Assembly: GCA_025462725.1 (NCBI GenBank)
Contig: JAOAPE010000002.1
Coordinates: forward strand, 62,001-126,000
Reading direction: 5' to 3'
Source: Terriglobales bacterium
GTDB taxonomy: Bacteria; Acidobacteriota; Terriglobia; Terriglobales; Acidobacteriaceae
DNA length: 64,000 bases
The notes under the pieces were generated by a model. The model saw only the letters and a program-made list of their open reading frames with translations, did no database searches and had not been told where the DNA came from. Every line of letters begins with the position of its first letter. The stretch's first letter is position 1. Position numbers and translations under genes: made by a program. Positions 1-64,000 of this stretch are shown piece after piece.

Positions 1-2689
1 AACAAGTGACAGACGAGGAAGAAGCATTGCCATGCTGCTCCACGCAAAGCAGATTGCCTAACGCGTCATACGTATAGAGCGTCACATACGCTGTGGACAA
101 AGAATAGGTCTGGTCGATGGTTGTTGCACCGGCCGTGTTTGAATTGCCGGAATTTCCTACGTCGTTATAAGCCAGTACCTGATAGTTGTATATCCTTCCG
201 CTGTCTAGCCCGGTATCTGTAAATGAGGTTGCATTGGCCGGAGGCGTATTTAGCAAGGAAAAGGCTGAACAGCCGTAGTCGGCACATCTCATTACCTTGT
301 ATCCAGTTTCGTTGGTGGCATTGTCCGCCCAAGTAAGAGTGATGGTTGCTGCGGTAGAGCTCGCGACTGCACTCAATGAAGTTGGGGCGGCGGGCACACT
401 TGGTGTGGTTATGGAAGTCGTAGGGGGAGTAGTCGAACTCCCAACATCATTAATGGCAGTGACTCGGTAGGAATATGTGGTGGAAGGAACTACCGTGCTA
501 TCTGTCCACGTGATGGTATTTGGGCTAAGAGGCGGACTAGTCTTTGTCGACCAGCTACTGCACCCCGAACCCGTGCAGCGATCGATCTTGAATCCCGTTT
601 CGTTGCTGGAGTTGTCGGTCCAGTTGAGCTGTACTGAAGCGCCACTGCTTGCCGAAGCGCTCGTAAATCCGCTTGCGTCAGCCGGGACATTGGGCGTTGT
701 GACAGTCACGCTGCCGGAATAAGCTGAATACATCGGGCTGTCATTTATGTTGACCGCCCTCATACGGTAGACGTAGCTAGTTCCGGGAGTTAGCCCAGTG
801 TCACTGTAACTGGTTGCGTTTGTAACAGGAGTGGCAATCTGGGCAAATGAAGTACATCCGGAACCAGTACAACGCTCCAAGCTGAAGCTGGTTTCGCTAG
901 CTGAATTGTCTGTCCACGAAAGGGCAACCGAGGTCCCGGCTGCCGCCGCCGTTCCGGCCAATGACGTAGGTGTGCCTAACGCTGATTGCGTCGTAATGGA
1001 AATGGTATTTGAATATCCTGAGTAGCCAACTCCATTGTGTGCGCGAATTCGATAGCTGTACGCGGTGCCGGCCGTCAAGCTCGCATCGCTTAGCGTGGTC
1101 GCGCCGTTCGAAGGCGTTGCGACTTCAGCGAACGACGAGCAACTCGCACCGGAACAACGTTCCATTGAATAGCCCGTCTGTCCGGATCCAGCCGTCCACG
1201 AGCTATTTACAGATGTGCTGTATACATTTACTGACGCCAGACTACTCGGGGCAGTAGGAACATTAATGACAGATGTCTGCGAGGTATTGGAATAGGCTGA
1301 GTTACCCACGGTACCATTCGTAGCTGTAACCCGATAGTTGTAGTACGTGCCGGCGGTCAGACCGCTGTCGTGATAACTGTTCGCATTCGCGCCCAACGTA
1401 GTGCTAAGGGGCGTGAAGGTGCTGCATCCAGCACCGATACAACGCTCTACGGTGTAGCCGGTTTCCGTTGAAGCGTTATCTGTCCAAGCAAGATCGATGT
1501 AGTTGCTGTCCGGAGCAGCAGTTGCGACTAGACTTGTTGGCGTAGCCGGAAGCACGATTGATGCTTGCGCACTGCTTGTGAAGGCGGAAGTCCCAACCGC
1601 ATTGGTCGCGCCCACATGGTAGTTGTAAATGGTTCCTGAAACGGGTGAACTGTCCTGATAGGAGGTGGCATTTGCTGCAGTCGTTACGAGAGGGGCAAAC
1701 CCAGTACAACCTGAACCGGCGCAACGCTCTATCGCGAACCCTGTTTCATTGTTTGAATTGTCCCCCCAATTTAGCGTGATGTAATGGTTTGTAGATGAGC
1801 CTGTAACAGTGAATGCTGAAGGGGCAGTCGGAATTGAGGGCATTACAACATCGCTGGTACTGGCGGGGGCATTGCCAGCCCAATTAATCGCATAAACCCG
1901 GTACCTGTAAACGCCGCCAGGCGATAATCCTGTATGGGTGTAGCTTTGAGTGTTGGCAGCTAACGATGTTGTCAATGTCGTCCAAGTTGAGCAACCTGAC
2001 CCGGAACAATAGTCGATTCCATAGGCTGTTTCGTCCGTTGCGTTATCTGCCCAAGTCACGGTCGCAGAAGTGCCGTTTGCTGCTGGAGTCCCAACAACGT
2101 TACTCGGGGCTGCAGAGGTTGCACCAATTCCTTCAGTTCTGATGTCCCAAATAGTCAACGTTCCCAAGCCATTCGAAGTAGACCAATCGGCGGAACTGTC
2201 CCTTATCGAAAGACTGCTGACACAAGCGCTCACTTGCAGGTTCGCTAAATTTTGGCTTGCGGAAAGTGTAATGCTGTCAGTTGCAGTGCTCCACCCGACT
2301 GTACTACTGTGGATTGAAGTCCAGCTAGAACCGTTGTAGTACCCCACAGCGCAAAAAGCAGAAGTATCCTTTGGATCAACCACGCAGCTGCTCTTAATTT
2401 TCAAGGTTAGGGAGGAATATGTTCCTGACGCTGATTGCCAACCACTCATGACACTGTTAGAAACATCGGTAACGCCAGTAACATTCGTGCTAGCGTAATT
2501 GATCACTCCAGAAGTAGATTCTCCAGAAGAGTCATACATTTGAGCGATATTGCTTTGCCCCCCTGAATGCGTATTTCCCGTGCACCCGCTCAAAAATGAT
2601 TGGGTCGCATTAGTAGTCGGTCGCTTAACTTCTTGGGCATAGGCGCCATTTGCAATCAAAAATATAATTGCGACGAAAACTCTTTTCAT
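1..2689 (-). CDS. Secreted head-domain / fibronectin-III / YD-repeat protein, N-terminal part (runs off left edge)
   Basis: The reading frame is open from an ATG at 2689 to base 1 with no stop; GGAG lies 8-9 bases upstream of the ATG. The product begins with a signal peptide (MKRVFVAIIFLIANGAYA), then a ~190-residue head domain (mature start QEVKRPTTNA, ending TIWDIRTEG), then seven fibronectin type III repeats (about 2130-150), then a YD repeat (LYTYDALGNLLCVEQHG) at the edge. The order suggests a cell-surface RHS-like shell whose core lies to the left. It starts 51 bases after the stop of the RHS gene at 2740-5406, so the two are probably co-transcribed. The YD sequence at the edge is what one expects to follow the point where that RHS protein stops, so the pair may be one split shell. 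Frame and domains were read directly; the two-part shell is inference. Confidence 0.85.
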   Translation of the reverse strand, partial: MKRVFVAIIFLIANGAYAQEVKRPTTNATQSFLSGCTGNTHSGGQSNIAQMYDSSGESTSGVINYASTNVTGVTDVSNSVMSGWQSASGTYSSLTLKIKSSCVVDPKDTSAFCAVGYYNGSSWTSIHSSTVGWSTATDSITLSASQNLANLQVSACVSSLSIRDSSADWSTSNGLGTLTIWDIRTEGIGATSAAPSNVVGTPAANGTSATVTWADNATDETAYGIDYCSGSGCSTWTTLTTSLAANTQSYTHTGLSPGGVYRYRVYAINWAGNAPASTSDVVMPSIPTAPSAFTVTGSSTNHYITLNWGDNSNNETGFAIERCAGSGCTGFAPLVTTAANATSYQDSSPVSGTIYNYHVGATNAVGTSAFTSSAQASIVLPATPTSLVATAAPDSNYIDLAWTDNASTETGYTVERCIGAGCSTFTPLSTTLGANANSYHDSGLTAGTYYNYRVTATNGTVGNSAYSNTSQTSVINVPTAPSSLASVNVYSTSVNSSWTAGSGQTGYSMERCSGASCSSFAEVATPSNGATTLSDASLTAGTAYSYRIRAHNGVGYSGYSNTISITTQSALGTPTSLAGTAAAAGTSVALSWTDNSASETSFSLERCTGSGCTSFAQIATPVTNATSYSDTGLTPGTSYVYRMRAVNINDSPMYSAYSGSVTVTTPNVPADASGFTSASASSGASVQLNWTDNSSNETGFKIDRCTGSGCSSWSTKTSPPLSPNTITWTDSTVVPSTTYSYRVTAINDVGSSTTPPTTSITTPSVPAAPTSLSAVASSTAATITLTWADNATNETGYKVMRCADYGCSAFSLLNTPPANATSFTDTGLDSGRIYNYQVLAYNDVGNSGNSNTAGATTIDQTYSLSTAYVTLYTYDALGNLLCVEQHGNASSSSVTC
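150..2130 (-). repeat. Seven tandem fibronectin type III coding repeats, period ~287 bp
   Basis: Seven copies of an ERCxGxGC-type motif occur in frame near 2010, 1715, 1435, 1150, 865, 575 and 285 (for example ERCAGSGC, ERCIGAGC, DRCTGSGC). Each is followed by a GxxYxYRVxAxNxxG strand pattern typical of fibronectin III. The spacing corresponds to about 95 residues. The two cysteines five residues apart in every copy are unusual for FN3 and suggest an intradomain disulfide loop. Copies differ at many bases, so this is an old array. Confidence 0.85.
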
Positions 2690-2739
2690 CTCTCTACTCC
2701 TTACGATCGATTTTGCTGAGGGATAAATCGAGGGTTTCG

Positions 2740-5406
2740 TCATGGAGTGACTCCGGGTTCTTCAACCCGAGTCAATCGGCCTAATGCATCCACGTAACTG
2801 ACTCGCTGTTTTCCCGCTTGGTCAGTAACCGTGGTCTTGTTCCCAGAGTAGTCGGTTTTTATGTTGTTAATGTCGCTATCGCGAGGAGCATCGGGGGGCA
2901 GCACCCGAACCACGCGCCCAAGAGCGTCGTACCGGTATTCAGTAAACCCGTATGTCGCGTCAGCGGTTGTTCTGTAAGGGTTGCTGACGGTGCTCTTCCG
3001 CCCCATGCTGTCGTAAGTGGTGTCCGTCTTAATTGGCGAGGTGCAAGAAGTGGTCGCGTCTTCACATAATTCTTCGAGCACGGGTCGGCCGAGTCCGTCA
3101 TAAAACGTCACAGTGATTATGTCGGCGCTCGCACTGTGTTTAGTTGTAGTAGTCACCTTATTTGAAGAGTCTGTATAGAGGTTCGTAACCTGTCCGCCGT
3201 CAGCTAGAGAGGTGATCAGCGGCCTCCCAATACCATCAAACGTCTGACTAGTGGTCCGGGAATTTGCATCGGTGACTGATGCTACCGTCCCTGTGCACGA
3301 GTTGTATCTAGAAGAATTGGTGTGATTGAGCGCATTGGTGACCTTTGTCACATACGCGAAGGAGTCAGCCGTCAAGTTCGAGTAACAGGTCGTTTCGTTC
3401 CATGTGGCTTCCCCATATGTGAAGGCAGTCTCATGCATGCCTGGGTCTTTTGTTCTGATTATGTTTCCGGTGTCATCAAACTGATTCGATGTCGCCAACC
3501 ACGCACTGCCGGACGCCCTCTCAACCTTGGTCAAATTGCCGCGTGCTAAAGGTTGTAAAGGATCCTCATGATGGGTCGCTGCAGTTGATGCGAGAGTATA
3601 AGGACTTACGTAGCTATCATATGTGTATCGAGTTGAGGCCAGCGGCGTTGTTCCGGTTGCTGCGGGGAATATCGACGTCTTCGCTTTGAGGCTCAGGAGT
3701 CGAATGGGACCGGAGAAATAATCAAGACTGTTAACTGGGTTCGTCGTTACCCATTCGTTCTCAGTGCGACGTAACAGGTTGCCCACTGCACCGCTTCCCC
3801 AATCGTACTCGAGATGAGTTTTCACATTATCGATCGAACGGTAGATCGGCGACGGACTAGGAGCAGGATTCACTACTGTTGGGTAAGGCAAAAACTTGAC
3901 CGAGAACGTCGGGTATGACAGGTCTTCTTCTTTCACCAAGGTTGGAGAAACATCGTTCAAAGTGGTGGTTATCTTTGTAGGAAGAGACCATTCATAGGTA
4001 ACGGGAATGGAACTGGAAGAATTGTCGTAGTCAGTGTGAACGGTTCTGAGCAGTGTAGAGGTTCCCAAGTAGTACCAAACGTTAATTTCGCGCGGAGAAA
4101 GTCCATGGTCATCCGCAGTACCGTCTCCAGGGACAACTCCCATCGTGAACTGATGCCTTGTCTTATTACCCAGTGGATCACCTACGTCCATGTATTGGTT
4201 GTTTGCCGTACCGTCCATTGTGGGGCTGTAAGTCGTGATATCCTCCCCGCTTGGACAGCTGCCGCTTGCGTTTCGACAAACTGCACGTTGGGTAATCTCT
4301 CTGAAATCAGCGTAAAGATCTCCGCTTATGCTCGGATCCGTAGTCAGCAGGTGCTGAGTGTAGGGAGCGTATGTGTAGGCGGTGTAACCACCTGTTGGAT
4401 ATACGATCTTTGAAAGCTCGTTGAACGCATTGTAGGAAAAAGTGAAACTCTGGTTGTGGCTGTCGTCAACTGGTATCGATACTCCAGTCAAGTTAACGGT
4501 TGTGTAGGAATTGGAACGATTGCCGGCAATTATGCGGGGATTGCTTACCGTACTAGGATAGGGATTGTAGAAAAAAATATTGACTGACACATTTCCCGTA
4601 GTAAAGCCAATGGTTCTGTCCGTCCCCGCCGAGTCTTTATAGGTAACGCTGGGAGTACTTTCATTCACGGTTACTGTGCGGCCCAAAGTATCAGTAATCG
4701 TAAGGATACCGCTCGCCTCTGAAAATGTGATCTTGTTGCCGTTCGCATCGACTATTTTCGTTGGGAGGCCATATGTTCCGGCGAAATGCATTCGAGTACC
4801 ATTTCGCATGGTCAATACGGAGTCGGCTGAATTGGTCATATCGAGCTGCATGCCCGTACCATCTTCCGAATCCATAATTGCAATTGGGGTCCCGGGCGCA
4901 CCCAGAGAACCGCACCCATAGCGATTGTTAAACGCGTATTTGCTGCCGTCGCTCATAGTCACGACCGCTTCGCCTTCACAACGGCTATTTACCCAATCAA
5001 CATTGGTCGTCCCCGAGAGGGAGGGGATCCCAAGTCGCCATCCATTTCCGTAACTATGAAGCCACTGCGGTTCAACAGAGGCTGCAATATCTTGAGTCCA
5101 GGTGCCGCCCATGGAATTTGTATCGGGATTGTAGCTGCCATTGAAGCGCCAACTCTTACTGTTGTAGTAAAGACTGAGCGAGAGATCATGGCCATTTCGT
5201 CCTTTTAAGTGGACAAGTGGAATGGCGAGACTTACGTTTCCATTTGTCAGATTGATGTTCTCGTTGGCACCGCCGAAAGGTACATAAGGGCGCACTCCCG
5301 TATCCTGATCTGCCCCCTTTGCTTGTGGTGCCGATTGCGAAAGCATCCAGCCGCTTGAGAACAGCAGCATAAGAATCTGGGCGGCCAACTGGAATCTCTT
5401 TCTCAT
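2740..5406 (-). CDS. RHS/YD-repeat protein, N-terminal half only
   Basis: This 888-residue exported protein has a signal peptide (about residues 1-27) and the RHS amino-terminal signature (RPYVPFGGANENINLTNG, then PLVHLKGRNGHDLSLSLYYN). Many YD-type repeats follow (TFDGIGRPLITS, FYDGLGRPVLEEL, YRYDALGRVVRVL, YVDALGRLTRVEEPG). It ends with TGA right after EPGVTP, inside a YD repeat and without the RHS core or a toxin tip. Full-length relatives usually run well past 1,000 residues. The start overlaps the stop of the upstream exported protein by four bases, so translation is probably coupled. The downstream gene starts 51 bases later and carries further YD repeats. Either the shell is assembled from two polypeptides or an ancestral gene was split by insertion of the head/FN3 block. 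Confidence 0.85.
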   Translation of the reverse strand: MRKRFQLAAQILMLLFSSGWMLSQSAPQAKGADQDTGVRPYVPFGGANENINLTNGNVSLAIPLVHLKGRNGHDLSLSLYYNSKSWRFNGSYNPDTNSMGGTWTQDIAASVEPQWLHSYGNGWRLGIPSLSGTTNVDWVNSRCEGEAVVTMSDGSKYAFNNRYGCGSLGAPGTPIAIMDSEDGTGMQLDMTNSADSVLTMRNGTRMHFAGTYGLPTKIVDANGNKITFSEASGILTITDTLGRTVTVNESTPSVTYKDSAGTDRTIGFTTGNVSVNIFFYNPYPSTVSNPRIIAGNRSNSYTTVNLTGVSIPVDDSHNQSFTFSYNAFNELSKIVYPTGGYTAYTYAPYTQHLLTTDPSISGDLYADFREITQRAVCRNASGSCPSGEDITTYSPTMDGTANNQYMDVGDPLGNKTRHQFTMGVVPGDGTADDHGLSPREINVWYYLGTSTLLRTVHTDYDNSSSSIPVTYEWSLPTKITTTLNDVSPTLVKEEDLSYPTFSVKFLPYPTVVNPAPSPSPIYRSIDNVKTHLEYDWGSGAVGNLLRRTENEWVTTNPVNSLDYFSGPIRLLSLKAKTSIFPAATGTTPLASTRYTYDSYVSPYTLASTAATHHEDPLQPLARGNLTKVERASGSAWLATSNQFDDTGNIIRTKDPGMHETAFTYGEATWNETTCYSNLTADSFAYVTKVTNALNHTNSSRYNSCTGTVASVTDANSRTTSQTFDGIGRPLITSLADGGQVTNLYTDSSNKVTTTTKHSASADIITVTFYDGLGRPVLEELCEDATTSCTSPIKTDTTYDSMGRKSTVSNPYRTTADATYGFTEYRYDALGRVVRVLPPDAPRDSDINNIKTDYSGNKTTVTDQAGKQRVSYVDALGRLTRVEEPGVTP

Positions 5407-6215
5407 TTTTCCCTCTTCAGTGTTGCCGTGGAGAAGTCCGCATCCGTTAGACCTTTATCGAAGGAAACTTCTGCAAAGTTGATCGCATAGATCATTGCTC
5501 CGTCTACCCATTCCTCCTGGTGAAAGGGCACCATAATTCCCTGAACCGGTCGGTAGTCGGAGAATTTCCGTATGCAGGGAGTCCCGTGAATTAGGCTGCC
5601 CGTACCTTTTCGGTATTCAATTTGTAAGGGCACAGAGCTTTCAGGTGACAACCAAACAATAAGAGTCGAAAACTCCCGTTCTCCTTCAACCTCAGCTTTA
5701 GTTAGCTTCTTAAGATTTGAAGGCTCTCGCCAAAGTTTTAATTTGTTTGGAGAAATGGAATCAGCAGAAAGTATCTCTACGTTCACATTAGGGTCGTTAG
5801 CTGCGGTCAAATCAGTCATAAACGGGAAGGCAATTGACTTCACAGCATGTACTGGCAAGAAAAGTGGGCCAGAACTACTCGCAGCGAGCGGTCCAGCGGC
5901 TACCATCCGGTGTTTCTTTCCAGACTCGTCTAGTTCTAAGCTAATTTGCCCGTTTCCTCGCGCTTGAAGAGTCAATGGTGTCGAAAGAGAAGGTTTCCCT
6001 TCTGCATCAAGAAAGATCATCGATCCCGTTGCGGTTACGTCAGCGGGAATATGTCCATTTTTCCACCCCGCCAAATCTGACATTCGCGTTAGCAGGCCAA
6101 TGGCTGTCTCGTCGTGCTTCGGTCCATCCGCACCGGTAGATTTGTTTGCTTGGGCGACTGAAATGCATTGGAAGAGAAGGACTAGAACAAAGAAGCTTAC
6201 AAAACGAGATTGCAC
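5403..6215 (-). CDS. Exported protein of unknown function upstream of RHS gene
   Basis: The product is 270 residues with a signal peptide (FVSFFVLVLLFQCISVAQA, cleavage near residue 23). The mature part is rich in beta strands: a LTLQARGNGQISLELDESG strand block, LIVWLSPESSVPLQIEYRKG, and a C-terminal FAEVSFDKGLTDADFST. These resemble the LolA/LppX-like or outer-membrane-lipoprotein-sorting fold seen in many acidobacterial exported proteins, but I cannot assign a family. It is the first gene of the operon leading into the two RHS-type genes (ATGA overlap), which suggests a helper role in export or surface display. Copies of the TGTTnCGAATTCG-like motif lie upstream at about 6349-6371 (weak) and 6443-6464. 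Confidence 0.75.
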   Translation of the reverse strand: MQSRFVSFFVLVLLFQCISVAQANKSTGADGPKHDETAIGLLTRMSDLAGWKNGHIPADVTATGSMIFLDAEGKPSLSTPLTLQARGNGQISLELDESGKKHRMVAAGPLAASSSGPLFLPVHAVKSIAFPFMTDLTAANDPNVNVEILSADSISPNKLKLWREPSNLKKLTKAEVEGEREFSTLIVWLSPESSVPLQIEYRKGTGSLIHGTPCIRKFSDYRPVQGIMVPFHQEEWVDGAMIYAINFAEVSFDKGLTDADFSTATLKREK

Positions 6216-6442
6216 GATGATTGTCTCCGCGATTCAGGGAAGTAGTACTTGCTAAATTGTCGCTGTGTCTTGGTGGCCTGTGAAAAGAACGCGAAGCTTA
6301 ATAGCGCAGAGCCAATTTCGTCAATACATAAAACGATGAACTCAGAATTTTTTACAAAATCCGTACAGACCTATCAAGAATGCGTTTAATTCGGGGATTC
6401 GTGACTTCCAGAGAATGCTTTTTGCGGTCAGATGTAAGAAAA

Positions 6443-6464
6443 GTTTTCGGTTTTCGGAACAAGA
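6443..6464. promoter_or_regulatory. Recurrent near-palindrome (TTTTCGG...GGAACA variant)
   Basis: GTTTTCGGTTTTCGGAACAA is closely matched, on the opposite strand, by the site at 17003-17024. It lies in the intergenic stretch between the exported-protein gene starting at 6215 and the Cys-rich peptide gene ending at 6596. A second, degenerate copy (TTTACAAAATCCGTACAGAC) is at 6351-6370. It is one of about ten such sites in the window, all outside genes. Confidence 0.4.
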
Positions 6465-6595
6465 CAAAAAACGATGTGGAAGCGCAGTGTACCGCTTCTG
6501 GAGAAGACGCTTCACAATCCGAGTCTGTCGACGTGTGCCCTGAAGCCGGAAATCAGAGATTCTCATCTGATTTCCGGTTCAACACCTATGATCAA

Positions 6596-6817
6596 TCAGA
6601 TGCAGTTCGACCAACAATACAGACATGCAGCACGTTCACTGGGTGGTACAGGTTCGCTACAATTTGCGCCAGGCCATTGCGCATCGCACTCTGAACAAAG
6701 CGGTGCCATTGCCGCTCTTGCTTGAGTCGGCTTCGCCAAAGCAAATGCAAGACAACACATAAGGAACATCAACACTACATACTTTCTAAACAGCCGATTT
6801 TTCTGGATGTGTGACAT
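6596..6817 (-). CDS. Small Cys-rich exported peptide (paralog A)
   Basis: The product is 73 residues: a basic N-terminus, a hydrophobic signal segment (VVLMFLMCCLAFALA), cleavage near residue 30, then a ~40-residue mature peptide with six cysteines in the order CxxC-x8-C-x11-CxxCWxxC. A GAGGAAAC ribosome site precedes the ATG. The mature part has the same C-terminal CxxCWxxC signature as the neighbouring peptide at 6933-7139, so the two are diverged tandem paralogs. A thioredoxin-like gene lies just upstream and might shape their disulfides. The function is unknown: a small secreted disulfide peptide, a metal binder or a toxin-like peptide are all possible. Confidence 0.7.
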   Translation of the reverse strand: MSHIQKNRLFRKYVVLMFLMCCLAFALAKPTQARAAMAPLCSECDAQWPGANCSEPVPPSERAACLYCWSNCI

Positions 6818-6932
6818 TTTGTTTCCTCTTTTCTACCGCAGTTTTGGGCCCATTCAAGCTAAAAAAATGTACCTTGTTCTACGAGGGTAATGTCTGCCGG
6901 AGAATCCGGGTGCATGCCTTTTACGAGCGCAA

Positions 6933-7139
6933 TCAACAACCGGGATCACACGAAGTCCAACATCCATAACAGGCTGAGCCCTGAGGGCAGACGGGTGTAT
7001 TAATATCTGAAGGTGAGCCGGGACAATCCGAACAGCAGGGCCGGAAGGCTTGGGCCTTGGACGGTTGAAACAACATGAAGCCACCAAGCACTAGCAACAT
7101 CAGCAGCTGTGACGACTTGCGGAGCATTGTTTTGGACAC
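6933..7139 (-). CDS. Small Cys-rich exported peptide (paralog B)
   Basis: The product is 68 residues from a GTG with a good AAAGGAGA site 7-8 bases upstream; an ATG four codons in is an alternative. A signal segment (LLMLLVLGGFMLFQPSKAQA) precedes a ~37-residue mature peptide with eight cysteines, starting FRPCCSDC and ending CYGCWTSCDPGC. The CxxCWxxC block and the leading CxxC match paralog A. It lies between the thioredoxin-like gene (stop at 7161, 21 bases away) and paralog A, all on the minus strand, so the three are probably one transcript. Confidence 0.72.
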   Translation of the reverse strand: MSKTMLRKSSQLLMLLVLGGFMLFQPSKAQAFRPCCSDCPGSPSDINTPVCPQGSACYGCWTSCDPGC

Positions 7140-7160
7140 AGTGAGTTCTCCTTTATTGAT

Positions 7161-7688
7161 TTATTGGCAATATTCGGGCCCGGTACAACCAATCTCTTTC
7201 ATGACCTCCGATTCATCTTCAGGCGGAAGTTTTCCTCTCCAGACTTTCTGGACAATGCCACGATCATTGACCAGCAAAATGGTCGGAGTGCCACTTATTG
7301 GAATGCTAGCTAGTGTGGCTTGTCGCACATCCCTAACCGGCACTTTCAACTTGGCTAGGTATGCCATTGCCTCAGAGAACGGTTGTGGCAGAACCGCCAT
7401 CATGTGGACGCTTCGACTGCGGTCTGTTTGCCGCGCGATCCTTTGGTAGAACGGTGCGCTCTCAGTGCAGTAGTGGCATGTCGTACTAATGCCCAATACA
7501 AGCGTCTTGGAATTACCTTTCCAGTCGGTATCCTTGAGTGGTACCGAAGCACCCACCGCGATCTGAGGCGGCACATTAGGTTGCTGACTGGATAGTTGGT
7601 TTCTGACGATCACGGCAATCACGAGAACTGCAACAATAACAATTGCAACATTCGCCGCCGCTTCTAATTTGCTTCCACGATTCTCCAT
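7161..7688 (-). CDS. Membrane-anchored thioredoxin-like (TlpA-type) protein
   Basis: From the ATG at 7688 the product is 175 residues; an upstream TTG at 7736 would add 16 residues that look non-coding. An N-terminal transmembrane anchor (VAIVIVAVLVIAVIV) is followed by a periplasmic thioredoxin fold with the active-site pair CHYC (in ISTTCHYCTESAPF) and the cis-proline strand SGTPTILLVN. It resembles TlpA/ResA-type disulfide reductases rather than DsbA. It lies directly upstream of the two Cys-rich peptide genes on the same strand, which makes those peptides plausible substrates; that link is inferred from position only. Confidence 0.8.
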   Translation of the reverse strand: MENRGSKLEAAANVAIVIVAVLVIAVIVRNQLSSQQPNVPPQIAVGASVPLKDTDWKGNSKTLVLGISTTCHYCTESAPFYQRIARQTDRSRSVHMMAVLPQPFSEAMAYLAKLKVPVRDVRQATLASIPISGTPTILLVNDRGIVQKVWRGKLPPEDESEVMKEIGCTGPEYCQ

Positions 7689-7822
7689 GCGCAGGAAGGC
7701 TAGCAGGCTCTGAGGAGCGGTCAAGCTCAGTCTCAAAAATTTACGTTTTCCATACAGGGTACGGCGATTCAGTTACTTTGGCGCCTAAGTTGCACAATTT
7801 GGCTTTGCGTTGGGTATGGGAA

Positions 7823-7844
7823 TTTTTACGAAATCGGAACAAAC
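7823..7844. promoter_or_regulatory. Recurrent near-palindrome upstream of thioredoxin/Cys-peptide operon
   Basis: TTTACGAAATCGGAACAAAC lies about 135 bp upstream of the ATG at 7688. It is almost identical to the copy at 22903-22922. The core is KTTACGAAWTCGGAACA. Confidence 0.5.
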
Positions 7845-8078
7845 GCTAGAGCCGCAAGAATGACTAAATCACAGAAGTGTTCGCAGTATGGCAATTCCGA
7901 GACAGTCACATTGAAGTGGGACCCGCCGCTAGTTTCAAAGCCGGTAGCAGCCGTTGTTCCAATATTATTTTTTCGGTTCTAACACCGTAGACGCGCTAGG
8001 CTTTACACAAGATAAATAGATGGAGTGGAGAACCAGGTGGCTCTCCACAGCCCACCGTCAACTTGGAAGTGAAACGAA

Positions 8079-8663
8079 TTACGGAGTGGCTTCTATCCGT
8101 ATATCCCAGATGATTATCTCCGCTTGGCCGATATCCCAATCGGGGAAATCCGGATTTTCTCCCCGAGCGAGATTTTGTCCGTAGACTATGACCTGCGTCA
8201 AATCCTGGTTTGACGGCAAAGTGACGGAATCGGTTTCTTGCGACCAACCCGTGCCATAGGAGCTTGTGTTTGAGTATTTGATCTGGCCGGTGATCGTCGC
8301 CCCGCCATCTAGCGAGTACTTCACCTCGCAATATCCACCGCTACTAGTGTAGCGATCGCTCAGAATACACGCCGAGTTAACCTTCAACAGGATTTGCGAA
8401 TAGCTGCGAGTTGCTGACGAAAATCCTAGGAACGCTCGTGAGTCACACCATGATCCCTTTCCGAATGGACCAGTAATGATGAAATCGCTTTCTGTCGACG
8501 CGTCGCTGTCATACGAATAGGGCATCGAGCTGGTGAATTGGTTTGTGCTCCCGCAAGCGCCGTAGGTGGGGCCGTGCGCATCCGTTGTGGGTCTATAAAT
8601 ATCTTGCGAAAAGAGAGGTACCGCAGTAAATACGAGTAACAGCAATAGCCTTCCGTGTTTCAT
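8079..8663 (-). CDS. Secreted protein: stand-alone copy of the head domain of the FN3/YD protein
   Basis: The product is 194 residues with a strong GGAGG site and a signal peptide (LLLLLVFTAVPLFS). The mature protein starts DIYRPTTDAHGP and ends IIIWDIRIEATP. This mirrors the head of the gene starting at 2689 (RPTTNA, a YDSSGES/YDSDAST block, LxLKxxSxC, W-x2-xTDSxTL, and IWDIRxE). Both probably adopt the same beta-sandwich with a conserved cysteine pair. The function is unknown; a carbohydrate- or surface-binding jelly roll would fit. A motif copy lies 72 bp upstream. Confidence 0.8.
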   Translation of the reverse strand: MKHGRLLLLLVFTAVPLFSQDIYRPTTDAHGPTYGACGSTNQFTSSMPYSYDSDASTESDFIITGPFGKGSWCDSRAFLGFSSATRSYSQILLKVNSACILSDRYTSSGGYCEVKYSLDGGATITGQIKYSNTSSYGTGWSQETDSVTLPSNQDLTQVIVYGQNLARGENPDFPDWDIGQAEIIIWDIRIEATP

Positions 8664-8728
8664 GGAGCCTCCATTCGAAGTAGCTTTTCCGAGAGCCTAA
8701 GCTACTAGCGGAGATGTGTTCTTTTATC

Positions 8729-8753
8729 TTCGTAAATTTACGAATCCCGTATT
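8729..8753. promoter_or_regulatory. Recurrent motif variant with TTCGTAAATTTACGAA palindrome
   Basis: TTCGTAAATTTACGAA is a perfect 16-base palindrome at 8729-8744. It shares the TTTACGAAT half with the other motif copies and is followed by CCCGTATTA. It lies about 70 bp upstream of the head-domain gene. Confidence 0.4.
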
Positions 8754-9124
8754 AATTCGTGTAAGTCCTTCACCTAGATGCTTCCAAAGTGGCTACCTTC
8801 AATTCTCGCGCCGTTGATTATTCCTGTTTTCGGAAATTCGTCGTTTGATACAGTGACGCCGAGATGGCTGATTCGGAGATGAATGGCCAGTTCAATTGCC
8901 CCGACTCCAAGGAGTGACAGATGGGGATCATAACTAGGGAATCATAGAGCCAGCTAGCAATCGGCACCCCAGACTGAAGTGAAGAAACACGTATACATCG
9001 AATAGGCACGTGACGATAGTGCCCGTTCAAACCTGTGAAGTTGTCAGGAAACACAAACCAATGAGGGGAGCGATATCACAAAAATGTGCTGGTCTGACGG
9101 TCGATCGCCAGTTGAATACGTGAT
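8754..9124. other. Intergenic stretch, no gene supported
   Basis: This lies between the protease/repeat gene (ending at 9125) and the promoter region of the 8079-8663 gene. An open frame at 8818-9054 has no domain, signal or ribosome site. I see nothing else definite. Confidence 0.5.
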
Positions 9125-10891
9125 CTATTTGTGTATGACCGTATCGCAAACGGAACTCATCACACCATAACCACCTGCGTCTTGAGACACCACACAAACC
9201 AAACCGTTTGTAACTGCGGGCGAAGGCCCATCATCGCAATTCTCGCCAATGTACCAAGGATCAACCTTGCTCCAGTTAATTCCATCGGGAGATGCGATAT
9301 GAAGAATTCCATCTCCGCTCCCGTCTCGGTAGAAAACGTGGAACTTGCTGTTGAACGCGAAAATTCCAGGGTTCGAAGATGTGTTGAAACCGGTGTACCC
9401 GATTCTGAAATTTCCACCCGCGACTGTGGTAGTCGCAAACATAATCCCATTACCGTTGTGATCTCTGGCAACCACGCATAGCACTCCATTCAGAACCGCC
9501 GCCCCTGGCTTATCGTCGCAATTTAGGCCGATATACCCGGAATTGTTGGGCGTCCACGACCCATCACCTTCCCAATGGATTCCGTCCAATGAGGAAATGT
9601 GTAGAATTCCATTCCCGTCGCCATCTCGGAAGAAAACATGAAGGCGATCAGCCACCGAAACAATACCCGGCGCGGAGGACGTGTTAAACCCCGAGTAGCC
9701 CATGGCGAAAGTCCCGCCTGCAATTCGGGTGGTGGCATACATGATTCCATTTCCCCCATGATCCCTTGCCACAAGGGAGAGCACCTCACCCAAAATTGCG
9801 GCTGCCGGTTTGTCGTCGCAGTTCAACCCGATGTACCAGGACGCTTTAGGAGACCACGTGCTGTCTGGAGCCCATTCCAGGGCGTTCTCCGACGAGATAT
9901 GCAATATTCCATTTCCATTACCGTCTCGAAAGAAAACGTGGAATTTGCCATCTACTGCAACGATTCCCGGGCCCGCAGATGTATTCACGCCGGTATACCG
10001 ATTCGTAAATGCCCAGGATTCACCGCTAGTTGCTGCAAGATAAACGTGAGCGGCTTGGACCCCGAAAATCGGAGAGAACATCTGCGCAGGGTACTGAGGA
10101 CTTGAAAAGGAATTAAGCCCGGTGGCTACTCCGAACTGAGACGATTTCATCCACGGACCGCCGCTGCTTCCGGGGGTCATGTTGTTGTCATTCATTCCTA
10201 TGGTCCCTACCAAGGGGGACTTGGCATTGCACCCGGTGGTCTGCATCATTGCGGTTCCGTCATAGGGGGGAGCGCCAGGATATCCAATCGACGTAATCGG
10301 CCCAGCCGTCGCCGAATTGAATTCCACGCTGATCAAACCACGGGTGCTCATGTCCCCGGAGACGATTCCCGCTGCCACATCACAATCGTAATTTGGCAGC
10401 GAGCCAGACAGCCAGCCCACCGGTAACACCAACTTGAGCGCGGGGAATGCCAAACCGGGTTGGGTCAATGACCAACCCATCTTGAACACAACATTCTGTG
10501 ACCAAAGCCTTGTCTTCACATTGAAAAAGCAATGTGCAGCGGTGAAAAAGACGCTCTTATCTACCGCGAATGCCGTACAGGACCAGTCGCTACCCCCGTT
10601 TGTAAAAAAAAGCATTCCGATTGCTGCGTACGGGGCGGCGTTGATATCGGCCACCCGTACCGCATCTTGCTGGACGCTCATGAATTCGTTCTGTATCCGT
10701 ATGAAATTGATGTCTCTTTTATCTCCGCGCTGATATGGCGCAGGACTTGGCGCTGAAAGTATTGGCATGGGGATTGGCTTCGCATTAGCTAAACGTTCTG
10801 GGGTCCAATACGCCAGTATCGATTCGGCCGCTTGGTCCACATCGTGCATCGCCGGGGCGTGTCTCGGCAGGCTGTCCATGCTCTTACTCAT
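9125..10891 (-). CDS. Trypsin-like serine protease with three C-terminal beta-propeller-like repeats
   Basis: The product is 588 residues. About residues 80-280 form a chymotrypsin-fold protease: histidine in FFTAAHCFFN, aspartate probably in NYDCDVAAGIV, and serine in TPGSSGGPW. Residues from about 300 are three ~100-residue repeats, each with a (F/Y)NTSxxPGI block, FHVFFRDGxGxGILHIS and YIGxNCDDxPxxA, suggesting sialidase-type blades or a lectin-like sensor. No signal peptide is visible at this start (MSKSMDSLPRHAPA) and the ribosome site is weak, so export would need another route or a different start. The gene stands alone, with a motif copy about 113 bp upstream. It may be a secreted effector or hydrolase whose repeats bind glycan. 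Confidence 0.82.
   Translation of the reverse strand: MSKSMDSLPRHAPAMHDVDQAAESILAYWTPERLANAKPIPMPILSAPSPAPYQRGDKRDINFIRIQNEFMSVQQDAVRVADINAAPYAAIGMLFFTNGGSDWSCTAFAVDKSVFFTAAHCFFNVKTRLWSQNVVFKMGWSLTQPGLAFPALKLVLPVGWLSGSLPNYDCDVAAGIVSGDMSTRGLISVEFNSATAGPITSIGYPGAPPYDGTAMMQTTGCNAKSPLVGTIGMNDNNMTPGSSGGPWMKSSQFGVATGLNSFSSPQYPAQMFSPIFGVQAAHVYLAATSGESWAFTNRYTGVNTSAGPGIVAVDGKFHVFFRDGNGNGILHISSENALEWAPDSTWSPKASWYIGLNCDDKPAAAILGEVLSLVARDHGGNGIMYATTRIAGGTFAMGYSGFNTSSAPGIVSVADRLHVFFRDGDGNGILHISSLDGIHWEGDGSWTPNNSGYIGLNCDDKPGAAVLNGVLCVVARDHNGNGIMFATTTVAGGNFRIGYTGFNTSSNPGIFAFNSKFHVFYRDGSGDGILHIASPDGINWSKVDPWYIGENCDDGPSPAVTNGLVCVVSQDAGGYGVMSSVCDTVIHK
9140..10010 (-). repeat. Three tandem ~300-bp coding repeats
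   Basis: The segments encoding RDGxGxGILHI start near 9320, 9620 and 9920, a period of about 300 bp. Base identity between copies remains high around this motif, so the duplications are more recent than those of the FN3 array. Confidence 0.8.
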
Positions 10892-11003
10892 TAGGTAAGT
10901 ACCATCGCTTTCCTGGAATTGTACGAAGAGTTAAATTGATCGTCAGCGTCTTTGGGCACGAACTGTATGCGCCCAAGCGTGGATAGAGACAAGTAAATAA
11001 AAA

Positions 11004-11023
11004 ATTTACGAATTCCGGAAATC
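11004..11023. promoter_or_regulatory. Recurrent near-palindrome upstream of protease gene
   Basis: ATTTACGAATTCCGGAAATC is a one-base-expanded variant of KTTACGAATTCGGAACA, about 113 bp before the ATG at 10891. Confidence 0.4.
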
Positions 11024-11191
11024 AGCAGACGGGAGCACAAACTATCTCTGTGCTCGACGGATGGCCGCCGGACACTAAAACCAAGGAAGTTCTGGTGTGA
11101 ATTCCACTCCGCTGCACGCTATCGAAACCTATGACCCAAACTCATCGCAGCTTCAATTGATGGCAGCACTTAGAGACACTAACGGGTGACA

Positions 11192-11231
11192 AGGCCCCTA
11201 CCGGATACCCTCAAGGAAAACGGTAGGGGCT
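11192..11231 (+). repeat. Hairpin element, copy 1 (terminator- or REP-like)
   Basis: GCCCCTACCG (11194-11203) pairs perfectly with CGGTAGGGGC (11221-11230); the loop contains ACCCTCAAGG, and TTCTT follows. Stem and loop both recur in inverted orientation at 11818-11853, so it is a repeat family rather than only a terminator. Confidence 0.6.
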
Positions 11232-11817
11232 TCTTCAGTGATCATCTTTGAGGAGGTGATGACTGAGTGCCGATCTTATGACCACATGCGAAAGAAGTGC
11301 TCTATTTCTTAAAATGTTCGGTTTTCCGGAATTCGATCGCGTTCCCGATAGCCAGCGAGACTGGTCTAGGATCCATCCGACTCCAAGGATTAGTTGTTTA
11401 GCTAAATAGTTACCCATGCGGATCTGATGATCTGATCCAGTTACCCAAGGCAGGAGGGCTCGTATTACAACTGGCGGAACAAGCAACTCAGTGGGCAATT
11501 AAGGGACACAAACCCGAACTCCGGCATTACCTACGAGACCGAAGAGCAACGCGAATGGTCGATATTTTGTTCCCGCACTGGAAGCATCACCGGCGGTAAT
11601 CCATCCTGAGATATTGGCTCATTATGGCATCGTAAGCGGCGTGCGATAAATCTATTTTCCACCCAAAAAACCCAAATAGCTGATATCCGACAGTCCAGCG
11701 ACTTTCGCACAACTAGTCTCTCCGGAAAACGTAACAAGAATCGAATTACTGGTTCGCGATCAGCGCGAATCTTTTAAAATGGTGCTCCAGTTACCACTCC
11801 TCAAATTGGTGACTGAT

Positions 11818-11853
11818 AGCCCTACTGTTTACCTTGAGGGTTGCGGTAGGGCT
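11818..11853 (-). repeat. Hairpin element, copy 2, inverted
   Basis: AGCCCTAC (11818-11825) pairs with GTAGGGCT (11846-11853). Read on the minus strand, the loop contains ACCCTCAAGG followed by TAAAC, as in copy 1 (ACCCTCAAGGAAAAC). The two copies are about 590 bp apart. Confidence 0.6.
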
Positions 11854-11866
11854 TAAATGCTTTCGC

Positions 11867-12049
11867 ATGTACACACGAGAACAAATCGATCAAATCAGAC
11901 TTCAGGCTGAGATTGCGGTAGTTAAGGCGCAAGCTCTTCGGAAGGTAGCCGAGATCATCCGCCGAGAGGTAGCCCAGACGTTCGCGAGTATCGGCAGTAA
12001 AAAGACGTTATCCGTTCCAGTGAAATCGCCTCATCGCCCACCTGAATAA
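11867..12049 (+). CDS. Possible small helical protein, unknown
   Basis: An ATG at 11867 opens a 60-residue frame (MYTREQIDQIRLQAEIAVVK, then helical with alternating charged and aliphatic residues, then a basic proline-containing tail). The helical periodicity is protein-like, but there is no clear ribosome site and no recognised family. It begins 14 bases after the hairpin element. Confidence 0.3.
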   Translation: MYTREQIDQIRLQAEIAVVKAQALRKVAEIIRREVAQTFASIGSKKTLSVPVKSPHRPPE

Positions 12050-12457
12050 AGAGGCCCCTAGGCTTGGCGACCCTACTTTCCCCGTCCCATTGTGTAACCA
12101 AGAGGAGTAGCGTGTAGTCCACAAAAGCTATTGCAAAGCTCACCTTAACTATTCCGAGCGTAACGCTCCGCGTTGTTACTTTTTACGACTTCCGAAAAGC
12201 TTACTTATACAATTTCCTGGTTGCAACTACCCTCGAGAGCCGTATACTTCTGGGTTTTAGAACTCAGCTTGAAGGTTCTACTGTTATTTGTTGCTTTTAG
12301 AAATCGAAGATTTGCCAGCGGCGGGGCCACTGGACAAGAACCGGATATAGAGTAAAAGAGTAGCTCAGTATTGTGATCTATAGCCGTTAAAAGCAGCGTG
12401 GGTTTGTGCGGTCCAGTAAATGGCTCAAGCCTTTTACTCAGGTTCGAGAGGGGTATC
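12050..12457. other. Upstream region of the phosphoesterase gene
   Basis: About 400 bp have no supported gene. A degenerate copy of the recurrent motif (TTTTACGACTTCCGAAAAGC, 12181-12200) lies about 260 bp before the phosphoesterase start. I see nothing else definite. Confidence 0.4.
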
Positions 12458-13837
12458 ATGACATTAAATGATCGAATTAAGCACGTTGTCGTCTTGATGC
12501 TAGAGAACCATTCATTTGATCAGGTTTTGGGCTCTATTAAAGGTGTTGCCGGATTCGAATCAGTTGAAGGCATCGATATAAGTAAGCCGTTTTCTAATGT
12601 TGATCCCGTTTCCAAGAAGACCATTCTGCAAGAACCGACTGATGCGATGTCGATCGCTTTGGATCCCAAGCATGAGCACGTGAATGTTATGCGTCAGTTA
12701 ACAAATAATTGCTCGGGCTTTGTTGACGATTTTTACCAATGCTATGGCAAGTGCAGCGAAGAGCAGCGCAAGCAAATCATGTCTTTCTATCCTTGGGGTT
12801 CGCTGCCGGTCATCCACAAGCTAGCGGCCAGCTACTCCGTCTGCGACCACTGGTTTTCTTCCATGCCAGGACCAACGTGGCAGAACCGGTTTTTCGTCCA
12901 TAGCGGCACTTCCAAGGGCCACATTCTCATGCCGTCGGGCTACTACATTCGCGACGAACATTGTTACAACCAAAACACCATCTATGACCTTTTGGAAGCA
13001 AAACAGATTCCCTGGAGCATATATCACCACGGAATGCCACAGTCCATCATTCTAGAGAACCTATGGGATAAATTTGATCATTATCATAGGATGGAAACAT
13101 TCTATTCTGACGCACGCGGGCCAGCTGAAGCTTTTCCAAGCTACTCATTTATTGAACCGTCTTACGGAGGCCCTGATCAAAACGACCAGCACCCGCCAAC
13201 AGACATGAGAAAGGGTGAGTTCCTCATTGCGCAGATTTATAACGCGCTACGATCAAATGACGCGCTATGGGAGTCTACTCTCTTTGTAGTTCTCTATGAT
13301 GAGCATGGCGGTTTTTATGATCACGTCTTTCCGTCCAAGACTGTTGCTCCCGACGCACATTTAACGGAATATTCTTTTGACCAGTATGGGTTGAGAGTGC
13401 CAAGCATCCTCATATCTCCCTGGCTTCCGAAAGGTATCATTAGCACTATCTTCGATCACACGTCACTCGTTCGATTTGTAATCGACTTGTGGCAACTAGA
13501 TCCAGATGCGCTGGGAGCTCGAGTCAGGTCGGCGGCAACTTTCTCCCGCGAGTTACAAAGGCTCGAAGAACCAAGAACGGATACTCCTGGGCCGTTCGAT
13601 CTCAGCGAACTATCACTACCCATAACTGTCACACCGGACAAGGTCAATGAATTACAAAATTCTCTCATTTCTTTTGGACATTTCTTGGAAGGCAAGATGG
13701 CGCATGTCGAGGAGCTAGCGGCAATTGGGTATCGCTCCCTTAAGAGCTTGGATGGAGCCCTAGCCCAACTTTCAGTGGCTAAGGATCGTTTTTTGTTGTT
13801 CTTGCATCACGGACAGAAGGGCAGGCTTGATCCGTAA
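12458..13837 (+). CDS. Phosphoesterase / non-haemolytic phospholipase C-like (PF04185 family)
   Basis: The ATG at 12458 follows GAGAGGGG and gives 459 residues. The N-terminus IKHVVVLMLENHSFDQVLG is the family signature (metal-binding ENxSFDxxxG). Further family blocks are the WFSSMPGPTWQNRFF region, PPTDMRKGEFLIAQIYNAL, FVVLYDEHGGFYDHVFP with the second metal-binding acid/His set, and VPSILISPW. These enzymes cleave phosphodiesters (phosphatidylcholine or other organophosphates) and are usually Tat-exported. Here no signal peptide precedes the catalytic domain, which is odd and suggests cytoplasmic action or export with a partner. The next gene, 101 bp away, encodes a Tat-signal Cys-rich protein that could be such a partner. 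Confidence 0.85.
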   Translation: MTLNDRIKHVVVLMLENHSFDQVLGSIKGVAGFESVEGIDISKPFSNVDPVSKKTILQEPTDAMSIALDPKHEHVNVMRQLTNNCSGFVDDFYQCYGKCSEEQRKQIMSFYPWGSLPVIHKLAASYSVCDHWFSSMPGPTWQNRFFVHSGTSKGHILMPSGYYIRDEHCYNQNTIYDLLEAKQIPWSIYHHGMPQSIILENLWDKFDHYHRMETFYSDARGPAEAFPSYSFIEPSYGGPDQNDQHPPTDMRKGEFLIAQIYNALRSNDALWESTLFVVLYDEHGGFYDHVFPSKTVAPDAHLTEYSFDQYGLRVPSILISPWLPKGIISTIFDHTSLVRFVIDLWQLDPDALGARVRSAATFSRELQRLEEPRTDTPGPFDLSELSLPITVTPDKVNELQNSLISFGHFLEGKMAHVEELAAIGYRSLKSLDGALAQLSVAKDRFLLFLHHGQKGRLDP

Positions 13838-13938
13838 TGATGCTGCGTCCTAGGAGTAGCAGACGACAAGAGATGAGCCGAGGCCCAGGGGACGATTTGT
13901 AAGTTATTCTGCATTCTGCAAAAAAAAGAGAGACACTA

Positions 13939-14271
13939 ATGTACAAGAGTAGAAGAGAATTTATTGCTTCAACTATTGCGAATATTACTGGATTTGGCCT
14001 TCTCCTAATGATGCCGGACGGGGCACAAGCGTGCCTGTACGGGAAGTGGAAAGTCCGATGTCACAAAGGGCACGATGATATCGTCGAGGATGTAACGTGT
14101 AATCACACCTGCGAGAAATGCGGAGATCAAGCCCTCACGGAGGGGTCGGGATCTGTTGTATGTCCTCAAGGTCACCCAAATGTTGTGAGCACTGGCACTA
14201 AAAACGAGCGCGACAAATGGCTACGATCCTACAAGTGCCGGCAATGTGGGATGGAATGCTGCATTAACTAG
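13939..14271 (+). CDS. Tat-signal Cys-rich (zinc-ribbon-like) protein
   Basis: The product is 110 residues with a twin-arginine leader (KSRREFIASTIANITGFGLLL, SRREFI core) and cleavage near AQA (residue ~31). The mature part has about a dozen cysteines in CxxxC/CxxC pairs (CNHTCEKCGD, then CPQGHP, then CRQCGMECC) resembling zinc ribbons. Export by Tat would allow a folded metal-bound protein. It follows the phosphoesterase gene on the same strand. No exact family is recognised. Confidence 0.7.
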   Translation: MYKSRREFIASTIANITGFGLLLMMPDGAQACLYGKWKVRCHKGHDDIVEDVTCNHTCEKCGDQALTEGSGSVVCPQGHPNVVSTGTKNERDKWLRSYKCRQCGMECCIN

Positions 14272-14422
14272 CTTTCAACTATCCCAAAGAACACCAAGCG
14301 ACTACGATTTGCGCCACAATGACCCATCTGTTCCAAAGCTTGCCAGTCTCGGTCGCCTCTTTACCTGATACTTTTCTACACGCCGAGAGTGTCCTCTCGC
14401 AGCTGAACAGATCGTCACTGTC

Positions 14423-14740
14423 CTATGCTGGAATCGGAACTCCTCCAGCTCTGAGGGCAATCTTTGCGGTGGCAACTATCTTTTCTACTAGATCAACTCT
14501 TTTTTTCTCATCATTTATCGATGCTTGAACATCGTCGCATAGACTGGCAAGTTTTGAAGTGTCGGCTACACTTACCTTATCCAGGTCCTTAAGCGGATCA
14601 AATGCGGCCACGGCCAGCTCCTGTTGTAGCTGCAAAAGCAATATGTGAAGGTCGCGAGCTGACCTATTGTCGGTTGCATCAGCTAATTCCAGCCTGTCAA
14701 ACGTTTCCTGTAACCTTGTTATGAGCGATTCTACAGTCAT
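14423..14740 (-). CDS. Small helical protein, unknown, last gene of a three-gene operon
   Basis: The product is 105 residues, strongly helical (LQETFDRLELADATDN, LLQLQQELAVAAFDPL, DDVQASINDEKKRVDLVEKI), with no signal or membrane segment. The ATG at 14740 directly follows the TAA of the upstream lipoprotein gene and has a GGAGATAAAG site inside that gene's end, so translation is coupled. It may bind the coiled-coil lipoprotein's partners; that is inference from position. Confidence 0.65.
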   Translation of the reverse strand: MTVESLITRLQETFDRLELADATDNRSARDLHILLLQLQQELAVAAFDPLKDLDKVSVADTSKLASLCDDVQASINDEKKRVDLVEKIVATAKIALRAGGVPIPA

Positions 14741-15427
14741 TTACTTTATCTCCTTCACTTCTGACGATATCTTCTGAATTTCAGCCGCTATATTTGTAAT
14801 CTCACTGACAGAATGAGCCAGTTTTTCTTTGTTTACACCTACGACCCCTATCAACTCGCTAAACACAGCTTCATCAGCTTTCTTCATTTGGATGTAGTCA
14901 TCCAGTTTCTTTTGGGCGACTACAATCGCAGCATGTGCAGTTAGTAATTCAGCATTCTTGCTTTTGAGTTTTGCAATCAACTCGTGAATTCGGAGCTTTT
15001 TCTGTTCTGAACTGGACACGTTTTCCGCAATTCCTAGGGTTAAGTCGCTTACCATTTTCTTTCGTGCGGCTTCATCCCCAGCTTTCGCGGCGTCTTCTAT
15101 AGCATTCTTTTTTAGGTCTGACTTGATTTGCAGGAGCGTTAAATCGATGAGAGCATCTGCAGCCTTTTCCTGAGAGTCAGCAAATCTTTCTATTACCTCA
15201 AAGTAGTCCTTCAGATTCTGTTGGTAACTCTCCGTAATCTGAGCTTGCGCTGATGACAGTCGTTTCACCGACACCGGGGTGCCGCAGCTAATAATTAGAA
15301 TCACGGCGGCGAGTAAAACACACACATGCGCCGGCTTGAATGTCCAATTGTCAGTCACTTCCGGACTATGCAACACGATGGCAGATGTGTGTTGCTCATC
15401 AACAGCAAAACTACTCGGCATTCTCAT
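14741..15427 (-). CDS. Coiled-coil lipoprotein-like protein, unknown
   Basis: The start is chosen at ATG 15427 because GAGGAG lies 6-7 bases upstream; an upstream ATG at 15526 lacks support. The 228-residue product has a long polar N-region, then a hydrophobic segment ending in a lipobox (VLLAAVILIISCG), then an almost wholly helical, heptad-like region (QITESYQQNLKDYFEVIERF to the C-terminal EITNIAAEIQKISSEVKEIK). It is likely anchored in the membrane and projects a coiled coil. It lies between a multi-pass membrane protein and a small helical protein in one operon. Confidence 0.7.
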   Translation of the reverse strand: MRMPSSFAVDEQHTSAIVLHSPEVTDNWTFKPAHVCVLLAAVILIISCGTPVSVKRLSSAQAQITESYQQNLKDYFEVIERFADSQEKAADALIDLTLLQIKSDLKKNAIEDAAKAGDEAARKKMVSDLTLGIAENVSSSEQKKLRIHELIAKLKSKNAELLTAHAAIVVAQKKLDDYIQMKKADEAVFSELIGVVGVNKEKLAHSVSEITNIAAEIQKISSEVKEIK

Positions 15428-15543
15428 CTTTGCTCCTCTTAAATTTGTGGGCACATGCTGCTTGTGAGTGACATAGGAACAACTGGGAAAAAATCGCATA
15501 AGTGCTTTGACACGCGAAACATTCAATTGGACTTATAATTCTC

Positions 15544-16923
15544 TTACTTTAATCGCGCCCACACGGGCTCCAATATCGCTTTCCACAGTCCGAGAGTTGT
15601 ACATAGGGCTGCAAATAGTGCCATTGATGCAGGCGTCAAACAAACCAGATACAAGGAAAGAATGACGATCATGAAGATCAATGCAGTATCGTCACCATTC
15701 GGCCAAATGTTTGCTTTACTGTAAGCCTCAATCTCCGCGATCAATGCCCTTGCCGACGCCTCGTCTCCGCGTGCTTTTGTAGCTTCATACTCCCTTACTC
15801 GTGATTGTTTTAGCTCTTCCAGGCGCGAGCTAATGTACTTTTTCAGCCGAATCATCGGGAAGTAAATAATCACATAAACTGCAATACCGTAGCCCAAAAG
15901 GTACAGCCAGTCGATCTTTGTCATGCAATCCATCGCGAATACTCGATGGTCAACATCCGTCAGGGATTTAGCTCTATATGCGTTAACGAGGGCTTGTATA
16001 TAACTGCCGAGATTCGGGTAGGTAGCGTGGCAGTTAATTGTGACGTAGCTAACCCTGTGCCACGCGGCAACCCCCCCAAGAATGACGATTGCCCCAAGAT
16101 ACAGATCATAGAGGATCCCGATGGGCTTGAGTCCCAAATTAAGGTCGTGAAATCCCCATTGAGGCACAAAAATCAATCTTGCGTCAGCGCCAATTAGTAA
16201 ATCGGCAAAGGTCTTAAGAAACCAGCCATAGGTCAACACCCATTCGATGCCTAAGAAAAGGTAGAGTCCCTCCATTGCCCATGCAACTACATCGAACGTG
16301 GCATTCCAGCCTCTTGAAGGTGCTCTCCAAGTTGGATCCGTCACGGGCCCGTCCCGTCCGTCGCCATGATAGATCGTGGACGGTCCGTTTTCAGCATAAG
16401 CAAAGGTCCAGTCTAGAATTTCGTACGGCTTGTTGTGGCTCTGTTGATATTGAGCGTCACTCTGAAGATACTTAGCTGCTGAGAAGAGATGTGCGGTGTC
16501 AATTACTAAGATGAAACAAGCAGTCAACGCCGCAAGTACCATAATTACCCGCGATGCTGGCTCCATTCTTACACCAATTTCGGCTAATAGGCCTTTGGGA
16601 TCAGCCCCTCCTCGGCTGTTGACAATTACCTTGCGATCGGCCACCAGAGCGAGTCGCTTGCAAATGAGAGTCGCCAAGCGCGCAAACATTGCGATTCCGA
16701 CTGGGAATAGAAAGGGGTATGAAATGCTCCAAGCGCCGCTGTGAAAGAACCCAACATCCCTTCCCGCAGCCAGAGGAATAGATCCGATACGCAAGAGCGC
16801 CGCGGCAATCAGAAGAAGCCACGCCGGAACAGCTAGGACGAGAAAAACGAAGAATGGGGAAGCAGTTAGAAATCTCCCAAGTCTTTTTGCCCCACGAAAC
16901 AACAATTGCTGCCCGTCTGTCAT
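15544..16923 (-). CDS. Multi-pass membrane protein, unknown
   Basis: The start at ATG 16923 has GGAGAT 7-8 bases upstream; the frame stays open to 17145, but that stretch covers the probable promoter. The 459-residue product has about seven hydrophobic segments (FFVFLVLAVPAWLLLIAAAL; FLFPVGIAMFARLATLI; VIMVLAALTACFILVI; a pair near IGILYDLYLGAIVILGGVAA; a C-terminal FMIVILSLYLVCLTPASMAL) and a charged helical stretch before the last pair (SRLEELKQSRVREYEATKAR). There is no recognised family. It is first in an operon with the coiled-coil lipoprotein and the 105-residue protein, and divergent from the 763-residue membrane protein at 17221. Confidence 0.7.
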   Translation of the reverse strand: MTDGQQLLFRGAKRLGRFLTASPFFVFLVLAVPAWLLLIAAALLRIGSIPLAAGRDVGFFHSGAWSISYPFLFPVGIAMFARLATLICKRLALVADRKVIVNSRGGADPKGLLAEIGVRMEPASRVIMVLAALTACFILVIDTAHLFSAAKYLQSDAQYQQSHNKPYEILDWTFAYAENGPSTIYHGDGRDGPVTDPTWRAPSRGWNATFDVVAWAMEGLYLFLGIEWVLTYGWFLKTFADLLIGADARLIFVPQWGFHDLNLGLKPIGILYDLYLGAIVILGGVAAWHRVSYVTINCHATYPNLGSYIQALVNAYRAKSLTDVDHRVFAMDCMTKIDWLYLLGYGIAVYVIIYFPMIRLKKYISSRLEELKQSRVREYEATKARGDEASARALIAEIEAYSKANIWPNGDDTALIFMIVILSLYLVCLTPASMALFAALCTTLGLWKAILEPVWARLK

Positions 16924-17002
16924 TTTCGTGATCTCCTTTCTCGCTTGGCAAGCACAGCTTCTGCACCGTTCAGTTACTCGATATTCCGCTAAATAGATGG
17001 CT

Positions 17003-17024
17003 CTTGTTCTGAAAACCGAAAATA
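17003..17024. promoter_or_regulatory. Recurrent near-palindrome (variant) in divergent promoter region
   Basis: TTGTTCTGAAAACCGAAAATATC is the reverse complement of the 6443-6464 copy apart from one base in the GAACA half. It lies 80 bp upstream of the minus-strand membrane operon and about 200 bp upstream of the plus-strand gene at 17221. Confidence 0.45.
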
Positions 17025-17160
17025 TCTCGCCACAAATTTGCATGCCAGAGTACAGCCCCAGCGATGGCTTGGCTAGAACAAAGTGGCGAACCTTCACCGG
17101 GCTTTCTAGCGATTTTGATGTAGTATCTCTAACCACCAACGTCAACTTACTCGCAAATGC

Positions 17161-17177
17161 AAGTCCCTCAAGGGACT
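17161..17177. promoter_or_regulatory. Short palindrome before the 17221 gene
   Basis: GTCCCTCAAGGGAC is a perfect self-complementary stretch except for its two central bases, about 45 bp before the ATG. It could be an operator or a 5' hairpin. Confidence 0.25.
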
Positions 17178-17220
17178 AAAGATATTGGTGGGCATTATGA
17201 CAATGCCATAAAGGGGAAAC

Positions 17221-19512
17221 ATGAAGATACCGTTCTTTATACTTACCTGGGCCCTTTTAAGTTGTTACTCAATTGCCGCAACGACGAACGGACTAGTCTC
17301 GATAAAGCTATTAGGAACGCCAATTATCGCCTTGGACACTGAAACCGGATCGGGCGAAGCTACGATTTACCTCCACAACGATTCCACCGCTAAAGCGGAT
17401 ATCATGCTTTTGGGAATTCCAACCGACGCGCAACACTCCGTCGGGGTCAAGCTAACATTTTCAGGAAGCGCTACTGCCGCGGCCGATAACTATCCCGTTA
17501 GCATGGCCGCAAACTCTACAATCTCGATCAGAATGACCGCAAGCGATTTTTCGGACTGGGGAGATGCCAATGTTGACCTAGTTGACACGCTGTCAGGCGC
17601 AAAGATTGGTGCAATTAAGCTAACTCGGGGACTATCACTCTCTCCGGACACTTCCCCAGGGGGATTATTTAGCCTTAGCCTCATAGACCATGAGACGACT
17701 CAATTGACGTTGCGAAATGATGATTCTCGATCGCATGTCCTACGCTGGAGCTTATGGTCTAGCAATAGCAAGCTCTGCGAGGGACATTTCATTTTGCTCC
17801 CCAAGCGTACAAGCGTGCTCAATTGCACTCCGGAGCTACGATGGCAATTGGGAAGACTCGGAAATCTCATCAGGCCTTCTAAGAAGCAAGGAGGCTATCA
17901 GCTCCGAATCTTTTCAGACGTAACACACCATTCTGCCGCCGACAGCAGCCCAGCAGAAGAAACGCCTCTCAAGATGATCCCGGTGGAAGCAAGTGTCGAC
18001 TATTTTTCACCGACAACGCAGAAGACATTTAGCTGGCTGACTATACTTTTCGTACTGACCCTTGGAGGGATCAGCTCCCTCATACTGAGTTATCTGCTGC
18101 CGAACCGTCTGAAGAGGTTAGACGTCTTGGAAAAATTGGAAGCTCTAACCAAGAGCATCGCCGATCTTAGTACTCGTATAGATTCGAAGCTGGGCGTTTT
18201 GGTCAGGCTAGAAAGAAGCCATATTTGTGACGTTCTGCGCTCACGCAATGCATTGTCACTGGAGTTTGGTAGCGTCTTATCACAGGTGGAGGCGGCAACG
18301 ACCACTCTGGCAATGCGTGTTGAATTACTCCACTTGCTTGATGGACTTCAATCCCGACTGGATAAGCGCTTGATTTGTGATGTTGCGCCCTCATCCCTTG
18401 TTATGATCGAAATCACACTGCAGAAAGTCACAACGACGCTAGAAAAGAATCAACCGACCGCGGCAGAGCTGGACGCTGCTCGCTCCTGGATTAAAGACAT
18501 TGCGGATCTTATCGAGGGACTCGACCAACCTAATGCCAGTTTCGCCCAAGAGCTAGCCCAGGAGATACATACTATTGTTCCTCACGTGTCCAGTCTCTTG
18601 AACACCCCTACGTTTACGAACATTGATAAGGTCGTCCCTGGCCCTTATAGAACGATCAAGAGCTTGGATCCCTTGGCTCAAACCGTCGAACCGACATTTG
18701 TGGTTGCTTACGATTTGGCCTTCAATAAGATCAAGCTGATGCTGGACTATGTGAGCTTGGTCGAGGGAACAAATGACCCCGCCATGAGGGCACGTCTTAA
18801 ACACAGAGAGTCCAAGCTGGTGGGATTTCTTCAATTAGGCAGCTTGCAGGCTCTCGCTTCGGCTCGTCTTCTAATTCGCGAAATGCGGGACGATATTTTT
18901 CCAGAAAGGCTGATTGAGGCTTTGGCTGCATCTCCTGCCCAGGTTTCAATAAGCATTGACCCGCAAGTTGCCTACGAGCAGGCACGGCTGGACTTTTGTG
19001 TCTGCTTCCACGCCAAGGCCCTGAACGCCGCGGCCGCAAGGGACGAATGGAGGTGCTCTTGGAAATTCGGGGACGATTTAGAAGAGAAGGGTTGGTCAGT
19101 TTCTCATTACTTCCTGCTGCCCAAGACTTCTGTTCTAGATTCGTTGCCCAAGAGTTGGCCCGGACTCAAGAAAATTGTCTCGTTGATGAAAAGCGAGCCG
19201 AAGACATTTAATGTCTCGGCCAGATTTGAAGATGCTAATGGGAAGCCGGTCGTCGATCCGACTTCTAATAACGAACTTACAGTAGATCGTTCGATTCCCG
19301 TGAGGCGTACGAGCCTGGGTAATACCTTCGGCGAACGTACTATCACCGAGGGAATAAAGTTAGCAACCGCCCTGATGATCGCCGTCTTTGGGTTAATGGC
19401 GGGGGCGCAATCTCAGTTGGAGAAGCTCGACATTCTGCCTGGCTTGGTGGCTGTGTTCCTCGTAGGCTTCAGTGCTGATAGCGTTAAGAATTTGTTGACT
19501 TCGAAGTCATAA
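17221..19512 (+). CDS. Large secreted/membrane protein with beta domain, TM and helical cytoplasmic part, unknown
   Basis: The product is 763 residues with AAGGGG before the ATG. A signal peptide (FFILTWALLSCYSIAA) leads to about 240 extracytoplasmic residues of beta-sandwich character (two Ig-like blocks). A transmembrane segment follows (about 275-295, WLTILFVLTLGGISSLILSYL), then ~400 residues of helices starting with a coiled coil (LDVLEKLEALTKSIADLSTR). Next comes a beta domain (ARDEWRCSWKFGDDL to TFNVSARFEDANGKP), and finally two hydrophobic segments (LATALMIAVFGLMAGA; LPGLVAVFLVGFSADSV). The layout looks like a transmembrane sensor or scaffold. It is divergent from the membrane/coiled-coil operon, with which it may work. 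Confidence 0.7.
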   Translation: MKIPFFILTWALLSCYSIAATTNGLVSIKLLGTPIIALDTETGSGEATIYLHNDSTAKADIMLLGIPTDAQHSVGVKLTFSGSATAAADNYPVSMAANSTISIRMTASDFSDWGDANVDLVDTLSGAKIGAIKLTRGLSLSPDTSPGGLFSLSLIDHETTQLTLRNDDSRSHVLRWSLWSSNSKLCEGHFILLPKRTSVLNCTPELRWQLGRLGNLIRPSKKQGGYQLRIFSDVTHHSAADSSPAEETPLKMIPVEASVDYFSPTTQKTFSWLTILFVLTLGGISSLILSYLLPNRLKRLDVLEKLEALTKSIADLSTRIDSKLGVLVRLERSHICDVLRSRNALSLEFGSVLSQVEAATTTLAMRVELLHLLDGLQSRLDKRLICDVAPSSLVMIEITLQKVTTTLEKNQPTAAELDAARSWIKDIADLIEGLDQPNASFAQELAQEIHTIVPHVSSLLNTPTFTNIDKVVPGPYRTIKSLDPLAQTVEPTFVVAYDLAFNKIKLMLDYVSLVEGTNDPAMRARLKHRESKLVGFLQLGSLQALASARLLIREMRDDIFPERLIEALAASPAQVSISIDPQVAYEQARLDFCVCFHAKALNAAAARDEWRCSWKFGDDLEEKGWSVSHYFLLPKTSVLDSLPKSWPGLKKIVSLMKSEPKTFNVSARFEDANGKPVVDPTSNNELTVDRSIPVRRTSLGNTFGERTITEGIKLATALMIAVFGLMAGAQSQLEKLDILPGLVAVFLVGFSADSVKNLLTSKS

Positions 19513-19772
19513 TTACCGCGACGGACGGTTTGCTATTCCGCGAATCAAGTCCCCTACTCAAAATTGCGCTTCTTTTATTAGGCATGTTCAGTGGGCATTG
19601 CTGTATTTCAGAAAACTTCTGGTGTACGGCTTTTGCGGCGCGGTGATCGAGTCCCAAGTTTTAGTGCAAGGGTTTCCCATCGCCGATGGCCCACACTCTC
19701 TTTCATACGTTCTACCGGACAGCCACTTTGAAGCTAAATTTGTGGTTGAGGTACAGACTTGGTGGACGTTGT

Positions 19773-22046
19773 CTAGAAGATTCCGAGGTCCGTCCGGACT
19801 GACTTGAATTGCTGCAGCGTGACTGACCCTTTGAAGGCCTCGGCATATGTCGTGGCAACATCCTTTCTGCCTTGCAGGAAGAAACTCTCAGTGGCGATAT
19901 AGTAGGCGCGTTCATTCTCTGGGTCTTCCTTTTGGGTCGCTTCGAGGGTCGCGTGGCGAGCGTAGCCTTGAGCAGTGCCAAAATCGCTAAGGAGCAGGTA
20001 TGCCTCTGCGAGATCGCAGTAGAGACCGCAGCTTGGGGCGAGCTGTTCACAGGTGAGCATCCAAGACTTTATGGCGCGCTCCAGCAGCGTGGCCCCTTCC
20101 TCAATGAGGGTTGCATTCAAGAGGCCGACAGGCCTGTGGTCGTGATACAGATCTCTTGCGACCCCAGTGATGACGCGCAGAAGTTCGATATGGCTAATCG
20201 AACGAAGTGTTTCAATGTACATATACCTAGCAAGACGATGATCATGGGCGGACGTGCTGCTCTCGCAAACATCATTGAGATCTTTGACCAGATTCTCGGC
20301 GTCATTAATCAATAGTTCAAGGCGTGATTTCGGCAGAAGATTCCAAATGTCTCGATCGTACTCGGCGAATGCGGCGAGGCGGGCGAGGCGGGCGGGAAAG
20401 CGAATAGCATCCGGCAGTTCTCGTGGGGGACTTGCCGGAACTGCGGCATTAGCTCGTGTCGAAGAGATGGTGTCGGCGGTTCTTTCCCCGAGCAATTCAG
20501 TTAATTGGAGGACGCAGTGACCAGGGTAGTGCAATTGACGCCAAACGATTGCTTCATTGTAAGCGGCTTGCAGTCGCAAGGGCTCGGTTTGGGAACAACC
20601 GGGCCAATCTTGAAGCTGGCGGAAGCAGTCGATGGCGAACACGCGGTCTTGTTCTTCGCATATCAGTGAATGGGCGACGCCTTCGGCCAGGAGGACAGAC
20701 TGACGGACGTCATCGGTGATGTTGAGGCTTGGTCGCTCTGGAGAGCAAATATTAGTGTGAAGCGGGATGGAAGCACGAAAAAAGGACAGGTTGAGTGCCG
20801 CTTTCGCCAGAGACGATTTTCGCCTTCTTGCATCCTCGCCGATGCCCGGTACGGTTCCTGCATATTCTGTAAATTCAGCTACGCCCTGACGGAGTGCGGA
20901 AAACCCATCAATCTCGTCATTGGTCATCTCGGGGTAGCGCATGCGAAACAGGAACTTGAAAGCAGCGCGTTCGGCGGAGAGTTGGGTAGGATCAATGCCG
21001 GGTGCAAAGTCTGTAGAGGCGGTGATGGCCACGGAATTCGTCCGTCCTCCATGAGCGGCCAGATGTATAGAGACGCCCTTGTCGCCGGTTTGGGCAATGC
21101 CGGAAATGGTAGGAGCTCCGGTGTTAAACCATTGGAGGACACTCCGAATAAAGCGGGCTACGGACCCGATATCAATGCCAGTAGCGGTCCTCAGCTGTAA
21201 GCTTTGCACGGCCTTATCCAGTTCGACATCGTGTAGCTCCCATTCGAGGTGTAGGTCGCCGGCTGCAGGTACCAGCGCGATCGTTGGCAAGGTGTTCGAC
21301 AGGAAACCGCTGATTACGGCCGGTTCGTAGTTGGCAGGCGGGGTCGGTCGGAGAAGAAGGAGTTTTGGTTTCCAGAGCTCGCGCTGGAGCTCTGGTCCAA
21401 TACGGGCGAGCGCATCGAGAACGGCGTCGGTGGGCATGCCTGTTTGTACATCGCTTGTTGGTGAAATTTCCTTTAGCGGAATCATGCTCCATCTGGTTTT
21501 TTTTGCGAGCTTGCCGTACCACTTGCCGCGTTGCCATTCGCGCCAAAGCTTGCGAGCTATAAACAGGAGCATTGCCAGCCCACCGATGAAGAGAACCTGG
21601 CGGAGCCAGTCAGGAACCATTGTCTCGAAGATATCTTTAGGTTTGCGGGATCGGGCGCTGTTCAGGATTCTCCAGGCGCGGGCTTGCTGCTCCGGTCGAG
21701 CTCCGGCGTTGATCCACTTGGAGGCAAGTGCGATAGCGCCAGATCTGTCGTTGCTAAGGAGTCGGGCATCGGCCTGGTTAAGCTCCTGGTCGATAAGCAT
21801 TCCGGTGAGGAGATCAAGACAGTCTTTAGCCGTTTCGTTCGCCGGGTCGAGCATGAGAGCGCTATCGCAGTTCATTTGTGCTTCGGAAAGGCGGCCCTGA
21901 TGCAATTCATTGTGTCCAACCAAAGCCTGAACCTGCGCCTTATCTTTCGTCTTCGATTGCGCAACGATGGAGCGCCGTGTTGAGGGTTCGCGAGAGATCA
22001 CCGCCGGCTCGGCAACCAGTAACAGCAGAAGAATAATGGCGGTCAC
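19773..22046 (-). CDS. Membrane-anchored TPR-containing protein, unknown
   Basis: The product is 757 residues from a GTG; an in-frame stop lies just upstream, so this is the only start. An N-terminal hydrophobic leader (IILLLLLVAEPAV) is followed by TPR-like helices (ALVGHNELHQGRLSEAQMNC), a transmembrane segment (about 170-190, VLFIGGLAMLLFIARKLW) and a large cytoplasmic part. The latter has two further TPR-like blocks near the C-terminus (YCDLAEAYLLLSDFGTAQGY, YYIATESFFLQGRKDVATTY). There is no catalytic motif. Its GC content is visibly higher than the flanks. It is convergent with the 17221 gene. Confidence 0.72.
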   Translation of the reverse strand: MTAIILLLLLVAEPAVISREPSTRRSIVAQSKTKDKAQVQALVGHNELHQGRLSEAQMNCDSALMLDPANETAKDCLDLLTGMLIDQELNQADARLLSNDRSGAIALASKWINAGARPEQQARAWRILNSARSRKPKDIFETMVPDWLRQVLFIGGLAMLLFIARKLWREWQRGKWYGKLAKKTRWSMIPLKEISPTSDVQTGMPTDAVLDALARIGPELQRELWKPKLLLLRPTPPANYEPAVISGFLSNTLPTIALVPAAGDLHLEWELHDVELDKAVQSLQLRTATGIDIGSVARFIRSVLQWFNTGAPTISGIAQTGDKGVSIHLAAHGGRTNSVAITASTDFAPGIDPTQLSAERAAFKFLFRMRYPEMTNDEIDGFSALRQGVAEFTEYAGTVPGIGEDARRRKSSLAKAALNLSFFRASIPLHTNICSPERPSLNITDDVRQSVLLAEGVAHSLICEEQDRVFAIDCFRQLQDWPGCSQTEPLRLQAAYNEAIVWRQLHYPGHCVLQLTELLGERTADTISSTRANAAVPASPPRELPDAIRFPARLARLAAFAEYDRDIWNLLPKSRLELLINDAENLVKDLNDVCESSTSAHDHRLARYMYIETLRSISHIELLRVITGVARDLYHDHRPVGLLNATLIEEGATLLERAIKSWMLTCEQLAPSCGLYCDLAEAYLLLSDFGTAQGYARHATLEATQKEDPENERAYYIATESFFLQGRKDVATTYAEAFKGSVTLQQFKSVRTDLGIF

Positions 22047-22288
22047 AATTCGAACTCAATTCTGGAAGTGCCAAGATACTTGGAAAGTGCAGGAGGAGCT
22101 GTGGTGCCGGGAAGCAGCGTCGGTCACGAGGCAGAGGCCGCGCGCGCTCTAGACAATCTCTGCATTTTTGCAAGATTAGCTTTGGAGTTCCTCCCCATAA
22201 CAATGACTGCTTGAAAACAAACGGGCTCCCAAGAGATTAGCAATTTACTTGGAAGAGTACGCGCCTATCTCTTGGCGAAAACGGCTAT

Positions 22289-22708
22289 TTATTGGCGGAA
22301 ATTGCGCACGCGACTGGTGCTCGGATCTTGCGTTCTCCGAGCCGAAGCTCGGGATTGAGAAGGAGTCTCGCCAAACCGCTGTTTATAGTCGCGTACGAAA
22401 TGGCTGAAATCAGCAAATCCCGCCGCTACCATGACTTCCTTTACCGAAAGAAAGGTAGTAGCAAACAGCTCCTTGGCCTTTTGCAATCGAATCAGCTTAA
22501 CAAAGTGTGCTGGGGGGATGCCGATATTCTTCTTGAACAGGTGTCGGAAGTGGGAGTTTGACATTCGCAGATTTGCCGCGATCTCCTTGATCTGGACGGC
22601 AGGAGTTAGTGCACGTTTCCGGAGAAGCGTGGCAGCCTCTTGTATGCGCGGATCTGAGGCAGTTCCACTGAGATCGTGCACTACAACTGCGAATTTTGTT
22701 CGTCGCAA
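22289..22708 (-). CDS. AraC-family DNA-binding domain protein
   Basis: The product is 139 residues from a TTG (GGGAG 9 bases upstream). It contains the complete tandem helix-turn-helix of AraC/XylS regulators (IKEIAANLRMSNSHFRHLFK, then VKEVMVAAGFADFSHFVRDY with the RFGETPSQ end) and almost no effector domain, only about 40 residues. It may be a minimal or trimmed regulator. Two copies of the recurrent palindrome lie upstream (22798 and 22903), so it may be subject to that control. Its own targets are unknown. Confidence 0.8.
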   Translation of the reverse strand: MRRTKFAVVVHDLSGTASDPRIQEAATLLRKRALTPAVQIKEIAANLRMSNSHFRHLFKKNIGIPPAHFVKLIRLQKAKELFATTFLSVKEVMVAAGFADFSHFVRDYKQRFGETPSQSRASARRTQDPSTSRVRNFRQ

Positions 22709-22797
22709 GAGTGTTGCTCCCGATGTTACTTTGAGGACCAGCTAGGCACGGCCAATTAGATGCACTCTGGAGCACTTACCTACGACGTTCGCAAAAC

Positions 22798-22817
22798 TTT
22801 ACGAATTCAGAACAGGA
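22798..22817. promoter_or_regulatory. Recurrent near-palindrome upstream of AraC-type gene, copy 1
   Basis: CTTTACGAATTCAGAACAGG lies 90 bp before the start at 22708. Confidence 0.5.
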
Positions 22818-22902
22818 CGGCCACCTAGATCAATTCGAGCGCCTGAAATTGGGCTACAGTCGAGCGACAGGCATCGACGGGGTTGGGCCTGATCAGAGTC
22901 TA

Positions 22903-22926
22903 CTTGTTACGAAATCGGAACAAGAC
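22903..22926. promoter_or_regulatory. Recurrent near-palindrome upstream of AraC-type gene, copy 2
   Basis: TTGTTACGAAATCGGAACAA is one of the best copies of the motif: TTGTT and AACAA arms around CGAAATCG. It lies about 105 bp from copy 1. Confidence 0.55.
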
Positions 22927-23080
22927 TCGCGCCAAATATTCGACCCTGGCTTTAAAATGGCCAGGTGTTCGCGCAAGATCTATTAGGAACATGCAAGCAG
23001 TTGTAAGCGCGTTCGCAACAACGACCTACCCTGATACAGCAAGTGTTAGGCCAGGCGCTTTAGCAGGTCCCGTTTAAACC

Positions 23081-24043
23081 CTAACTGTTCGTCGGCGAAC
23101 TGGAGGCGTGGATGATACCGCCATTCTGTTTGTAAACGAGAAAGTTCTCGTGCGCCGCCTTGGCGGCCCGCCGATCGAGACCCAGATAGTATCTGCAGGT
23201 GGTCTCCAGCCGTTCATGACCAAGTATCTCTTTAATGTGCCCGATCGGGCAGCCATTGAATAGCAACTGGGTGGCGGCGGTGTGCCGCAGCAAGTGTGGT
23301 CGTACGGGTTTCGAAAGTCCGGAGGCCCTTTTCAGCCGGGCGAAGCTGCGCCATATGTCGGGGCGCTTCAGCCGGGCGTTGCCATCAAGCGATACGAAGA
23401 GAGCGGGATGATCGCCTTTTCTCGATTGCATATACTGCCCCAGCCACTGCAGTGCGCGTTCCGTGAAGAAGATCACTCTCTGCTTGTCCCCTTTGCCGAT
23501 GATCTGCGCCTCTCGTCTGGAGAAATCAATGTTGGTTCGATTTAGTGATAGCACTTCGCCGATCCGCATCGCCGTTCCTAACAAGACTTCAATGAGTGCA
23601 CGTAGACGGAGATTGGCCAGATGCGGCTGGCCGCGATAGGTTACCAGGCGAATGGAGTTGACCAGCCGCTCCACCTCGTCCGCTGTCAGAAACACCACTT
23701 CGCGGCGGGGGCGCTTTGGGGGACGAATTTCCTCTGGGTCAATAGCGAGCCTATCTTTTCTCTCGTCGCGAATGTACTGCAATAGGCGCTTCAGCGCGAA
23801 CATTATGTTCGTCTGTCGACTCGCTGAATGCTGTTTTCCCAGCATGTAGTGGCGCAGGGCAAAGAGATCTTGATTATTGAAAGTTGATATTTGGCGACTG
23901 CCGAAGACCTTCTCAATCTGGCGCAGGCAGTCTCGGTATTTGATGATGCTCTGGGGAACGTAGCCAAGCATCACGCGGGCATACTCCAAGAAGTCCGTAG
24001 AAACTTGGGACAACGGGGCAGCTGGTTTGTTGGCGGGAAACAT
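23081..24043 (-). CDS. Tyrosine recombinase/integrase (first of a pair)
   Basis: The product is 320 residues from ATG 24043. An N-terminal SAM-like core-binding domain (FLEYARVMLGYVPQSIIKYR) and C-terminal catalytic domain show Arg in LLGTAMRIGEVLSL, HxxR in HLLRHTAATQLL, His in LGHERLETT and the nucleophile in CRYYLGL. It is XerC/D-like in size. It sits 270 bp downstream of a second recombinase on the same strand. The intervening DNA (24181-24249) has a hairpin and a repeated 13-mer that may be a recombination site. An upstream ATG at 24067 is possible. Confidence 0.88.
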   Translation of the reverse strand: MFPANKPAAPLSQVSTDFLEYARVMLGYVPQSIIKYRDCLRQIEKVFGSRQISTFNNQDLFALRHYMLGKQHSASRQTNIMFALKRLLQYIRDERKDRLAIDPEEIRPPKRPRREVVFLTADEVERLVNSIRLVTYRGQPHLANLRLRALIEVLLGTAMRIGEVLSLNRTNIDFSRREAQIIGKGDKQRVIFFTERALQWLGQYMQSRKGDHPALFVSLDGNARLKRPDIWRSFARLKRASGLSKPVRPHLLRHTAATQLLFNGCPIGHIKEILGHERLETTCRYYLGLDRRAAKAAHENFLVYKQNGGIIHASSSPTNS

Positions 24044-24180
24044 AAAAAGCCTCACATGCGGAAACAATTTCGGCTTCCGTTGTGAGGCTGGTTTTCAACT
24101 AAAGAGGGATAGAAATGCTACGTGCAATAGCCAAAGTTCGATCTGTTGACAACTGCGACTGGATGTCGCGAAGTATGTCA

Positions 24181-24249
24181 GTTTCTCCTTAGAAAGGAGG
24201 TGGTTCCACCACAGACCTTCTACGGAATCCCGCCTCACCTTCTACGGAA
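24181..24249. repeat. Hairpins plus direct repeat ACCTTCTACGGAA (possible recombinase site)
   Basis: A CTCCTT/AAGGAG inverted repeat, then the perfect hairpin GGTGG-TT-CCACC (24199-24210), then ACCTTCTACGGAA at 24215-24227 and again at 24237-24249 (22-bp spacing, two helical turns). It lies between the two tyrosine recombinase genes. Two same-orientation arms 22 bp apart would fit a recombinase- or regulator-binding site. Confidence 0.45.
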
Positions 24250-24314
24250 ATTTGCAAAATGCTGCCGCTATTAATTTGTTCTATACCTGCACTCTAGCAA
24301 CTGCACAGATTCCG

Positions 24315-25208
24315 TCAAGTCGCTTCCCCGCTCTCATAGCAGACATGCGTTTGCGCGATCCGGCGCAAGACATTCTTGTCGGTGCCCAGATAATATCTGG
24401 CGGTGGTGCCGATATCGGCGTGGCCGGCCAACTCTTTTATCAGACTGATGTCGACGCCGCGGTCGCGCAGGTTGGTGCAGTAGGTATGGCGCAGGATATG
24501 CGGCGTGAGCTTCTTGTTGATTCCCGCCCGATCGCGCAGGTTGATAAAGAAACGGGAGATGTCCTCCCGACGCCAGCGTTCCGGACTCGTTCCCGTGGTC
24601 ACGAAGAGTGCCGGGTGAGAGTCGAAGCGTTTGCCCAGGTAAAGCTTCACCCAGTAATAGCAGCGATCGGTGAAAAAGACGGTGCGGAACTTCCCTCCCT
24701 TGCCCCGGATCTCGTGCTCGGTGGCACCGGCATCGAAGATCTCCCGGTCGAGTGAAAGAGCTTCGCCCAGCCGCATCCCTGTGGCCAGGAGCACTTCGAT
24801 GAAGGCGCGTAGCCTGGCCCCGGAAAAGGTGTGTACGGGGATGGCGGCAAATATCTTCTTTAGCTCCAGCTCGGTGAGGAAAACGACGTGTGGTCGGCCG
24901 CGATTAGGGACCTCCACTTCGGCCGGATTCAGGGTTTCAAGCTTCCTCGTATCCTTTATATAGCGCAGCAGCCCCTTCAAGACCATGAGGACCGAGTAGG
25001 TTCGCGCGATCGAGAGGTTTGAAGCGAACATCCCGCCGCGGAGCAGGCCAATGTCTACCCGCGTGAGGCGGTTAACCTGTTTGTTTCCAAGGGAAGGGAC
25101 GACCCAGGTGTTGAGGATTTCAGAGTACTTTTTTAGGGTTGAGGGCTGCACCAGCCGCACTTCGCGGCAGTGCTCTATATAAAGGATAGCGGTTTCGCGT
25201 ATGAGCAT
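24315..25208 (-). CDS. Tyrosine recombinase/integrase (second of a pair)
   Basis: The product is 297 residues. The catalytic set is visible: Arg in LLATGMRLGEALSL, HxxR in HILRHTYCTNL, GH in LAGHADIGTTARYYLG with the tyrosine. It is related to, but clearly different from, the recombinase at 23081. Two non-identical recombinases in a row recall recombinase-pair or RIT-like elements, though no third is adjacent and the genes do not overlap. The palindromic operator at 25255-25272 lies 47 bp upstream of its ATG, so it is probably repressed by the XRE protein. Confidence 0.88.
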   Translation of the reverse strand: MLIRETAILYIEHCREVRLVQPSTLKKYSEILNTWVVPSLGNKQVNRLTRVDIGLLRGGMFASNLSIARTYSVLMVLKGLLRYIKDTRKLETLNPAEVEVPNRGRPHVVFLTELELKKIFAAIPVHTFSGARLRAFIEVLLATGMRLGEALSLDREIFDAGATEHEIRGKGGKFRTVFFTDRCYYWVKLYLGKRFDSHPALFVTTGTSPERWRREDISRFFINLRDRAGINKKLTPHILRHTYCTNLRDRGVDISLIKELAGHADIGTTARYYLGTDKNVLRRIAQTHVCYESGEAT

Positions 25209-25254
25209 GCCTGAACCATAGCCAAAAGTCGGCTTTGTTCGCTAGTGGGGATAT

Positions 25255-25272
25255 TTTGACTCCGGCGTCAAC
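25255..25272. promoter_or_regulatory. Palindromic operator, copy 1
   Basis: TTTGACTCCGGCGTCAAC contains TTGAC-TCCGGC-GTCAA. The identical 18-mer recurs at 25886-25903. This copy lies 47 bp upstream of the recombinase start at 25208. Confidence 0.65.
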
Positions 25273-25287
25273 CGCTGTGGAAAACTC

Positions 25288-25767
25288 TTAAGGTAAGTCG
25301 ATGCGGAATTCTGCTTCGTCGGGAGCAATTAAGGGAGGAAGTTGTGCTGTCATCTTAGGGTGTTTCCCCAGAATTGTAGAAAGATGTTGCCTCACCACTC
25401 GGAATTCTGATGAATCAGCCAAAGCTGAAAATATGACAGACTGCGTTCCGAGCTTTCTACATAAATCCCGAAGTCTAAGCAGGAGCTGATAAACCGCTCC
25501 TTGTTCGGCTCCCGCCTCAGCAGAAGCCAACTGCCACACATACAAGGATTTCTCGGGCGACTCGATTGGCACGGCCAAGAGATATGCGAGTAGGTTGCCA
25601 CGATCATCCTCCGCGATCAAACAAATGTCTCCCTTAATGCGAAGAAGCAACCACAGCACATAGGCGGGGGGAATCGTAAAATTCGGCTGGCGTGCTGCTA
25701 GGTCGCGAATGAATTGGAAATCTTCTACCCGAACGGGCCGAACGATGATGTCTCTCTTGGGGGGCAT
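25288..25767 (-). CDS. GNAT-family N-acetyltransferase
   Basis: The product is 159 residues. The N-terminus IIVRPVRVEDFQFIRDLA is the usual GNAT beta1-alpha1. ICLIAEDDRGNLLAYLLAVP gives the central strands, and LYVWQLASAEAGAEQGAVYQ matches motif A (acetyl-CoA pyrophosphate loop, with a degenerate Q/RxxG). It resembles the diaminobutyrate acetyltransferase (EctB-like) branch in layout, but the substrate is unknown. It sits between the two operator copies, so it appears to be part of the regulated element. Confidence 0.7.
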   Translation of the reverse strand: MPPKRDIIVRPVRVEDFQFIRDLAARQPNFTIPPAYVLWLLLRIKGDICLIAEDDRGNLLAYLLAVPIESPEKSLYVWQLASAEAGAEQGAVYQLLLRLRDLCRKLGTQSVIFSALADSSEFRVVRQHLSTILGKHPKMTAQLPPLIAPDEAEFRIDLP

Positions 25768-25885
25768 AGGATTGATCTTTTTCTCACTCTAGGTTCTATG
25801 GAACGTGCTGTCAATGGCGGCCTGTACCCAAATACCGATCATCCTGCACTGTTATCCCCATCTTATGCACAACAATCCGTTCCAG

Positions 25886-25903
25886 TTTGACTCCGGCGTC
25901 AAC
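25886..25903. promoter_or_regulatory. Palindromic operator, copy 2 (probable XRE autoregulatory site)
   Basis: The same 18-mer as at 25255-25272, here 56 bp upstream of the XRE gene start. Placing an identical palindrome before both the regulator and a recombinase is the usual layout of an element's lysogeny-type switch. Confidence 0.65.
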
Positions 25904-25958
25904 TAATCCATCTTCCCCAGAAATCGATGAACCGTTAAAGTGCTTTTAAGAAACATCC

Positions 25959-26270
25959 ATGAACAACCAGCCAAGGAATACAAATGATCTCATCCTCTAT
26001 CGGGAACGCATCGGCCTGACGCAGCGGCAGGTTTCGCGTCTTTTGGGACACCGAAGCACCGGCCCGCTTTCAAAGTTTGAGCAAGGCCATCGATTACCGA
26101 ATATTCCCACCGCTTTGAAACTGGCCATCATCTATCGCGTACCTGTAGATTTTCTTTATTCCATCTTGTACTCCAAGCTCCGCGAACAGGTGCGCGCTTT
26201 TGAGCAAAAGATTTCTAAGCCTACTCCATCACTAAAGCCGCACAGTAGGAGGCACCATGCATATTCTTGA
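25959..26270 (+). CDS. XRE-family helix-turn-helix regulator
   Basis: The product is 103 residues. The HTH is at about 12-65: LILYRERIGLTQRQVSRLLG as helices 1-3 and LSKFEQGHRLPNIPTALKLA as the end of the domain. A basic, proline-rich tail follows. The palindrome 56 bp upstream, identical to the one before the recombinase at 24315, is the likely binding site. It is the first of a plus-strand run with short overlaps (next start 26257). Confidence 0.85.
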   Translation: MNNQPRNTNDLILYRERIGLTQRQVSRLLGHRSTGPLSKFEQGHRLPNIPTALKLAIIYRVPVDFLYSILYSKLREQVRAFEQKISKPTPSLKPHSRRHHAYS

Positions 26271-26490
26271 TCAGCTAGACAAGGGAGACGCGACTTTCCA
26301 ATGCCGCAACCCAAAAGATGTTCTAGCACTGGGCCTAGCCAAAAGACTCTACGACGAGGCGAATATTCAAGAATATGCAACTGCTTTAGACCAGCTATCA
26401 ACTGACCAGTTTTTATCCAAAGTGAAACAGACCATCGCTCAGCCGAAGTGGACCCCTGCGGCACTGAGAAGTCATCTATTAACCGAATAG
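26257..26490 (+). CDS. Small element protein, unknown
   Basis: The product is 77 residues; the ATG has an excellent AGGAGG site and overlaps the XRE gene by 14 bases. It is mainly helical (DVLALGLAKRLYDEANIQEY, QFLSKVKQTIAQPKW) with no known domain. Its place directly behind the XRE gene suggests a regulatory or antitoxin-like partner. Confidence 0.65.
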   Translation: MHILDQLDKGDATFQCRNPKDVLALGLAKRLYDEANIQEYATALDQLSTDQFLSKVKQTIAQPKWTPAALRSHLLTE

Positions 26491-26494
26491 TGCA

Positions 26495-26968
26495 ATGAAA
26501 CCCATAAGACTTGCCGCTTTCTGCATCCGGCCCCGACATGTAGCCTTGGCCATTTTTGATGGAATCAATCTGCTACACGTTCGCAGCATAGAGCTTCGTT
26601 CATCTCACGAGAAGGCGATGAATTCGATAACTGAATTCGCCCTCCGTGCCATAGAAGAGTTTGAGGTTGAATCTGCTGCAATACAAGTCAGCCGCCAGCC
26701 TGGTAGTCAGGCCGATCGGCTGACCGAGCATCTCATTTCCGTTCTGAGAGGTGCGAGTGTCCCGCTTCGACCCGTGAGTTATCAATCCTTGTTTAGCGCT
26801 GTTGCGTTTCCAGCTTTACAAACTCTTAAGGAACTTCGATCGGCCATGCTCGCCATATGGCCTAGCTTAGAGAACTCCCAAGCTAAGGTATTCACGATAG
26901 ATTCCGCAGCAATCGGCCTCTTCGCACAAGTACAGAGTCTGCTCGACATTAACCTTGAACCATCTTGA
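26495..26968 (+). CDS. Predicted RNase H-fold (RuvC-like) protein
   Basis: The product is 157 residues. The pattern of strands and acids (AAFCIRPRHVALAIFDG, then LLHVRSIELRSS, a helix, FEVESAAIQVSRQPG, and a C-terminal DSAAIGLFA) resembles the RuvC/YqgF RNase H-like fold. The first catalytic acid is not in the usual place, so activity is uncertain. Its stop overlaps the TTG start of the methylase gene (TTGA), so the two are translationally coupled. Confidence 0.5.
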   Translation: MKPIRLAAFCIRPRHVALAIFDGINLLHVRSIELRSSHEKAMNSITEFALRAIEEFEVESAAIQVSRQPGSQADRLTEHLISVLRGASVPLRPVSYQSLFSAVAFPALQTLKELRSAMLAIWPSLENSQAKVFTIDSAAIGLFAQVQSLLDINLEPS

Positions 26969-27720
26969 TAGGACCAATTAGTTACATCGGCGGCAAGAAT
27001 CGTCTGGCCGCAGAGATAATCTCTCGTATCCCCGAGCACGTCACCTACGTCGAACCGTTTGCCGGCGGAGCGCAAGTCTTGTTCCACAAAGAGCCTTCCA
27101 AGGTAGAAATCCTCAACGACTTGAGCCATGAGATTGTAAACTTTTTCCGAATTTGCCAGTCTCACCATGACGAATTGATCCGGTATCTCAAGTACATGAT
27201 TGTTGGTCGTAACTGGTTTGACCAACTCTACAAAGCCGACCCGTCGATTCTGACCGACATCCAAAAAGCCGCAAGATTCCTCTATTTGCAAAAGACGGCC
27301 TATGCGGGACTGGTGGCCAGGAAGAACTTCGCCTTACACGTCATCCAGAATCCACACTTCAACGCAGATCGCATTCCCCATCTGATCGAGAAGGCTCATG
27401 AGCGCCTGAAGCGCGTACAGATTGAATCCTTGCCTTACGAGCAGGTCATATCCAAGACAGACCGCGCTACAACTTTCTTCTACCTCGATCCGCCATATTG
27501 GGAGAAGAAGTTGTACCACTTCAACTTCACCAAGGATGATTTTGTGGCAATGGAGAAAAGATTGAGAGCAATCAAGGGTAAGTTTTTGCTATCAATCAAT
27601 GATGTTCCAGAAATTAGAAGTTTGTTCAGGAACTTCAAAATCGAGACAGTGCAACTCTCTTATACGGCACAGAAGAAAGTCGGAGTCCGATTCAAGGAAT
27701 TGCTCATCAGTAATTACTAG
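26965..27720 (+). CDS. D12-class DNA adenine methyltransferase (Dam-like)
   Basis: The product is 251 residues from a TTG that overlaps the previous stop. The class signatures are clear: the N-terminal YIGGKNRLA, SAM-binding EPFAGGAQVLF, and catalytic LDPPYW. It methylates N6 of adenine, probably within a short recognition site. No restriction enzyme is adjacent, so it is an orphan methylase that may protect the element or time its replication/transfer. Confidence 0.88.
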   Translation: MIGPISYIGGKNRLAAEIISRIPEHVTYVEPFAGGAQVLFHKEPSKVEILNDLSHEIVNFFRICQSHHDELIRYLKYMIVGRNWFDQLYKADPSILTDIQKAARFLYLQKTAYAGLVARKNFALHVIQNPHFNADRIPHLIEKAHERLKRVQIESLPYEQVISKTDRATTFFYLDPPYWEKKLYHFNFTKDDFVAMEKRLRAIKGKFLLSINDVPEIRSLFRNFKIETVQLSYTAQKKVGVRFKELLISNY

Positions 27721-28863
27721 GTGAACGGACAAATACAAACGCAGCTTGGCGACATTAGGGCTAAAGACTTGGGGCCTGCAATCGCCTTATTACGAAGCTT
27801 TGGGATTGATCCCCGGCGCATTGCTAGGCTCTTTGAAACTACGCCCGAGAATATCCGCCAGATCGACTATCGCGCGCAACACCCGAGAGCAGCAGAAGCT
27901 CCTTTGTCTGTAACGCCAGCAAGGGAAGTCCCTCAACCCTATGAAGTTCCAATTTATGGAAAGGAGCGGGTTCGCCTAGATGAACTAGGGCATCGAATTG
28001 AAACAACGGCGCGACAGTATGCGGCCGCCTATCAGTTTTCAGAAGGTCTGGCAGCTTTAAGGCAGTGTCTCGCGCCTTTGAGTACTCCGACGAATTCATA
28101 TAAGTTAAGGCTCAAGGCTCGGCTGCATCATCAGATTGCTTGGTTTGCACTGCATCAGGGACTCTCTTCAACAGCGCTGTCTAACGCGGCATTTTCTCAG
28201 CAACTCTCGACGGAGGCTTACCGCAAGTCTTGGAACAAAGTTGATCTTGCGGGTTTTATAGACACCGCCCTGATTCTTGCCCTAGCATTGCTACTCTCCA
28301 ACGAAGGATCTCGAACTCAACGAGAACTGCACGCACTAAAGATTCTTGACTTGGCGAAAGAAGTCGCCGAGGGCGCTAATCTCCCGAGGGGTTCTGAACA
28401 CTTCCGCCAACGCGGCACGCTTCTATTTCGTCTAGGGCAAGATGAAGAGGCAAAAATCAACTTTAGAACTGCGATGGAAGCAATGCGGCGCATGGGCGAG
28501 GCCCGAGACGAAACCCACGTTCTCATGGTCGGAACCAGATTGCTCAATCTTGCTGAAAAGACCCCTAACTGGGAAGCTTCGAATGAATTATTAACAAAAT
28601 GCGAGGCCACCTTCGGGCGAGAGAGCCTTGAGTACGTAATGAACTGTAATGCTACAGCTGCCTGTGGGCTCCTAACTGATAGTGTCCCCGTGCATGTTGA
28701 GGCACTCGATTTATTAAATAGCACCGTAAAGTCGAAACAATTCGGGCATCAGGCCACCGTAACCAAGCTTCTGTCCATTACTCCTGATCTGAAGCTCCTC
28801 GCCTGGGATCGGTCCCGCTGGATCCGCTTCGCGCTCCACACAAACGCCTTTCGTAACCGCTAA
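27721..28863 (+). CDS. Helical-repeat (TPR-like) protein with N-terminal HTH-like region
   Basis: The product is 380 residues from a GTG abutting the methylase stop codon. Residues 14-50 (GPAIALLRSFGIDPRRIARL, then FETTPENIRQID) look like a helix-turn-helix. From about 90 onward, antiparallel helices form TPR-like pairs (YAAAYQFSEGLAALRQCLAP; GTLLFRLGQDEEAKINFRTA). Such HTH plus TPR proteins can be peptide-responsive regulators. There is no specific family, and the position inside the element suggests control of transfer. Confidence 0.6.
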   Translation: MNGQIQTQLGDIRAKDLGPAIALLRSFGIDPRRIARLFETTPENIRQIDYRAQHPRAAEAPLSVTPAREVPQPYEVPIYGKERVRLDELGHRIETTARQYAAAYQFSEGLAALRQCLAPLSTPTNSYKLRLKARLHHQIAWFALHQGLSSTALSNAAFSQQLSTEAYRKSWNKVDLAGFIDTALILALALLLSNEGSRTQRELHALKILDLAKEVAEGANLPRGSEHFRQRGTLLFRLGQDEEAKINFRTAMEAMRRMGEARDETHVLMVGTRLLNLAEKTPNWEASNELLTKCEATFGRESLEYVMNCNATAACGLLTDSVPVHVEALDLLNSTVKSKQFGHQATVTKLLSITPDLKLLAWDRSRWIRFALHTNAFRNR

Positions 28864-28953
28864 CCCTTCTCGTTCTACTCTCTCGGATTTGTGACAAAAA
28901 ACAGCAGGGGTAGCCATAGGTGTTTCTGCTGCTTTGAATCATGCTGCTTCTGT

Positions 28954-30369
28954 ATGAACTCAACAGAACAGAGCGGCTCAATGTTGACGCTTATGAATCA
29001 CTTAACCGAAAGGATCGCGATTGCCCTTTGGAACTGGCTGACTAGCAAAAAGCCACGCTCTTCGGTCGGCGAGTTAACTCTTGGGAACGTCGTAAGCGAC
29101 GGTCAGATCGCCAAACACAGAGTCACTATAAGTTCCCGAAAGCGAACAGAACACATTGCAATTCTTGGCCGAACAGGCAGTGGCAAGTCAACCCTCCTGA
29201 GATTTATGGCTGAGCAGGACATCAGGGCAGGCAGAGGATTTATATATTTTGATTTTCACGGTGACGCCACTCCATTGCTGCTCAAGGCAATTGCCGCAGA
29301 AGAACTTCGCACGGGCAAGAACCTTGCAACTCAAACCATCGTCATTGACCCTTCAGATCCGATTTATTCAGTAGGTTTAAACCCTCTTGAGATTAGATCT
29401 GGCCTAAGCACCTTCGTTGAGGTTGCCGAATCGACCAAGATCATAAAAGACAACTGCGACTTAGATTCGCTTGGAGCACAGACGGAGGAGCTTCTAAGAA
29501 ACTCACTGATTTCTCTTGCGGATAACGCTCTGACACTGATTGAGCTTGTTCCGTTTCTTGCTAACCAGACCTTTCGGTCATCGTTGATGAACCGTGTACA
29601 AAACCCAGAAGTCCGCTCTTACTTTGAGAGCCGATTTGATCAAGTAAGCGACGCCATGCGCCGAACGATGATCGCACCGGTCCTGAACAAGACTTCAGCA
29701 TTCACAGCCGATCCGCATTTCCGTCACATTCTCGGGCAGAAAGCCTCCACGTTTTCAATCGTTGAAGCAATGGATTCGGGTTGGTTTGTCATTCTGTGCC
29801 TCCCGAAGCCACGGCTCGGTGAACAGGTAGCGACACTCAGCAGCATGCTGGTAGCAAAGGTGAAGAATGAAGCCTTTCGAAGGCGAAGGCGTGAACTGTT
29901 CACGATTTACGCCGACGAAATCCAGAACATCGTATCCAGCGAGTCATCCGTTGAAGTTCTCTTTTCCGAGTTAAGGAAATTTGGAATCGGAATTGTTGCA
30001 GCAAACCAGTACCTCGATCAATACCCACCCCAGCTCCGCTCTGCAGTCCTGGCAATCGGCACTCACATCTGCTTTCAGCTTTCCAGTAACGATGCTGAAA
30101 AGATGTTCACTGCGCTCAGTGGAGGTAAGGCACTTTCTGAAAAGCTACGCAGTCTGCCTCACCGACAGTTCGTCATCAAGAGCGGAAGCGAGTCATGGCA
30201 CGAAGCGATTGTGCCAAAAGTCCAACCGACTAGAACAGATCACTCGACACTCCTAAATCGATCCCGCCTGCAATTCGCCAGGCTGCGTTCCGAAGTGGAA
30301 GAACAGATCGCGCAAAGACACCCTCGACCTGAAACCACTACCGAGGAGGCGCTCGATGTCTGGCAATAA
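28954..30369 (+). CDS. TraD/VirD4-type coupling or DNA-translocation ATPase
   Basis: The product is about 471 residues from ATG 28954. Other starts (GTG 28891, ATG 28981) are possible and none has a strong ribosome site. Walker A is in ILGRTGSGKSTLLRF, Walker B in FTIYADEIQNI, and a sensor-like Gln-rich segment is GIVAANQYLDQYPPQL. It matches the type IV coupling protein/DUF87 branch that pumps DNA. No clear N-terminal membrane pair is present, unlike plasmid TraD. The next gene (replication-relaxation) overlaps by 14 bases, a pairing known from integrative and conjugative elements. Confidence 0.82.
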   Translation: MNSTEQSGSMLTLMNHLTERIAIALWNWLTSKKPRSSVGELTLGNVVSDGQIAKHRVTISSRKRTEHIAILGRTGSGKSTLLRFMAEQDIRAGRGFIYFDFHGDATPLLLKAIAAEELRTGKNLATQTIVIDPSDPIYSVGLNPLEIRSGLSTFVEVAESTKIIKDNCDLDSLGAQTEELLRNSLISLADNALTLIELVPFLANQTFRSSLMNRVQNPEVRSYFESRFDQVSDAMRRTMIAPVLNKTSAFTADPHFRHILGQKASTFSIVEAMDSGWFVILCLPKPRLGEQVATLSSMLVAKVKNEAFRRRRRELFTIYADEIQNIVSSESSVEVLFSELRKFGIGIVAANQYLDQYPPQLRSAVLAIGTHICFQLSSNDAEKMFTALSGGKALSEKLRSLPHRQFVIKSGSESWHEAIVPKVQPTRTDHSTLLNRSRLQFARLRSEVEEQIAQRHPRPETTTEEALDVWQ

Positions 30370-31132
30370 CCAAAAGGGTTTCGTGCTTCAAGAACGAGAC
30401 TTGCAATTATTCAGGGAGATGCCGCTCGCGCGCATCGTTGACCGAAAGCAGGCAATGCTCCTGGGTAACTTCACATCAACAACCAGGATCAACGCTCGGT
30501 TGTTGAAACTTGCGAAGCACGGATTCTTCACTCGATACCGATTAGGAACTCAGGCAGGGGGCACAAAGTACCTGTACGCGCTGACAACTAAAGCCGCCGT
30601 GACCGCCCAAGTACAGGCAAAGAACATTTCCCGCAAACCGGGAAGCGTCCTCGCCGGAGATCTGTTTGTAGCGCACCAGTTGCACCTAAATGACATTCTG
30701 ATCGCAGTTAAACGTCAACCCCTTCCAGTCGATTGCCAATTCATACGTTGGATATCGTTCCCGAATCCACTTTCCAAGTCCGTTCCTTTAACTCCAGATG
30801 GATATTTTGAACTGAATACACGAAATGGAATCCGTGCGGTGTTTATAGAAGCAGATCTCGGGACCGAATCAAGAAAGATCTGGGCTGCGAAGATCAGGCA
30901 CTATCTCCAGCTAGCCACAACGGGCGAATTTGAGAACCTCTTTAAGCATTCACAGTTCCGGGTTCTGATTGCGACCACATCACAGCGCAGGCTCGAATCC
31001 ATCCGCCAAGTTATCTCCAAGCACACCAGAAAGCTCTTCTTTCTTTCAACCTTCGACACCATTAACCAGCACGGCCTTTGGTCTCCTCTCTGGCTTCGCC
31101 CCGAGGGAGATGAGAGGCAGTCGCTTTTGTGA
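30356..31132 (+). CDS. Replication-relaxation family protein
   Basis: The product is 258 residues. The N-terminal winged helix (LFREMPLARIVDRKQAMLL, LLKLAKHGFFTRYRLG, YLYALTTKA) is followed by a nuclease-like core (VFIEADLGTESRKIWAAKIR, HYLQL, FRVLIATTSQ). This is the layout of the replication-relaxation (Replic_Relax) family, thought to act in element replication or relaxosome formation. It is the only relaxase candidate in the region and overlaps the coupling ATPase gene. Confidence 0.72.
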   Translation: MSGNNQKGFVLQERDLQLFREMPLARIVDRKQAMLLGNFTSTTRINARLLKLAKHGFFTRYRLGTQAGGTKYLYALTTKAAVTAQVQAKNISRKPGSVLAGDLFVAHQLHLNDILIAVKRQPLPVDCQFIRWISFPNPLSKSVPLTPDGYFELNTRNGIRAVFIEADLGTESRKIWAAKIRHYLQLATTGEFENLFKHSQFRVLIATTSQRRLESIRQVISKHTRKLFFLSTFDTINQHGLWSPLWLRPEGDERQSLL

Positions 31133-31139
31133 GGCACAT

Positions 31140-31565
31140 ATGAAGTTCTGTACGGGCTGCAAGACCTTCACCGCTGGCGCTCCGAGCTACTGCCAGAAGT
31201 GCGGTCGCAGCTACAACATCAAGCTCTGTCCAAGACAGCACTTGAATCCGCGCTCTGCTGAATTCTGTTCACAGTGTGGTAGCCGTGAATTCAGCACTCC
31301 CCAGCCGAAGGTCTCGTTATTTCTCCGCCCACTGCTCTTCTTATTGGTCGCAATGTTTAGGGTTCTTCCGGTTGCGGTTCTGGTTCTTGCCCTTGTCGCT
31401 TTCATTGGATTTTTTATCCAACAAATCTTTAGTGATCCGAATAACTTGCTGGGGCTGATGGTCTTTGGAGTCCTGCTTGGCTTTCTCTTATTCATGACGA
31501 TGACGCTGCAGAAATCTCTTCGCAGCTTCTTCAAAGGTCTGTTCTCGGGAAGGAACAAGCGATGA
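31140..31565 (+). CDS. Double zinc-ribbon membrane protein
   Basis: The product is 141 residues from the ATG at 31140. There are three CxxC-type sites in the first 50 residues (FCTGCKTF, YCQKCGRSY, FCSQCGSREF), giving one or two zinc ribbons. Hydrophobic segments follow (LLFLLVAMFRVLPVAVLVLALV and LLGLMVFGVLLGFLLFMTM) and a basic tail. The role is unknown; such proteins are frequent small membrane adaptors. It shares a four-base ATGA overlap with the next frame. Confidence 0.65.
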   Translation: MKFCTGCKTFTAGAPSYCQKCGRSYNIKLCPRQHLNPRSAEFCSQCGSREFSTPQPKVSLFLRPLLFLLVAMFRVLPVAVLVLALVAFIGFFIQQIFSDPNNLLGLMVFGVLLGFLLFMTMTLQKSLRSFFKGLFSGRNKR

Positions 31566-31747
31566 GCAGTTTATTCGTTCAAGGTTCCATTAGGTACGTC
31601 TTCGGATGCAGTAAGGAAATGTATGTATTCAGGTTTTCGCAGTCTACGGAAAACGCCGGAAACAAACGCTATGCAGCCATTGATGCTAGGGCAATCGTTG
31701 CCCTAAGCGATGCCCTAGCTGATAAGGACAAAATATGGAGCAATTAG
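31562..31747 (+). CDS. Possible small element protein, unknown
   Basis: The product is 61 residues, with an ATGA overlap with the previous gene and a 13-base overlap with the HTH gene that follows. The overlaps suggest it is expressed. The sequence shows no domain. Confidence 0.45.
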   Translation: MSSLFVQGSIRYVFGCSKEMYVFRFSQSTENAGNKRYAAIDARAIVALSDALADKDKIWSN

Positions 31748-31965
31748 GCGAACCGCTCAACGTGAAACAGGCCGCGAAATTGATCGGGTGTTCTGGTTGG
31801 ACACTAAGAAACCGTCTGCTGCGCCTACCGAACGGTCCTCCATTCTTCCGATCAGCTGAGGGAGGAAAGTTGATTTTCTATCACGATCAAGTAATCCGCT
31901 GGATCCTGCAAAGACAGTACCAACAGAAAGGAGGAAACAACCCAAAGCCACAGAGACCTTTGTGA
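31735..31965 (+). CDS. Excisionase/MerR-like helix-turn-helix protein
   Basis: The product is 76 residues. LNVKQAAKLIGCSGWTLRNR is a MerR/Xis-type winged helix-turn-helix, followed by a wing (GGKLIFYHDQVIRWILQR) and a basic tail. It sits 120 bp upstream of the integrase at 32085 on the same strand, so it is probably the recombination directionality factor. Confidence 0.75.
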   Translation: MEQLGEPLNVKQAAKLIGCSGWTLRNRLLRLPNGPPFFRSAEGGKLIFYHDQVIRWILQRQYQQKGGNNPKPQRPL

Positions 31966-32084
31966 TCTGAGGCTGACGCCAACATGAGGCGTTGGCCCCA
32001 GGTCTCAAAGGAAGGGACGCTGGCGTTTTTACCAACGGAAGCATGAGTTTTCACAAAACATAAAGAGAAAGGAGGATACGGTTT
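31966..32084. other. Hairpin-rich leader before the integrase
   Basis: GCCAAC-ATGAGGC-GTTGGC forms a six-pair hairpin near 31978-31996. An outer GAGACCT/AGGTCTC pair spans about 31950-32010. This could be an attachment-site core region or a transcript hairpin limiting integrase expression. GAAAGGAGG precedes the integrase TTG. Confidence 0.4.
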
Positions 32085-33110
32085 TTGAGTCTCTGGAAGA
32101 GAAATGGCATTTACGAGTCGCACATCTCAGTGGAAGGAGTCCGCTATAGGAAGTCCACGGGCACCGCCAATCGCCGCCTTGCCGAGCAGATCGACCGCAA
32201 CCACAAGGACGAACTGCTCGCACGACAGAACCACTTAGCCCAATTTAACCCTAGCATGACCTTTGGCGAACTGACAGCAAAGTTTCTAGCCGAAGAAAAT
32301 GGGAAGGCTTGGCATCTAGATCGTCTCAAGGCATTGCTTCCAGCTTTCTCCCATACCGCAATTGGCAGTATCGGAAAGAGCTTGGTAAGGCAGTACCGGG
32401 TTCACAGACACCAGCAAAAGAAACTGACCGAAACCACAGTTAACCGCGACCTTGAATGTCTTCGACACATTCTCTTCTGGGCTGTTGACGAAGGCTTCCT
32501 CGCGGTAAACCCACTCAGCCGCTTGAAGCTTGAGCGGGAGCGAAAGAAAAAGCGGCAAGTCTTAAGCCTGATCGAAGAAGAGTTGTTGCTAGACGCAGCC
32601 GCCCCTCATCTTCAGGAACTAATCATCGCCGCACTCGACTCCGGCATGCGAAAAGGCGAACTGCTGCAACAGGATTGGAAGGACGTGGACTTTTCGCGAA
32701 AGCTTCTCTTCGTCAGTCACTCAAAGACCGCCGAAGGCGAGTGTCGTGAAATTCCAATGACAGCCAGACTCTTCGATCTGCTTTGGCAGAAAAGGCAGGA
32801 TCAGGGATTGGTATTCACCTACAAGGGACGAGCAATCACGCGCATTAAGACCGCATGGAAGGCAGCTATTCGTCGTTCCGGAATTCGCTACCTCCGGTTT
32901 CACGATCTGCGCCACAGCTTCAATACGAGGCTTATGGAGGCAGGCGTCATGCAGGAAGTCAGGAAGGCGTTGATGGGTCATTCAAGTGGTGAGGATGTGC
33001 ATGCCACTTATACCCACGTCGAACTCCCGGTGAAACGGGAAGCTATTTGCAAGCTCGAAGAATGGCGAAGCAAAGAGGCAGACAAACTATTAAAAGGAGA
33101 AAGAGTATGA
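32085..33110 (+). CDS. Phage-type tyrosine integrase
   Basis: The product is 341 residues from a TTG with AAAGGAGG 10 bases upstream. An Arm-like N-terminus (LWKRNGIYESHISVEGVRYR) binds DNA arms. A SAM-like core-binding domain follows, then the catalytic domain with Arg in LDSGMRKGELL, HDLRHSFNTRL, GHSSGEDVHATYTHV. It is distinct from the recombinase pair at 23-25 kb, so it probably serves the 26-36 kb element. The preceding gene is its likely excisionase, and the next gene overlaps by four bases. Confidence 0.9.
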   Translation: MSLWKRNGIYESHISVEGVRYRKSTGTANRRLAEQIDRNHKDELLARQNHLAQFNPSMTFGELTAKFLAEENGKAWHLDRLKALLPAFSHTAIGSIGKSLVRQYRVHRHQQKKLTETTVNRDLECLRHILFWAVDEGFLAVNPLSRLKLERERKKKRQVLSLIEEELLLDAAAPHLQELIIAALDSGMRKGELLQQDWKDVDFSRKLLFVSHSKTAEGECREIPMTARLFDLLWQKRQDQGLVFTYKGRAITRIKTAWKAAIRRSGIRYLRFHDLRHSFNTRLMEAGVMQEVRKALMGHSSGEDVHATYTHVELPVKREAICKLEEWRSKEADKLLKGERV

Positions 33111-33337
33111 ACCTAGCCACAAGAGCCGCCTTCATGACGAAGGCAAGACATGACATCGATAAGGCGCTCCTTCAGTTGAACGAAGTATCCACGCACCTGA
33201 CCGATGACGCAGAGCTTGCCGCTTTGGGAGCCCTTTCTGGGCTGTCAGGCCAAATTCAGTACATCGAAACTGTTCTGACCATCATGCGGGATTTGCAAAC
33301 ACATCAGGATTGGGCTGAGAGGAGAAAACAAGAATGA
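33107..33337 (+). CDS. Small helical protein, unknown
   Basis: The product is 76 residues (MNLATRAAFMTKARHDIDKA...), mainly helical. The ATG overlaps the integrase stop (ATGA), with AAAAGGAGAAAG upstream. It ends in a basic RRKQE tail overlapping the next ATG. Confidence 0.65.
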   Translation: MNLATRAAFMTKARHDIDKALLQLNEVSTHLTDDAELAALGALSGLSGQIQYIETVLTIMRDLQTHQDWAERRKQE

Positions 33338-33477
33338 AAGACGAGTCTGATTCCGATGAAGAGCATGTCGAGTTTCCCTGTGCCCATTGCGGAGAGAGTC
33401 GAATCGATCTCTTGGAATGGGAGGACGAGGAAACCGTCAGATGTAGAAGTTGTGATAGGCGCTACCGCCCAAGGTAG
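33334..33477 (+). CDS. Tiny zinc-ribbon protein (47 aa)
   Basis: From the ATG at 33334 the frame reads MKDESDSDEEHVEFPCAHCG, an acidic segment, then VRCRSCDRRYRPR and TAG at 33475-33477. CxHC and CxSC pairs 21 residues apart form a zinc ribbon. GGAGAAAACA lies upstream and the ATG overlaps the previous stop. Confidence 0.65.
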   Translation: MKDESDSDEEHVEFPCAHCGESRIDLLEWEDEETVRCRSCDRRYRPR

Positions 33478-33533
33478 CAATCCGAAGAAGTAACAGCAGA
33501 GATGTTCAATCCGCAACACCGAAAGGAACAAAC

Positions 33534-33719
33534 ATGACCACGAGAAAGACAACTAAACGTAGGGCCAAAGCAAAAGCAGAGCCTGCGGCAATAGCGACTG
33601 CTCCAGCCGAGGATACTACTGATGTATCAATTCGAATTCGATCAACTGATGCAGGAACTGCTACAGAAAGAAGTGAGCCTCATCGAGACACAGAGCTTCG
33701 AGATCCTCATCAGGATTGA
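33534..33719 (+). CDS. Small basic-tailed protein, unknown
   Basis: The product is 61 residues: a Lys/Arg-rich N-terminus (MTTRKTTKRRAKAKAEPAA), then a disordered acidic/Thr-rich stretch. GAAAGGAAC precedes the ATG. Its second half overlaps the next gene in another frame by 98 bases, so one of the two may be the real product, or both are made. Confidence 0.45.
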   Translation: MTTRKTTKRRAKAKAEPAAIATAPAEDTTDVSIRIRSTDAGTATERSEPHRDTELRDPHQD

Positions 33720-33855
33720 GGAGCAGCGATACGCGGAGGCTTTGGTCCTGGCAAACACGTTACGTGAACGGCCACAGTTCATATGCCATCTGCTCACAAG
33801 GCATGCCGATTCTGAAGAGTACGAACAAGGTAGAACTCGCAGCAAAGAAAACTGA
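33622..33855 (+). CDS. Small helical protein, unknown
   Basis: The product is 77 residues (MYQFEFDQLMQELLQKEVSL; RIEEQRYAEALVLANTLRER), two or three helices with good amphipathic periodicity. The start lies within the 33534 gene. Helical character favours this frame as real. Confidence 0.5.
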   Translation: MYQFEFDQLMQELLQKEVSLIETQSFEILIRIEEQRYAEALVLANTLRERPQFICHLLTRHADSEEYEQGRTRSKEN

Positions 33856-33867
33856 AGGAGGAACAAA

Positions 33868-34098
33868 ATGACAGCTGAGAAGAAAAGTGATCAGGCCACC
33901 GCGGCCCGGTCTCAAACGCAAACCGCAGCCCCAGGTACAGCGCGAAAGCCGTGGATCAAAAAGTCCACTGCAGACGTCGTCCTTGAGCAAATCCGAAAGC
34001 AAGAGCAAAAGATCGCAGATATGGAAGCTGCGATCAAAGATGAACGCAAGGAAATTACAAAGCTGCAAAAAGTGCGTGAGATTCTCGAGGCCAAGTAA
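33868..34098 (+). CDS. Small coiled-coil protein, unknown
   Basis: The product is 76 residues with GGAGG before the ATG. A disordered Gln/Ala-rich N-terminus leads to a C-terminal heptad helix (ADVVLEQIRKQEQKIADMEA, AIKDERKEITKLQKVREILE). Confidence 0.65.
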   Translation: MTAEKKSDQATAARSQTQTAAPGTARKPWIKKSTADVVLEQIRKQEQKIADMEAAIKDERKEITKLQKVREILEAK

Positions 34099-34167
34099 CA
34101 CATTAGGAGCATGCTAACCGCTGCTCCTTTTTTTCATGCAGTCAAAGGGAACCCAGGAGGAAAGAAC

Positions 34168-35376
34168 ATGAAAATTCGCATACCAATATTAATTTCACGA
34201 CTCAATGAAGAGCATCATCCAGAATCCGACGGCTATTACGATGGTGCCCACAACACACCTTCGGAGCATGGGATAGAAGCAATCATCAGTAAGTTTAATG
34301 AACTCAAAATGAAGCTACAGCGCGACAGCGTCGCTGCGCAGAAAAAATTAGAAGCTCGATTGGAATACGTTGATGAAATTGCGCCTCAACTCGAATTGCT
34401 CTGGGCTTCGATCAAGGAGCGGACTAAGGAACAGACCCCCCATGTTGCATGGCCTACGACATTGCTGTGCATCGGGCTTTTGGCTATTGCTTCTGAAACG
34501 CTAATCTTGGCCTCAGCCCTTGATATCGTCAACATCACCGATCCGACAACACAAATTCTGGCCGCACTCGGGATTTCATTCGTTGTGGCTCTTGCATTTC
34601 ACTTCACGTGGGATAGCTTCACTAATAAGCACCAACCCCACTTATTGAAATTGGTTTGGCGCACATTGGCATTGATTTTTTCGTTTGCTCTTGTCGCATG
34701 GGGGATGTTGCGCGGATTCCAGGTAGGATTTGCCGCCACTCTGTCAAAGAACCCTCTTGGAGACTTCTTGAGTGCACATCCAATGCTCTCCTCAATCTTC
34801 TACGTATTCATTTCATTTGCCACTCCGGTTGTAGCCGCAGCTGCAAGTCATCACTCAATAGGCGAGTTGCAGCTTTGGTGGGAGTGGACGAACACGAAAA
34901 AGCAGCGCAACGACCTAGTAGAGGAACGCGCTTCCGCGCTGAAGCAACTCGAAAGCGGGGCAGGCGTATTGCAACTCGGGATGAAGGCACTCGACGAAGA
35001 GTGCAAACAGAATTGCTCAACGTATCTCGCCGGCTGGGAGCGAGGGCAAAGTCATGGCAGCGTTCAGGAAGCGTATTGGCTGGTACCGGCAAAGGCGACG
35101 TTTGCGGCTTTATGGGGGCTCTTGCTGGCTGGCTGGTTCATATTCGCATTCTCACCATTCTTCTTTCTCTTCCCTGTTGTGGTCTGGTGGGGAGCATTTC
35201 TTCATTACCGACGGCAATGGAAATCCCCGAGCCGTGTTGAGTTCTTCGCTCTTGAAAACGTCATGTTTGTACAGCGGGCCATTGATGCACAGGATAGCCA
35301 TACGCCGTTGCGAGCTTTTCAGAGGAGTCCGAATGATCCTACCAATCCGAAACAAGAACTGGAGGCGAAACAGTGA
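34168..35376 (+). CDS. Polytopic membrane protein with cytoplasmic coiled coils, unknown
   Basis: The ATG at 34168 follows GGAGGAAAG. The product is 402 residues: an N-terminal helical stretch, then four hydrophobic segments (TTLLCIGLLAIASETLILAS; ILAALGISFVVALAF; ALIFSFALVAWGMLRGF; SSIFYVFISFATPVVAAAAS). A charged helical region follows (NDLVEERASALKQLESGAGV), then a last pair (ATFAALWGLLLAGWFIFAF, FFFLFPVVVWWGAF). There is no known family. Its stop overlaps the GTG of the VWA lipoprotein gene, so the two are coupled and may form one envelope complex. Confidence 0.7.
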   Translation: MKIRIPILISRLNEEHHPESDGYYDGAHNTPSEHGIEAIISKFNELKMKLQRDSVAAQKKLEARLEYVDEIAPQLELLWASIKERTKEQTPHVAWPTTLLCIGLLAIASETLILASALDIVNITDPTTQILAALGISFVVALAFHFTWDSFTNKHQPHLLKLVWRTLALIFSFALVAWGMLRGFQVGFAATLSKNPLGDFLSAHPMLSSIFYVFISFATPVVAAAASHHSIGELQLWWEWTNTKKQRNDLVEERASALKQLESGAGVLQLGMKALDEECKQNCSTYLAGWERGQSHGSVQEAYWLVPAKATFAALWGLLLAGWFIFAFSPFFFLFPVVVWWGAFLHYRRQWKSPSRVEFFALENVMFVQRAIDAQDSHTPLRAFQRSPNDPTNPKQELEAKQ

Positions 35377-36095
35377 AATTATTGCTGCTGCTCGGAATCC
35401 TGGCTGCGGTCGCTCTTTGCGGCTGCAGCAGACGACAAGAAACACCAACTCACACCATATTCTTGATTGATGTGAGTGGCAGCATTGAGCCGGACTCTTT
35501 GAAAGAGGCAGTTCGGTCTATTGGTGAGTTTATTTCACACGTGGATCGAGGGGACACTGTAACAATCATCCCAATCACCTCGGATGCGCTGATAGAAAGC
35601 TCAGGCCGAATTCTGCGCATTTCGAAGCCACTCGCCAGAAAAGCTTACGATGCAGACATTCGTGAATTCCGTGAAAGTGCTGCCAACTCTTTGCAAGAGT
35701 TCGAGACAAAATTGCTCGCTAGTCCAGGGAAGAAAACGGATATTTTGAACACCCTAAAGTTGGCCGAAGAAGAAACCGCGTTGGAGTCAGAAGGAACGAA
35801 AGTAAATCTGAAAATACTTAGCGATTTCATTGAGGATGACGGTGAGTATGACTTTAAGACCGATCAAAAAGTCGGGAATGAACTTCTAGCCGCTGAACTT
35901 GCTCGAAGTCTGGCGAAATCCGACGGAACTACGAAATTCTCGACGATTTATTTGGGTTCCTTGCGAAGCAAAGATCTTCACACTTTAGGTAGACAGAGAA
36001 GAGCAGCCATCAAAAGATTCTGGCAAGAATATTTGCGGTATGCAGGGGGTCGAATTCGATTCGCAACCGATGGAGTTGGAAATCTTTATAGATGA
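35373..36095 (+). CDS. VWA-domain lipoprotein
   Basis: The product is 240 residues from a GTG in a GTGA overlap. The lipoprotein signal LLLLGILAAVALCGC carries the lipobox; C17 or C19 would be acylated. A von Willebrand A domain follows with the MIDAS motif DVSGS in IFLIDVSGSIEPDSL, a conserved Thr near LASPGKKTDILNTLKLAEEE, and the Asp in LKILSDFIED. It probably binds a protein ligand through a metal ion at the membrane surface. It is the last gene of the mobile region; its partner is likely the membrane protein before it. Confidence 0.8.
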   Translation: MKLLLLLGILAAVALCGCSRRQETPTHTIFLIDVSGSIEPDSLKEAVRSIGEFISHVDRGDTVTIIPITSDALIESSGRILRISKPLARKAYDADIREFRESAANSLQEFETKLLASPGKKTDILNTLKLAEEETALESEGTKVNLKILSDFIEDDGEYDFKTDQKVGNELLAAELARSLAKSDGTTKFSTIYLGSLRSKDLHTLGRQRRAAIKRFWQEYLRYAGGRIRFATDGVGNLYR

Positions 36096-36137
36096 CCATC
36101 AATTAGTCGCAGCGGTTTTCACGCCCAGCTCAAACAA

Positions 36138-37559
36138 TCAGTTCCCGGTTATATAGTGCTGCGCTTTTGTCCAGACTTGTGCTCCGACCAAGCGCCCCAT
36201 TTTGCGACCAGCCAAGTCTGCATCTTCAAAATGGATTCCGCCATAGCGGCGTGACATTCCTGCTTCGTCTGCTGCGTCAGAGAACGTCGCCCAATGCAGT
36301 GTAACGTTACTTGCAGGGGTACTGCCCGGCTCAATTTTCGACGAACCTGCAAACGCCGTGTAGCTGCCACCGTATGCGTCGCTGTTGGTAAAGCGGAGCA
36401 AAACCTCAGCCGCAGCGGCGCTGAAGGTGCTGTGTCCTGAGACGAATTCGGGAAAAGGTGGCGTAGGAAATGTTGCTGGCTGGTAAGGCGTCCAATCCTG
36501 ACCTTGGATCTCACGTGTGCTAAGGAACGGGCCAGCCCAAGCACGGATCGGCTTGTCAGCGAAAAGAAAGCGCAGGGCGGTGACTGGCCGGACAGAATCG
36601 AAGGCGCGCTTTGAATCCCATGCGGAGATGCTGGCGTCGAGCAGCGCGTTGGTGAGAATGAAAAACATCTTTACATCTTGATCGAGGTCGTGATGGTCGC
36701 GCGCTGAGACATACTGGGCGATCAGACACCAGTGTCCGGGCGGTAATTCGGAGTTTGGACCATCTGCCCAATATTCTGCAATGACTTTCTGCTCGTCTGT
36801 CAATTTTGCGTTCAGATGAAGAATGGCCTCGGCTTGCTTTCGGTATTGGCCAGGATCACCGTCATAAGTCGCCGGTCCTAGCTTCGGACGGAACTGCGAG
36901 CCTGATGTGAGTGCAAATGGCGTGACCAGTCCCCATTGGGGAGCGACATATTTCTGAGTCGTGAATCCCCCTTGACCATCAGGGACGCGCAATGGCTGCC
37001 AACTGTTCGGGTCATTGACGTGATCGGAGTCGTTGACGGGAGCAAATCCGGTGTAGTCAGAATAACCGCCTGGATGCAGGTCGCCGAGTTGATTGGAGCC
37101 ATCTGTATGGCGATATTGCAGCACAGCCGACGCGACAACATTTCCGACTCCCGAAGGCGTGGTGGTGTTTAGACTGACATCGCTGGCGTCATAGCCTTTA
37201 GAGGTGAGAAGTTGGGCGAAGGAGGCTTTCCTAGCGGGGAACAAGTCAATGAGCACGCGATAAGCAGCGAAGCTGATTGCTTTGTTTTTGTTTTCCAGCG
37301 TGCGTTCGGAATCAGGGCGCCTTAGAGTTGTGCCTGTCAGTGTTGCGATGGCATCACTGTCATATGCTGCCCATGAGTCGAAGATCGCTGCGTGAACGAT
37401 TGCGAGGTCGCGTGCCACCATTGGAGGGCCGGGTTTAGTGTCGCGGATGGCCTGAAGTGCGGCATTGTCCCAAAGAACAACAACGGTCTGGGTTTGGGCG
37501 GAAAGGTCAGAAGCAATGATAAGCCCAGCTACTGTCAACAGCAAACGCAGTGATCTCAT
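36138..37559 (-). CDS. Secreted vanadium-dependent haloperoxidase-type (PAP2-like) protein
   Basis: The start at ATG 37559 begins a signal peptide (LRLLLTVAGLIIASDLSAQ); upstream in-frame codons look non-coding. The 473-residue product has the vanadate/phosphate site of the PAP2/haloperoxidase superfamily: FPEFVSGHSTFSAAAAEVL and SRRYGGIHFEDADLAGRKMG, with the Lys/Arg arm in DSKRAFDSVRPVTALRFLF. Members oxidise halides with peroxide or act as phosphatases; which applies cannot be told from sequence alone. It is monocistronic. Confidence 0.85.
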   Translation of the reverse strand: MRSLRLLLTVAGLIIASDLSAQTQTVVVLWDNAALQAIRDTKPGPPMVARDLAIVHAAIFDSWAAYDSDAIATLTGTTLRRPDSERTLENKNKAISFAAYRVLIDLFPARKASFAQLLTSKGYDASDVSLNTTTPSGVGNVVASAVLQYRHTDGSNQLGDLHPGGYSDYTGFAPVNDSDHVNDPNSWQPLRVPDGQGGFTTQKYVAPQWGLVTPFALTSGSQFRPKLGPATYDGDPGQYRKQAEAILHLNAKLTDEQKVIAEYWADGPNSELPPGHWCLIAQYVSARDHHDLDQDVKMFFILTNALLDASISAWDSKRAFDSVRPVTALRFLFADKPIRAWAGPFLSTREIQGQDWTPYQPATFPTPPFPEFVSGHSTFSAAAAEVLLRFTNSDAYGGSYTAFAGSSKIEPGSTPASNVTLHWATFSDAADEAGMSRRYGGIHFEDADLAGRKMGRLVGAQVWTKAQHYITGN

Positions 37560-37940
37560 GCCGGCTCCTATGGAATGTTGCACTCTGTCGTCTAGGGAAA
37601 CACCATTGATATCCGTCCTGGCAAGCCAAGACGGGGCAGCCGCGATGGCCACCCACCCACCAAAGACGCTCTATAGTTGGCTGGCGAGCAAATGATTCCG
37701 TGCCGCAGCCAGTCGGCCCATGATTGTAAGCTTCTCAATCTGGCAAATTTTGCAAGCTCAGCGGTGGCCCATACATCGCGCGCTTTTGCGCCGGTGTGTG
37801 GGTGAACGAACTTTGGAGGGTTTGTTCGGGGTGCAACGACGTTCGCGTTTTCCCATTCATTCGCTGCGCGAATGAATGGGGCACCCATCTGTCGTGGTGA
37901 TGTGAATATGTGGGCCACCCGTCCCTTCATTGACTTTGGT
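37560..37940. other. Intergenic region with long perfect hairpin
   Basis: About 380 bp have no supported gene. The stretch GCACCCATCTGTCGTGGTG...TGGGCCACCC resembles the dispersed GGGTGGCCCA-type elements common in acidobacterial intergenic DNA (recollection, not checked). Confidence 0.4.
37852..37880. terminator. 13-bp perfect stem, 3-base loop
   Basis: CCCATTCATTCGC (37852-37864), loop TGC, GCGAATGAATGGG (37868-37880). It follows the stop of the HEAT-repeat gene (37941, minus strand) by 60 bp. There is no T-run on the minus side, so it is either a factor-dependent terminator/mRNA end stabiliser or a mobile repeat. Confidence 0.5.
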
Positions 37941-38927
37941 TCATTTTGCTGTCCAAGAACGCCAGTGTGTAATGTACTTTGACGGGTCATTGTAGTATTC
38001 GTCCTTGGAAGGCATCCATTGTTCCTCGCCCGTGCTATTCGCGAGGCCCACAATAGCCCAATATTGAACCTCGGCATCCCTATCGCCCAGAGCGCGAGCG
38101 AGAGGCACTTGTATCTTTGTGCTATGTATTTCAGCAAGCGACATGACAACAGAACGGCGGGTGAAAACATCAGGAGAAATTGCTAATTTCGACAATATCG
38201 GGATAGCCTGTTCGCTACGAACACCGATTCTGATTGCAGCCGCCAAATTCTCTTTTTCGTGCGGCGTCAATTCAGGTGCTTCGTTTAACAGAATCCCTGC
38301 CGCTAAATTGAGAGCCTCAGTATCGTCTCTTCTGAGTAGATTAAGTATTGCCGCTCTCCTCAAAAAAGGATCGCGATCTTTCAATAAGGCTTGGAAAGCG
38401 GATAGCACTTCCTTTGAACTCACGTCTGCAAGCGCGGCAACCGCAGTTCGCCTCTCTTGGTAAGTTAGTGAGCCGTCTCTGATTACATTGCACAACTCAC
38501 GAACTATCACGTCATATAACTGACCAGAATGATCGAGGGCTTCGCCTGTCATGGGCAAGAAACTAATTTGTTCATCTGCGAACCTGTAGGTCCCTTGAGA
38601 GAGCTTCTTCAAAAACACTATCTTTGTTCCGATTGGAACTGCTGGCAACTTTGGAGATAATTGACCTGCCACCACCAGCTCGATCGGTAATTCTCCGCTG
38701 GCCCCGCCCTTAAGGTTTTCCTGCACAAGAAAAGAAAACCGGTATGTATGTAGTGAGGTTTCTTTCTCGAACGCCGATCCCACCTGCTCGACCCGCCTAA
38801 ATTGTCCAATGACAACCACGTCTGCGGTGGCTATGGCTTCTCTCAAGTCAAAATATTTAGTTAGTCCTGCGTTGCCGCTTTTGAGGCAAGTCATTAGACA
38901 CACGAGGATCAAGAGTCTCTTCTTCAA
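37941..38927 (-). CDS. Secreted HEAT-repeat protein, unknown
   Basis: The product is 328 residues from a TTG with AGGAG 8 bases upstream. A signal peptide (LLILVCLMTCLKSGNA) is followed by a ~130-residue beta domain (ATADVVVIGQFRRVEQVGSA...VPIGTKIVFLKKL) and HEAT repeats (AVAALADVSSKEVLSAFQAL; RRAAILNLLRRDDTEALNLA; RRSVVMSLAEIHSTKIQVPL; VQYWAIVGLANSTGEEQW). The start lies 10 bp after the stop of the 875-residue gene, so the two are in one operon. Confidence 0.75.
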   Translation of the reverse strand: MKKRLLILVCLMTCLKSGNAGLTKYFDLREAIATADVVVIGQFRRVEQVGSAFEKETSLHTYRFSFLVQENLKGGASGELPIELVVAGQLSPKLPAVPIGTKIVFLKKLSQGTYRFADEQISFLPMTGEALDHSGQLYDVIVRELCNVIRDGSLTYQERRTAVAALADVSSKEVLSAFQALLKDRDPFLRRAAILNLLRRDDTEALNLAAGILLNEAPELTPHEKENLAAAIRIGVRSEQAIPILSKLAISPDVFTRRSVVMSLAEIHSTKIQVPLARALGDRDAEVQYWAIVGLANSTGEEQWMPSKDEYYNDPSKYITHWRSWTAK

Positions 38928-38937
38928 CTTAGTTCTC

Positions 38938-41565
38938 CTAGGGAGCTACCCACGGTGTTACTTTGCTGATGTGATCTGCATACGTAAGATACTTCTGTAA
39001 GCTGTCCTTTTGAACGGGTTTGCCCAACCCTGAGATGTTTCTCCCCACGCTAATTTTTTGACCCCAATGGACAATTGGATCAGAGGTACCGACGAGTACG
39101 GGAGTTGGTGTAACTCCGGGGTCATCACCGTCAATTTGATCGCAAAAACGATAGGGATTAGCATCGCTCGTTGCCGAGACATTCTGTTCAGATTTTCTTT
39201 GCCAAGTATTACTCGGATAATCACGCACGATTGCTGACGTCCAAGCTTCATTAACCGGAACCGGCGACGGCATAAGCGTATTCAAATTGTCAGAAATGTC
39301 ATAACAAATCGTCGTGTGCCATACAAAGAGGTCATTGGGATTGTTATCCCAAGAGACGAAGGAAAGAGAGGTTGGGGTACGGCTCGTTATTGTAAAAGGC
39401 GCAGAGGTTTGGCCCGCAGCCGTTGCAGTGATGCTTATATCATTTGCTGCGGGAGCACTGAATGCGGAGCCAGAACTTGTAATGTCAATTGAAGTGCCTG
39501 TGGTGGCAGAAAGTGTGACTTTTGTCGAGCCCGCTGTCACAGCCCACGTAGTCGAAGAGCCTCCCGAAGAAGTTAACGTGATTGTGGTGTTATAGCCTGA
39601 CGGGGTCTGGCCGTTGAAATACCAGACAGTGTTCGGACCTGTAATCTTCGGTGTCACCGTCCCCTGCACCGGCCACACGGGCAACTCGCTTGCGCACTCC
39701 TCGTAACCGTTCCACCAGCAAGGATCGCTATTGCCCGGGACCGGCGATTGAGCGAAGAACATGTCTGAACCTTCTGATAGCAAACTCGCGACACCTGTGT
39801 TTGTCCCTATTGTAGCTATGGAGGTGTTGTTAGAGGACCAAGTTGAAGATGTTGTGTAATTCCTCAAAGTTGGGTGCGAACCGCTGTCGTGCCCGTACGC
39901 GCTAAGGCTCATTGAATCCCCTACGGCCGCGTTGAAATTTGCCACAGCAGTATAGTCAGACGGACCCATGCAGTCGTAGCATCCAGCACCGCAAGTCGCG
40001 GTCTTTACGTTGAATGTTTGGGGAGTAACGGTGATGCTAGGCCGATGAATGAACTCCGCATCGTCTCCATTTTCAACCATGATGGCACCGCGGAGCGCAG
40101 ATGCGGGGAAGCGATTGCCTTTGTCGTCCGGCACATTCGCCTGAACTATCTCGCCAGCATTAAACATATGGAACTGCTTTTTCCCGATATGCAGAGGCAT
40201 ACGGTAAGCCCCTCCGGCATACGTGAATGTGACCATCAAGTCCTCGTCCTGATCACCAAAGTTCCACACGGTAAGCATAGTGTCACTGCCGTTCTCTAAT
40301 TCCCAATAGCAGGCCCGCCGCACACCAGCCGACTCGGCTTGAGCTGCTACCTCAAATACGTAGTTGCCGGTATTGTCCACGCTTCCGTTGGCAATCAAAA
40401 GGTCACCGCCGACCATCTGGCCTTCAAACGTCAGGTTAAGCGAGGCAGTCATCTTATCGAGATGCAGATTGCGGAGAACTGTAGTGATGTCCAGGCGCCG
40501 GGTTTCCAGTGGAGATAGAGTGATCGCAGGTAACGTTGCTGACATGGTATCCATCGCCATGCCCATGCCTTCCATGTAGTACAAACGCGGAGTGATCCCC
40601 AATGGCTTATTGCTGGTATTGCGAATCACGGCATAAGGAGCGAAGTTGGTTCCTTTGGGGAAACCCATCATCGGTTGCTCTCCGGACATAATCCCTGGGC
40701 TGGAAAAATGCATAATGTGAGGATTAGGGTTTTTCAATTCCGTCGGGTAAGCAATGGACATCACTGCGGAATAGCCTTTGCCTGTCTCCTGCAAAAGTCC
40801 GAATGCCATCAGGGAACGCTGTGGGCCGCCGTAAGTGACCGTCACGCCACCTTCGGATTCACCCTGCATCAAGTCTTCAATCTTGACCATGCTGGTGCCG
40901 TGAGCGGGAACCGCGACATGGTGTGAAGCGTGTCCGCCAGCAGAGCCAGATGCGGAGAGTGCAACCTCCAAACTGGTTTCTCCAACGTTGAGGAGTGCCA
41001 CCGTTCCCTCAACCGAACGAAACTGCTTCCACCATAGTGCTTCGATGCGATGCTCCGTTGCGTCATTTGGCGTCACTTTGCTGGCGATAGCAGGCGAAGG
41101 GGTGTCGGACGGCGCAAATGTGGAATTGAATACGAGACTGCGAACAATATCAATGTTTTCAATGGATGCACGTATCACTGGAAAAGGCGTTTTGTATTGG
41201 ATCACGGCGTTGCCGAAATGCCCAACATTACCGTTCTTCTTGCCGGAGGCTCGTCCGAGCGCATCCTCGATGTCAATGACCACCGCGCCGCCTGCAGGCA
41301 CGTCAACGCGTGCCAACGTGGCCTTCGTTCCGTCCTCGCCGTAGATGATAGGAGTGACGGAAACGAGATGCTCAACATCAATATTCGATATGCGAAGCTT
41401 CGCATGAAAAGTCGCGTCTGTACGCCAAAAAGCCCCACTCATCTCATGAAGAGTTGCCGGAGGTATAGGAATGGGAGGAGCTTGTTTTGCGCTGGAGTAA
41501 ATGCTAATGACGAGCACAAAAAAGGCGGAAGCAAAGAGGGAGCGCGGCGGGGCAGCGTTTCGCAT
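38938..41565 (-). CDS. Large secreted protein with Ig-like (Big/BACON-type) domains, unknown
   Basis: The product is 875 residues with AGGAGATC before the ATG and a signal peptide (LFASAFFVLVISIYSSA). About residues 40-520 are repeated beta-sandwich blocks (LRISNIDVEHLVSVTPIIYG; VALLNVGETSLEVALSASGS; YAVIRNTSNKPLGITPRLYY). A short Cys-containing linker (CGAGCYDC) follows. Then come a Big2-type domain (TTSSTWSSNNTSIATIGTNT) and a second Ig-like block (TPSGYNTTITLTSSGGSSTT), and a C-terminal ~120-residue region. There is no enzyme motif. It is probably surface-associated and pairs with the HEAT-repeat gene just downstream. Confidence 0.75.
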   Translation of the reverse strand: MRNAAPPRSLFASAFFVLVISIYSSAKQAPPIPIPPATLHEMSGAFWRTDATFHAKLRISNIDVEHLVSVTPIIYGEDGTKATLARVDVPAGGAVVIDIEDALGRASGKKNGNVGHFGNAVIQYKTPFPVIRASIENIDIVRSLVFNSTFAPSDTPSPAIASKVTPNDATEHRIEALWWKQFRSVEGTVALLNVGETSLEVALSASGSAGGHASHHVAVPAHGTSMVKIEDLMQGESEGGVTVTYGGPQRSLMAFGLLQETGKGYSAVMSIAYPTELKNPNPHIMHFSSPGIMSGEQPMMGFPKGTNFAPYAVIRNTSNKPLGITPRLYYMEGMGMAMDTMSATLPAITLSPLETRRLDITTVLRNLHLDKMTASLNLTFEGQMVGGDLLIANGSVDNTGNYVFEVAAQAESAGVRRACYWELENGSDTMLTVWNFGDQDEDLMVTFTYAGGAYRMPLHIGKKQFHMFNAGEIVQANVPDDKGNRFPASALRGAIMVENGDDAEFIHRPSITVTPQTFNVKTATCGAGCYDCMGPSDYTAVANFNAAVGDSMSLSAYGHDSGSHPTLRNYTTSSTWSSNNTSIATIGTNTGVASLLSEGSDMFFAQSPVPGNSDPCWWNGYEECASELPVWPVQGTVTPKITGPNTVWYFNGQTPSGYNTTITLTSSGGSSTTWAVTAGSTKVTLSATTGTSIDITSSGSAFSAPAANDISITATAAGQTSAPFTITSRTPTSLSFVSWDNNPNDLFVWHTTICYDISDNLNTLMPSPVPVNEAWTSAIVRDYPSNTWQRKSEQNVSATSDANPYRFCDQIDGDDPGVTPTPVLVGTSDPIVHWGQKISVGRNISGLGKPVQKDSLQKYLTYADHISKVTPWVAP

Positions 41566-41858
41566 ACTGATCTCCTAGTACGGAAACCGCGACCCCCACG
41601 ACCGCGATTCACGAAGGCGGCAACTCTAGCCCCTTCCGGATAAGAATGTCAACAACAACTTCCGTGAAAGGATTTCATGTTTCATTAGCATCTACTACGA
41701 ACTTTGATCAACGTAACAGAGTCGACGGTGTAAGTGATGTCTCGACTTATCCGCTACGTCGCAATGAAGAGTCACTCATAATTCGTAGTTATTATGACTT
41801 TGAGCGGCAAGTATACGACGATTAGCCAAAAGTTCTATAACAAAAGGCTATATGCGAG

Positions 41859-44057
41859 CTATGTGACGTAGGGTGACAAGTCACCCGCTATCTTGCGAGC
41901 CCCGTCTAAATCCATTCGCATCGACAAGAAAGAGTTGGATAGTACGCCAGGTGGTAGTGCCCAGTCCCATTTCTCCCGAATCAATGTGGCCAAATTCAAG
42001 CCCAAACTGTCTGGATCAGTTGTCGCGTCTTTTGAAATTGTAGTCAGCGCGTGACGAACTGCTGAGGAATCGGATGCCTTGATCCGAACAGCTAGGCCTT
42101 CATTCCAGGACCTGTGTCCGGAAGTGGAGAGCAATAGAGACAATGCATCGTTTACCCGGTCGCCTCGCCAAGTGAATAAGAGTATTGAATCCCCATCCAC
42201 AAGAGCTTGCCTGGAATCCAAATGTAATTTCTCGTAGAGATCACGGGCTCCGGATAGCAATCTGCTTGCGGAATGACTCAGGAAGAGAATTGGTTCAGAT
42301 TCGCTCAATACAGCTCTCATCTCCTCCCTAACTCTGTCGTGAATCATTGCACCGGAACCCTCAAACTTCGGCGGAACGCCTCCGGGGTCGGGTACCACCG
42401 CAATTACCTTGCTTTGTGCATCAGCGGCGATGACACGCCAACGGCGTCCGCCGAAGATGATGCGCTGGTCCGCGACAAGTGGGCGAGAAATCGGCAGCGA
42501 ACCGAGAGTTCGTCCCTCGTGCTGCAATACAAACTCGTCTTCGCTCACAAATGCTGAGTAGAACTCATAATTATTTACAAGCTTCTCCCCCAATTCTCCG
42601 TGGAGAAGCAATCCGGTTCGATCCTGCATAATTAACTTCTTGTTGCCCATTTCCCTCAGAATCGAAAGAAAGCGTTCTTTGTCTATGCCGTCGAATGGGC
42701 CGTTCTCCACTAGCAACGACCAAATCAAAGCTGCCGACGCACCACTCCTCTCGGCAATAACAGACATAACCTGTTGGACAAAAGTCGATGCATGGAGTCC
42801 ATTCACATCAGGAGGCTCGAACCATCCCTTTATTAGGAGCCTAATCATGGCTACGGTTTGGATGAGCCCTTCATGCAACCGATCTGAAATGGCAGACTTT
42901 GACCTAACGGGAAATTCTTTGCAAAGGCACCGCAAGATTGCCGACTCACCGCGGCGTCGCCCCGATCGACCTAACCTTTGCCGAAGGCTTGCTACTGAAG
43001 GTGGAGAGCCGATTTGGGCAATACTTCTCACCGACCCAATATCAATTCCAAGCTCTAACGTGGATGTACATACGGCAGTGGCTGGGCATGCTCCCGATTT
43101 AAGCGCCTGCTCTGTTTCTTCCCTCAGCTGTCTTGATAGGTTTCCGTGATGCGCCCAAAACTCATTCGGAACGCCGTCCTTCTCGCATTTGCTACGCAGG
43201 AGATCGGCATACGTCTCGACTTGTGATCGGCTGTTCGGAAAGATGAGGTTATTGGTTCCCTTGAGGGTAAGGTAGAGATCTTGAGCAATTTCCTCGGTAG
43301 CACTCGATTTTCCGGCATCAGGTTGGTCCTCTTCCATATAGCATTTCACGATCACCTTCAAATCGTGCCGATCGGCCGTGCTGTTCAGCAATCGAACTGA
43401 TTCTCCCGTTCTAGGTCGCAAAAAATCGGCAGCTAGCCGCATATTTCCCAAAGTAGCGGACAGCGCCACTCGCGCTATTGTCTTGCCGGCGCAACTCTCT
43501 ACCCGGTGCAGCAGCGACTGCAATTGTTTCCCTCGTTCGGAACCGATGAACGAATGTAACTCGTCCACGACTACATACTTGAGTGATGTCACGAGCGCGG
43601 GAATAGAACTGCCTCTGGTCACAAACAAGGCTTCCAGAGATTCTGGGGTTATTAGGAGAATTCCTTTTGGCGATGTTAGAAATCGATGCTTTCGACTCGC
43701 TGAAATATCACCATGCCACGCAACTACCGGAATTTCTAAGGAATCACAAATCTCTTCAAGTCTAGACCATTGATCGTTGATCAAGGCTTTTAGTGGGCTT
43801 ATATACAGAACCGATCCCATGTTGGAATCATCGCGCAGCAAGTGAGAAATAATGGGAAAGAAAGCGGCTTCAGTTTTGCCGCTTGCGGTCGCTGCGGAAA
43901 TAATGACGTCTTGATCTGCATTGATCAATGAAGGGATCGATTGTTCTTGGATGTCTCTGAGGTCTGTCCACCCTTCACTCCAAATCCACCGCTGGATTCT
44001 TTTGTCGAGAAGTCCGAACGCAGTCGACTCAGAGCTGGAAGCTGGCGAGTTCGTCAT
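41859..44057 (-). CDS. sngC: Lhr-like DEAD/DEAH helicase, Shango SngC
   Basis: The product is 732 residues. Walker A is in SAATASGKTEAAF (about residue 58), Walker B is DELH in VVVDELHSFIGSERG, motif III is SATLGN, and motifs V/VI are TSTLELGIDIGS and QRLGRSGRR. A C-terminal region of about 350 residues follows, as in Lhr-type helicases. It overlaps the ATPase gene by 29 bases. TerB protein, BrxD-like ATPase and Lhr-like helicase in this order is the composition of the Shango anti-phage system. By that analogy the helicase acts on invading DNA. Confidence 0.85.
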   Translation of the reverse strand: MTNSPASSSESTAFGLLDKRIQRWIWSEGWTDLRDIQEQSIPSLINADQDVIISAATASGKTEAAFFPIISHLLRDDSNMGSVLYISPLKALINDQWSRLEEICDSLEIPVVAWHGDISASRKHRFLTSPKGILLITPESLEALFVTRGSSIPALVTSLKYVVVDELHSFIGSERGKQLQSLLHRVESCAGKTIARVALSATLGNMRLAADFLRPRTGESVRLLNSTADRHDLKVIVKCYMEEDQPDAGKSSATEEIAQDLYLTLKGTNNLIFPNSRSQVETYADLLRSKCEKDGVPNEFWAHHGNLSRQLREETEQALKSGACPATAVCTSTLELGIDIGSVRSIAQIGSPPSVASLRQRLGRSGRRRGESAILRCLCKEFPVRSKSAISDRLHEGLIQTVAMIRLLIKGWFEPPDVNGLHASTFVQQVMSVIAERSGASAALIWSLLVENGPFDGIDKERFLSILREMGNKKLIMQDRTGLLLHGELGEKLVNNYEFYSAFVSEDEFVLQHEGRTLGSLPISRPLVADQRIIFGGRRWRVIAADAQSKVIAVVPDPGGVPPKFEGSGAMIHDRVREEMRAVLSESEPILFLSHSASRLLSGARDLYEKLHLDSRQALVDGDSILLFTWRGDRVNDALSLLLSTSGHRSWNEGLAVRIKASDSSAVRHALTTISKDATTDPDSLGLNLATLIREKWDWALPPGVLSNSFLSMRMDLDGARKIAGDLSPYVT

Positions 44058-45324
44058 CTTGAGGAATAATCCTTTCGCTATCTCCTCCGGAATCCTTCTC
44101 TATTTCCAGATCACCGACTAAGTCCTGCCAGGTAGTGCCTGGATTTTGGTCGAGAACAGCCAACACATTAACAAACGAAGTAATGGTTGTTCTTGGCGTC
44201 CGGAAGTAGCTGTCCCCTAGCCGGTGCGAGCAGTGCTTCATGAACGCAGAAATGCCGTCATCTGGGATAAGATATCTTTCAGGCTCTCCCAATGCATACA
44301 CGTGCCTAACTTTCTGGAGAAGCACATAGAAGTCTTCCGGAGTTAAGCTACTAAGCCGGATAATTGGTCCAGAAAGATCTACCAGACCGTCAGTGGCGAA
44401 CTTATTTTCTACCAGACGTGATTGCAGCGCCGGGTAGCTGTATAACCCTCGACGTGGGTCAAGAAGGAACTCCGGCGTGCCGCCCAGAATGAATCCAACA
44501 CCTTCGGCAGATCCTTGAAGAGAGTCATTGAGTATTCGCAGTATCTGCTCGTAATTGGCCTGACGAGCCTGTGTATTCGCTAGCTTATAAAGGTTGACCA
44601 ACTCGTCTAGACAAACCAACAATCCACCATACCCAGCTAGCCGCACAAACCGCGCAAGCAGCTTTAACTGGTCATGAACAGACGAGTCATCGATGACGGT
44701 CCTTACTCCCAATGCAACTCTAGCCTCGGTCTTGGTCGTGAACTCCCCACGCAACCACCGAATCGCGTCTGCCTTCAACTGCTCATTCTGATCTTCGAAT
44801 GCACTGCAATATGAAGAGATCACATGTGCAAAATCATATCCGTTCACCATTTCGGTGAGTTGGGCCAAACGAACGCGAATTACCTCTTCTGCCGCGACTC
44901 CTTTCGACTTGCTTTCTGCTTTAGCATCGGAGATAAACTTTTCGACAATTCCTGGAAACGCTCCTCCTTCCGGTCGCGTTCTGGTTGACATGTTTTTTGC
45001 GAGTTCTGCGTATAGTGAACGGGCTTGGCCACCCGTCGCGTGAAGCCTGCGGTCAGGATTCAGATCAGCATGAACAGTAACGAGTTTCTTCTCCAGTGCG
45101 ATTGACCGCACCAGATTGAGGAAAAAAGTCTTCCCCGCGCCGTACTCGCCAATCACCAAGCGGAATGCTGAACCTCCATTTGCCACCCGGTCAATGTCCG
45201 TTATTAAGGCGCCCAGTTCACCCTTGCGCCCAACTTGGATCAGATGTTGTCCTACCTTGGGTACCACCCCAGCTCTCAATGACTGAATAACGGAATCTCG
45301 GTCTCGTGAGCGAATGCTGCTCAT
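44029..45324 (-). CDS. sngB: BrxD-like P-loop ATPase (DUF2791), Shango SngB
   Basis: The product is 431 residues. The N-terminus IQSLRAGVVPKVGQHLIQVG and Walker A in VIGEYGAGKTFFLNLVRS are typical of the BrxD/DUF2791 P-loop family known from BREX type 2. The Walker B-like segment is LLVCLDELVNLYK, and RTTITSFVNVL gives the C-terminal helical part. The ATG overlaps the TerB gene's stop (ATGA) and its own end overlaps the helicase, so the three genes are translated as a unit. Confidence 0.85.
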   Translation of the reverse strand: MSSIRSRDRDSVIQSLRAGVVPKVGQHLIQVGRKGELGALITDIDRVANGGSAFRLVIGEYGAGKTFFLNLVRSIALEKKLVTVHADLNPDRRLHATGGQARSLYAELAKNMSTRTRPEGGAFPGIVEKFISDAKAESKSKGVAAEEVIRVRLAQLTEMVNGYDFAHVISSYCSAFEDQNEQLKADAIRWLRGEFTTKTEARVALGVRTVIDDSSVHDQLKLLARFVRLAGYGGLLVCLDELVNLYKLANTQARQANYEQILRILNDSLQGSAEGVGFILGGTPEFLLDPRRGLYSYPALQSRLVENKFATDGLVDLSGPIIRLSSLTPEDFYVLLQKVRHVYALGEPERYLIPDDGISAFMKHCSHRLGDSYFRTPRTTITSFVNVLAVLDQNPGTTWQDLVGDLEIEKDSGGDSERIIPQDDELASFQL

Positions 45325-47666
45325 GCGGTTACCTTCTCCAGGATGTCCCTGTTTATTTCTACGGGATCGTCCCCGTCGGTCAATGGCATGTCAAATTTAT
45401 CAAAAGCAGCTTCATTGATGCGCTCGAGTGCCCCATCGAGCATCAGTTCCATGTCTGCTGCAGCATCCACTAGCTCGCCGCGAGACCATTGCCGTCTCGA
45501 CAACAGCAGCCGTGCGAGGCACGAATGTTCGACGTCAAGTCCAAGGAGAGTATCCGAAACAGCGAAATCATTTTCCTTTTCTAGCTCTGGGGGCTGACTC
45601 TTGGGTTCCTCTGCAAAAACGTCACCCAAGACAGCAGATATCTGTTCTGTTTCTTGCTGTAACCGTGCAATCTTATTGGTGTCCAGGGCAAAACGTTTAC
45701 CAGTCGATGGCCTCGAAGCGGCATCACGCTGGGGTCCTTCATGGATATCGACATAGACCTGCTTGGGGTCAAGCTGCAGGACTTTGTAAGTCTTTTCGAG
45801 TAGCTTCACCTCTTCGGGGCTCACCACTCCATCTGCATGCGCGACATCGACGAGGATGTCTGCGATCGTTCGTCGCGATTCGGCTGAAAGTAATTCGAGT
45901 CGCTTTTTTATGCTGGCGATAGTCGTCGGATGGACAACTTGCAACCGGAGACGCGCTTTTAATCTCTGGCGAGAGCAGCCATCTAGTTGCCCCCATGTTT
46001 CAATTGTTCTTGTCAGAAGTTGAATCTCCGGTGGAGAAGCGACCCCGTCTGCCAACGCCATCATCGACCCAAGATCTAGCATGAGGCAAGCCGCCGCATA
46101 AGAACCGGCAGAGCGCATACTCGTAGCAACACTGGGGGGTGCCAAAAATAGCACGACAGTGTCGTCTTCTCTGGGACTTCCTGCTCCCCTGGGGAAATCC
46201 GGCTCGATCGCAATCCCAAATTCTTCCAAACGTGTAGCCAAGAGTACGACCGCTCCACGACTCAATTCGCGTTCTTCGCCCAACCTCTTGAGGAGATCCT
46301 TCCAGCGAATTAAAAGTTCTCCGGTAGTAAGTTCATCCTTTATATGTTGGACGCCAGAAGCAACAGCGTTGGGCCACGCATGGACCGGAAGAAAAGCAGC
46401 CGCTTCAAGCGAATTCTTTTCATTGGGGTACCGACCCAAGAACCGACTGTAACGGTCCAACTCGGCGGTGCAATCATCTACCACCTGTTGCAGTTTCTTT
46501 TGGGGCCCCGTCACTGCACTCACATCGGGAAGGTTCCCGATTGCCCTTGAAAAGCTCTTTCCGTAAAACCCTGAAGAGGCTGGCTGATAATTGACTTGCA
46601 GCTTGGTCTTGTTTAGAGGTAGCAGCAACCCTTCCCCACAATTCTGGCTATAGTGATATGGAAAAATCTTCTCAAACTCTGCTCTGCACCTCTCAATCGG
46701 AGTTCGACGTGTGATCATCGGGTCCATAAGTGACCACTTCAGCGCCCAAGCGACTGGAACGCTTCTTCGTGCTGCAGCAAACTTGGCAAGTCCTACTCGG
46801 AAGGCAAATGGCAATTCGAATCCTTCGGGTTCAACGTCCGGAGGGCTGGAAATGTTATTCGGATCTGTATTCAACTCAGAGGCAGACACATAGTTGAGGA
46901 AGCTTGATGCATAGTGCCGGAAGGAATTATTGTCGCCGTAGATCGCAAGAAGATTTTTAATTTCATCAATTATGGTTGCGATGTCATCTTGAAACTGTGC
47001 GGCATCAATCAGTGCTCGACGTTCAAGTCCATAAAAGAACAGAAATACATAGCCGATATCCGCTTTTGGATCTCTTCGGCCGCTTGCCAGCCACTGCAGG
47101 TAGGCGCGTCTCGCCTCCGGGCTGATTCCGCTGTAGCTTGGCCAATGAGAGGTTCGCCGCTCTGAAATGTCCAGGAAGTCTCTGCTGACTTGGAGATTTG
47201 GGTTGATCAAAGCGGGGTCTTGTTGACCGCTTTCAGACCTTAGGTTTAGGCCCACATAGACCATTCCGCCAGTGATTTTTAGACCTGCAATTTCAACTAT
47301 CTCTTCAATCGGCACCCATCTTGCCTTTTGAGCCACCTCGCCGGAAGCTGGGGGCGGGATTTTTCGTTCACTCCATGTGCTCGAGGAGATAGGGAGACTG
47401 GCAACTCTTATAGGGTATGGCGCTGGGAGATCGCTTTTGTTTCTGACCGGAGCTGTCGCTCGTGAATTGGCCTGAATTGAAATGGGCGGCTCACTCTTAT
47501 TTGCGAAGGCCTTAAATGCCACCACGGCGATAGCAACTATGCCAATTAGGAGCCAAATTTCCTTTGGAATACTGGACAGCAAAACGAAGACGGCTACTAT
47601 CCCTGCCACTAATACCGACCCAGCTGAGGAACTTCGCCTCCTCCTCGCCAAAGTTACGCCTCTCAA
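45321..47666 (-). CDS. sngA: TerB-N / TerB / TerB-C membrane-anchored protein, Shango SngA
   Basis: The product is 781 residues from a TTG without a clear ribosome site (the exact start is uncertain). Two N-terminal hydrophobic segments (VLVAGIVAVFVLL; IWLLIGIVAIAVVAF) anchor it. Residues ~110-360 match TerB-N (WVPIEEIVEIAG, YSGISPEARRAYLQWLASGR, GYVFLFFYGLERRAL). About 520-660 match TerB with its acidic metal-binding helices (MMALADGVASPPEIQLL; VAHADGVVSPEEVKLLEKTY). The last ~110 residues are TerB-C-like. The membrane anchor suggests the complex watches the envelope for phage entry. It is first in the operon. Confidence 0.83.
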   Translation of the reverse strand: MRGVTLARRRRSSSAGSVLVAGIVAVFVLLSSIPKEIWLLIGIVAIAVVAFKAFANKSEPPISIQANSRATAPVRNKSDLPAPYPIRVASLPISSSTWSERKIPPPASGEVAQKARWVPIEEIVEIAGLKITGGMVYVGLNLRSESGQQDPALINPNLQVSRDFLDISERRTSHWPSYSGISPEARRAYLQWLASGRRDPKADIGYVFLFFYGLERRALIDAAQFQDDIATIIDEIKNLLAIYGDNNSFRHYASSFLNYVSASELNTDPNNISSPPDVEPEGFELPFAFRVGLAKFAAARRSVPVAWALKWSLMDPMITRRTPIERCRAEFEKIFPYHYSQNCGEGLLLPLNKTKLQVNYQPASSGFYGKSFSRAIGNLPDVSAVTGPQKKLQQVVDDCTAELDRYSRFLGRYPNEKNSLEAAAFLPVHAWPNAVASGVQHIKDELTTGELLIRWKDLLKRLGEERELSRGAVVLLATRLEEFGIAIEPDFPRGAGSPREDDTVVLFLAPPSVATSMRSAGSYAAACLMLDLGSMMALADGVASPPEIQLLTRTIETWGQLDGCSRQRLKARLRLQVVHPTTIASIKKRLELLSAESRRTIADILVDVAHADGVVSPEEVKLLEKTYKVLQLDPKQVYVDIHEGPQRDAASRPSTGKRFALDTNKIARLQQETEQISAVLGDVFAEEPKSQPPELEKENDFAVSDTLLGLDVEHSCLARLLLSRRQWSRGELVDAAADMELMLDGALERINEAAFDKFDMPLTDGDDPVEINRDILEKVTA

Positions 47667-48053
47667 TAATGAATTCGGGACACTATAGAAGACGCTAATT
47701 CAATCAGTGGCTGCTCTCGTTTGCAAGCTCTTAATCAACTTCCATTGTCAAATTCGTTGCATAGAAAACAGGACCGCTTGCCAGAGCAGAACGATCAGGA
47801 GTTGAAAGCAAGTTTCTAGAGTTCGTGGCGGAAGCACTGTCTAGCGCTGTTGAATGAATCCGAAAGGCTTACAGTCCATGGCATTCTTCCGAGGACTACC
47901 AGCCAGTTTCGCCTCAAGCCTTTCGATCAAAGCTTGAACTCGGTTCCGCCTCAACCTCAATGCCCAAAGCTTGCGTATGGGGCTCTCGCTCATTACTACC
48001 TCCAAGGGGAGGTAGTATGCAGCCGGAGGCGAAACCTAGAACAAATTAATAAA
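47667..48053. other. Intergenic region upstream of the Shango operon
   Basis: About 390 bp with no supported gene. It includes the CCTCCAAGGGGAGG imperfect palindrome near 47999-48012. The Shango promoter should lie here. Confidence 0.4.
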
Positions 48054-48079
48054 TCTGTTACGAATTCGGAACAGATTTA
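48050..48079. promoter_or_regulatory. Longest copy of the recurrent palindrome
   Basis: AAATCTGTT and AACAGATTT arms flank aCGAATTCGg, a 28-base inverted repeat with one mismatched pair. It lies directly after the stop of the small basic protein (48081) and about 390 bp upstream of the Shango start. It could serve as operator for the Shango operon or as a terminator-like hairpin. Confidence 0.55.
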
Positions 48080-48080
48080 T

Positions 48081-48311
48081 TTATGCAGTTTTCTTCTTGC
48101 GAGCCTCAGCCCAACGCTTTTTCATTGCTTGAGATATTCTTTTACGTCCAGCGGCGCTAAGTCGACGGGTCGTTTTGTTCCTTTTCGGCGTGGCGCTGAC
48201 GGGTGACCGCTGCCCTACTGTCTTACCGCCCACTGACTCCAAAGCGGAAATAGCCTTTTCTAACCTATCTCGTTCAGCTCTAAGTTCATTAAGAATTCGA
48301 TTGATGTCCAC
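48081..48311 (-). CDS. Small basic nucleoid-type protein (acidobacterial VDINRIL family)
   Basis: The GTG at 48311 is preceded by GGCGGAGG, giving 76 residues. A coiled-coil N-terminus (VDINRILNELRAERDRLEKA) is followed by a Lys/Arg-rich tail (AAGRKRISQAMKKRWAEARK) of the kind found in small DNA-binding, histone-like proteins. Upstream starts at 48329 and 48380 are less likely. Similar proteins are widespread in Acidobacteriota (recollection). It probably binds DNA non-specifically. Confidence 0.7.
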   Translation of the reverse strand: MDINRILNELRAERDRLEKAISALESVGGKTVGQRSPVSATPKRNKTTRRLSAAGRKRISQAMKKRWAEARKKKTA

Positions 48312-48523
48312 ATTGCCTCCGCCTGTCATTGTAAATGGTCGAGCGCAGGAGAAAACAACAGAAACACCCCGCAAAGTCACTTCGAGAATTTTCTAAACGC
48401 CGTGGTTCGAGATTTGGGGGTTGTATTCTCACTGGAGGCTTATGCAACCGTCAGATAAGCCGAACTTGATCGCTCACGTTGGCGTTCCTATGACTCCGGA
48501 GGTTACCCTTGAGGAGTGGCTTG

Positions 48524-48877
48524 TTAGCGAGGGCATATCTTGACCGTGCAGCGAGAGTCGCCGTCACTCTCAGTGCAATTTCCTGCCGACTCAGATGTCG
48601 CAAATCCCGAGAGAACAATTCTTCTCTTGCAGATATCTTTCGCACATACTGGGAACGTTGCTTCGCCACTTGAGTTCGTTTTTTTTGCACTCTTCTGGTT
48701 GTCGCCACAGCATGCCTGAATGGATACCTGGGCACTTTCGACAGCACTGCCGTCGCAGTCCTGCACCACAAACGTTGTCGTGCACCCTTGATGGCAGTCG
48801 CTATTCGGACCGCTCATTAGGACCAAAGCGAATGCTGCCAGTGCAGCCTTCATTACGATCAGCATTTTCGGGATCAT
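48524..48877 (-). CDS. Small exported Cys-rich protein with Cna-B-like fold
   Basis: The product is 117 residues with a signal peptide (MKAALAAFALVLMSG). The mature part has about ten cysteines, and the strand pattern CTTTFVVQDCDGSAVESAQV, then SSGEATFPV, resembles a carboxypeptidase-regulatory/Cna-B-like sandwich. The ATG overlaps the stop of the membrane protein gene upstream (ATGA), so the two are coupled. Confidence 0.65.
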   Translation of the reverse strand: MIPKMLIVMKAALAAFALVLMSGPNSDCHQGCTTTFVVQDCDGSAVESAQVSIQACCGDNQKSAKKTNSSGEATFPVCAKDICKRRIVLSGFATSESAGNCTESDGDSRCTVKICPR

Positions 48878-49683
48878 TGTTCACCTTTCCACTGCACCCA
48901 TTTCGGGGTCATGTAGTCCACCCGAATTATCTCGTCTTTCTTTATGCGCATTACCGAGTACCCGACAGTCACATTGTCAGATTTGAGATCGTTTATGAAG
49001 TAAACATCGTGATCCGACTCATATAGTAGTTGTAACGAAAATGAGTCCAGCGATTTGTTTATTTGCGGCTGATTCTTCGAAATAACAAATCGATTGGCGG
49101 GTAGATCAGTACTTTTTGTAAACACTTGGACACGCATAGGCCTACCCCCACCGAAATAAACCGGAATCTGGGGGAAATATAACTGCGAAAAATGAAAGCT
49201 AAAAATAAGTAAGAATAGCCCAGACCTCAATCGGCCGGGCAACATTGTAAGGTTTAGAGTGCGATCCCTATCAGTAGTTACGAACATCAATATCTGCATC
49301 ACACTCGAACTGATAGAGATTAGACCCAACAGCACACCTGTGTAGCCACTTGCGAATCCGACGACAAGCCAGAGGACAGTTAGAATGCCACAAAGTGCCA
49401 TGATAGCTAGAATCTTGGGTGCTTTCCTGACGCAATACAAGATTATTAATGGGGAACCTAAGTATAGACAGACGACGTAAAGTCCAAGCACTATCGATTG
49501 GGCCTTGCTGAAGTCTAGAGTCAGAATGCTAAATCGAGAGTAATAGAAACCCGAAGTTACCAGTCCAAGCACGTACAGCATCAGCCCGATCTTTGCTGTA
49601 TCCAGTCCCAGCGTCAGCAGCCAGTTAGGCCGATGAGAGCTAATATCTGGCAGTGTGGATTCATGGAGCTTTGCTGTTTCCAT
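48874..49683 (-). CDS. Multi-pass membrane protein, unknown
   Basis: The product is 269 residues with GAGGG before the ATG. There are about five to six hydrophobic segments in the first 180 residues (IGLMLYVLGLVTSGFYYS; SIVLGLYVVCLYLGSPLIIL; ILAIMALCGILTVLWLVVGF; VLLGLISISSSVMQILMFV; GLFLLIFSFHFSQL). A C-terminal extracytoplasmic domain (VQVFTKSTDLPANRFVISKN...) follows. The function is unknown. It is coupled to the exported Cys-rich protein. Confidence 0.65.
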   Translation of the reverse strand: METAKLHESTLPDISSHRPNWLLTLGLDTAKIGLMLYVLGLVTSGFYYSRFSILTLDFSKAQSIVLGLYVVCLYLGSPLIILYCVRKAPKILAIMALCGILTVLWLVVGFASGYTGVLLGLISISSSVMQILMFVTTDRDRTLNLTMLPGRLRSGLFLLIFSFHFSQLYFPQIPVYFGGGRPMRVQVFTKSTDLPANRFVISKNQPQINKSLDSFSLQLLYESDHDVYFINDLKSDNVTVGYSVMRIKKDEIIRVDYMTPKWVQWKGEQ

Positions 49684-49820
49684 CAGCCCTCATATTACCC
49701 CATTGCTTTTGCATCTGTTACAAACCCAAGGCTGGTTACGTGGTCACGCCAATGGACGATAACTAGTAATTATCCTGCACGGGCAGAACGTTTCAAAACA
49801 GTATTGAACCCAGGAATATT

Positions 49821-50495
49821 CTAGGCTCCTCGTTCTCCTGCTTCGATCTGAACTTTAGCAATATTTCCCTCCGTATCCGTTACTGTCAGCCAGCACCGCA
49901 CGGTTCGAACATCTACTGCTGGCTGTGTCGGGAGCATGAAAGGGATGTGATTGTGCGGAGCCAGCCGTTCTGCAGGGATTTCAATGTACTTCCTGACCAT
50001 TGCCGCTGGATTAAGTGCATGTTGAGCAGTTCGGCCCAACACGTAGGACTGCGGCGATGGAGATGCTGCTGCGAATTGCCCAACTCCGTCGATTTCTAGG
50101 TCATAGTTACTAACGATAGCCGAACGACTTCCTTTGTTTTCGATGGACACTACAGCCTCGAAATACATGCCGGTTGGTCCTTTAGGCGTGATTCCCTGAG
50201 GCGTGTAACAGCGAATGTAGTAGCTGCCAGGCTCTTCGCGCATCATTAAGACCGCACGGCGCGGAGCGCCCAGTTGAATAGACTGAATAACATTTTGCTG
50301 CTTCTGATATAAGCGATAGGGTGCAATCAAACAGGCGACGGCAGACAATGCGGCGGGCAACCAACGAGGCAGCGCGAACACAGGAGCATAGATTAAGACA
50401 AAAGTCATCGCCGTGGAGACCAGCCCCGCAATCACAAATAGAGTGCCCCACCATGTGCCAAATACCTCCCGTAGGTAACGGCAAAACATTCGCAC
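49821..50495 (-). CDS. Membrane-anchored protein with C-terminal beta domain, unknown
   Basis: The product is 224 residues from GTG 50495 (ATG 50489 is equally possible). Two hydrophobic segments (LFVIAGLVSTAMTFVLIYA; LPAALSAVACLIAPY) precede a ~140-residue beta-rich domain (YFEAVVSIENKGSRSAIVSN; VRTVRCWLTVTDTEGNIAKV), topologically like small Ig-type modules. It is divergent from the next gene. Confidence 0.65.
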   Translation of the reverse strand: MRMFCRYLREVFGTWWGTLFVIAGLVSTAMTFVLIYAPVFALPRWLPAALSAVACLIAPYRLYQKQQNVIQSIQLGAPRRAVLMMREEPGSYYIRCYTPQGITPKGPTGMYFEAVVSIENKGSRSAIVSNYDLEIDGVGQFAAASPSPQSYVLGRTAQHALNPAAMVRKYIEIPAERLAPHNHIPFMLPTQPAVDVRTVRCWLTVTDTEGNIAKVQIEAGERGA

Positions 50496-50538
50496 AATGC
50501 CCCCTTGATAGAATTAGTAATCTAACACCGGAGAATAG

Positions 50539-50868
50539 ATGGGCAAAGTAGAGAGCGTCAGTAAACAGATATTGCTGGTTTTGCTGCATGATTTTCAATC
50601 TCGGGAGCTCCCCTCTGAAGCTCTAGACGAAGGGTATGTAGGCCCCACCCTGAAGGAAGTCGAGAGAAGCTGCATCGAACAGGATCAAACCACCACTCAG
50701 GTAGATGTAGAACTCGCTTTGAAGGAGCTAGAAGATAACGGATGGATAGATACTGGGCCGATGATGGTTCACGATAGCCCACCAGACTCGGAATTGCAGT
50801 TCATCGGTTTGTTCAGCACGAGAGAATACGTGCACCTAACGATCAAGGGATACAGGATGGCACGCTAG
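50539..50868 (+). CDS. Winged-helix-like small protein, unknown
   Basis: The product is 109 residues. SVSKQILLVLLHDFQSRELP and VDVELALKELEDNGWIDTGP, then LFSTREYVHLTIKGYRMAR, follow the helix-helix-wing pattern of a winged helix. It could be a regulator of the neighbouring divergent gene or of the downstream island. Confidence 0.6.
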   Translation: MGKVESVSKQILLVLLHDFQSRELPSEALDEGYVGPTLKEVERSCIEQDQTTTQVDVELALKELEDNGWIDTGPMMVHDSPPDSELQFIGLFSTREYVHLTIKGYRMAR

Positions 50869-50940
50869 TTTCCGGCAGAACGTTCTATTGCCGACGTGGT
50901 GATCCAGCCATCGACGCTTTGCCCAACGGAAGATTAAATC

Positions 50941-51168
50941 ATGAAAAAAGAATGTTACACAGTAGCTCCGGATTTCAAAGTGATCGGCCCTGAGGGCATT
51001 ATCGGAGCCTTTGATAATCCCACTACCGCAGGGGAGTTCGCCGGTTTTCTTAATTCCGACACTGCCCTGCTTCAAATCGTTGACAGTTGGCTCTCGAAAA
51101 ACGATCCGCCAATCTCGGGCGCGGAATGGGCCAGAATACAATCTGAATGGAGAAGGAATATTAGGTAG
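50941..51168 (+). CDS. Small protein, unknown
   Basis: The product is 75 residues (MKKECYTVAPDFKVIGPEGI...). There is no recognised domain. It is the last plus-strand frame before the minus-strand GHKL/radical-SAM operon, whose 3' end is 62 bp away. Confidence 0.45.
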   Translation: MKKECYTVAPDFKVIGPEGIIGAFDNPTTAGEFAGFLNSDTALLQIVDSWLSKNDPPISGAEWARIQSEWRRNIR

Positions 51169-51230
51169 GTCGTCGATGATAATTCTTAGTTATTAACGGT
51201 TGGAGTACAGCGTCCGGGAGGACATTATTA

Positions 51231-52781
51231 TCAGAGTCGTCGTAATACTTGATCAACCAGCAACTTTGCAGCCTTCTTGTTCTGAGAACACTCATAAATC
51301 AACGAGCATATCTGAACTATAATTGTTCTATCTTTCGCTTTTGCCTTACGCAATGTCTTATGGGCATACGTCTCACTAATAACTGTCTCGACCTTTTTCG
51401 ACATCACGAGTATTTTTCTGGAAAAGATTTCCTTCTCTAGCAGAGTCAAAGCCGAGTGTCCGGAAAGCCCGTCTAGACGTGCCAGTTCTTTCCGTAAGTC
51501 CCTCTCGATTTTCTTGCTATCAGTAGCAGTTACAGCACCTTGCTTCAGAACCGATATGAGGTGATCGATTTGCCCCGTCGTACCTTCAAATTGCCGAAGT
51601 ACGTTCCTTCTTATCGAACTAACTCTACAACGCTTGCTAAGGTCGCCGATTTTTGGAACTAGACGGCTAATGCAATCTCTAAAGTGTGCGCTTTGCTCAA
51701 AATGATCCCTCCGTCCGTTGGGAACTATACGTGAATCGAGAACATGGATTTCTCCCACGGACCAAGCGTTGAAGCGAGCTTCAACAAAAACTTCATCCAA
51801 AACATCTGATTCTCCCACTTGGATATTGCCACTTCGAAGCCTCAGTCCTTTGATCAAAGCCTTTCGATCGATTGCTCCGCGATAATTGTGGTGCAATATC
51901 CATCCTGAGGCGGCCAAGCCACCATCTCTTCCTTCAATGTCAAACAGTTCGACATCAATAAATCTGTCCAGTACTCTCTTCCTTGCTTCAAACTCATTCC
52001 TATGGGGACGATACAGTGGCGTATTTCTAGCGTTCACGAATATATGCACATTCCCCAGCACGAGCTTCGCTCTGAGGAAATCTTCTATTTGCTTCTTAAA
52101 TAAGAAATCAGGCGAAAAGGGAACCGGGGCTACCTGTGATAAGTAAGACTCTATTTCGCGCACATTCACTAATGAGTCGTCACCATGTCTCACAATATCC
52201 GTTAGTTCTACCTCGAAGAATCTGTCCGGCCAATCACTAGAAACAAATCGGCGAATTCTGACTACATTCTTTATTAATTGCTCTACATCAGACCGCGTAC
52301 CTTTATCTCGTAAGAGCTCCTTAAGTTTTCTACAATCCCAACGCAATTCGTTGATTTGGGACTCCCCTTCAGCGCGTGACCGGAAAATCAGCTCCTGACA
52401 GTAGCCTAATCCTGCCAAGCGGCCCACCCCGCGGAATCCCCGCGCTTTCATTCCTCTCTTACGACTTGCACCGAGGGCCACCAGTGTCTCTGCGAATTCC
52501 GATTTCGAGAGGCCCATCCCGTTATCGCGGATCAGACACCTTCTCATCTGAGCGTCAACAGTTATGTCAACCCGTCCTTCTTCGGTAGCTAGCAGCCCTG
52601 CTGCAACAGCCTCTTCGATAGAATCCGTCGAATTTTGTATATATTCCCTAAAAATGGAGAGGGGATTCACATACATTGCGCTGCTGAGTAGCTCAAGAAC
52701 ATCTTTTCCGACTACTGGTCGTTCGGTAATCTCGGTCCACGAACTCTTTATCGAAGCCAACACAGGCAGGTTGCCACTCAT
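51231..52781 (-). CDS. Hsp90/HtpG-type GHKL ATPase (gene 4 of a four-gene island)
   Basis: The start at ATG 52781 overlaps the radical-SAM gene's stop (ATGA), which decides it over an ATG at 52814. The product is 516 residues. The Bergerat fold is clear: N-box in YVNPLSIFREYIQNSTDSIE (Glu, Asn, Asp), G1 in LIRDNGMGLS, G2 in GFRGVGRLAGLG. The N-box context resembles HtpG, but the middle and C-terminal parts (after ~200) do not, and the protein is shorter than HtpG. A helical C-terminus (IERDLRKELARLDGLSGHSA) may dimerise. It probably clamps a client or nucleic acid on ATP binding. Confidence 0.85.
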   Translation of the reverse strand: MSGNLPVLASIKSSWTEITERPVVGKDVLELLSSAMYVNPLSIFREYIQNSTDSIEEAVAAGLLATEEGRVDITVDAQMRRCLIRDNGMGLSKSEFAETLVALGASRKRGMKARGFRGVGRLAGLGYCQELIFRSRAEGESQINELRWDCRKLKELLRDKGTRSDVEQLIKNVVRIRRFVSSDWPDRFFEVELTDIVRHGDDSLVNVREIESYLSQVAPVPFSPDFLFKKQIEDFLRAKLVLGNVHIFVNARNTPLYRPHRNEFEARKRVLDRFIDVELFDIEGRDGGLAASGWILHHNYRGAIDRKALIKGLRLRSGNIQVGESDVLDEVFVEARFNAWSVGEIHVLDSRIVPNGRRDHFEQSAHFRDCISRLVPKIGDLSKRCRVSSIRRNVLRQFEGTTGQIDHLISVLKQGAVTATDSKKIERDLRKELARLDGLSGHSALTLLEKEIFSRKILVMSKKVETVISETYAHKTLRKAKAKDRTIIVQICSLIYECSQNKKAAKLLVDQVLRRL

Positions 52782-54367
52782 GCCATCGTCCCCGCATAGG
52801 TGGGGATCGAACAATCCACATCTAAACCCGCATCTTCTACTCTTTCATCGTCCGGAACAATTACGCTTGGATCTGTTCGCCCTTTCCTGTTTCTAGCCCA
52901 AATGGCTGCTTCGATTCCTTTGCCGAGCGGAACATAAAAGGGAAGCAGACTCTTCAGCTGAGAGTCTGTGCTTGAAAGATTCTTAATTTCCCGAGGCTCG
53001 CAGGAGGACAGCATTGAATTTAAAGTGATTTTCTGATGGCTACTAAGACGGCTAAAAGCATTTCTAAATTCCTCGAATTCTGCTTTGCCTTCCAGTTTTT
53101 CAAACCATTCTCTGTTGAAAATAAAGTGATGCGGTCGAAGCAATAAATTCGAGAATTCCTCTGCGGAACTGCCAAATGCGCGCTTGAAAAAAACGGGGGC
53201 TCCGCTGACAACGCCGTGAGTCGCTTGAAGTATCAGTTGCAATGAACGCAGCTGGAATCGCGTCCATTTTTCTCCAATATGTGATCTGTCCGGCAAGTCA
53301 GTTGGCTGGTATCGCATCGGGAACGACCAAATGCGAATTCCAAGCTCTTCATTCAATTTAACGTTCACCAACATGCGTTCATAAAGATCGTGAGGACTGT
53401 CGTGAAAATTGTAAAGCATATAGTTCGACAACTCTCTCAACCCGAATTCCTGTGCCCACCGCACTGATGTCTCGTATTGCGCCTTCACACCAAGATGGTC
53501 AAAGGCAATTCGGAGAGGCTTAATGCATATAGATGACAGTTCTCGTAAGAACATCATGTCTTTGCAGAGAATTCTGGCATCCACTCCCTGATTGAAGTCG
53601 ACTCGCCTCTGAACAGAAGTCCGGCCTCGGCTCAATTTTGCGCCGGGTATGAATCCGAGATCTCTAATTTCCGCGATTATTTCCTTAAAAGTACCTGATG
53701 CAACGATATTATTGTCCATCAACACTAGGTCCTTCTTGGTTCCATACAGCTTGTCGATTTGTTTAACTATCGATGTGATTGAGGTCACATCCCGCTGCTC
53801 GCCTTCGAGTTTAGGGACTCCGCAAAAGCTGCATTTTCTAATACAACCACGAGACGCGTATGCGAAGTAAGCGTCGCGAACCGGGTACTTGTACGAAATT
53901 TGATCCAGAATGCTGTAGTCCGGCACGAGATCCTCGATCGGGGTACCTCTTACGTCATCCGCATAGAACTCGTCTGAGAAATCGTCAAGCTGCAATGAAG
54001 TGGCAGGGCTCTGCCCTAGCAGGCCTTTAATGAAACGAACTCCAATCCAGCGTTCGTCACGAAGGAATCTCTCATGCATTAATGAAGCGGCAATGCCACC
54101 GACAAAAATCTTGTCCTTTTGACCATTGGCGACTTTCTTCGCGAATTCGATACTTTCTGAAATTCTGTCGAATTCAAAAGAAAAGAGTGTGGTTATGTAT
54201 ATTCGATCCCACGCCTCGGAGAATACAGATTCGTCCTCTCCCTTTATAAAGCGAACACGGTCACCCTTTCCGTTCGGCCCGTGATACTGGGCGAGCTTCA
54301 TCAATCCGAGAGGCGGGTATTTGTTCTTGTAGGAAGGTTCAATAAGCAGAATGTTCTTGTTAGCCAC
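52778..54367 (-). CDS. B12-type radical SAM protein (gene 3 of the island)
   Basis: The product is 529 residues from a GTG with AGAGG upstream. The N-terminal ~130 residues (NILLIEPSYKNKYPPLGLMK; IFVGGIAASLM) follow the cobalamin-binding-type Rossmann layout, without the DxHxxG cobalamin ligand. The radical SAM cluster motif is CIRKCSFC in YASRGCIRKCSFCGVPKLEG. VLMDNNIV and RVDFNQGVDARIL match the TIM-barrel strands of B12-type radical SAM enzymes. No auxiliary Fe-S cysteine cluster is evident. The substrate is unknown. It shares a transcript with two GHKL ATPases and a methyltransferase-like protein, so it probably modifies a macromolecule (protein, RNA or DNA) held by them; this is inference. 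Confidence 0.85.
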   Translation of the reverse strand: MANKNILLIEPSYKNKYPPLGLMKLAQYHGPNGKGDRVRFIKGEDESVFSEAWDRIYITTLFSFEFDRISESIEFAKKVANGQKDKIFVGGIAASLMHERFLRDERWIGVRFIKGLLGQSPATSLQLDDFSDEFYADDVRGTPIEDLVPDYSILDQISYKYPVRDAYFAYASRGCIRKCSFCGVPKLEGEQRDVTSITSIVKQIDKLYGTKKDLVLMDNNIVASGTFKEIIAEIRDLGFIPGAKLSRGRTSVQRRVDFNQGVDARILCKDMMFLRELSSICIKPLRIAFDHLGVKAQYETSVRWAQEFGLRELSNYMLYNFHDSPHDLYERMLVNVKLNEELGIRIWSFPMRYQPTDLPDRSHIGEKWTRFQLRSLQLILQATHGVVSGAPVFFKRAFGSSAEEFSNLLLRPHHFIFNREWFEKLEGKAEFEEFRNAFSRLSSHQKITLNSMLSSCEPREIKNLSSTDSQLKSLLPFYVPLGKGIEAAIWARNRKGRTDPSVIVPDDERVEDAGLDVDCSIPTYAGTMA

Positions 54368-54457
54368 TTTACCTCTACAAGCCAGATTTGTTCAAAATAG
54401 TATCGAGAGTTTAGCACGGCCTTGTATCGACGTTTACCAGTTAAGTTTCGGCACAAT

Positions 54458-55408
54458 TCAGAGTATCGATTTGGACGATGTAGACGGAAACAATTTACGA
54501 TATCTGGCGCGAGCGTGCTTAGAAATCGAAATCCCCTTCCTTTTAATTCTTCGGGTTTGATTTACATCAATCAATTCAAGTGCCAATGATTCTTCTTGAC
54601 GTTTACGAGTAGTATCTTCCATCCGCTGAGCACGAAAAAACGAGCTCTGTGAAAGAGGGGGGTTGTCGTACACAAATTCGAAAACAAGACACAGCATTGC
54701 ACTCTTCCGAACACCGTAAGGCCGATAGACAGCTTTCCCTAGGCATCTCGTGTCAAATGTATGCTCCCCCCCGACCGTAATCACAGCTGCGGGCAAAAGG
54801 TCACTCAGAACCTTGTCGTAAGTCTTATTTGAATTGCGAGTTAAATTAAAGAGAGCCCGTGTTGAACCGAATCGAGTCGCGACATCAAAAGCCATCTTGT
54901 GCACAAAACTCTTACCGGTCGCGGTGTCAACATCGGGAGAAGTATTGAAGGCCAACAATAGAAGAAAATTCGACGCATGATGTTGCTGGTGTTCGACGAT
55001 ATTTTGAATGAGTTCGAGTTTGTGGGGCGATATCCTATTCTTTTTTAAATTGAAAAAACCGTTCGTAAAATCTAGATTAATCGCCGAGTAGGGGAAAAAG
55101 CTTGCCTCTCGATCAGTTGAGCTTAGATCAAAAGCTTCCCCCTGTTTCACCCTAAGCTCCAGTCCGAATTTCGAAATCAGTGCCTTTGCGTTCTCGTCAT
55201 TCTTCTCCCAAACGCTAATATTCTGGAGCGCAAATACAGAGTGCGTCTTGCAAAAGAACTCCACATCTCGACCTTCAGGGCCAGCAAAAGTTAAATACTT
55301 AAACGGCAAATCGAATTGAGATCGGGTCTTGAAATCCAATAAGGCCGGGAGCCAGAAATGTTCCCGTATCCATCTTTTCTCCGGCGAATTGAATAGCTCG
55401 CGGGCCAT
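54458..55408 (-). CDS. Putative Rossmann-fold methyltransferase-like protein (gene 2 of the island)
   Basis: The product is 316 residues. FKYLTFAGPEGRDVEFF resembles SAM-binding motif I, ISVWEKNDENAKALISKFGL the acidic motif II/helix, and SAINLDFTNGFFNLKKN a motif IV-like catalytic segment. A basic C-terminus (RIKRKGISISKHARARYRK) could bind nucleic acid. I do not recognise the exact family; the TcmP-type partner proteins of phage radical SAM enzymes are a weak alternative. It is separated from the GHKL gene by 6 bp and from the radical SAM gene by 90 bp. Confidence 0.6.
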   Translation of the reverse strand: MARELFNSPEKRWIREHFWLPALLDFKTRSQFDLPFKYLTFAGPEGRDVEFFCKTHSVFALQNISVWEKNDENAKALISKFGLELRVKQGEAFDLSSTDREASFFPYSAINLDFTNGFFNLKKNRISPHKLELIQNIVEHQQHHASNFLLLLAFNTSPDVDTATGKSFVHKMAFDVATRFGSTRALFNLTRNSNKTYDKVLSDLLPAAVITVGGEHTFDTRCLGKAVYRPYGVRKSAMLCLVFEFVYDNPPLSQSSFFRAQRMEDTTRKRQEESLALELIDVNQTRRIKRKGISISKHARARYRKLFPSTSSKSIL

Positions 55409-55414
55409 GAAAAT

Positions 55415-56956
55415 CTAATTAGCCCTGCGAGCTTCGAACAGGTCTTCAACTATCTTAAATATCTCATCAGTCATTCGATTTGCATCTCCTGCTGCGCGTT
55501 CACGGCCTATACCAATGGCAATAAGGAAAGCCTCCACTAGCTCTTTCTCATTGGCTTTTAGTTTGCGAAAAATCTTATGGCCTTCGTTAACTACTACTTT
55601 GCCGGTCTTTGAATCGATGTAGATCGGTGGCTTGTTGCTTTGTTTTTCGACATGTAATGAGAGAGGCTTTCTTCGATGCATTGACCTCAAATAGGTGGAT
55701 ACTTTGGCATCCATCTTTTCGCGGAAGCTCTCCGCTTTGCGCTCTTTTTCGATGTTCGACCGCTTACGTGAACGTGAAGTTGCACCACCAAATGCATCCC
55801 TCAACACATTGTGGACGATCTCCCGAAACGCCTTATAATTTTTGTCAGTCTCCCTGAATCGATCTCTGTCAATTAGAAGAGCTTGCTCCAGCCCGCGATA
55901 AACATAGATTTCGCCACTAGTAAGGACTAGCCTCGGCCCCATACTCTGTTGGTACTGCATCCAGTTCAGGTCGTACTTTCCTATGGCGACATTATTTACT
56001 CTAATCAGCCCTCCACGAATATCTGCAGGCATGATCGCCGTTGCTTGACTGAAGATGTAACCCCTGAATTCCAGTGTCGAGTCAGAGTGTTCAACCGGAT
56101 AGATTTCATAGTCCAATCCACGTTTATATTTCTTCTGTGCACTATAGCGAACATCTGCAGATGGCAATTGCAATGGTTTGAGTAATTTTTGACCATTAAC
56201 AGAAACCGAAAAATTTGCCTTTAACAACTCATTCTTGATCGTGCCGATCGGTGTTCCAGAAAACCCCTTGAAAGGGCTGTCGCCGGAATAGGGCACTGGG
56301 CTTACTAAAGCTAGTTCCCACTTGAATTGCTCAACACCACTTAGTTCTCCGACATTGCTTATGTATTGATCTGCGCTCACTCCTTTCTTGCTCAGAAATT
56401 CTCGCATTTCGGGTGTGAGATCTCTCAATGTGATAAATGTGTAATGAGAAGACTTTTCTTCGTTTCCCCATTTGGTGAGTTGATACACATAGTGGCTTTC
56501 GAGATCCTCGTCCTGCTTCGCCAACTCCAACACCTTGGGAATATCGAGAATCGCTTCCAGCCGCTCTGCCGATCCCTGTTGGGTCGTCAGGACTCGGACC
56601 TCCTTACATATGTTTATCACCGAGAGGGCGCCGATCCCTTTATGCCCGATCAAGCGTCTACCTTGCCGCACTGAAGCTTGTGTAGCCGTCGAGCCTCCAA
56701 TCCGCAAGAAGCGCTCTCGGATGTCGTCTTCAGACATGCCAACTCCATCGTCGAGAATCGTAATCTCACTAAAGTCTTCGGATATTTTGAATTGCACATT
56801 GGAAGCTAATGCGTCCCAAGCATTGCTAACTAATTCCTTTGCAGCACGGGAGTAACTGACGTACGTTCCCCGACTCAGTTCTGAGAGGATGCGAAGAGCT
56901 GGCGTTCGGGGTCTTTCAACTACGGTTGTGCCCGTAGATTCATCTTTAGGGGGCAT
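55415..56956 (-). CDS. MutL/MORC-like GHKL ATPase (gene 1 of the island)
   Basis: The product is 513 residues. Bergerat motifs: N-box in YSRAAKELVSNAWDALASNV, G1 in TILDDGVGMSEDD, G2 in LIGHKGIGALSVINICKEVR, with the lid RIGGSTAT between them. A second S5-like domain (VPYSGDSPFKGFSGTPIG...; IRGGLIRVNNVAIGKYDLNW) and a basic linker (SRSRKRSNIEKERKAESFRE) follow. It differs in subfamily from the HtpG-like ATPase three genes downstream, so the operon has two unlike clamp ATPases. A clean motif copy lies 72 bp upstream. Confidence 0.87.
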   Translation of the reverse strand: MPPKDESTGTTVVERPRTPALRILSELSRGTYVSYSRAAKELVSNAWDALASNVQFKISEDFSEITILDDGVGMSEDDIRERFLRIGGSTATQASVRQGRRLIGHKGIGALSVINICKEVRVLTTQQGSAERLEAILDIPKVLELAKQDEDLESHYVYQLTKWGNEEKSSHYTFITLRDLTPEMREFLSKKGVSADQYISNVGELSGVEQFKWELALVSPVPYSGDSPFKGFSGTPIGTIKNELLKANFSVSVNGQKLLKPLQLPSADVRYSAQKKYKRGLDYEIYPVEHSDSTLEFRGYIFSQATAIMPADIRGGLIRVNNVAIGKYDLNWMQYQQSMGPRLVLTSGEIYVYRGLEQALLIDRDRFRETDKNYKAFREIVHNVLRDAFGGATSRSRKRSNIEKERKAESFREKMDAKVSTYLRSMHRRKPLSLHVEKQSNKPPIYIDSKTGKVVVNEGHKIFRKLKANEKELVEAFLIAIGIGRERAAGDANRMTDEIFKIVEDLFEARRAN

Positions 56957-57026
56957 TCAGTTGGCCTCGGGTTTGTGGATTGCCTATGGTACACAAGGTG
57001 TTCGCAACAAGGAGAGAAAACTGTGA

Positions 57027-57047
57027 GTGTTCCGAATTCGTAACATG
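57027..57047. promoter_or_regulatory. Recurrent palindrome upstream of the GHKL/radical-SAM operon
   Basis: TGTTCCGAATTCGTAACA (57029-57046) is the cleanest copy: TGTT and AACA arms around CCGAATTCGT. It lies 72 bp before the ATG at 56956, so the four-gene island appears to be under the same control as the exported-protein genes. Confidence 0.6.
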
Positions 57048-57830
57048 AGTAGCTTCATAGTGCCTTGCTTCAGCTCGCACAATCTCCATTGGCGCAGGAT
57101 GCGCTCAGTAAACGTTGCAATGCACCGTGAGTGGATATCTGTCTCATGATGTCCCCGTGACAGCGGCCAAGTTCACTAGCCGGCACCCCCGGACAGATTG
57201 ATTTTAGTTAATGCTACTTGACTTTTATCGGATCGTTAAAAGCTTTGCAAATTCTCTTGAATACTTCGGCACAAGTTCTAGCAGTCTCCAGCGGTGGGTC
57301 GACCGCAACGCAACCTGCTAGTTCGACTTCCGCGAAAAGCCTGGGTCAAAAGGTCACCCATCAACGTCGTGATCGAGCAAAACAAGCAGCGGGAAAAAGG
57401 GCAGAAAAGGAAAAAGATCTGACAGTCACTGCCAAGTCTAGAGTTGTCAATCGAAAATGGAAACCCCCAACTACCGACAAGAGCGAATTTCATGGTGGTG
57501 CCAAGATCTCATCGGAGAGTTTAGCGTTGCGGTCATCGGAGCAGGCGCATAAATCGCGCGTTACTTGGAATAGGACACGTTTCGGTTCTTGGTTTCGACA
57601 TCGTCGAGATCTCGAATCTAAGCCGTGCTGTTCTCTTCTCCGGGCTGTCTCTGAAACCGGGAGCCACAGCCGAGGGCAAAGTCGCTTCGTACTAGCGCTT
57701 GAGAGTGGCGAGGGTAACCCGCATCATCTTCGACATTAGTTAGATGGCACAGCACCCGTAAGGGGCCATCGCTCAGCTAGCGCCGCAGCGGACCGCCGCT
57801 ATGAGGTTACTTATGAAAAGTAATTTTCGT
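57048..57830. other. Long intergenic stretch, no gene supported
   Basis: About 780 bp. A 173-residue open frame at 57218-57739 (plus) has no ribosome site, domain or natural residue pattern. A short hairpin AGCGG-ACCG-CCGCT is near 57787-57800. I see nothing else. Confidence 0.5.
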
Positions 57831-58616
57831 TCACCGAGAATTGCGTGCTGAAAAGTGAGATTGGATCATCTTGTTAAACTCAATCAATGCCTCCAAAAAC
57901 TGGACTGAGGCGCCTGATCTCATTTCCGCGGTGAGTGCGGCCATATCTTTTGGCAGACACTTGCCGCCGACTCCTTTTTCGGGAGTTACAATCGTATGGG
58001 AATCGCCAACACGAGGATCCAGCAGCCATAGCCGACGTACCTCCTCAAAGTCAATTCCTATGGCTTCAGCAATCAAATTGAACTGGTTCACAAATAAGAC
58101 CTTAGTCATCAGGTAGCAGTTATCCATGTACTTAACAAGTTCTGCCGTACGAGAATCTGTTACGAAAATGGGGATGTCCGGATTGACAGTCATGTAGGCG
58201 CAAATGACCAAATCACATATCCTCCTATTTCCTCCTACTATTACGTATCCGCAGCTATCAATATCTTTCCAAGGATGTGCAGCCGATTCACCTATAAACT
58301 CTGGGCTGAAACTGAGACCCTCCAGAGATTCCAATTCATCAATTGCTCCGGGAGTAACCGTTGATTTGATGCAAACTGGCGCGGAAATCCATTTCAGGCA
58401 CTTTTTGATTTCAGTCAGGTCGCTACCGTGAGGTGCAGACGGAGTCGGTACTGCTACGAACACCAAATCGCAAGCATTCACTTGCTCGCGTTGCTCTTCA
58501 GAACAATATTCAGCCAGATGCTTGTCATATCCATAGACAGCGTTTTGTTCAGAAATTTTGAAATACTTCAACAACGCGGATCCAACAACTCCTAGTCCAA
58601 CTATGCCTATTCGCAA
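57831..58616 (-). CDS. Nucleotide-sugar dehydrogenase lacking the C-terminal domain (UDP-glucose/GDP-mannose dehydrogenase family)
   Basis: The TTG at 58616 with GAGG 5 bases upstream gives the family-typical start RIGIVGLGVVGSALLKYF (NAD-binding). An ATG at 58634 is the alternative. The 261-residue product has the strand LVFVAVPTPS, SPEFIGES, the helix AELVKYMDNCYLMTKVLFVN with the catalytic Lys/Asn, and the thiolate Cys in GVGGKCLPKDM. The family normally continues for ~150 residues with a UDP-sugar-binding domain that is absent here, so it is either a shortened form or uses an unusual substrate. It is divergent from the NUDIX gene. Confidence 0.82.
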   Translation of the reverse strand: MRIGIVGLGVVGSALLKYFKISEQNAVYGYDKHLAEYCSEEQREQVNACDLVFVAVPTPSAPHGSDLTEIKKCLKWISAPVCIKSTVTPGAIDELESLEGLSFSPEFIGESAAHPWKDIDSCGYVIVGGNRRICDLVICAYMTVNPDIPIFVTDSRTAELVKYMDNCYLMTKVLFVNQFNLIAEAIGIDFEEVRRLWLLDPRVGDSHTIVTPEKGVGGKCLPKDMAALTAEMRSGASVQFLEALIEFNKMIQSHFSARNSR

Positions 58617-58919
58617 AGCCACCTCGCGGACCATGTGCCAGTTGCCCGCACGCAGAACAAGCATGTTATTGCGGGTCGTGGGGGTGTTAGTGGTGCTATG
58701 AGAATTTATAGATCTCAGCTTCCAATTCTGCAAGCACAAAGACGTTGTAGCCAAAAGCAAAAGCCGCCCTTCTTTGCGGATACAAAGACAATCATTTTTT
58801 GTGTGCCTCCCGCATAAGCAAACTGGAATCGCAGTTGATTCAACGGGTACAGAGCTGTTTTGCTGTAACGCTATGTAGTTCTGTAACGTCTATATAGTCA
58901 CCAGCCTTAATTGAATTTT
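58617..58919. other. Divergent promoter region between dehydrogenase and NUDIX genes
   Basis: About 300 bp. No gene and no recurrent motif copy were seen. AT-rich stretches (ATCATTTTTTGTG near 58791) may hold the promoters. Confidence 0.35.
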
Positions 58920-59471
58920 ATGAAACATGCATTGGGTCCATTTCACTGTGGGGCTTCCGTAATCATGACTGATGGACTAGGTCGAATTCTCTTAGTCAAG
59001 CCCACTTACAAGACAAGATGGGCACTCCCCGGTGGGCGCATTGAACGACATGAGAGCCCTTCGCAAGCGGCAACTCGCGAATTGTGGGAAGAAATTCGGC
59101 TTAGAGTGCGTCGTCTTCGAATTGTATGTGTGGAATATCAATCCACGGTAGATGGCGAATCGATACAGTTTCTTTTTTACGCGGGCGCAATCTCGAATAG
59201 GCTGCTGCGATCAATCGCGTTGCGCAAAAGCGAACTGTCAGCTTGGCAGTTGGAGTTCCCGGTTGTTGCGTCAAAATTACTGTCGCCGTTGGCAGGGCAA
59301 AGGCTACGACGGGTGATTCTTTCTAACATGTCTTCTCTCATGTATGTTGAGCGAGGAAAAATAAAGGCAGGAGGGACGAGTCGTGAACGCACACTTCCGC
59401 AGCGCGGATCGGGTCTACGAGTCACTCGGAGCTCAAAAAATCGAAGACGACCTGTATTGCCTCGAAACTGA
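58920..59471 (+). CDS. NUDIX hydrolase
   Basis: From the ATG at 58920 the product is 183 residues. The NUDIX box reads GGRIERHESPSQAATRELWE followed by EIRL: the GX5EX7REUXEE core is intact and the following Gly is replaced by Arg. RWALPGG precedes it. It would cleave a nucleoside diphosphate linked to another group, plausibly a nucleotide sugar, given the neighbours. Its last ~90 bases overlap the next gene in another frame, and the C-terminal RRRPVLPRN tail lies inside that overlap. Confidence 0.82.
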   Translation: MKHALGPFHCGASVIMTDGLGRILLVKPTYKTRWALPGGRIERHESPSQAATRELWEEIRLRVRRLRIVCVEYQSTVDGESIQFLFYAGAISNRLLRSIALRKSELSAWQLEFPVVASKLLSPLAGQRLRRVILSNMSSLMYVERGKIKAGGTSRERTLPQRGSGLRVTRSSKNRRRPVLPRN

Positions 59472-60219
59472 CTTCAGCGTTCTGGAGTGTCTTTCATTGT
59501 GGTTGGCGCTCGCTGCGGACTTTCTATTTCTGGGACAGATCGAGGGTGTGCATCAATTACCGGTAATTGCGAGAGATTGGGGAGTCTTAATTGATAGCTG
59601 CCCAGGGCTTTGTGTTCATGCGCGAGGCTTCACACATCGACATTGTTCTAAATCGAGAGTCACTGTTCGAAGCAATCCCTTTGTTGTACTCGGAGGATTG
59701 CCTGGCGCGGGTAAATCTACCGTAATGAAGGAGCTAAGCAAGTACAGGCGACTCTTCAGGGCTGTGACTCGAACAACTCGGAATCGTCGAAGTAATGATC
59801 CGGATTTTGAAACTGGGCATTTAAAGAAATCCGATCAAAGCGACCCGAGTGACCTCAGGAGCCCCCAATGGGCGTTCCCCGTACGCTTTCGGAACGAACT
59901 ATATACATTTCATCTCGCAGAATCGATGGCTGCAATTTGGGATTCGCGGATAGAGATGATTGCCGTCATCGATTCTCACCCGTTCCGTATCGAGTGGCTA
60001 AAAGTGCTGATGCCATATGCCACTATCGTCTGGCTTGAGGCTGCTGATGAATGTTTGGAACAGCGGATACAGAATCGGGGAGGCGGAGTGGGAAAGGTCA
60101 CTCGCCAATATGAGGAATCATGTTTGTCGATTCGCAGTTTGGCTGACCTGATCATTGACACTACCCATATATCGCCAGACCGAGTAGCCCAAGATATTCT
60201 TCGATTTGTAAACCGATGA
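59383..60219 (+). CDS. P-loop (guanylate-kinase-like) protein with extra N-terminal domain
   Basis: The product is 278 residues from a GTG with a very strong GGCAGGAGGGACG site. The N-terminal ~98 residues have no recognised family. Then VVLGGLPGAGKSTVMKELSK gives the Walker A, RAVTRTTRNRRSND the guanylate-kinase-like TxRxxR, and VWLEAADECLEQRIQNRGGG the late helix with the basic residues. It phosphorylates a small molecule or nucleotide, possibly a sugar/nucleotide of the cassette. It overlaps the NUDIX gene by 89 bases and the glycosyltransferase by 4. Confidence 0.72.
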   Translation: MNAHFRSADRVYESLGAQKIEDDLYCLETDFSVLECLSLWLALAADFLFLGQIEGVHQLPVIARDWGVLIDSCPGLCVHARGFTHRHCSKSRVTVRSNPFVVLGGLPGAGKSTVMKELSKYRRLFRAVTRTTRNRRSNDPDFETGHLKKSDQSDPSDLRSPQWAFPVRFRNELYTFHLAESMAAIWDSRIEMIAVIDSHPFRIEWLKVLMPYATIVWLEAADECLEQRIQNRGGGVGKVTRQYEESCLSIRSLADLIIDTTHISPDRVAQDILRFVNR

Positions 60220-61040
60220 AAAAAATAATAACGACTGCTGTCACCAGCAACTACATGCTCTTGCTGCCAACGTTTTGGCATTTTTGTCGTGAATACGGCG
60301 GAGTAAGTGCCCTACGGCTGTTAACGCTCGATTCTGAGCGTCACCTTCTTGCTGCCTACCTTGAAAGTACGGGTCTGGCAGATGACATGGAATTATTTGC
60401 GATGCCTGTTTATCAGAATATACCGTTGGATATGGCATCCCAATCCTGTGCCCTAAAACTGAGGATTTGGGAAGCCATGCCGGACGCCAAACAACACATA
60501 TTCATTGACGTAGATATGTTGATGCTCACTTGGCCGTCCGAATTCCTTGAAACAGGTTCTAGCAAACTTTTCGCCTCCAGAGACGGATACATAGGCTTCA
60601 AGGAGAAAATGAAGGATGAATTCGCTTTTCTAAATGAGGACTGGAGCCCCTGCTTTGATGCCGAAGGACGCAAGTATGCCAACACTGGACTGCTAATATC
60701 AAATCCCAGCCACGCGCTTTTCTTTGCTAATGTGCTGCATAAATGGGCAGAATTCTTCCGGAAGAGCGGTAAGCCCCCGTCTATTTGGGATCAGAATGTG
60801 TTCAACTACTGTCTCGACCTGGGGCGTTTTGGCCTCTCTTGGAATGGAGTCCAATTGTTGGACGCCTCTTTTAATTCGCTTAAAGAGTATCCAAACTACG
60901 TCAATCTTGATCTAGGATACCTGAGTCTAAACGGTGAGGCAGTGAAGCTCTTGCATTTTAACGGTGGATCTCCTCTCCTAAAGTATTGCAGACGGGCTCG
61001 CGCCCTGTCTGCAATGAGAACCCCTAGTCGGAAATCTTGA
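60216..61040 (+). CDS. GT-A fold glycosyltransferase (GT8-like)
   Basis: The product is 274 residues. HIFIDVDMLMLTWPSE carries the DxD metal motif, KYANTGLLISNPSHALFF and PPSIWDQNVFNYCLDLGRFG give the acceptor loop and WDQN signature, and VKLLHFNGGSPLLKY the HxxG. These are the hallmarks of glycogenin/GT8-type sugar transfer. It is the last plus-strand gene of the cassette and ends 17 bases inside the convergent glycosyltransferase. Confidence 0.82.
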   Translation: MKKIITTAVTSNYMLLLPTFWHFCREYGGVSALRLLTLDSERHLLAAYLESTGLADDMELFAMPVYQNIPLDMASQSCALKLRIWEAMPDAKQHIFIDVDMLMLTWPSEFLETGSSKLFASRDGYIGFKEKMKDEFAFLNEDWSPCFDAEGRKYANTGLLISNPSHALFFANVLHKWAEFFRKSGKPPSIWDQNVFNYCLDLGRFGLSWNGVQLLDASFNSLKEYPNYVNLDLGYLSLNGEAVKLLHFNGGSPLLKYCRRARALSAMRTPSRKS

Positions 61041-62085
61041 GAAACCAAAGCGCATCCTTGACTATTGGAAACATCTCTCTCCGCCGCTGTTTAATTTCTT
61101 GGCGATCTACCAGCTGAGCTTGTTTTAGAGTCGTCAGAATTGCATTCTCGGATAGCTCCTCTGACACTAACACTCCATAAGGAGCTAGCCTCTTAAGCAT
61201 TGACAAATTCCATTCCCGATCACATTCAAAGACGCATGTAACGAATAAGGCTCCGGTGGACATTATTTCGATAAACGTATTAAAGCTCGGACGACCGAAC
61301 ACAATCGGATACTGACTCCAATCTGGATCGAGCAGATCGTCCAAGGAAAATACTTTGTCGCACAGATAAGTTCGGCGACCCAAGTTCTCAAGCAACTGAT
61401 TTTTGCCACTCCAAAGATGAAGAGACTTGTACAGTCCTTGTTCCCTTGCACTCAATATGGCGTCGAAAGATCTTTTTAGCTCGTATTGTCCCAGATGCGA
61501 ATGCACGCCTCCCAAACCACAGGTAAATGCGATGTCTGCGGCGTCATGTTCCGATTTTGTCCTAGTAATACTTCCGGACAGGAACTTAACACGTGGATCC
61601 TGAAACAGGGAGAGGTTACTAGAATGTTCGATAATGTCGATCAAGAATTCTTTCGGCAAGAAGAACAAAACGTACACATTGGCCCAAGGATACTTAAGAA
61701 GCCTCTGTTCGATCTGCAACAGTTTCGGCAGAGTGAACCAGCGGAGTACAAACACTGCTTTCAGTTCCGAATGGAGAACAGGTGCAATGTCAATATATTC
61801 TGGTAGGCCGCCAAGATCTGCAACCAAGAGATCGCATCCGCTGAGAATCTCAGCCAAGTTGTCTAAATATTCATTTCGTCGGCTTGAGGGGGCCTTCCAA
61901 TATCTGGGGATGGTACTAATCTGGTCAGTTCGAATTCCTCGCTGCTGTAGAAAAACATTTTGGGTTTCCGTTTCAGTGATGAACCGGCTGTTCGCATCTA
62001 AGCAACGTGACAGCTTTAGTATTCTTTGAGTGTGTCCAATCCCGACGCCGTTGATTGACCACATCGCGGGCCTCTGAATCACCAT
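61024..62085 (-). CDS. GT-B fold glycosyltransferase (MurG/GT28-like)
   Basis: The product is 353 residues. The N-terminus WSINGVGIGHTQRILKLSRC matches the first strand/loop of the GT-B fold with the GxGH site. CDLLVADLGGLPEYIDIAPV is a typical mid-domain segment, and FGRPSFNTFIEIMSTGALFV resembles the nucleotide-sugar-binding loop of MurG-type enzymes. The donor is unknown. It overlaps the GNAT gene by 7 bases. Confidence 0.75.
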   Translation of the reverse strand: MVIQRPAMWSINGVGIGHTQRILKLSRCLDANSRFITETETQNVFLQQRGIRTDQISTIPRYWKAPSSRRNEYLDNLAEILSGCDLLVADLGGLPEYIDIAPVLHSELKAVFVLRWFTLPKLLQIEQRLLKYPWANVYVLFFLPKEFLIDIIEHSSNLSLFQDPRVKFLSGSITRTKSEHDAADIAFTCGLGGVHSHLGQYELKRSFDAILSAREQGLYKSLHLWSGKNQLLENLGRRTYLCDKVFSLDDLLDPDWSQYPIVFGRPSFNTFIEIMSTGALFVTCVFECDREWNLSMLKRLAPYGVLVSEELSENAILTTLKQAQLVDRQEIKQRRREMFPIVKDALWFLKISD

Positions 62086-63002
62086 GGGAATTGATCCATA
62101 TCAGAGTCGGAGAATGAAATGTAAGCGTTCTCAAATGCCTTTCCAAAAAAGCCTGCGGGGAGGTTTGTTGTAATGGGATAGACACTCCGAGGTCTCCATC
62201 CCTCGGCTTCCAATTGCAAACATTCTAGCTCTGTTGTTCCGGACGTTCGCACAGTGGTACATCCAGCGCCGAAAAGATATCGCATTCCAAGCGACCTGAG
62301 TTCCGCTATTTTGGATTTATCTTCACAGAATATATCGGTAATCAGGCCCGTGCCGAATCGCTTGTATCCACATTTCCGTACTAGTACTACATCGGGCCCA
62401 ACCGATATTTGCCAATATTCCGCGAAAGGTTGGGCTGCGTATCGCCATTTACAGTAGCTTTCAGTCCGCTTCACATAGAAAGTTCGGTCTCGCAATGCTC
62501 GAAAAGCGCTCTCCGCGATTGTACTCGGGTCAGGAACAGAAATCTTTATCTCGTCTGATCTTATTGAATGGCAAGATGAAACTGAAACGCTCTGTTCATA
62601 AATTTTCAGTTCTCCAACAAGGTAGTCTCCAGTCTTAAGCTTTAGATCCACGTTTTTTGCGGACATCCACGTGCTGAGAATTCCAAAGCACTGTTTACCG
62701 CTGAATCTATGCACCTCACTACTAACCCCCATGTTTCGAAAATGTGCCAAGACAAAGTTGTCGATAGCCCAGTGGAAGACGCAAGAATTGCCGTTCATCG
62801 CAATATCTGTCCTTAGAAGTCCTTGGTGCCCGATTATCGCCCCGTCCGCAGAAGCGACAACTGAGACCGCGTGCCTACCGTAAAGCCATTCCCACCGTTC
62901 GGGAAATTTGAATGCAAAACGTCCGGGGTAGGCTTGTTGGAGGAAGGTCTTGATCAGTTCATTTTTGTCGGACTCGCGTGTCAGTAAACTTATGGAGTAC
63001 AC
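62079..63002 (-). CDS. GNAT-family acetyltransferase
   Basis: The product is 307 residues from a GTG. The N-terminal half has the GNAT core (HAVSVVASADGAIIGHQGLL, then CVFHWAIDNFVLAHFRNMGV as motif A with the RNMGV loop). The C-terminal half looks like a second, degenerate GNAT fold (VVLVRKCGYKRFGTGLITDI). Such proteins often acylate amino sugars. Overlap with the deacetylase gene (44 bases) and the glycosyltransferase gene makes a role on the same glycan likely. Confidence 0.72.
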   Translation of the reverse strand: MYSISLLTRESDKNELIKTFLQQAYPGRFAFKFPERWEWLYGRHAVSVVASADGAIIGHQGLLRTDIAMNGNSCVFHWAIDNFVLAHFRNMGVSSEVHRFSGKQCFGILSTWMSAKNVDLKLKTGDYLVGELKIYEQSVSVSSCHSIRSDEIKISVPDPSTIAESAFRALRDRTFYVKRTESYCKWRYAAQPFAEYWQISVGPDVVLVRKCGYKRFGTGLITDIFCEDKSKIAELRSLGMRYLFGAGCTTVRTSGTTELECLQLEAEGWRPRSVYPITTNLPAGFFGKAFENAYISFSDSDMDQFPW

Positions 63003-63594
63003 GATAAGAACTCGGAAAGAAATTTCGTAAATCGATGTGGGGTATCTTCATCGAAGAGTAGTGAGCAACAATTCTCGATGTCAACTCCAGACAGAAACTG
63101 CGATCAAGATATTCGCAATTCGGAGCGACGCCGTCGTGCAATAGGATGATGTCCTGATTCTTTAAAGTGAAAACAGACGATATTGCTTCCTTTCGACTTG
63201 GAAGCCAATCTTGGAGCTTTGCTGACCAAAGAATCATCACAGACTGAGGCGCGATTTCTGTGCCACATTTCTCCAAATCTCCATAGGGCGGGCGGATGAA
63301 CTGGCTCTCAATGTGGAATTCTTTCCGCAGTTTTTTTGTCATTGCTTCAAAATCGCAGTCTACGCCACGGACGTGAAGCAAACCGTGATTGCCAATGATA
63401 TGTCCCTGCTCAATCGCTTCGAACAAGGTGTTCCTGTTCTCCTTATTCTTGAGTGATGCCCCGGTTACAAAAAATATTGCGCTAATACCAAAATCAGCGA
63501 GAATGCGTAAGAGAGGGCGCGTTACTGTCGAGTTTGGGCCATCGTCAAAGCTTAGGCAGTATCCTGTACAGGGCAACTTTCGAATCACTTGCAT
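62959..63594 (-). CDS. Polysaccharide deacetylase (NodB family)
   Basis: The product is 211 residues from ATG 63594; a TTG at 63600 is also possible. NodB motifs: YCLSFDDGPNSTV (metal Asp), GHIIGNHGLLH (HxxxH-like pair), FIRPPYGDLEKCG, and IILLHDGVAP near the end. It removes an N-acetyl group from a sugar polymer. There is no signal peptide, so it acts in the cytoplasm or on a precursor. With the following GNAT it could swap the acyl group on an amino sugar. Confidence 0.85.
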   Translation of the reverse strand: MQVIRKLPCTGYCLSFDDGPNSTVTRPLLRILADFGISAIFFVTGASLKNKENRNTLFEAIEQGHIIGNHGLLHVRGVDCDFEAMTKKLRKEFHIESQFIRPPYGDLEKCGTEIAPQSVMILWSAKLQDWLPSRKEAISSVFTLKNQDIILLHDGVAPNCEYLDRSFCLELTSRIVAHYSSMKIPHIDLRNFFPSSYRVLHKFTDTRVRQK

Positions 63595-63702
63595 GAGCAA
63601 ATCGTGGCTAAATTACGGGCAGCTTTCTTAGAATGGGATTGCAAGCTCGATGCAGTCATGGCTGGCATCATTGTCACGCTTATTCGAGTTCGGCGCAATC
63701 TA

Positions 63703-64000
63703 CTAGCTCTGAAGTTTGTTCGGCAAAGGAAGTGAAATTGGAGGAACGCCGTCACGGTGGAGTAATGCCAATCCTTTGGTAACCGCGCAAAGGCAAGTTT
63801 CGACATCTGCGGGGTTGCTTGGGTTAGGCAAGACAAAGCGATCTTCGGGTACATGCTTGAACAATGCGACGACTGTTTGCTGTACGACAGGGCTCAGGGC
63901 AGAGCCACCGCTCAACACGACATATGTAATATCTGACATCGTTCGCCCGTTTTTGTAAATTACTTCCATGGTGCGGGCGACCATCCGTGTCATAATTGGG
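63703..64000 (-). CDS. Hsp70-family protein, C-terminal fragment (cut by right edge)
   Basis: The frame is open to the window edge, so this is the 3' part of a longer gene; the ATG at 63993 is not a true start. DITYVVLSGGSALSPVVQQT matches the conserved Hsp70 ATPase segment (phosphate/adenosine loop), followed by NPSNPADVETCLCAVTKGLA. It ends about 25 residues later, without the substrate-binding domain of DnaK, so it is an Hsp70-like ATPase of the shorter type. Confidence 0.75.
   Translation of the reverse strand, partial: PIMTRMVARTMEVIYKNGRTMSDITYVVLSGGSALSPVVQQTVVALFKHVPEDRFVLPNPSNPADVETCLCAVTKGLALLHRDGVPPISLPLPNKLQS

Follow-up and report, generated by a model that had tools for sequence, protein, structure and literature searches.

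A constant radical SAM-GHKL gene pair with exchangeable neighbouring modules in a Terriglobales operon, and its possible restriction-modification role

The operon and its proteins

The window, which is the whole 64,000-nucleotide stretch of DNA that was analysed, carries four genuine minus-strand ORFs (ORF calls on the window), designated GHKL-A, P3, rSAM and GHKL-B (Table 1), which are spaced by 6 bp and 90 bp and then joined by a 4-bp overlap of rSAM and GHKL-B. GHKL-B most likely starts at ATG 52781 (516 aa); a TTG at 52814 opens the longest ORF. Promoter and terminator scans gave scores no better than those of shuffled sequence. The defence-like setting described in an earlier note on this DNA was confirmed by PADLOC, which placed a Shango system at 41859-47666, 3.6 kb from the operon (SngA, 2.3e-106; SngB, 8.4e-179; SngC, 5.9e-267). 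Two C5 and one N4/N6 methyltransferase queries found no match in the window (tblastn, E 1e-3), and the sole PF00145 match of the genome lies ~63 kb away at C40:181546. A D12 adenine DNA methyltransferase is encoded in the window at 26965-27720, 23.5 kb from the operon, and was counted against the restriction-modification reading given below. A second copy in the same genome has a HerA-like ATPase together with another GHKL protein and a P3.

Table 1. Features of the operon in window coordinates
Feature	Position	Strand	Remarks
GHKL-A, MORC/MutL-like ATPase	55415..56956	-	513 aa; HATPase_c_3, N-terminal part BbrUII/HgiDII-like
P3, methyltransferase-fold GHKL-A partner	54458..55408	-	316 aa; distant PP_RS20740-family relative
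rSAM, radical SAM enzyme, N-terminal cobalamin-type domain	52778..54367	-	529 aa, GTG start; core
GHKL-B, HtpG-like ATPase	51231..52781	-	core partner of rSAM
ATGA overlap, rSAM stop / GHKL-B start	52778..52781	-	4 bp
N box ELVSNAWD of GHKL-A	56813..56836	-	residues 41-48; coordinates hand-computed
NLDF motif region of P3	55055..55078	-	at methyltransferase motif IV place (by eye); coordinates hand-computed
CxxxCxxC (CIRKCSFC) of rSAM	53822..53845	-	residues 175-182; coordinates hand-computed

Both GHKL proteins, unlike each other as the note had said, match Pfam HATPase_c_3 (GHKL-A, 3.1e-16; GHKL-B, 1.8e-12) with the N box, DxGxG and GxxGxG motifs intact, in GHKL-A as ELVSNAWD, DDGVG and GHKGIG. 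GHKL-B also matched the PRK14083 HSP90 family (9.7e-12) and HtpG (2ior, 3.4e-4). GHKL-A matched the NCBIfam BbrUII/HgiDII model NF050001 at 8.7e-30 (103.8 bits; cut-off 550), but the match was confined to residues 21-184 and was not full-length, since nothing in GHKL-A corresponds to the C-terminal portion of this 659-position model. No nuclease motif was recognised in the C-terminal part of GHKL-A or in P3. The note had recognised no named defence system in this gene set, and comparison with PADLOC likewise gave no system match: the hits of GHKL-A, to REase_II and TmtA, were confined to its ATPase part, the sole hit of P3 was a weak one to PDC-M58A (0.015, PADLOC-DB 2.0.0), and rSAM and GHKL-B had no PADLOC-DB 2.0.0 hit at E 0.1.

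The rSAM protein matched Pfam Radical_SAM below the cut-off (2.3e-3) and, with E-values between 3.6e-6 and 5.6e-6 that fall far short of the cut-offs, the PhpK, RimO and B12-rSAM families of NCBIfam. CxxxCxxC was present in 30/30 aligned relatives with no other cysteine invariant, and the motifs FNQGxDxR and DNN were conserved; the three cysteines would serve a single Fe-S cluster. The window protein has no cysteine within its first 170 residues. The structural model (pLDDT 81.7, falling below 50 at residues 174-190, which include the cysteine motif) matched MgmA (Z 14.0), AprD4 (13.6), MiaB (13.2) and TsrM (12.8), where Z differences below 1 were treated as ties. Residues 3-135 matched AerR (Z 9.7, with 115 residues aligned at rmsd 2.9), the MetH cobalamin domain (Z 9.1) and also CheY-like and decarboxylase domains (Z 8 to 9). 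The assignment to B12-type radical SAM proteins made in the note was supported. The N-terminal domain lacks DxHxxG in all 30 relatives (0/30), so that cobalamin binding is only putative; TsrM, to our knowledge, likewise lacks this motif. The enzyme shares its two-domain fold and CxxxCxxC with the cobalamin-type methylases MgmA, TsrM, CysS and TokK and with MiaB/RimO, but differs from them in the missing DxHxxG and auxiliary cysteines, in FNQGxDxR and DNN, and in its GHKL operon. A MiaB/RimO methylthiotransferase was rejected because the three N-terminal auxiliary-cluster cysteines are missing. The likeness of the fold to MiaB, which acts on tRNA, and to enzymes acting on protein and small molecules was counted against the restriction-modification reading.

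P3 had no Pfam match and a best E of 1 in a profile search of PDB; its match to NF047698 (NCBIfam, 1.6e-10 over residues 100-173) was far below the cut-off. The AF2 model that followed the note's call for a fold prediction (pLDDT 57.3, pTM 0.65; low confidence) matched methyltransferase folds, Trm1 at Z 14.1 (rmsd 3.8, 226 aligned), in line with the methyltransferase-like protein proposed in the note; since model confidence is low (pLDDT 57), this match is only supportive. D113, in the NLDF motif region, is invariant among six relatives, and blastp aligned P3 to P3 of locus L088 at E 1.7e-6 (312 columns, 21% identity). DUF5131-like proteins lie near P3 in L065, L006 and L020. Membership of P3 in TcmP, the three-Cys-motif partner family, was considered; it stays a lead, since the NCBIfam matches of P3 and of its counterparts in L006, L065 and L068 included no TcmP model. 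P3 could itself be a modifier, being methyltransferase-like by its modelled fold, a property that was counted against the restriction-modification reading.

A P3 profile, which includes the three sequences recovered with it, found the protein in 3/32 rSAM genomes (32 of 40 being scanned), always at the rSAM locus, and in 2/299 genomes of the phylum of the L020 genome, that genome included. NF047698 was found in 2/297 genomes of the window's phylum, its own included, and in 1/303 of another class. On the strength of this rarity in the genomes scanned, P3 as a housekeeping enzyme was rejected. Plasmid searches with P3 and its counterparts in L065, L068 and L088 gave no match, and viral scans with P3 and L097 P3 gave no useful match.

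The constant core: rSAM paired with GHKL-B

After 18 repeats of another place were dropped, 69 rSAM loci were tabulated, 58 of them forming a close set (≥53% identity; near copies L013/L014/L016, L010/L015 and L032/L048), of which three stop at a contig edge. In 55/55 close relatives with downstream sequence, the gene that immediately follows rSAM, on the same strand and within 300 bp, encodes a GHKL protein, so the pairing is not due to chance. The in-frame 4-bp start/stop overlap recurs in 46/55 loci, the window included, and identities of rSAM and GHKL-B are correlated (r 0.868, n=52; 0/2000 permutations as high). The rSAM-GHKL core was not found in a full-text literature search.

The remaining 11 loci (L055-L057, L067, L081-L087) are distant, with an adjacent GHKL in five and none in six, the latter count being entered against the restriction-modification reading. 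Of those without one, L081 lies beside a long DGQHR gene, L083 and L085 beside ParB-like genes (by eye) and L055 beside HerA and NurA, and L056 and L057 are phages with annotated methyltransferases near by. The rSAM tree was built by a quick method with midpoint rooting from 65/69 loci, leaving out L040, L055, L056 and L057 (short or phage rows), and has long branches among the distant rows.

The constant GHKL partner bears on a viperin-like explanation, under which phage polymerases would be poisoned by a modified free nucleotide made by rSAM, with ParB-like or GHKL proteins sensing nucleotides. Viperin and rSAM are both radical SAM enzymes in defence-like neighbourhoods, and ParB-superfamily proteins bind nucleotides; but that partner, the two-domain fold with its cobalamin-type N-terminus and the lack of any PADLOC hit of rSAM at E 0.1, whichever viperin models that library includes, make this explanation very improbable.

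The rSAM relatives are rare and patchy, spread over four named phyla, plasmids and viral contigs; the 40 genome loci, found with six short peptide seeds, are a lower bound. Twelve plasmid records carry rSAM relatives, seven of them typed as conjugative, and seven of the 12 were examined (H1, H2, H3, H4, H7, H9 and H10). Viral contigs account for L046-L051 and L074-L087, several of these being the same contigs. Next to L065 there is an integrase-like ORF, and next to L066 there are relaxase-like ORFs (read from sequence by eye). Homologues lying apart in housekeeping loci, which the note had named as speaking against its reading, were not what the analysis showed. The plasmid records, viral contigs and integrase- and relaxase-like ORFs would also suit a core that serves mobile elements (plasmids, integrative elements, prophages) and not host immunity, by marking or guarding the DNA of the element itself against the defences of the host or competing elements. 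Such elements carry defence systems too, however, a host could profit just as much from the exchangeable nuclease modules, and Shango lies near by; we consider this alternative quite unlikely.

Exchange of modules around the core

The neighbours of the core are swapped as modules between relatives, and nuclease families or motifs occur in several of these modules. Among the 58 close loci, DGQHR was counted in 34, ParB/SNF2 in 34, PIN_8 with GHKL in 20, long DGQHR in 10, P3 in six and a HerA-like gene in three; P3 occurred together with PIN_8 or ParB/SNF2 in none (0 of 58). The names PIN_8, ParB, helicase and DGQHR derive from one locus (L005: Pfam, NCBIfam, PADLOC), plasmid annotation and our own profiles. 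PIN_8 of L005 matched PF18476 at 3.4e-25, with D40, E79, D226 and D251 kept in 20/20, and DGQHR of L005 matched TIGR03187 (2e-44) and DpdB (1.5e-17). The ParB/SNF2 module comprises two ParB-like proteins, named on weak model matches (ParB_N, 0.048; TIGR00180, 0.0013), together with an SNF2-type helicase; a 139-aa protein is frequently part of it. This protein appears PD-(D/E)XK-like by motif alone (P51-D52 and E67-A68-K69 in 14/14 aligned; D52, E67, A68 and K69 in 23/24); a profile search of PDB with it returned no nuclease. Three distant versions have the composition NurA-HerA-GHKL-rSAM (L067, L084 and L087), and in Marinitoga camini virus 1 an rSAM relative adjoins HerA and NurA; a PDB profile search with the NurA alignment returned no match. 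The window operon differs from NurA-HerA systems in having neither NurA nor HerA.

No module was seen at 3/58 loci, namely L051, which is without upstream sequence, L029, without downstream sequence, and L074, with 2.2 kb upstream; these three were counted against the restriction-modification reading, as was the chance that PIN_8 might cut RNA.

P3 at the six rSAM loci is adjoined by a second GHKL in five, the contig ending at the sixth; one of the five, L012, has its GHKL by weak match only (P_loop_sacsin, 0.0054) and its P3 cut by the contig start. The operon comprises two units that are separable, the core of rSAM and GHKL-B and a cassette of GHKL-A and P3. The note had pictured a single four-gene machine. 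Genes in the order GHKL, P3, rSAM, GHKL on one strand were seen in the window and in Rhizobium (L020), there with two DGQHR genes inserted, and one fixed machine is rejected because modules are exchanged around the core: GHKL-A and P3 are exchangeable, and the constant unit is rSAM with GHKL-B.

Away from rSAM, P3-GHKL pairs adjoin a DNA methyltransferase in 3/3 cases found, of N4/N6 type in L068 and, by sequence, of C5 type in L088 and L097; the L088 enzyme also matches an annotated phage cytosine methyltransferase. The P3 relatives linked in this way are distant (about 20% identity), and just three queries were used to look for methyltransferases at rSAM loci; both points were counted against the restriction-modification reading. 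Relatives of GHKL-A occur on 12 plasmids, the matches spanning 17-32% of GHKL-A, which is the ATPase part. A cytosine methyltransferase adjoins the relative in 6/7 plasmid regions examined and is annotated under 2/5 remaining hits. The other examined region (1/7), H29, has restriction-type genes without a methyltransferase and was counted against the restriction-modification reading.

A possible restriction-modification role

These neighbours, C5 or N4/N6 for the P3-GHKL pairs and cytosine-specific for the GHKL-A relatives, together with the N-terminal ATPase part, liken GHKL-A to restriction-modification systems of the BbrUII/HgiDII type, composed of a GHKL restriction enzyme and a C5 methyltransferase. 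The operon differs from these in having no DNA methyltransferase, rSAM and a second GHKL standing in that slot. MORC/paraMORC restriction-modification operons were described by Iyer et al. 2008 (PMC2292703), the main text of which does not contain the term 'radical SAM'. The phosphorothioate (Dnd) and 7-deazaguanine (Dpd) systems share DndB/DGQHR with the core relatives (the 34/58 loci counted above), whose SNF2-type helicases have similarity to ZorD and DpdE; the window operon differs in having no DGQHR gene among its four, and the conserved enzyme is rSAM with its GHKL partner. In the annotation of the seven rSAM plasmid regions examined, no gene is labelled as a dnd or dpd modification enzyme.

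We put it at close to even that the genes constitute a mobile, modular system resembling restriction-modification, with rSAM/GHKL-B in the modification slot and GHKL-A/P3 in the restriction slot. In such a system rSAM, as a cobalamin-type methylase, would mark DNA, for example by C-methylation, and GHKL-B would be an ATP-gated clamp or loading factor for it. GHKL-A and P3 would form the restriction arm, a BbrUII/HgiDII-type clamp attacking DNA that is without the mark or wrongly marked. In relatives the place of this arm would be taken by PIN_8-GHKL or by a set of ParB-like proteins, SNF2-type helicase and PD-(D/E)XK-like protein, and some distant relatives would use NurA-HerA instead. The narrower proposal is a wholly new restriction-modification class, in which a cobalamin-type radical SAM enzyme working with a GHKL clamp installs a carbon-centred self mark on DNA bases and this common modification core accepts any of the restriction arms named here, P3-GHKL included. 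It is tentative, and we regard it as possible rather than probable.

The same enzymes could instead act on RNA or protein, rSAM modifying tRNA, rRNA or one of the proteins in the complex, GHKL-B serving as an HSP90-like chaperone or switch, and the nuclease modules being abortive-infection effectors freed when the modification is lost. The best fold and sequence matches of rSAM include MiaB, MtaB and RimO, while MgmA and TsrM, which act on protein or amino acid, are equally near by fold, GHKL-B is HtpG-like, and PIN domains often cut RNA. This account nevertheless seems rather unlikely: rSAM is without auxiliary-cluster cysteines, the ParB-like, DndB-like, SNF2-like and HerA/NurA partners belong to DNA families, and P3-GHKL cassettes partner DNA methyltransferases where rSAM is absent.

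Even with a substrate other than DNA, the constant rSAM-GHKL pair and its swappable, often nuclease-like modules are a recurrent system, with a core for which PADLOC has no model. If the restriction-modification reading is true, self and non-self DNA would be told apart by a mark made through radical chemistry and not by ordinary methyl transfer, and there would be a new DNA modification to seek along with a new family of restriction arms.

Operon architecture and predicted folds

All four operon genes are on the minus strand; the successive spacings are 6 bp, 90 bp and a 4-bp overlap (ATGA), and together with the open reading frames they bear out the tightly packed operon of the earlier note. 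The two GHKL ATPases are, as was claimed there, unlike each other, with nucleotide-binding motifs intact in both: judged by sequence, GHKL-A is a MutL/MORC-type protein (MutL at 1.1e-3 in a PDB search; first third matching a BbrUII/HgiDII restriction enzyme model at 8.7e-30) and GHKL-B is HSP90/HtpG-like. The expected Shango operon was identified 3.6 kb away by SngA, SngB and SngC; its SngA is up to 781 aa long against a 528-position model.

Coordinates of the operon, the neighboring Shango operon and the second system copy (window positions unless prefixed; L065, locus of the second copy; C40, the contig holding the window)
Feature	Coordinates	Strand	Remarks
GHKL-A	55415-56956	minus	ORF
P3	54458-55408	minus	316 aa
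rSAM, radical SAM protein	52778-54367	minus	ORF
GHKL-B	51231-52781	minus	ORF
Shango operon (SngA, SngB, SngC)	41859-47666
Second system copy	L065:7104-14043 = C40:49104-56043		outside window, about 6 kb before window start

The stretch between Shango and the operon (48874-50495) has two ORFs (269 and 224 aa) that look membrane-like by eye and drew no hit at E 0.1 in Pfam, NCBIfam or PADLOC. Window positions 36138-37652 encode a vanadium-chloroperoxidase-like protein (VCPO_2nd 7.1e-29, DUF6851 1.1e-44). A row of genes at 26965-31132 is probably a mobile element: it encodes a D12 adenine DNA methyltransferase, a 380-aa protein that neither Pfam nor PADLOC matches, an ATPase resembling HerA/TraD (mad8 in PADLOC, 7.6e-20) and a Replic_Relax protein.

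The closest structures to the rSAM model (pLDDT 81.7), with scores nearly tied, were MgmA (Z 14.0, rmsd 4.3, 328 aligned), AprD4, MtaB, MiaB and TsrM. Among the Rossmann-like folds that the N-terminal domain of the model resembles are those of cobalamin-binding proteins (AerR: Z 9.7, rmsd 2.9, 115 aligned). CxxxCxxC is present in 30 of 30 aligned rSAM proteins and supplies their only invariant cysteines, and DxHxxG is absent from these 30. Together with the fold, this points to rSAM probably being a single-cluster radical SAM enzyme of cobalamin-type build, its cobalamin binding being a prediction; most simply, it would be a methylase. The fold matches of P3 include some plant GRAS proteins but are predominantly methyltransferases (best Trm1, Z 14.1, rmsd 3.8, 226 aligned), which supports the methyltransferase-like reading, tempered by a poor model (pLDDT 57.3, pTM 0.65); motif I is by eye not a standard GxG, so SAM binding by P3 is uncertain.

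The rSAM-GHKL-B core and its exchangeable modules

Searches anchored on rSAM picked up relatives (53-78% identity) on plasmids (12 records, from Rhizobium, Mesorhizobium, Bradyrhizobium, Agrobacterium, Novosphingobium and Roseomonas), in the genome collection (40 contigs, labelled Acidobacteriota, Pseudomonadota, Verrucomicrobiota and Binatota) and on viral contigs. They are rare and patchy: within the window's phylum, rSAM occurs in 3 of 396 genomes (its own, one close and one distant relative), and in another class in 1 of 289 genomes, that one being the search centre itself. The 58 close loci include the window and the genome's second copy, and three stop at a contig end; in the 55 with downstream sequence, a GHKL gene always follows rSAM directly on the same strand, with stop and start codons overlapping by 4 bp in 46. 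Pairwise identities of rSAM and GHKL-B correlate (r 0.868, n 52, 0/2000 permutations as high). The association is looser in distant relatives (27-43% identity), of which 5/11 have an adjacent GHKL (L067, L082, L084, L086, L087) and 6/11 do not (L055, L056, L057, L081, L083, L085). On two viral contigs (L083:6254-7939, L085:6364-7929) the distant rSAM directly follows a ParB-like protein (DGNRR motif, by eye); no GHKL match was found at either locus.

All four genes of the set proposed earlier are real here, but among relatives the core is constant and the surrounding modules are exchanged. A DndB-like DGQHR protein is present in 34/58 loci (the L005 copy matches TIGR03187 at 2e-44); just as many (34/58) have a pair of ParB-like proteins together with an SNF2-type helicase. 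The latter module often includes a 139-aa protein whose D and E-A-K residues, kept in 14/14 aligned and 23/24 in a second count, form a PD-(D/E)XK-like motif to which a PDB profile search gave no support. Less common are a PIN_8 protein accompanied by another GHKL (20 loci), a long DGQHR protein (10), P3 (six) and a HerA-like ATPase (three); P3 is never found with the PIN or ParB/helicase module, and with DGQHR once, in L020. NurA-HerA is the module in three distant versions (L067, L084, L087), and an alignment of their HerA proteins hits a HerA of known structure at 2e-46. The L067 NurA-like protein matches its counterpart in Marinitoga camini virus 1 at 1e-19 (the virus record names only a "Rad50/Mre11-associated exonuclease"), and there an rSAM relative again adjoins HerA and a NurA-like gene. 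That the system serves a mobile element itself is one of the two main rivals to the mechanism proposed below.

P3-GHKL cassettes and DNA methyltransferases

P3-like proteins occur at the window, L065, L006, L012, L038 and L020; a second GHKL neighbors P3 in five (L012 by weak match), and the sixth contig ends 0.35 kb past P3. All except L020, which falls among rhizobia, form one group on a quick rSAM tree (SH-aLRT 88), with P3 in every member and DGQHR, PIN and ParB/helicase in none, within flanks limited by the 5-kb contigs of L012 and L038 and the 1.1 kb upstream in L006. The cassette lies upstream within the operon in the window, convergent to the core in L065 and L006 (with HerA and another GHKL type) and in L038, and divergent in L012 with a third GHKL-like protein. 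That different cassettes have joined the same core favours a functional link over common descent as the sole cause.

The second copy, about 59 kb from the window operon on the same contig, is 77% identical in rSAM and 59% in GHKL-B, and its HerA-like, additional GHKL and P3-like genes are convergent to rSAM. One contig carries two versions of one rare system. Near the second copy are a tyrosine-recombinase-like ORF (by eye, L065:15205-16668) and a 400-aa protein in which a HEPN domain is combined with a class-I glutamine amidotransferase/peptidase C26 domain (L065:4505-5707). DUF5131-like proteins with a Cys cluster lie near the cassettes of three of the six P3 loci (L065:5713-6591, PF07505 at 1.1e-97; L006:8722-9633 and L020:2552-3328, by eye). 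TcmP proteins are partners of DUF5131-like proteins.

Three P3-GHKL pairs were found with no rSAM in the surrounding 17-20 kb, each beside a DNA methyltransferase: N4/N6-type and adjacent in L068 (GHKL gene in two frames), C5-type by sequence and convergent with P3 in L088, and C5 in L097, where methyltransferase, GHKL and P3 form an operon of overlapping or closely spaced genes (L097:8005-12252). With a match at 4.1e-94, the L097 P3 belongs in full to NF047698, the NCBIfam model of the PP_RS20740 family, and its operon suggests an R-M role for that family; in PMC9630843, PP_RS20740 is a hypothetical protein that carries a mutation in furfural-tolerant Pseudomonas putida. Plasmid relatives of the GHKL-A ATPase part have an adjacent cytosine methyltransferase in 6/7 opened regions. 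No relatives of the L068, L088 and L097 methyltransferases were found in rSAM loci except distant phage L057; phage L056 has annotated methyltransferases near rSAM, and the window D12 methyltransferase is 23.5 kb from the operon. From these neighbors of P3-GHKL and GHKL-A relatives, rSAM and GHKL-B occupy the slot held elsewhere by a DNA methyltransferase.

Proposed function and relation to known systems

The core pair, the swapping of modules around it and the parallel to DNA methyltransferase operons are direct observations. In the mechanism we infer from them, rSAM would mark DNA with GHKL-B serving it as a clamp, and GHKL-A together with P3 would be the restriction side; the other main rival is that the rSAM substrate is RNA or protein. 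Phage thymidine hypermodification, which includes a radical SAM step, is a precedent; a search of open-licence PubMed Central full text for it listed no such paper.

The operon had not been recognised as a named system, and comparison with PADLOC-DB agrees: rSAM and GHKL-B had no match at E 0.1, and P3 a weak one only. No recognised description of the core was found in open-licence PubMed Central full text; subscription papers and preprints are outside this scope and may hold one. In excerpts of a Dnd reappraisal (PMC10853773), both 'radical SAM' mentions concern DndC, and HerA/FtsK capture systems are also treated; those of PMC2292703 place MORC/paraMORC in R-M operons and contain no 'radical SAM'. 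Excerpts of PMC11437467 describe another rSAM module in Thermus phages, of three genes and including DUF483; by that description it is a different gene set.

The rSAM-GHKL system is real, unusual and modular, is probably undescribed, and is rated a new form of DNA-modification-based defence. It yields a specific, testable prediction, and a radical-made DNA mark, if confirmed, would make it categorically new.
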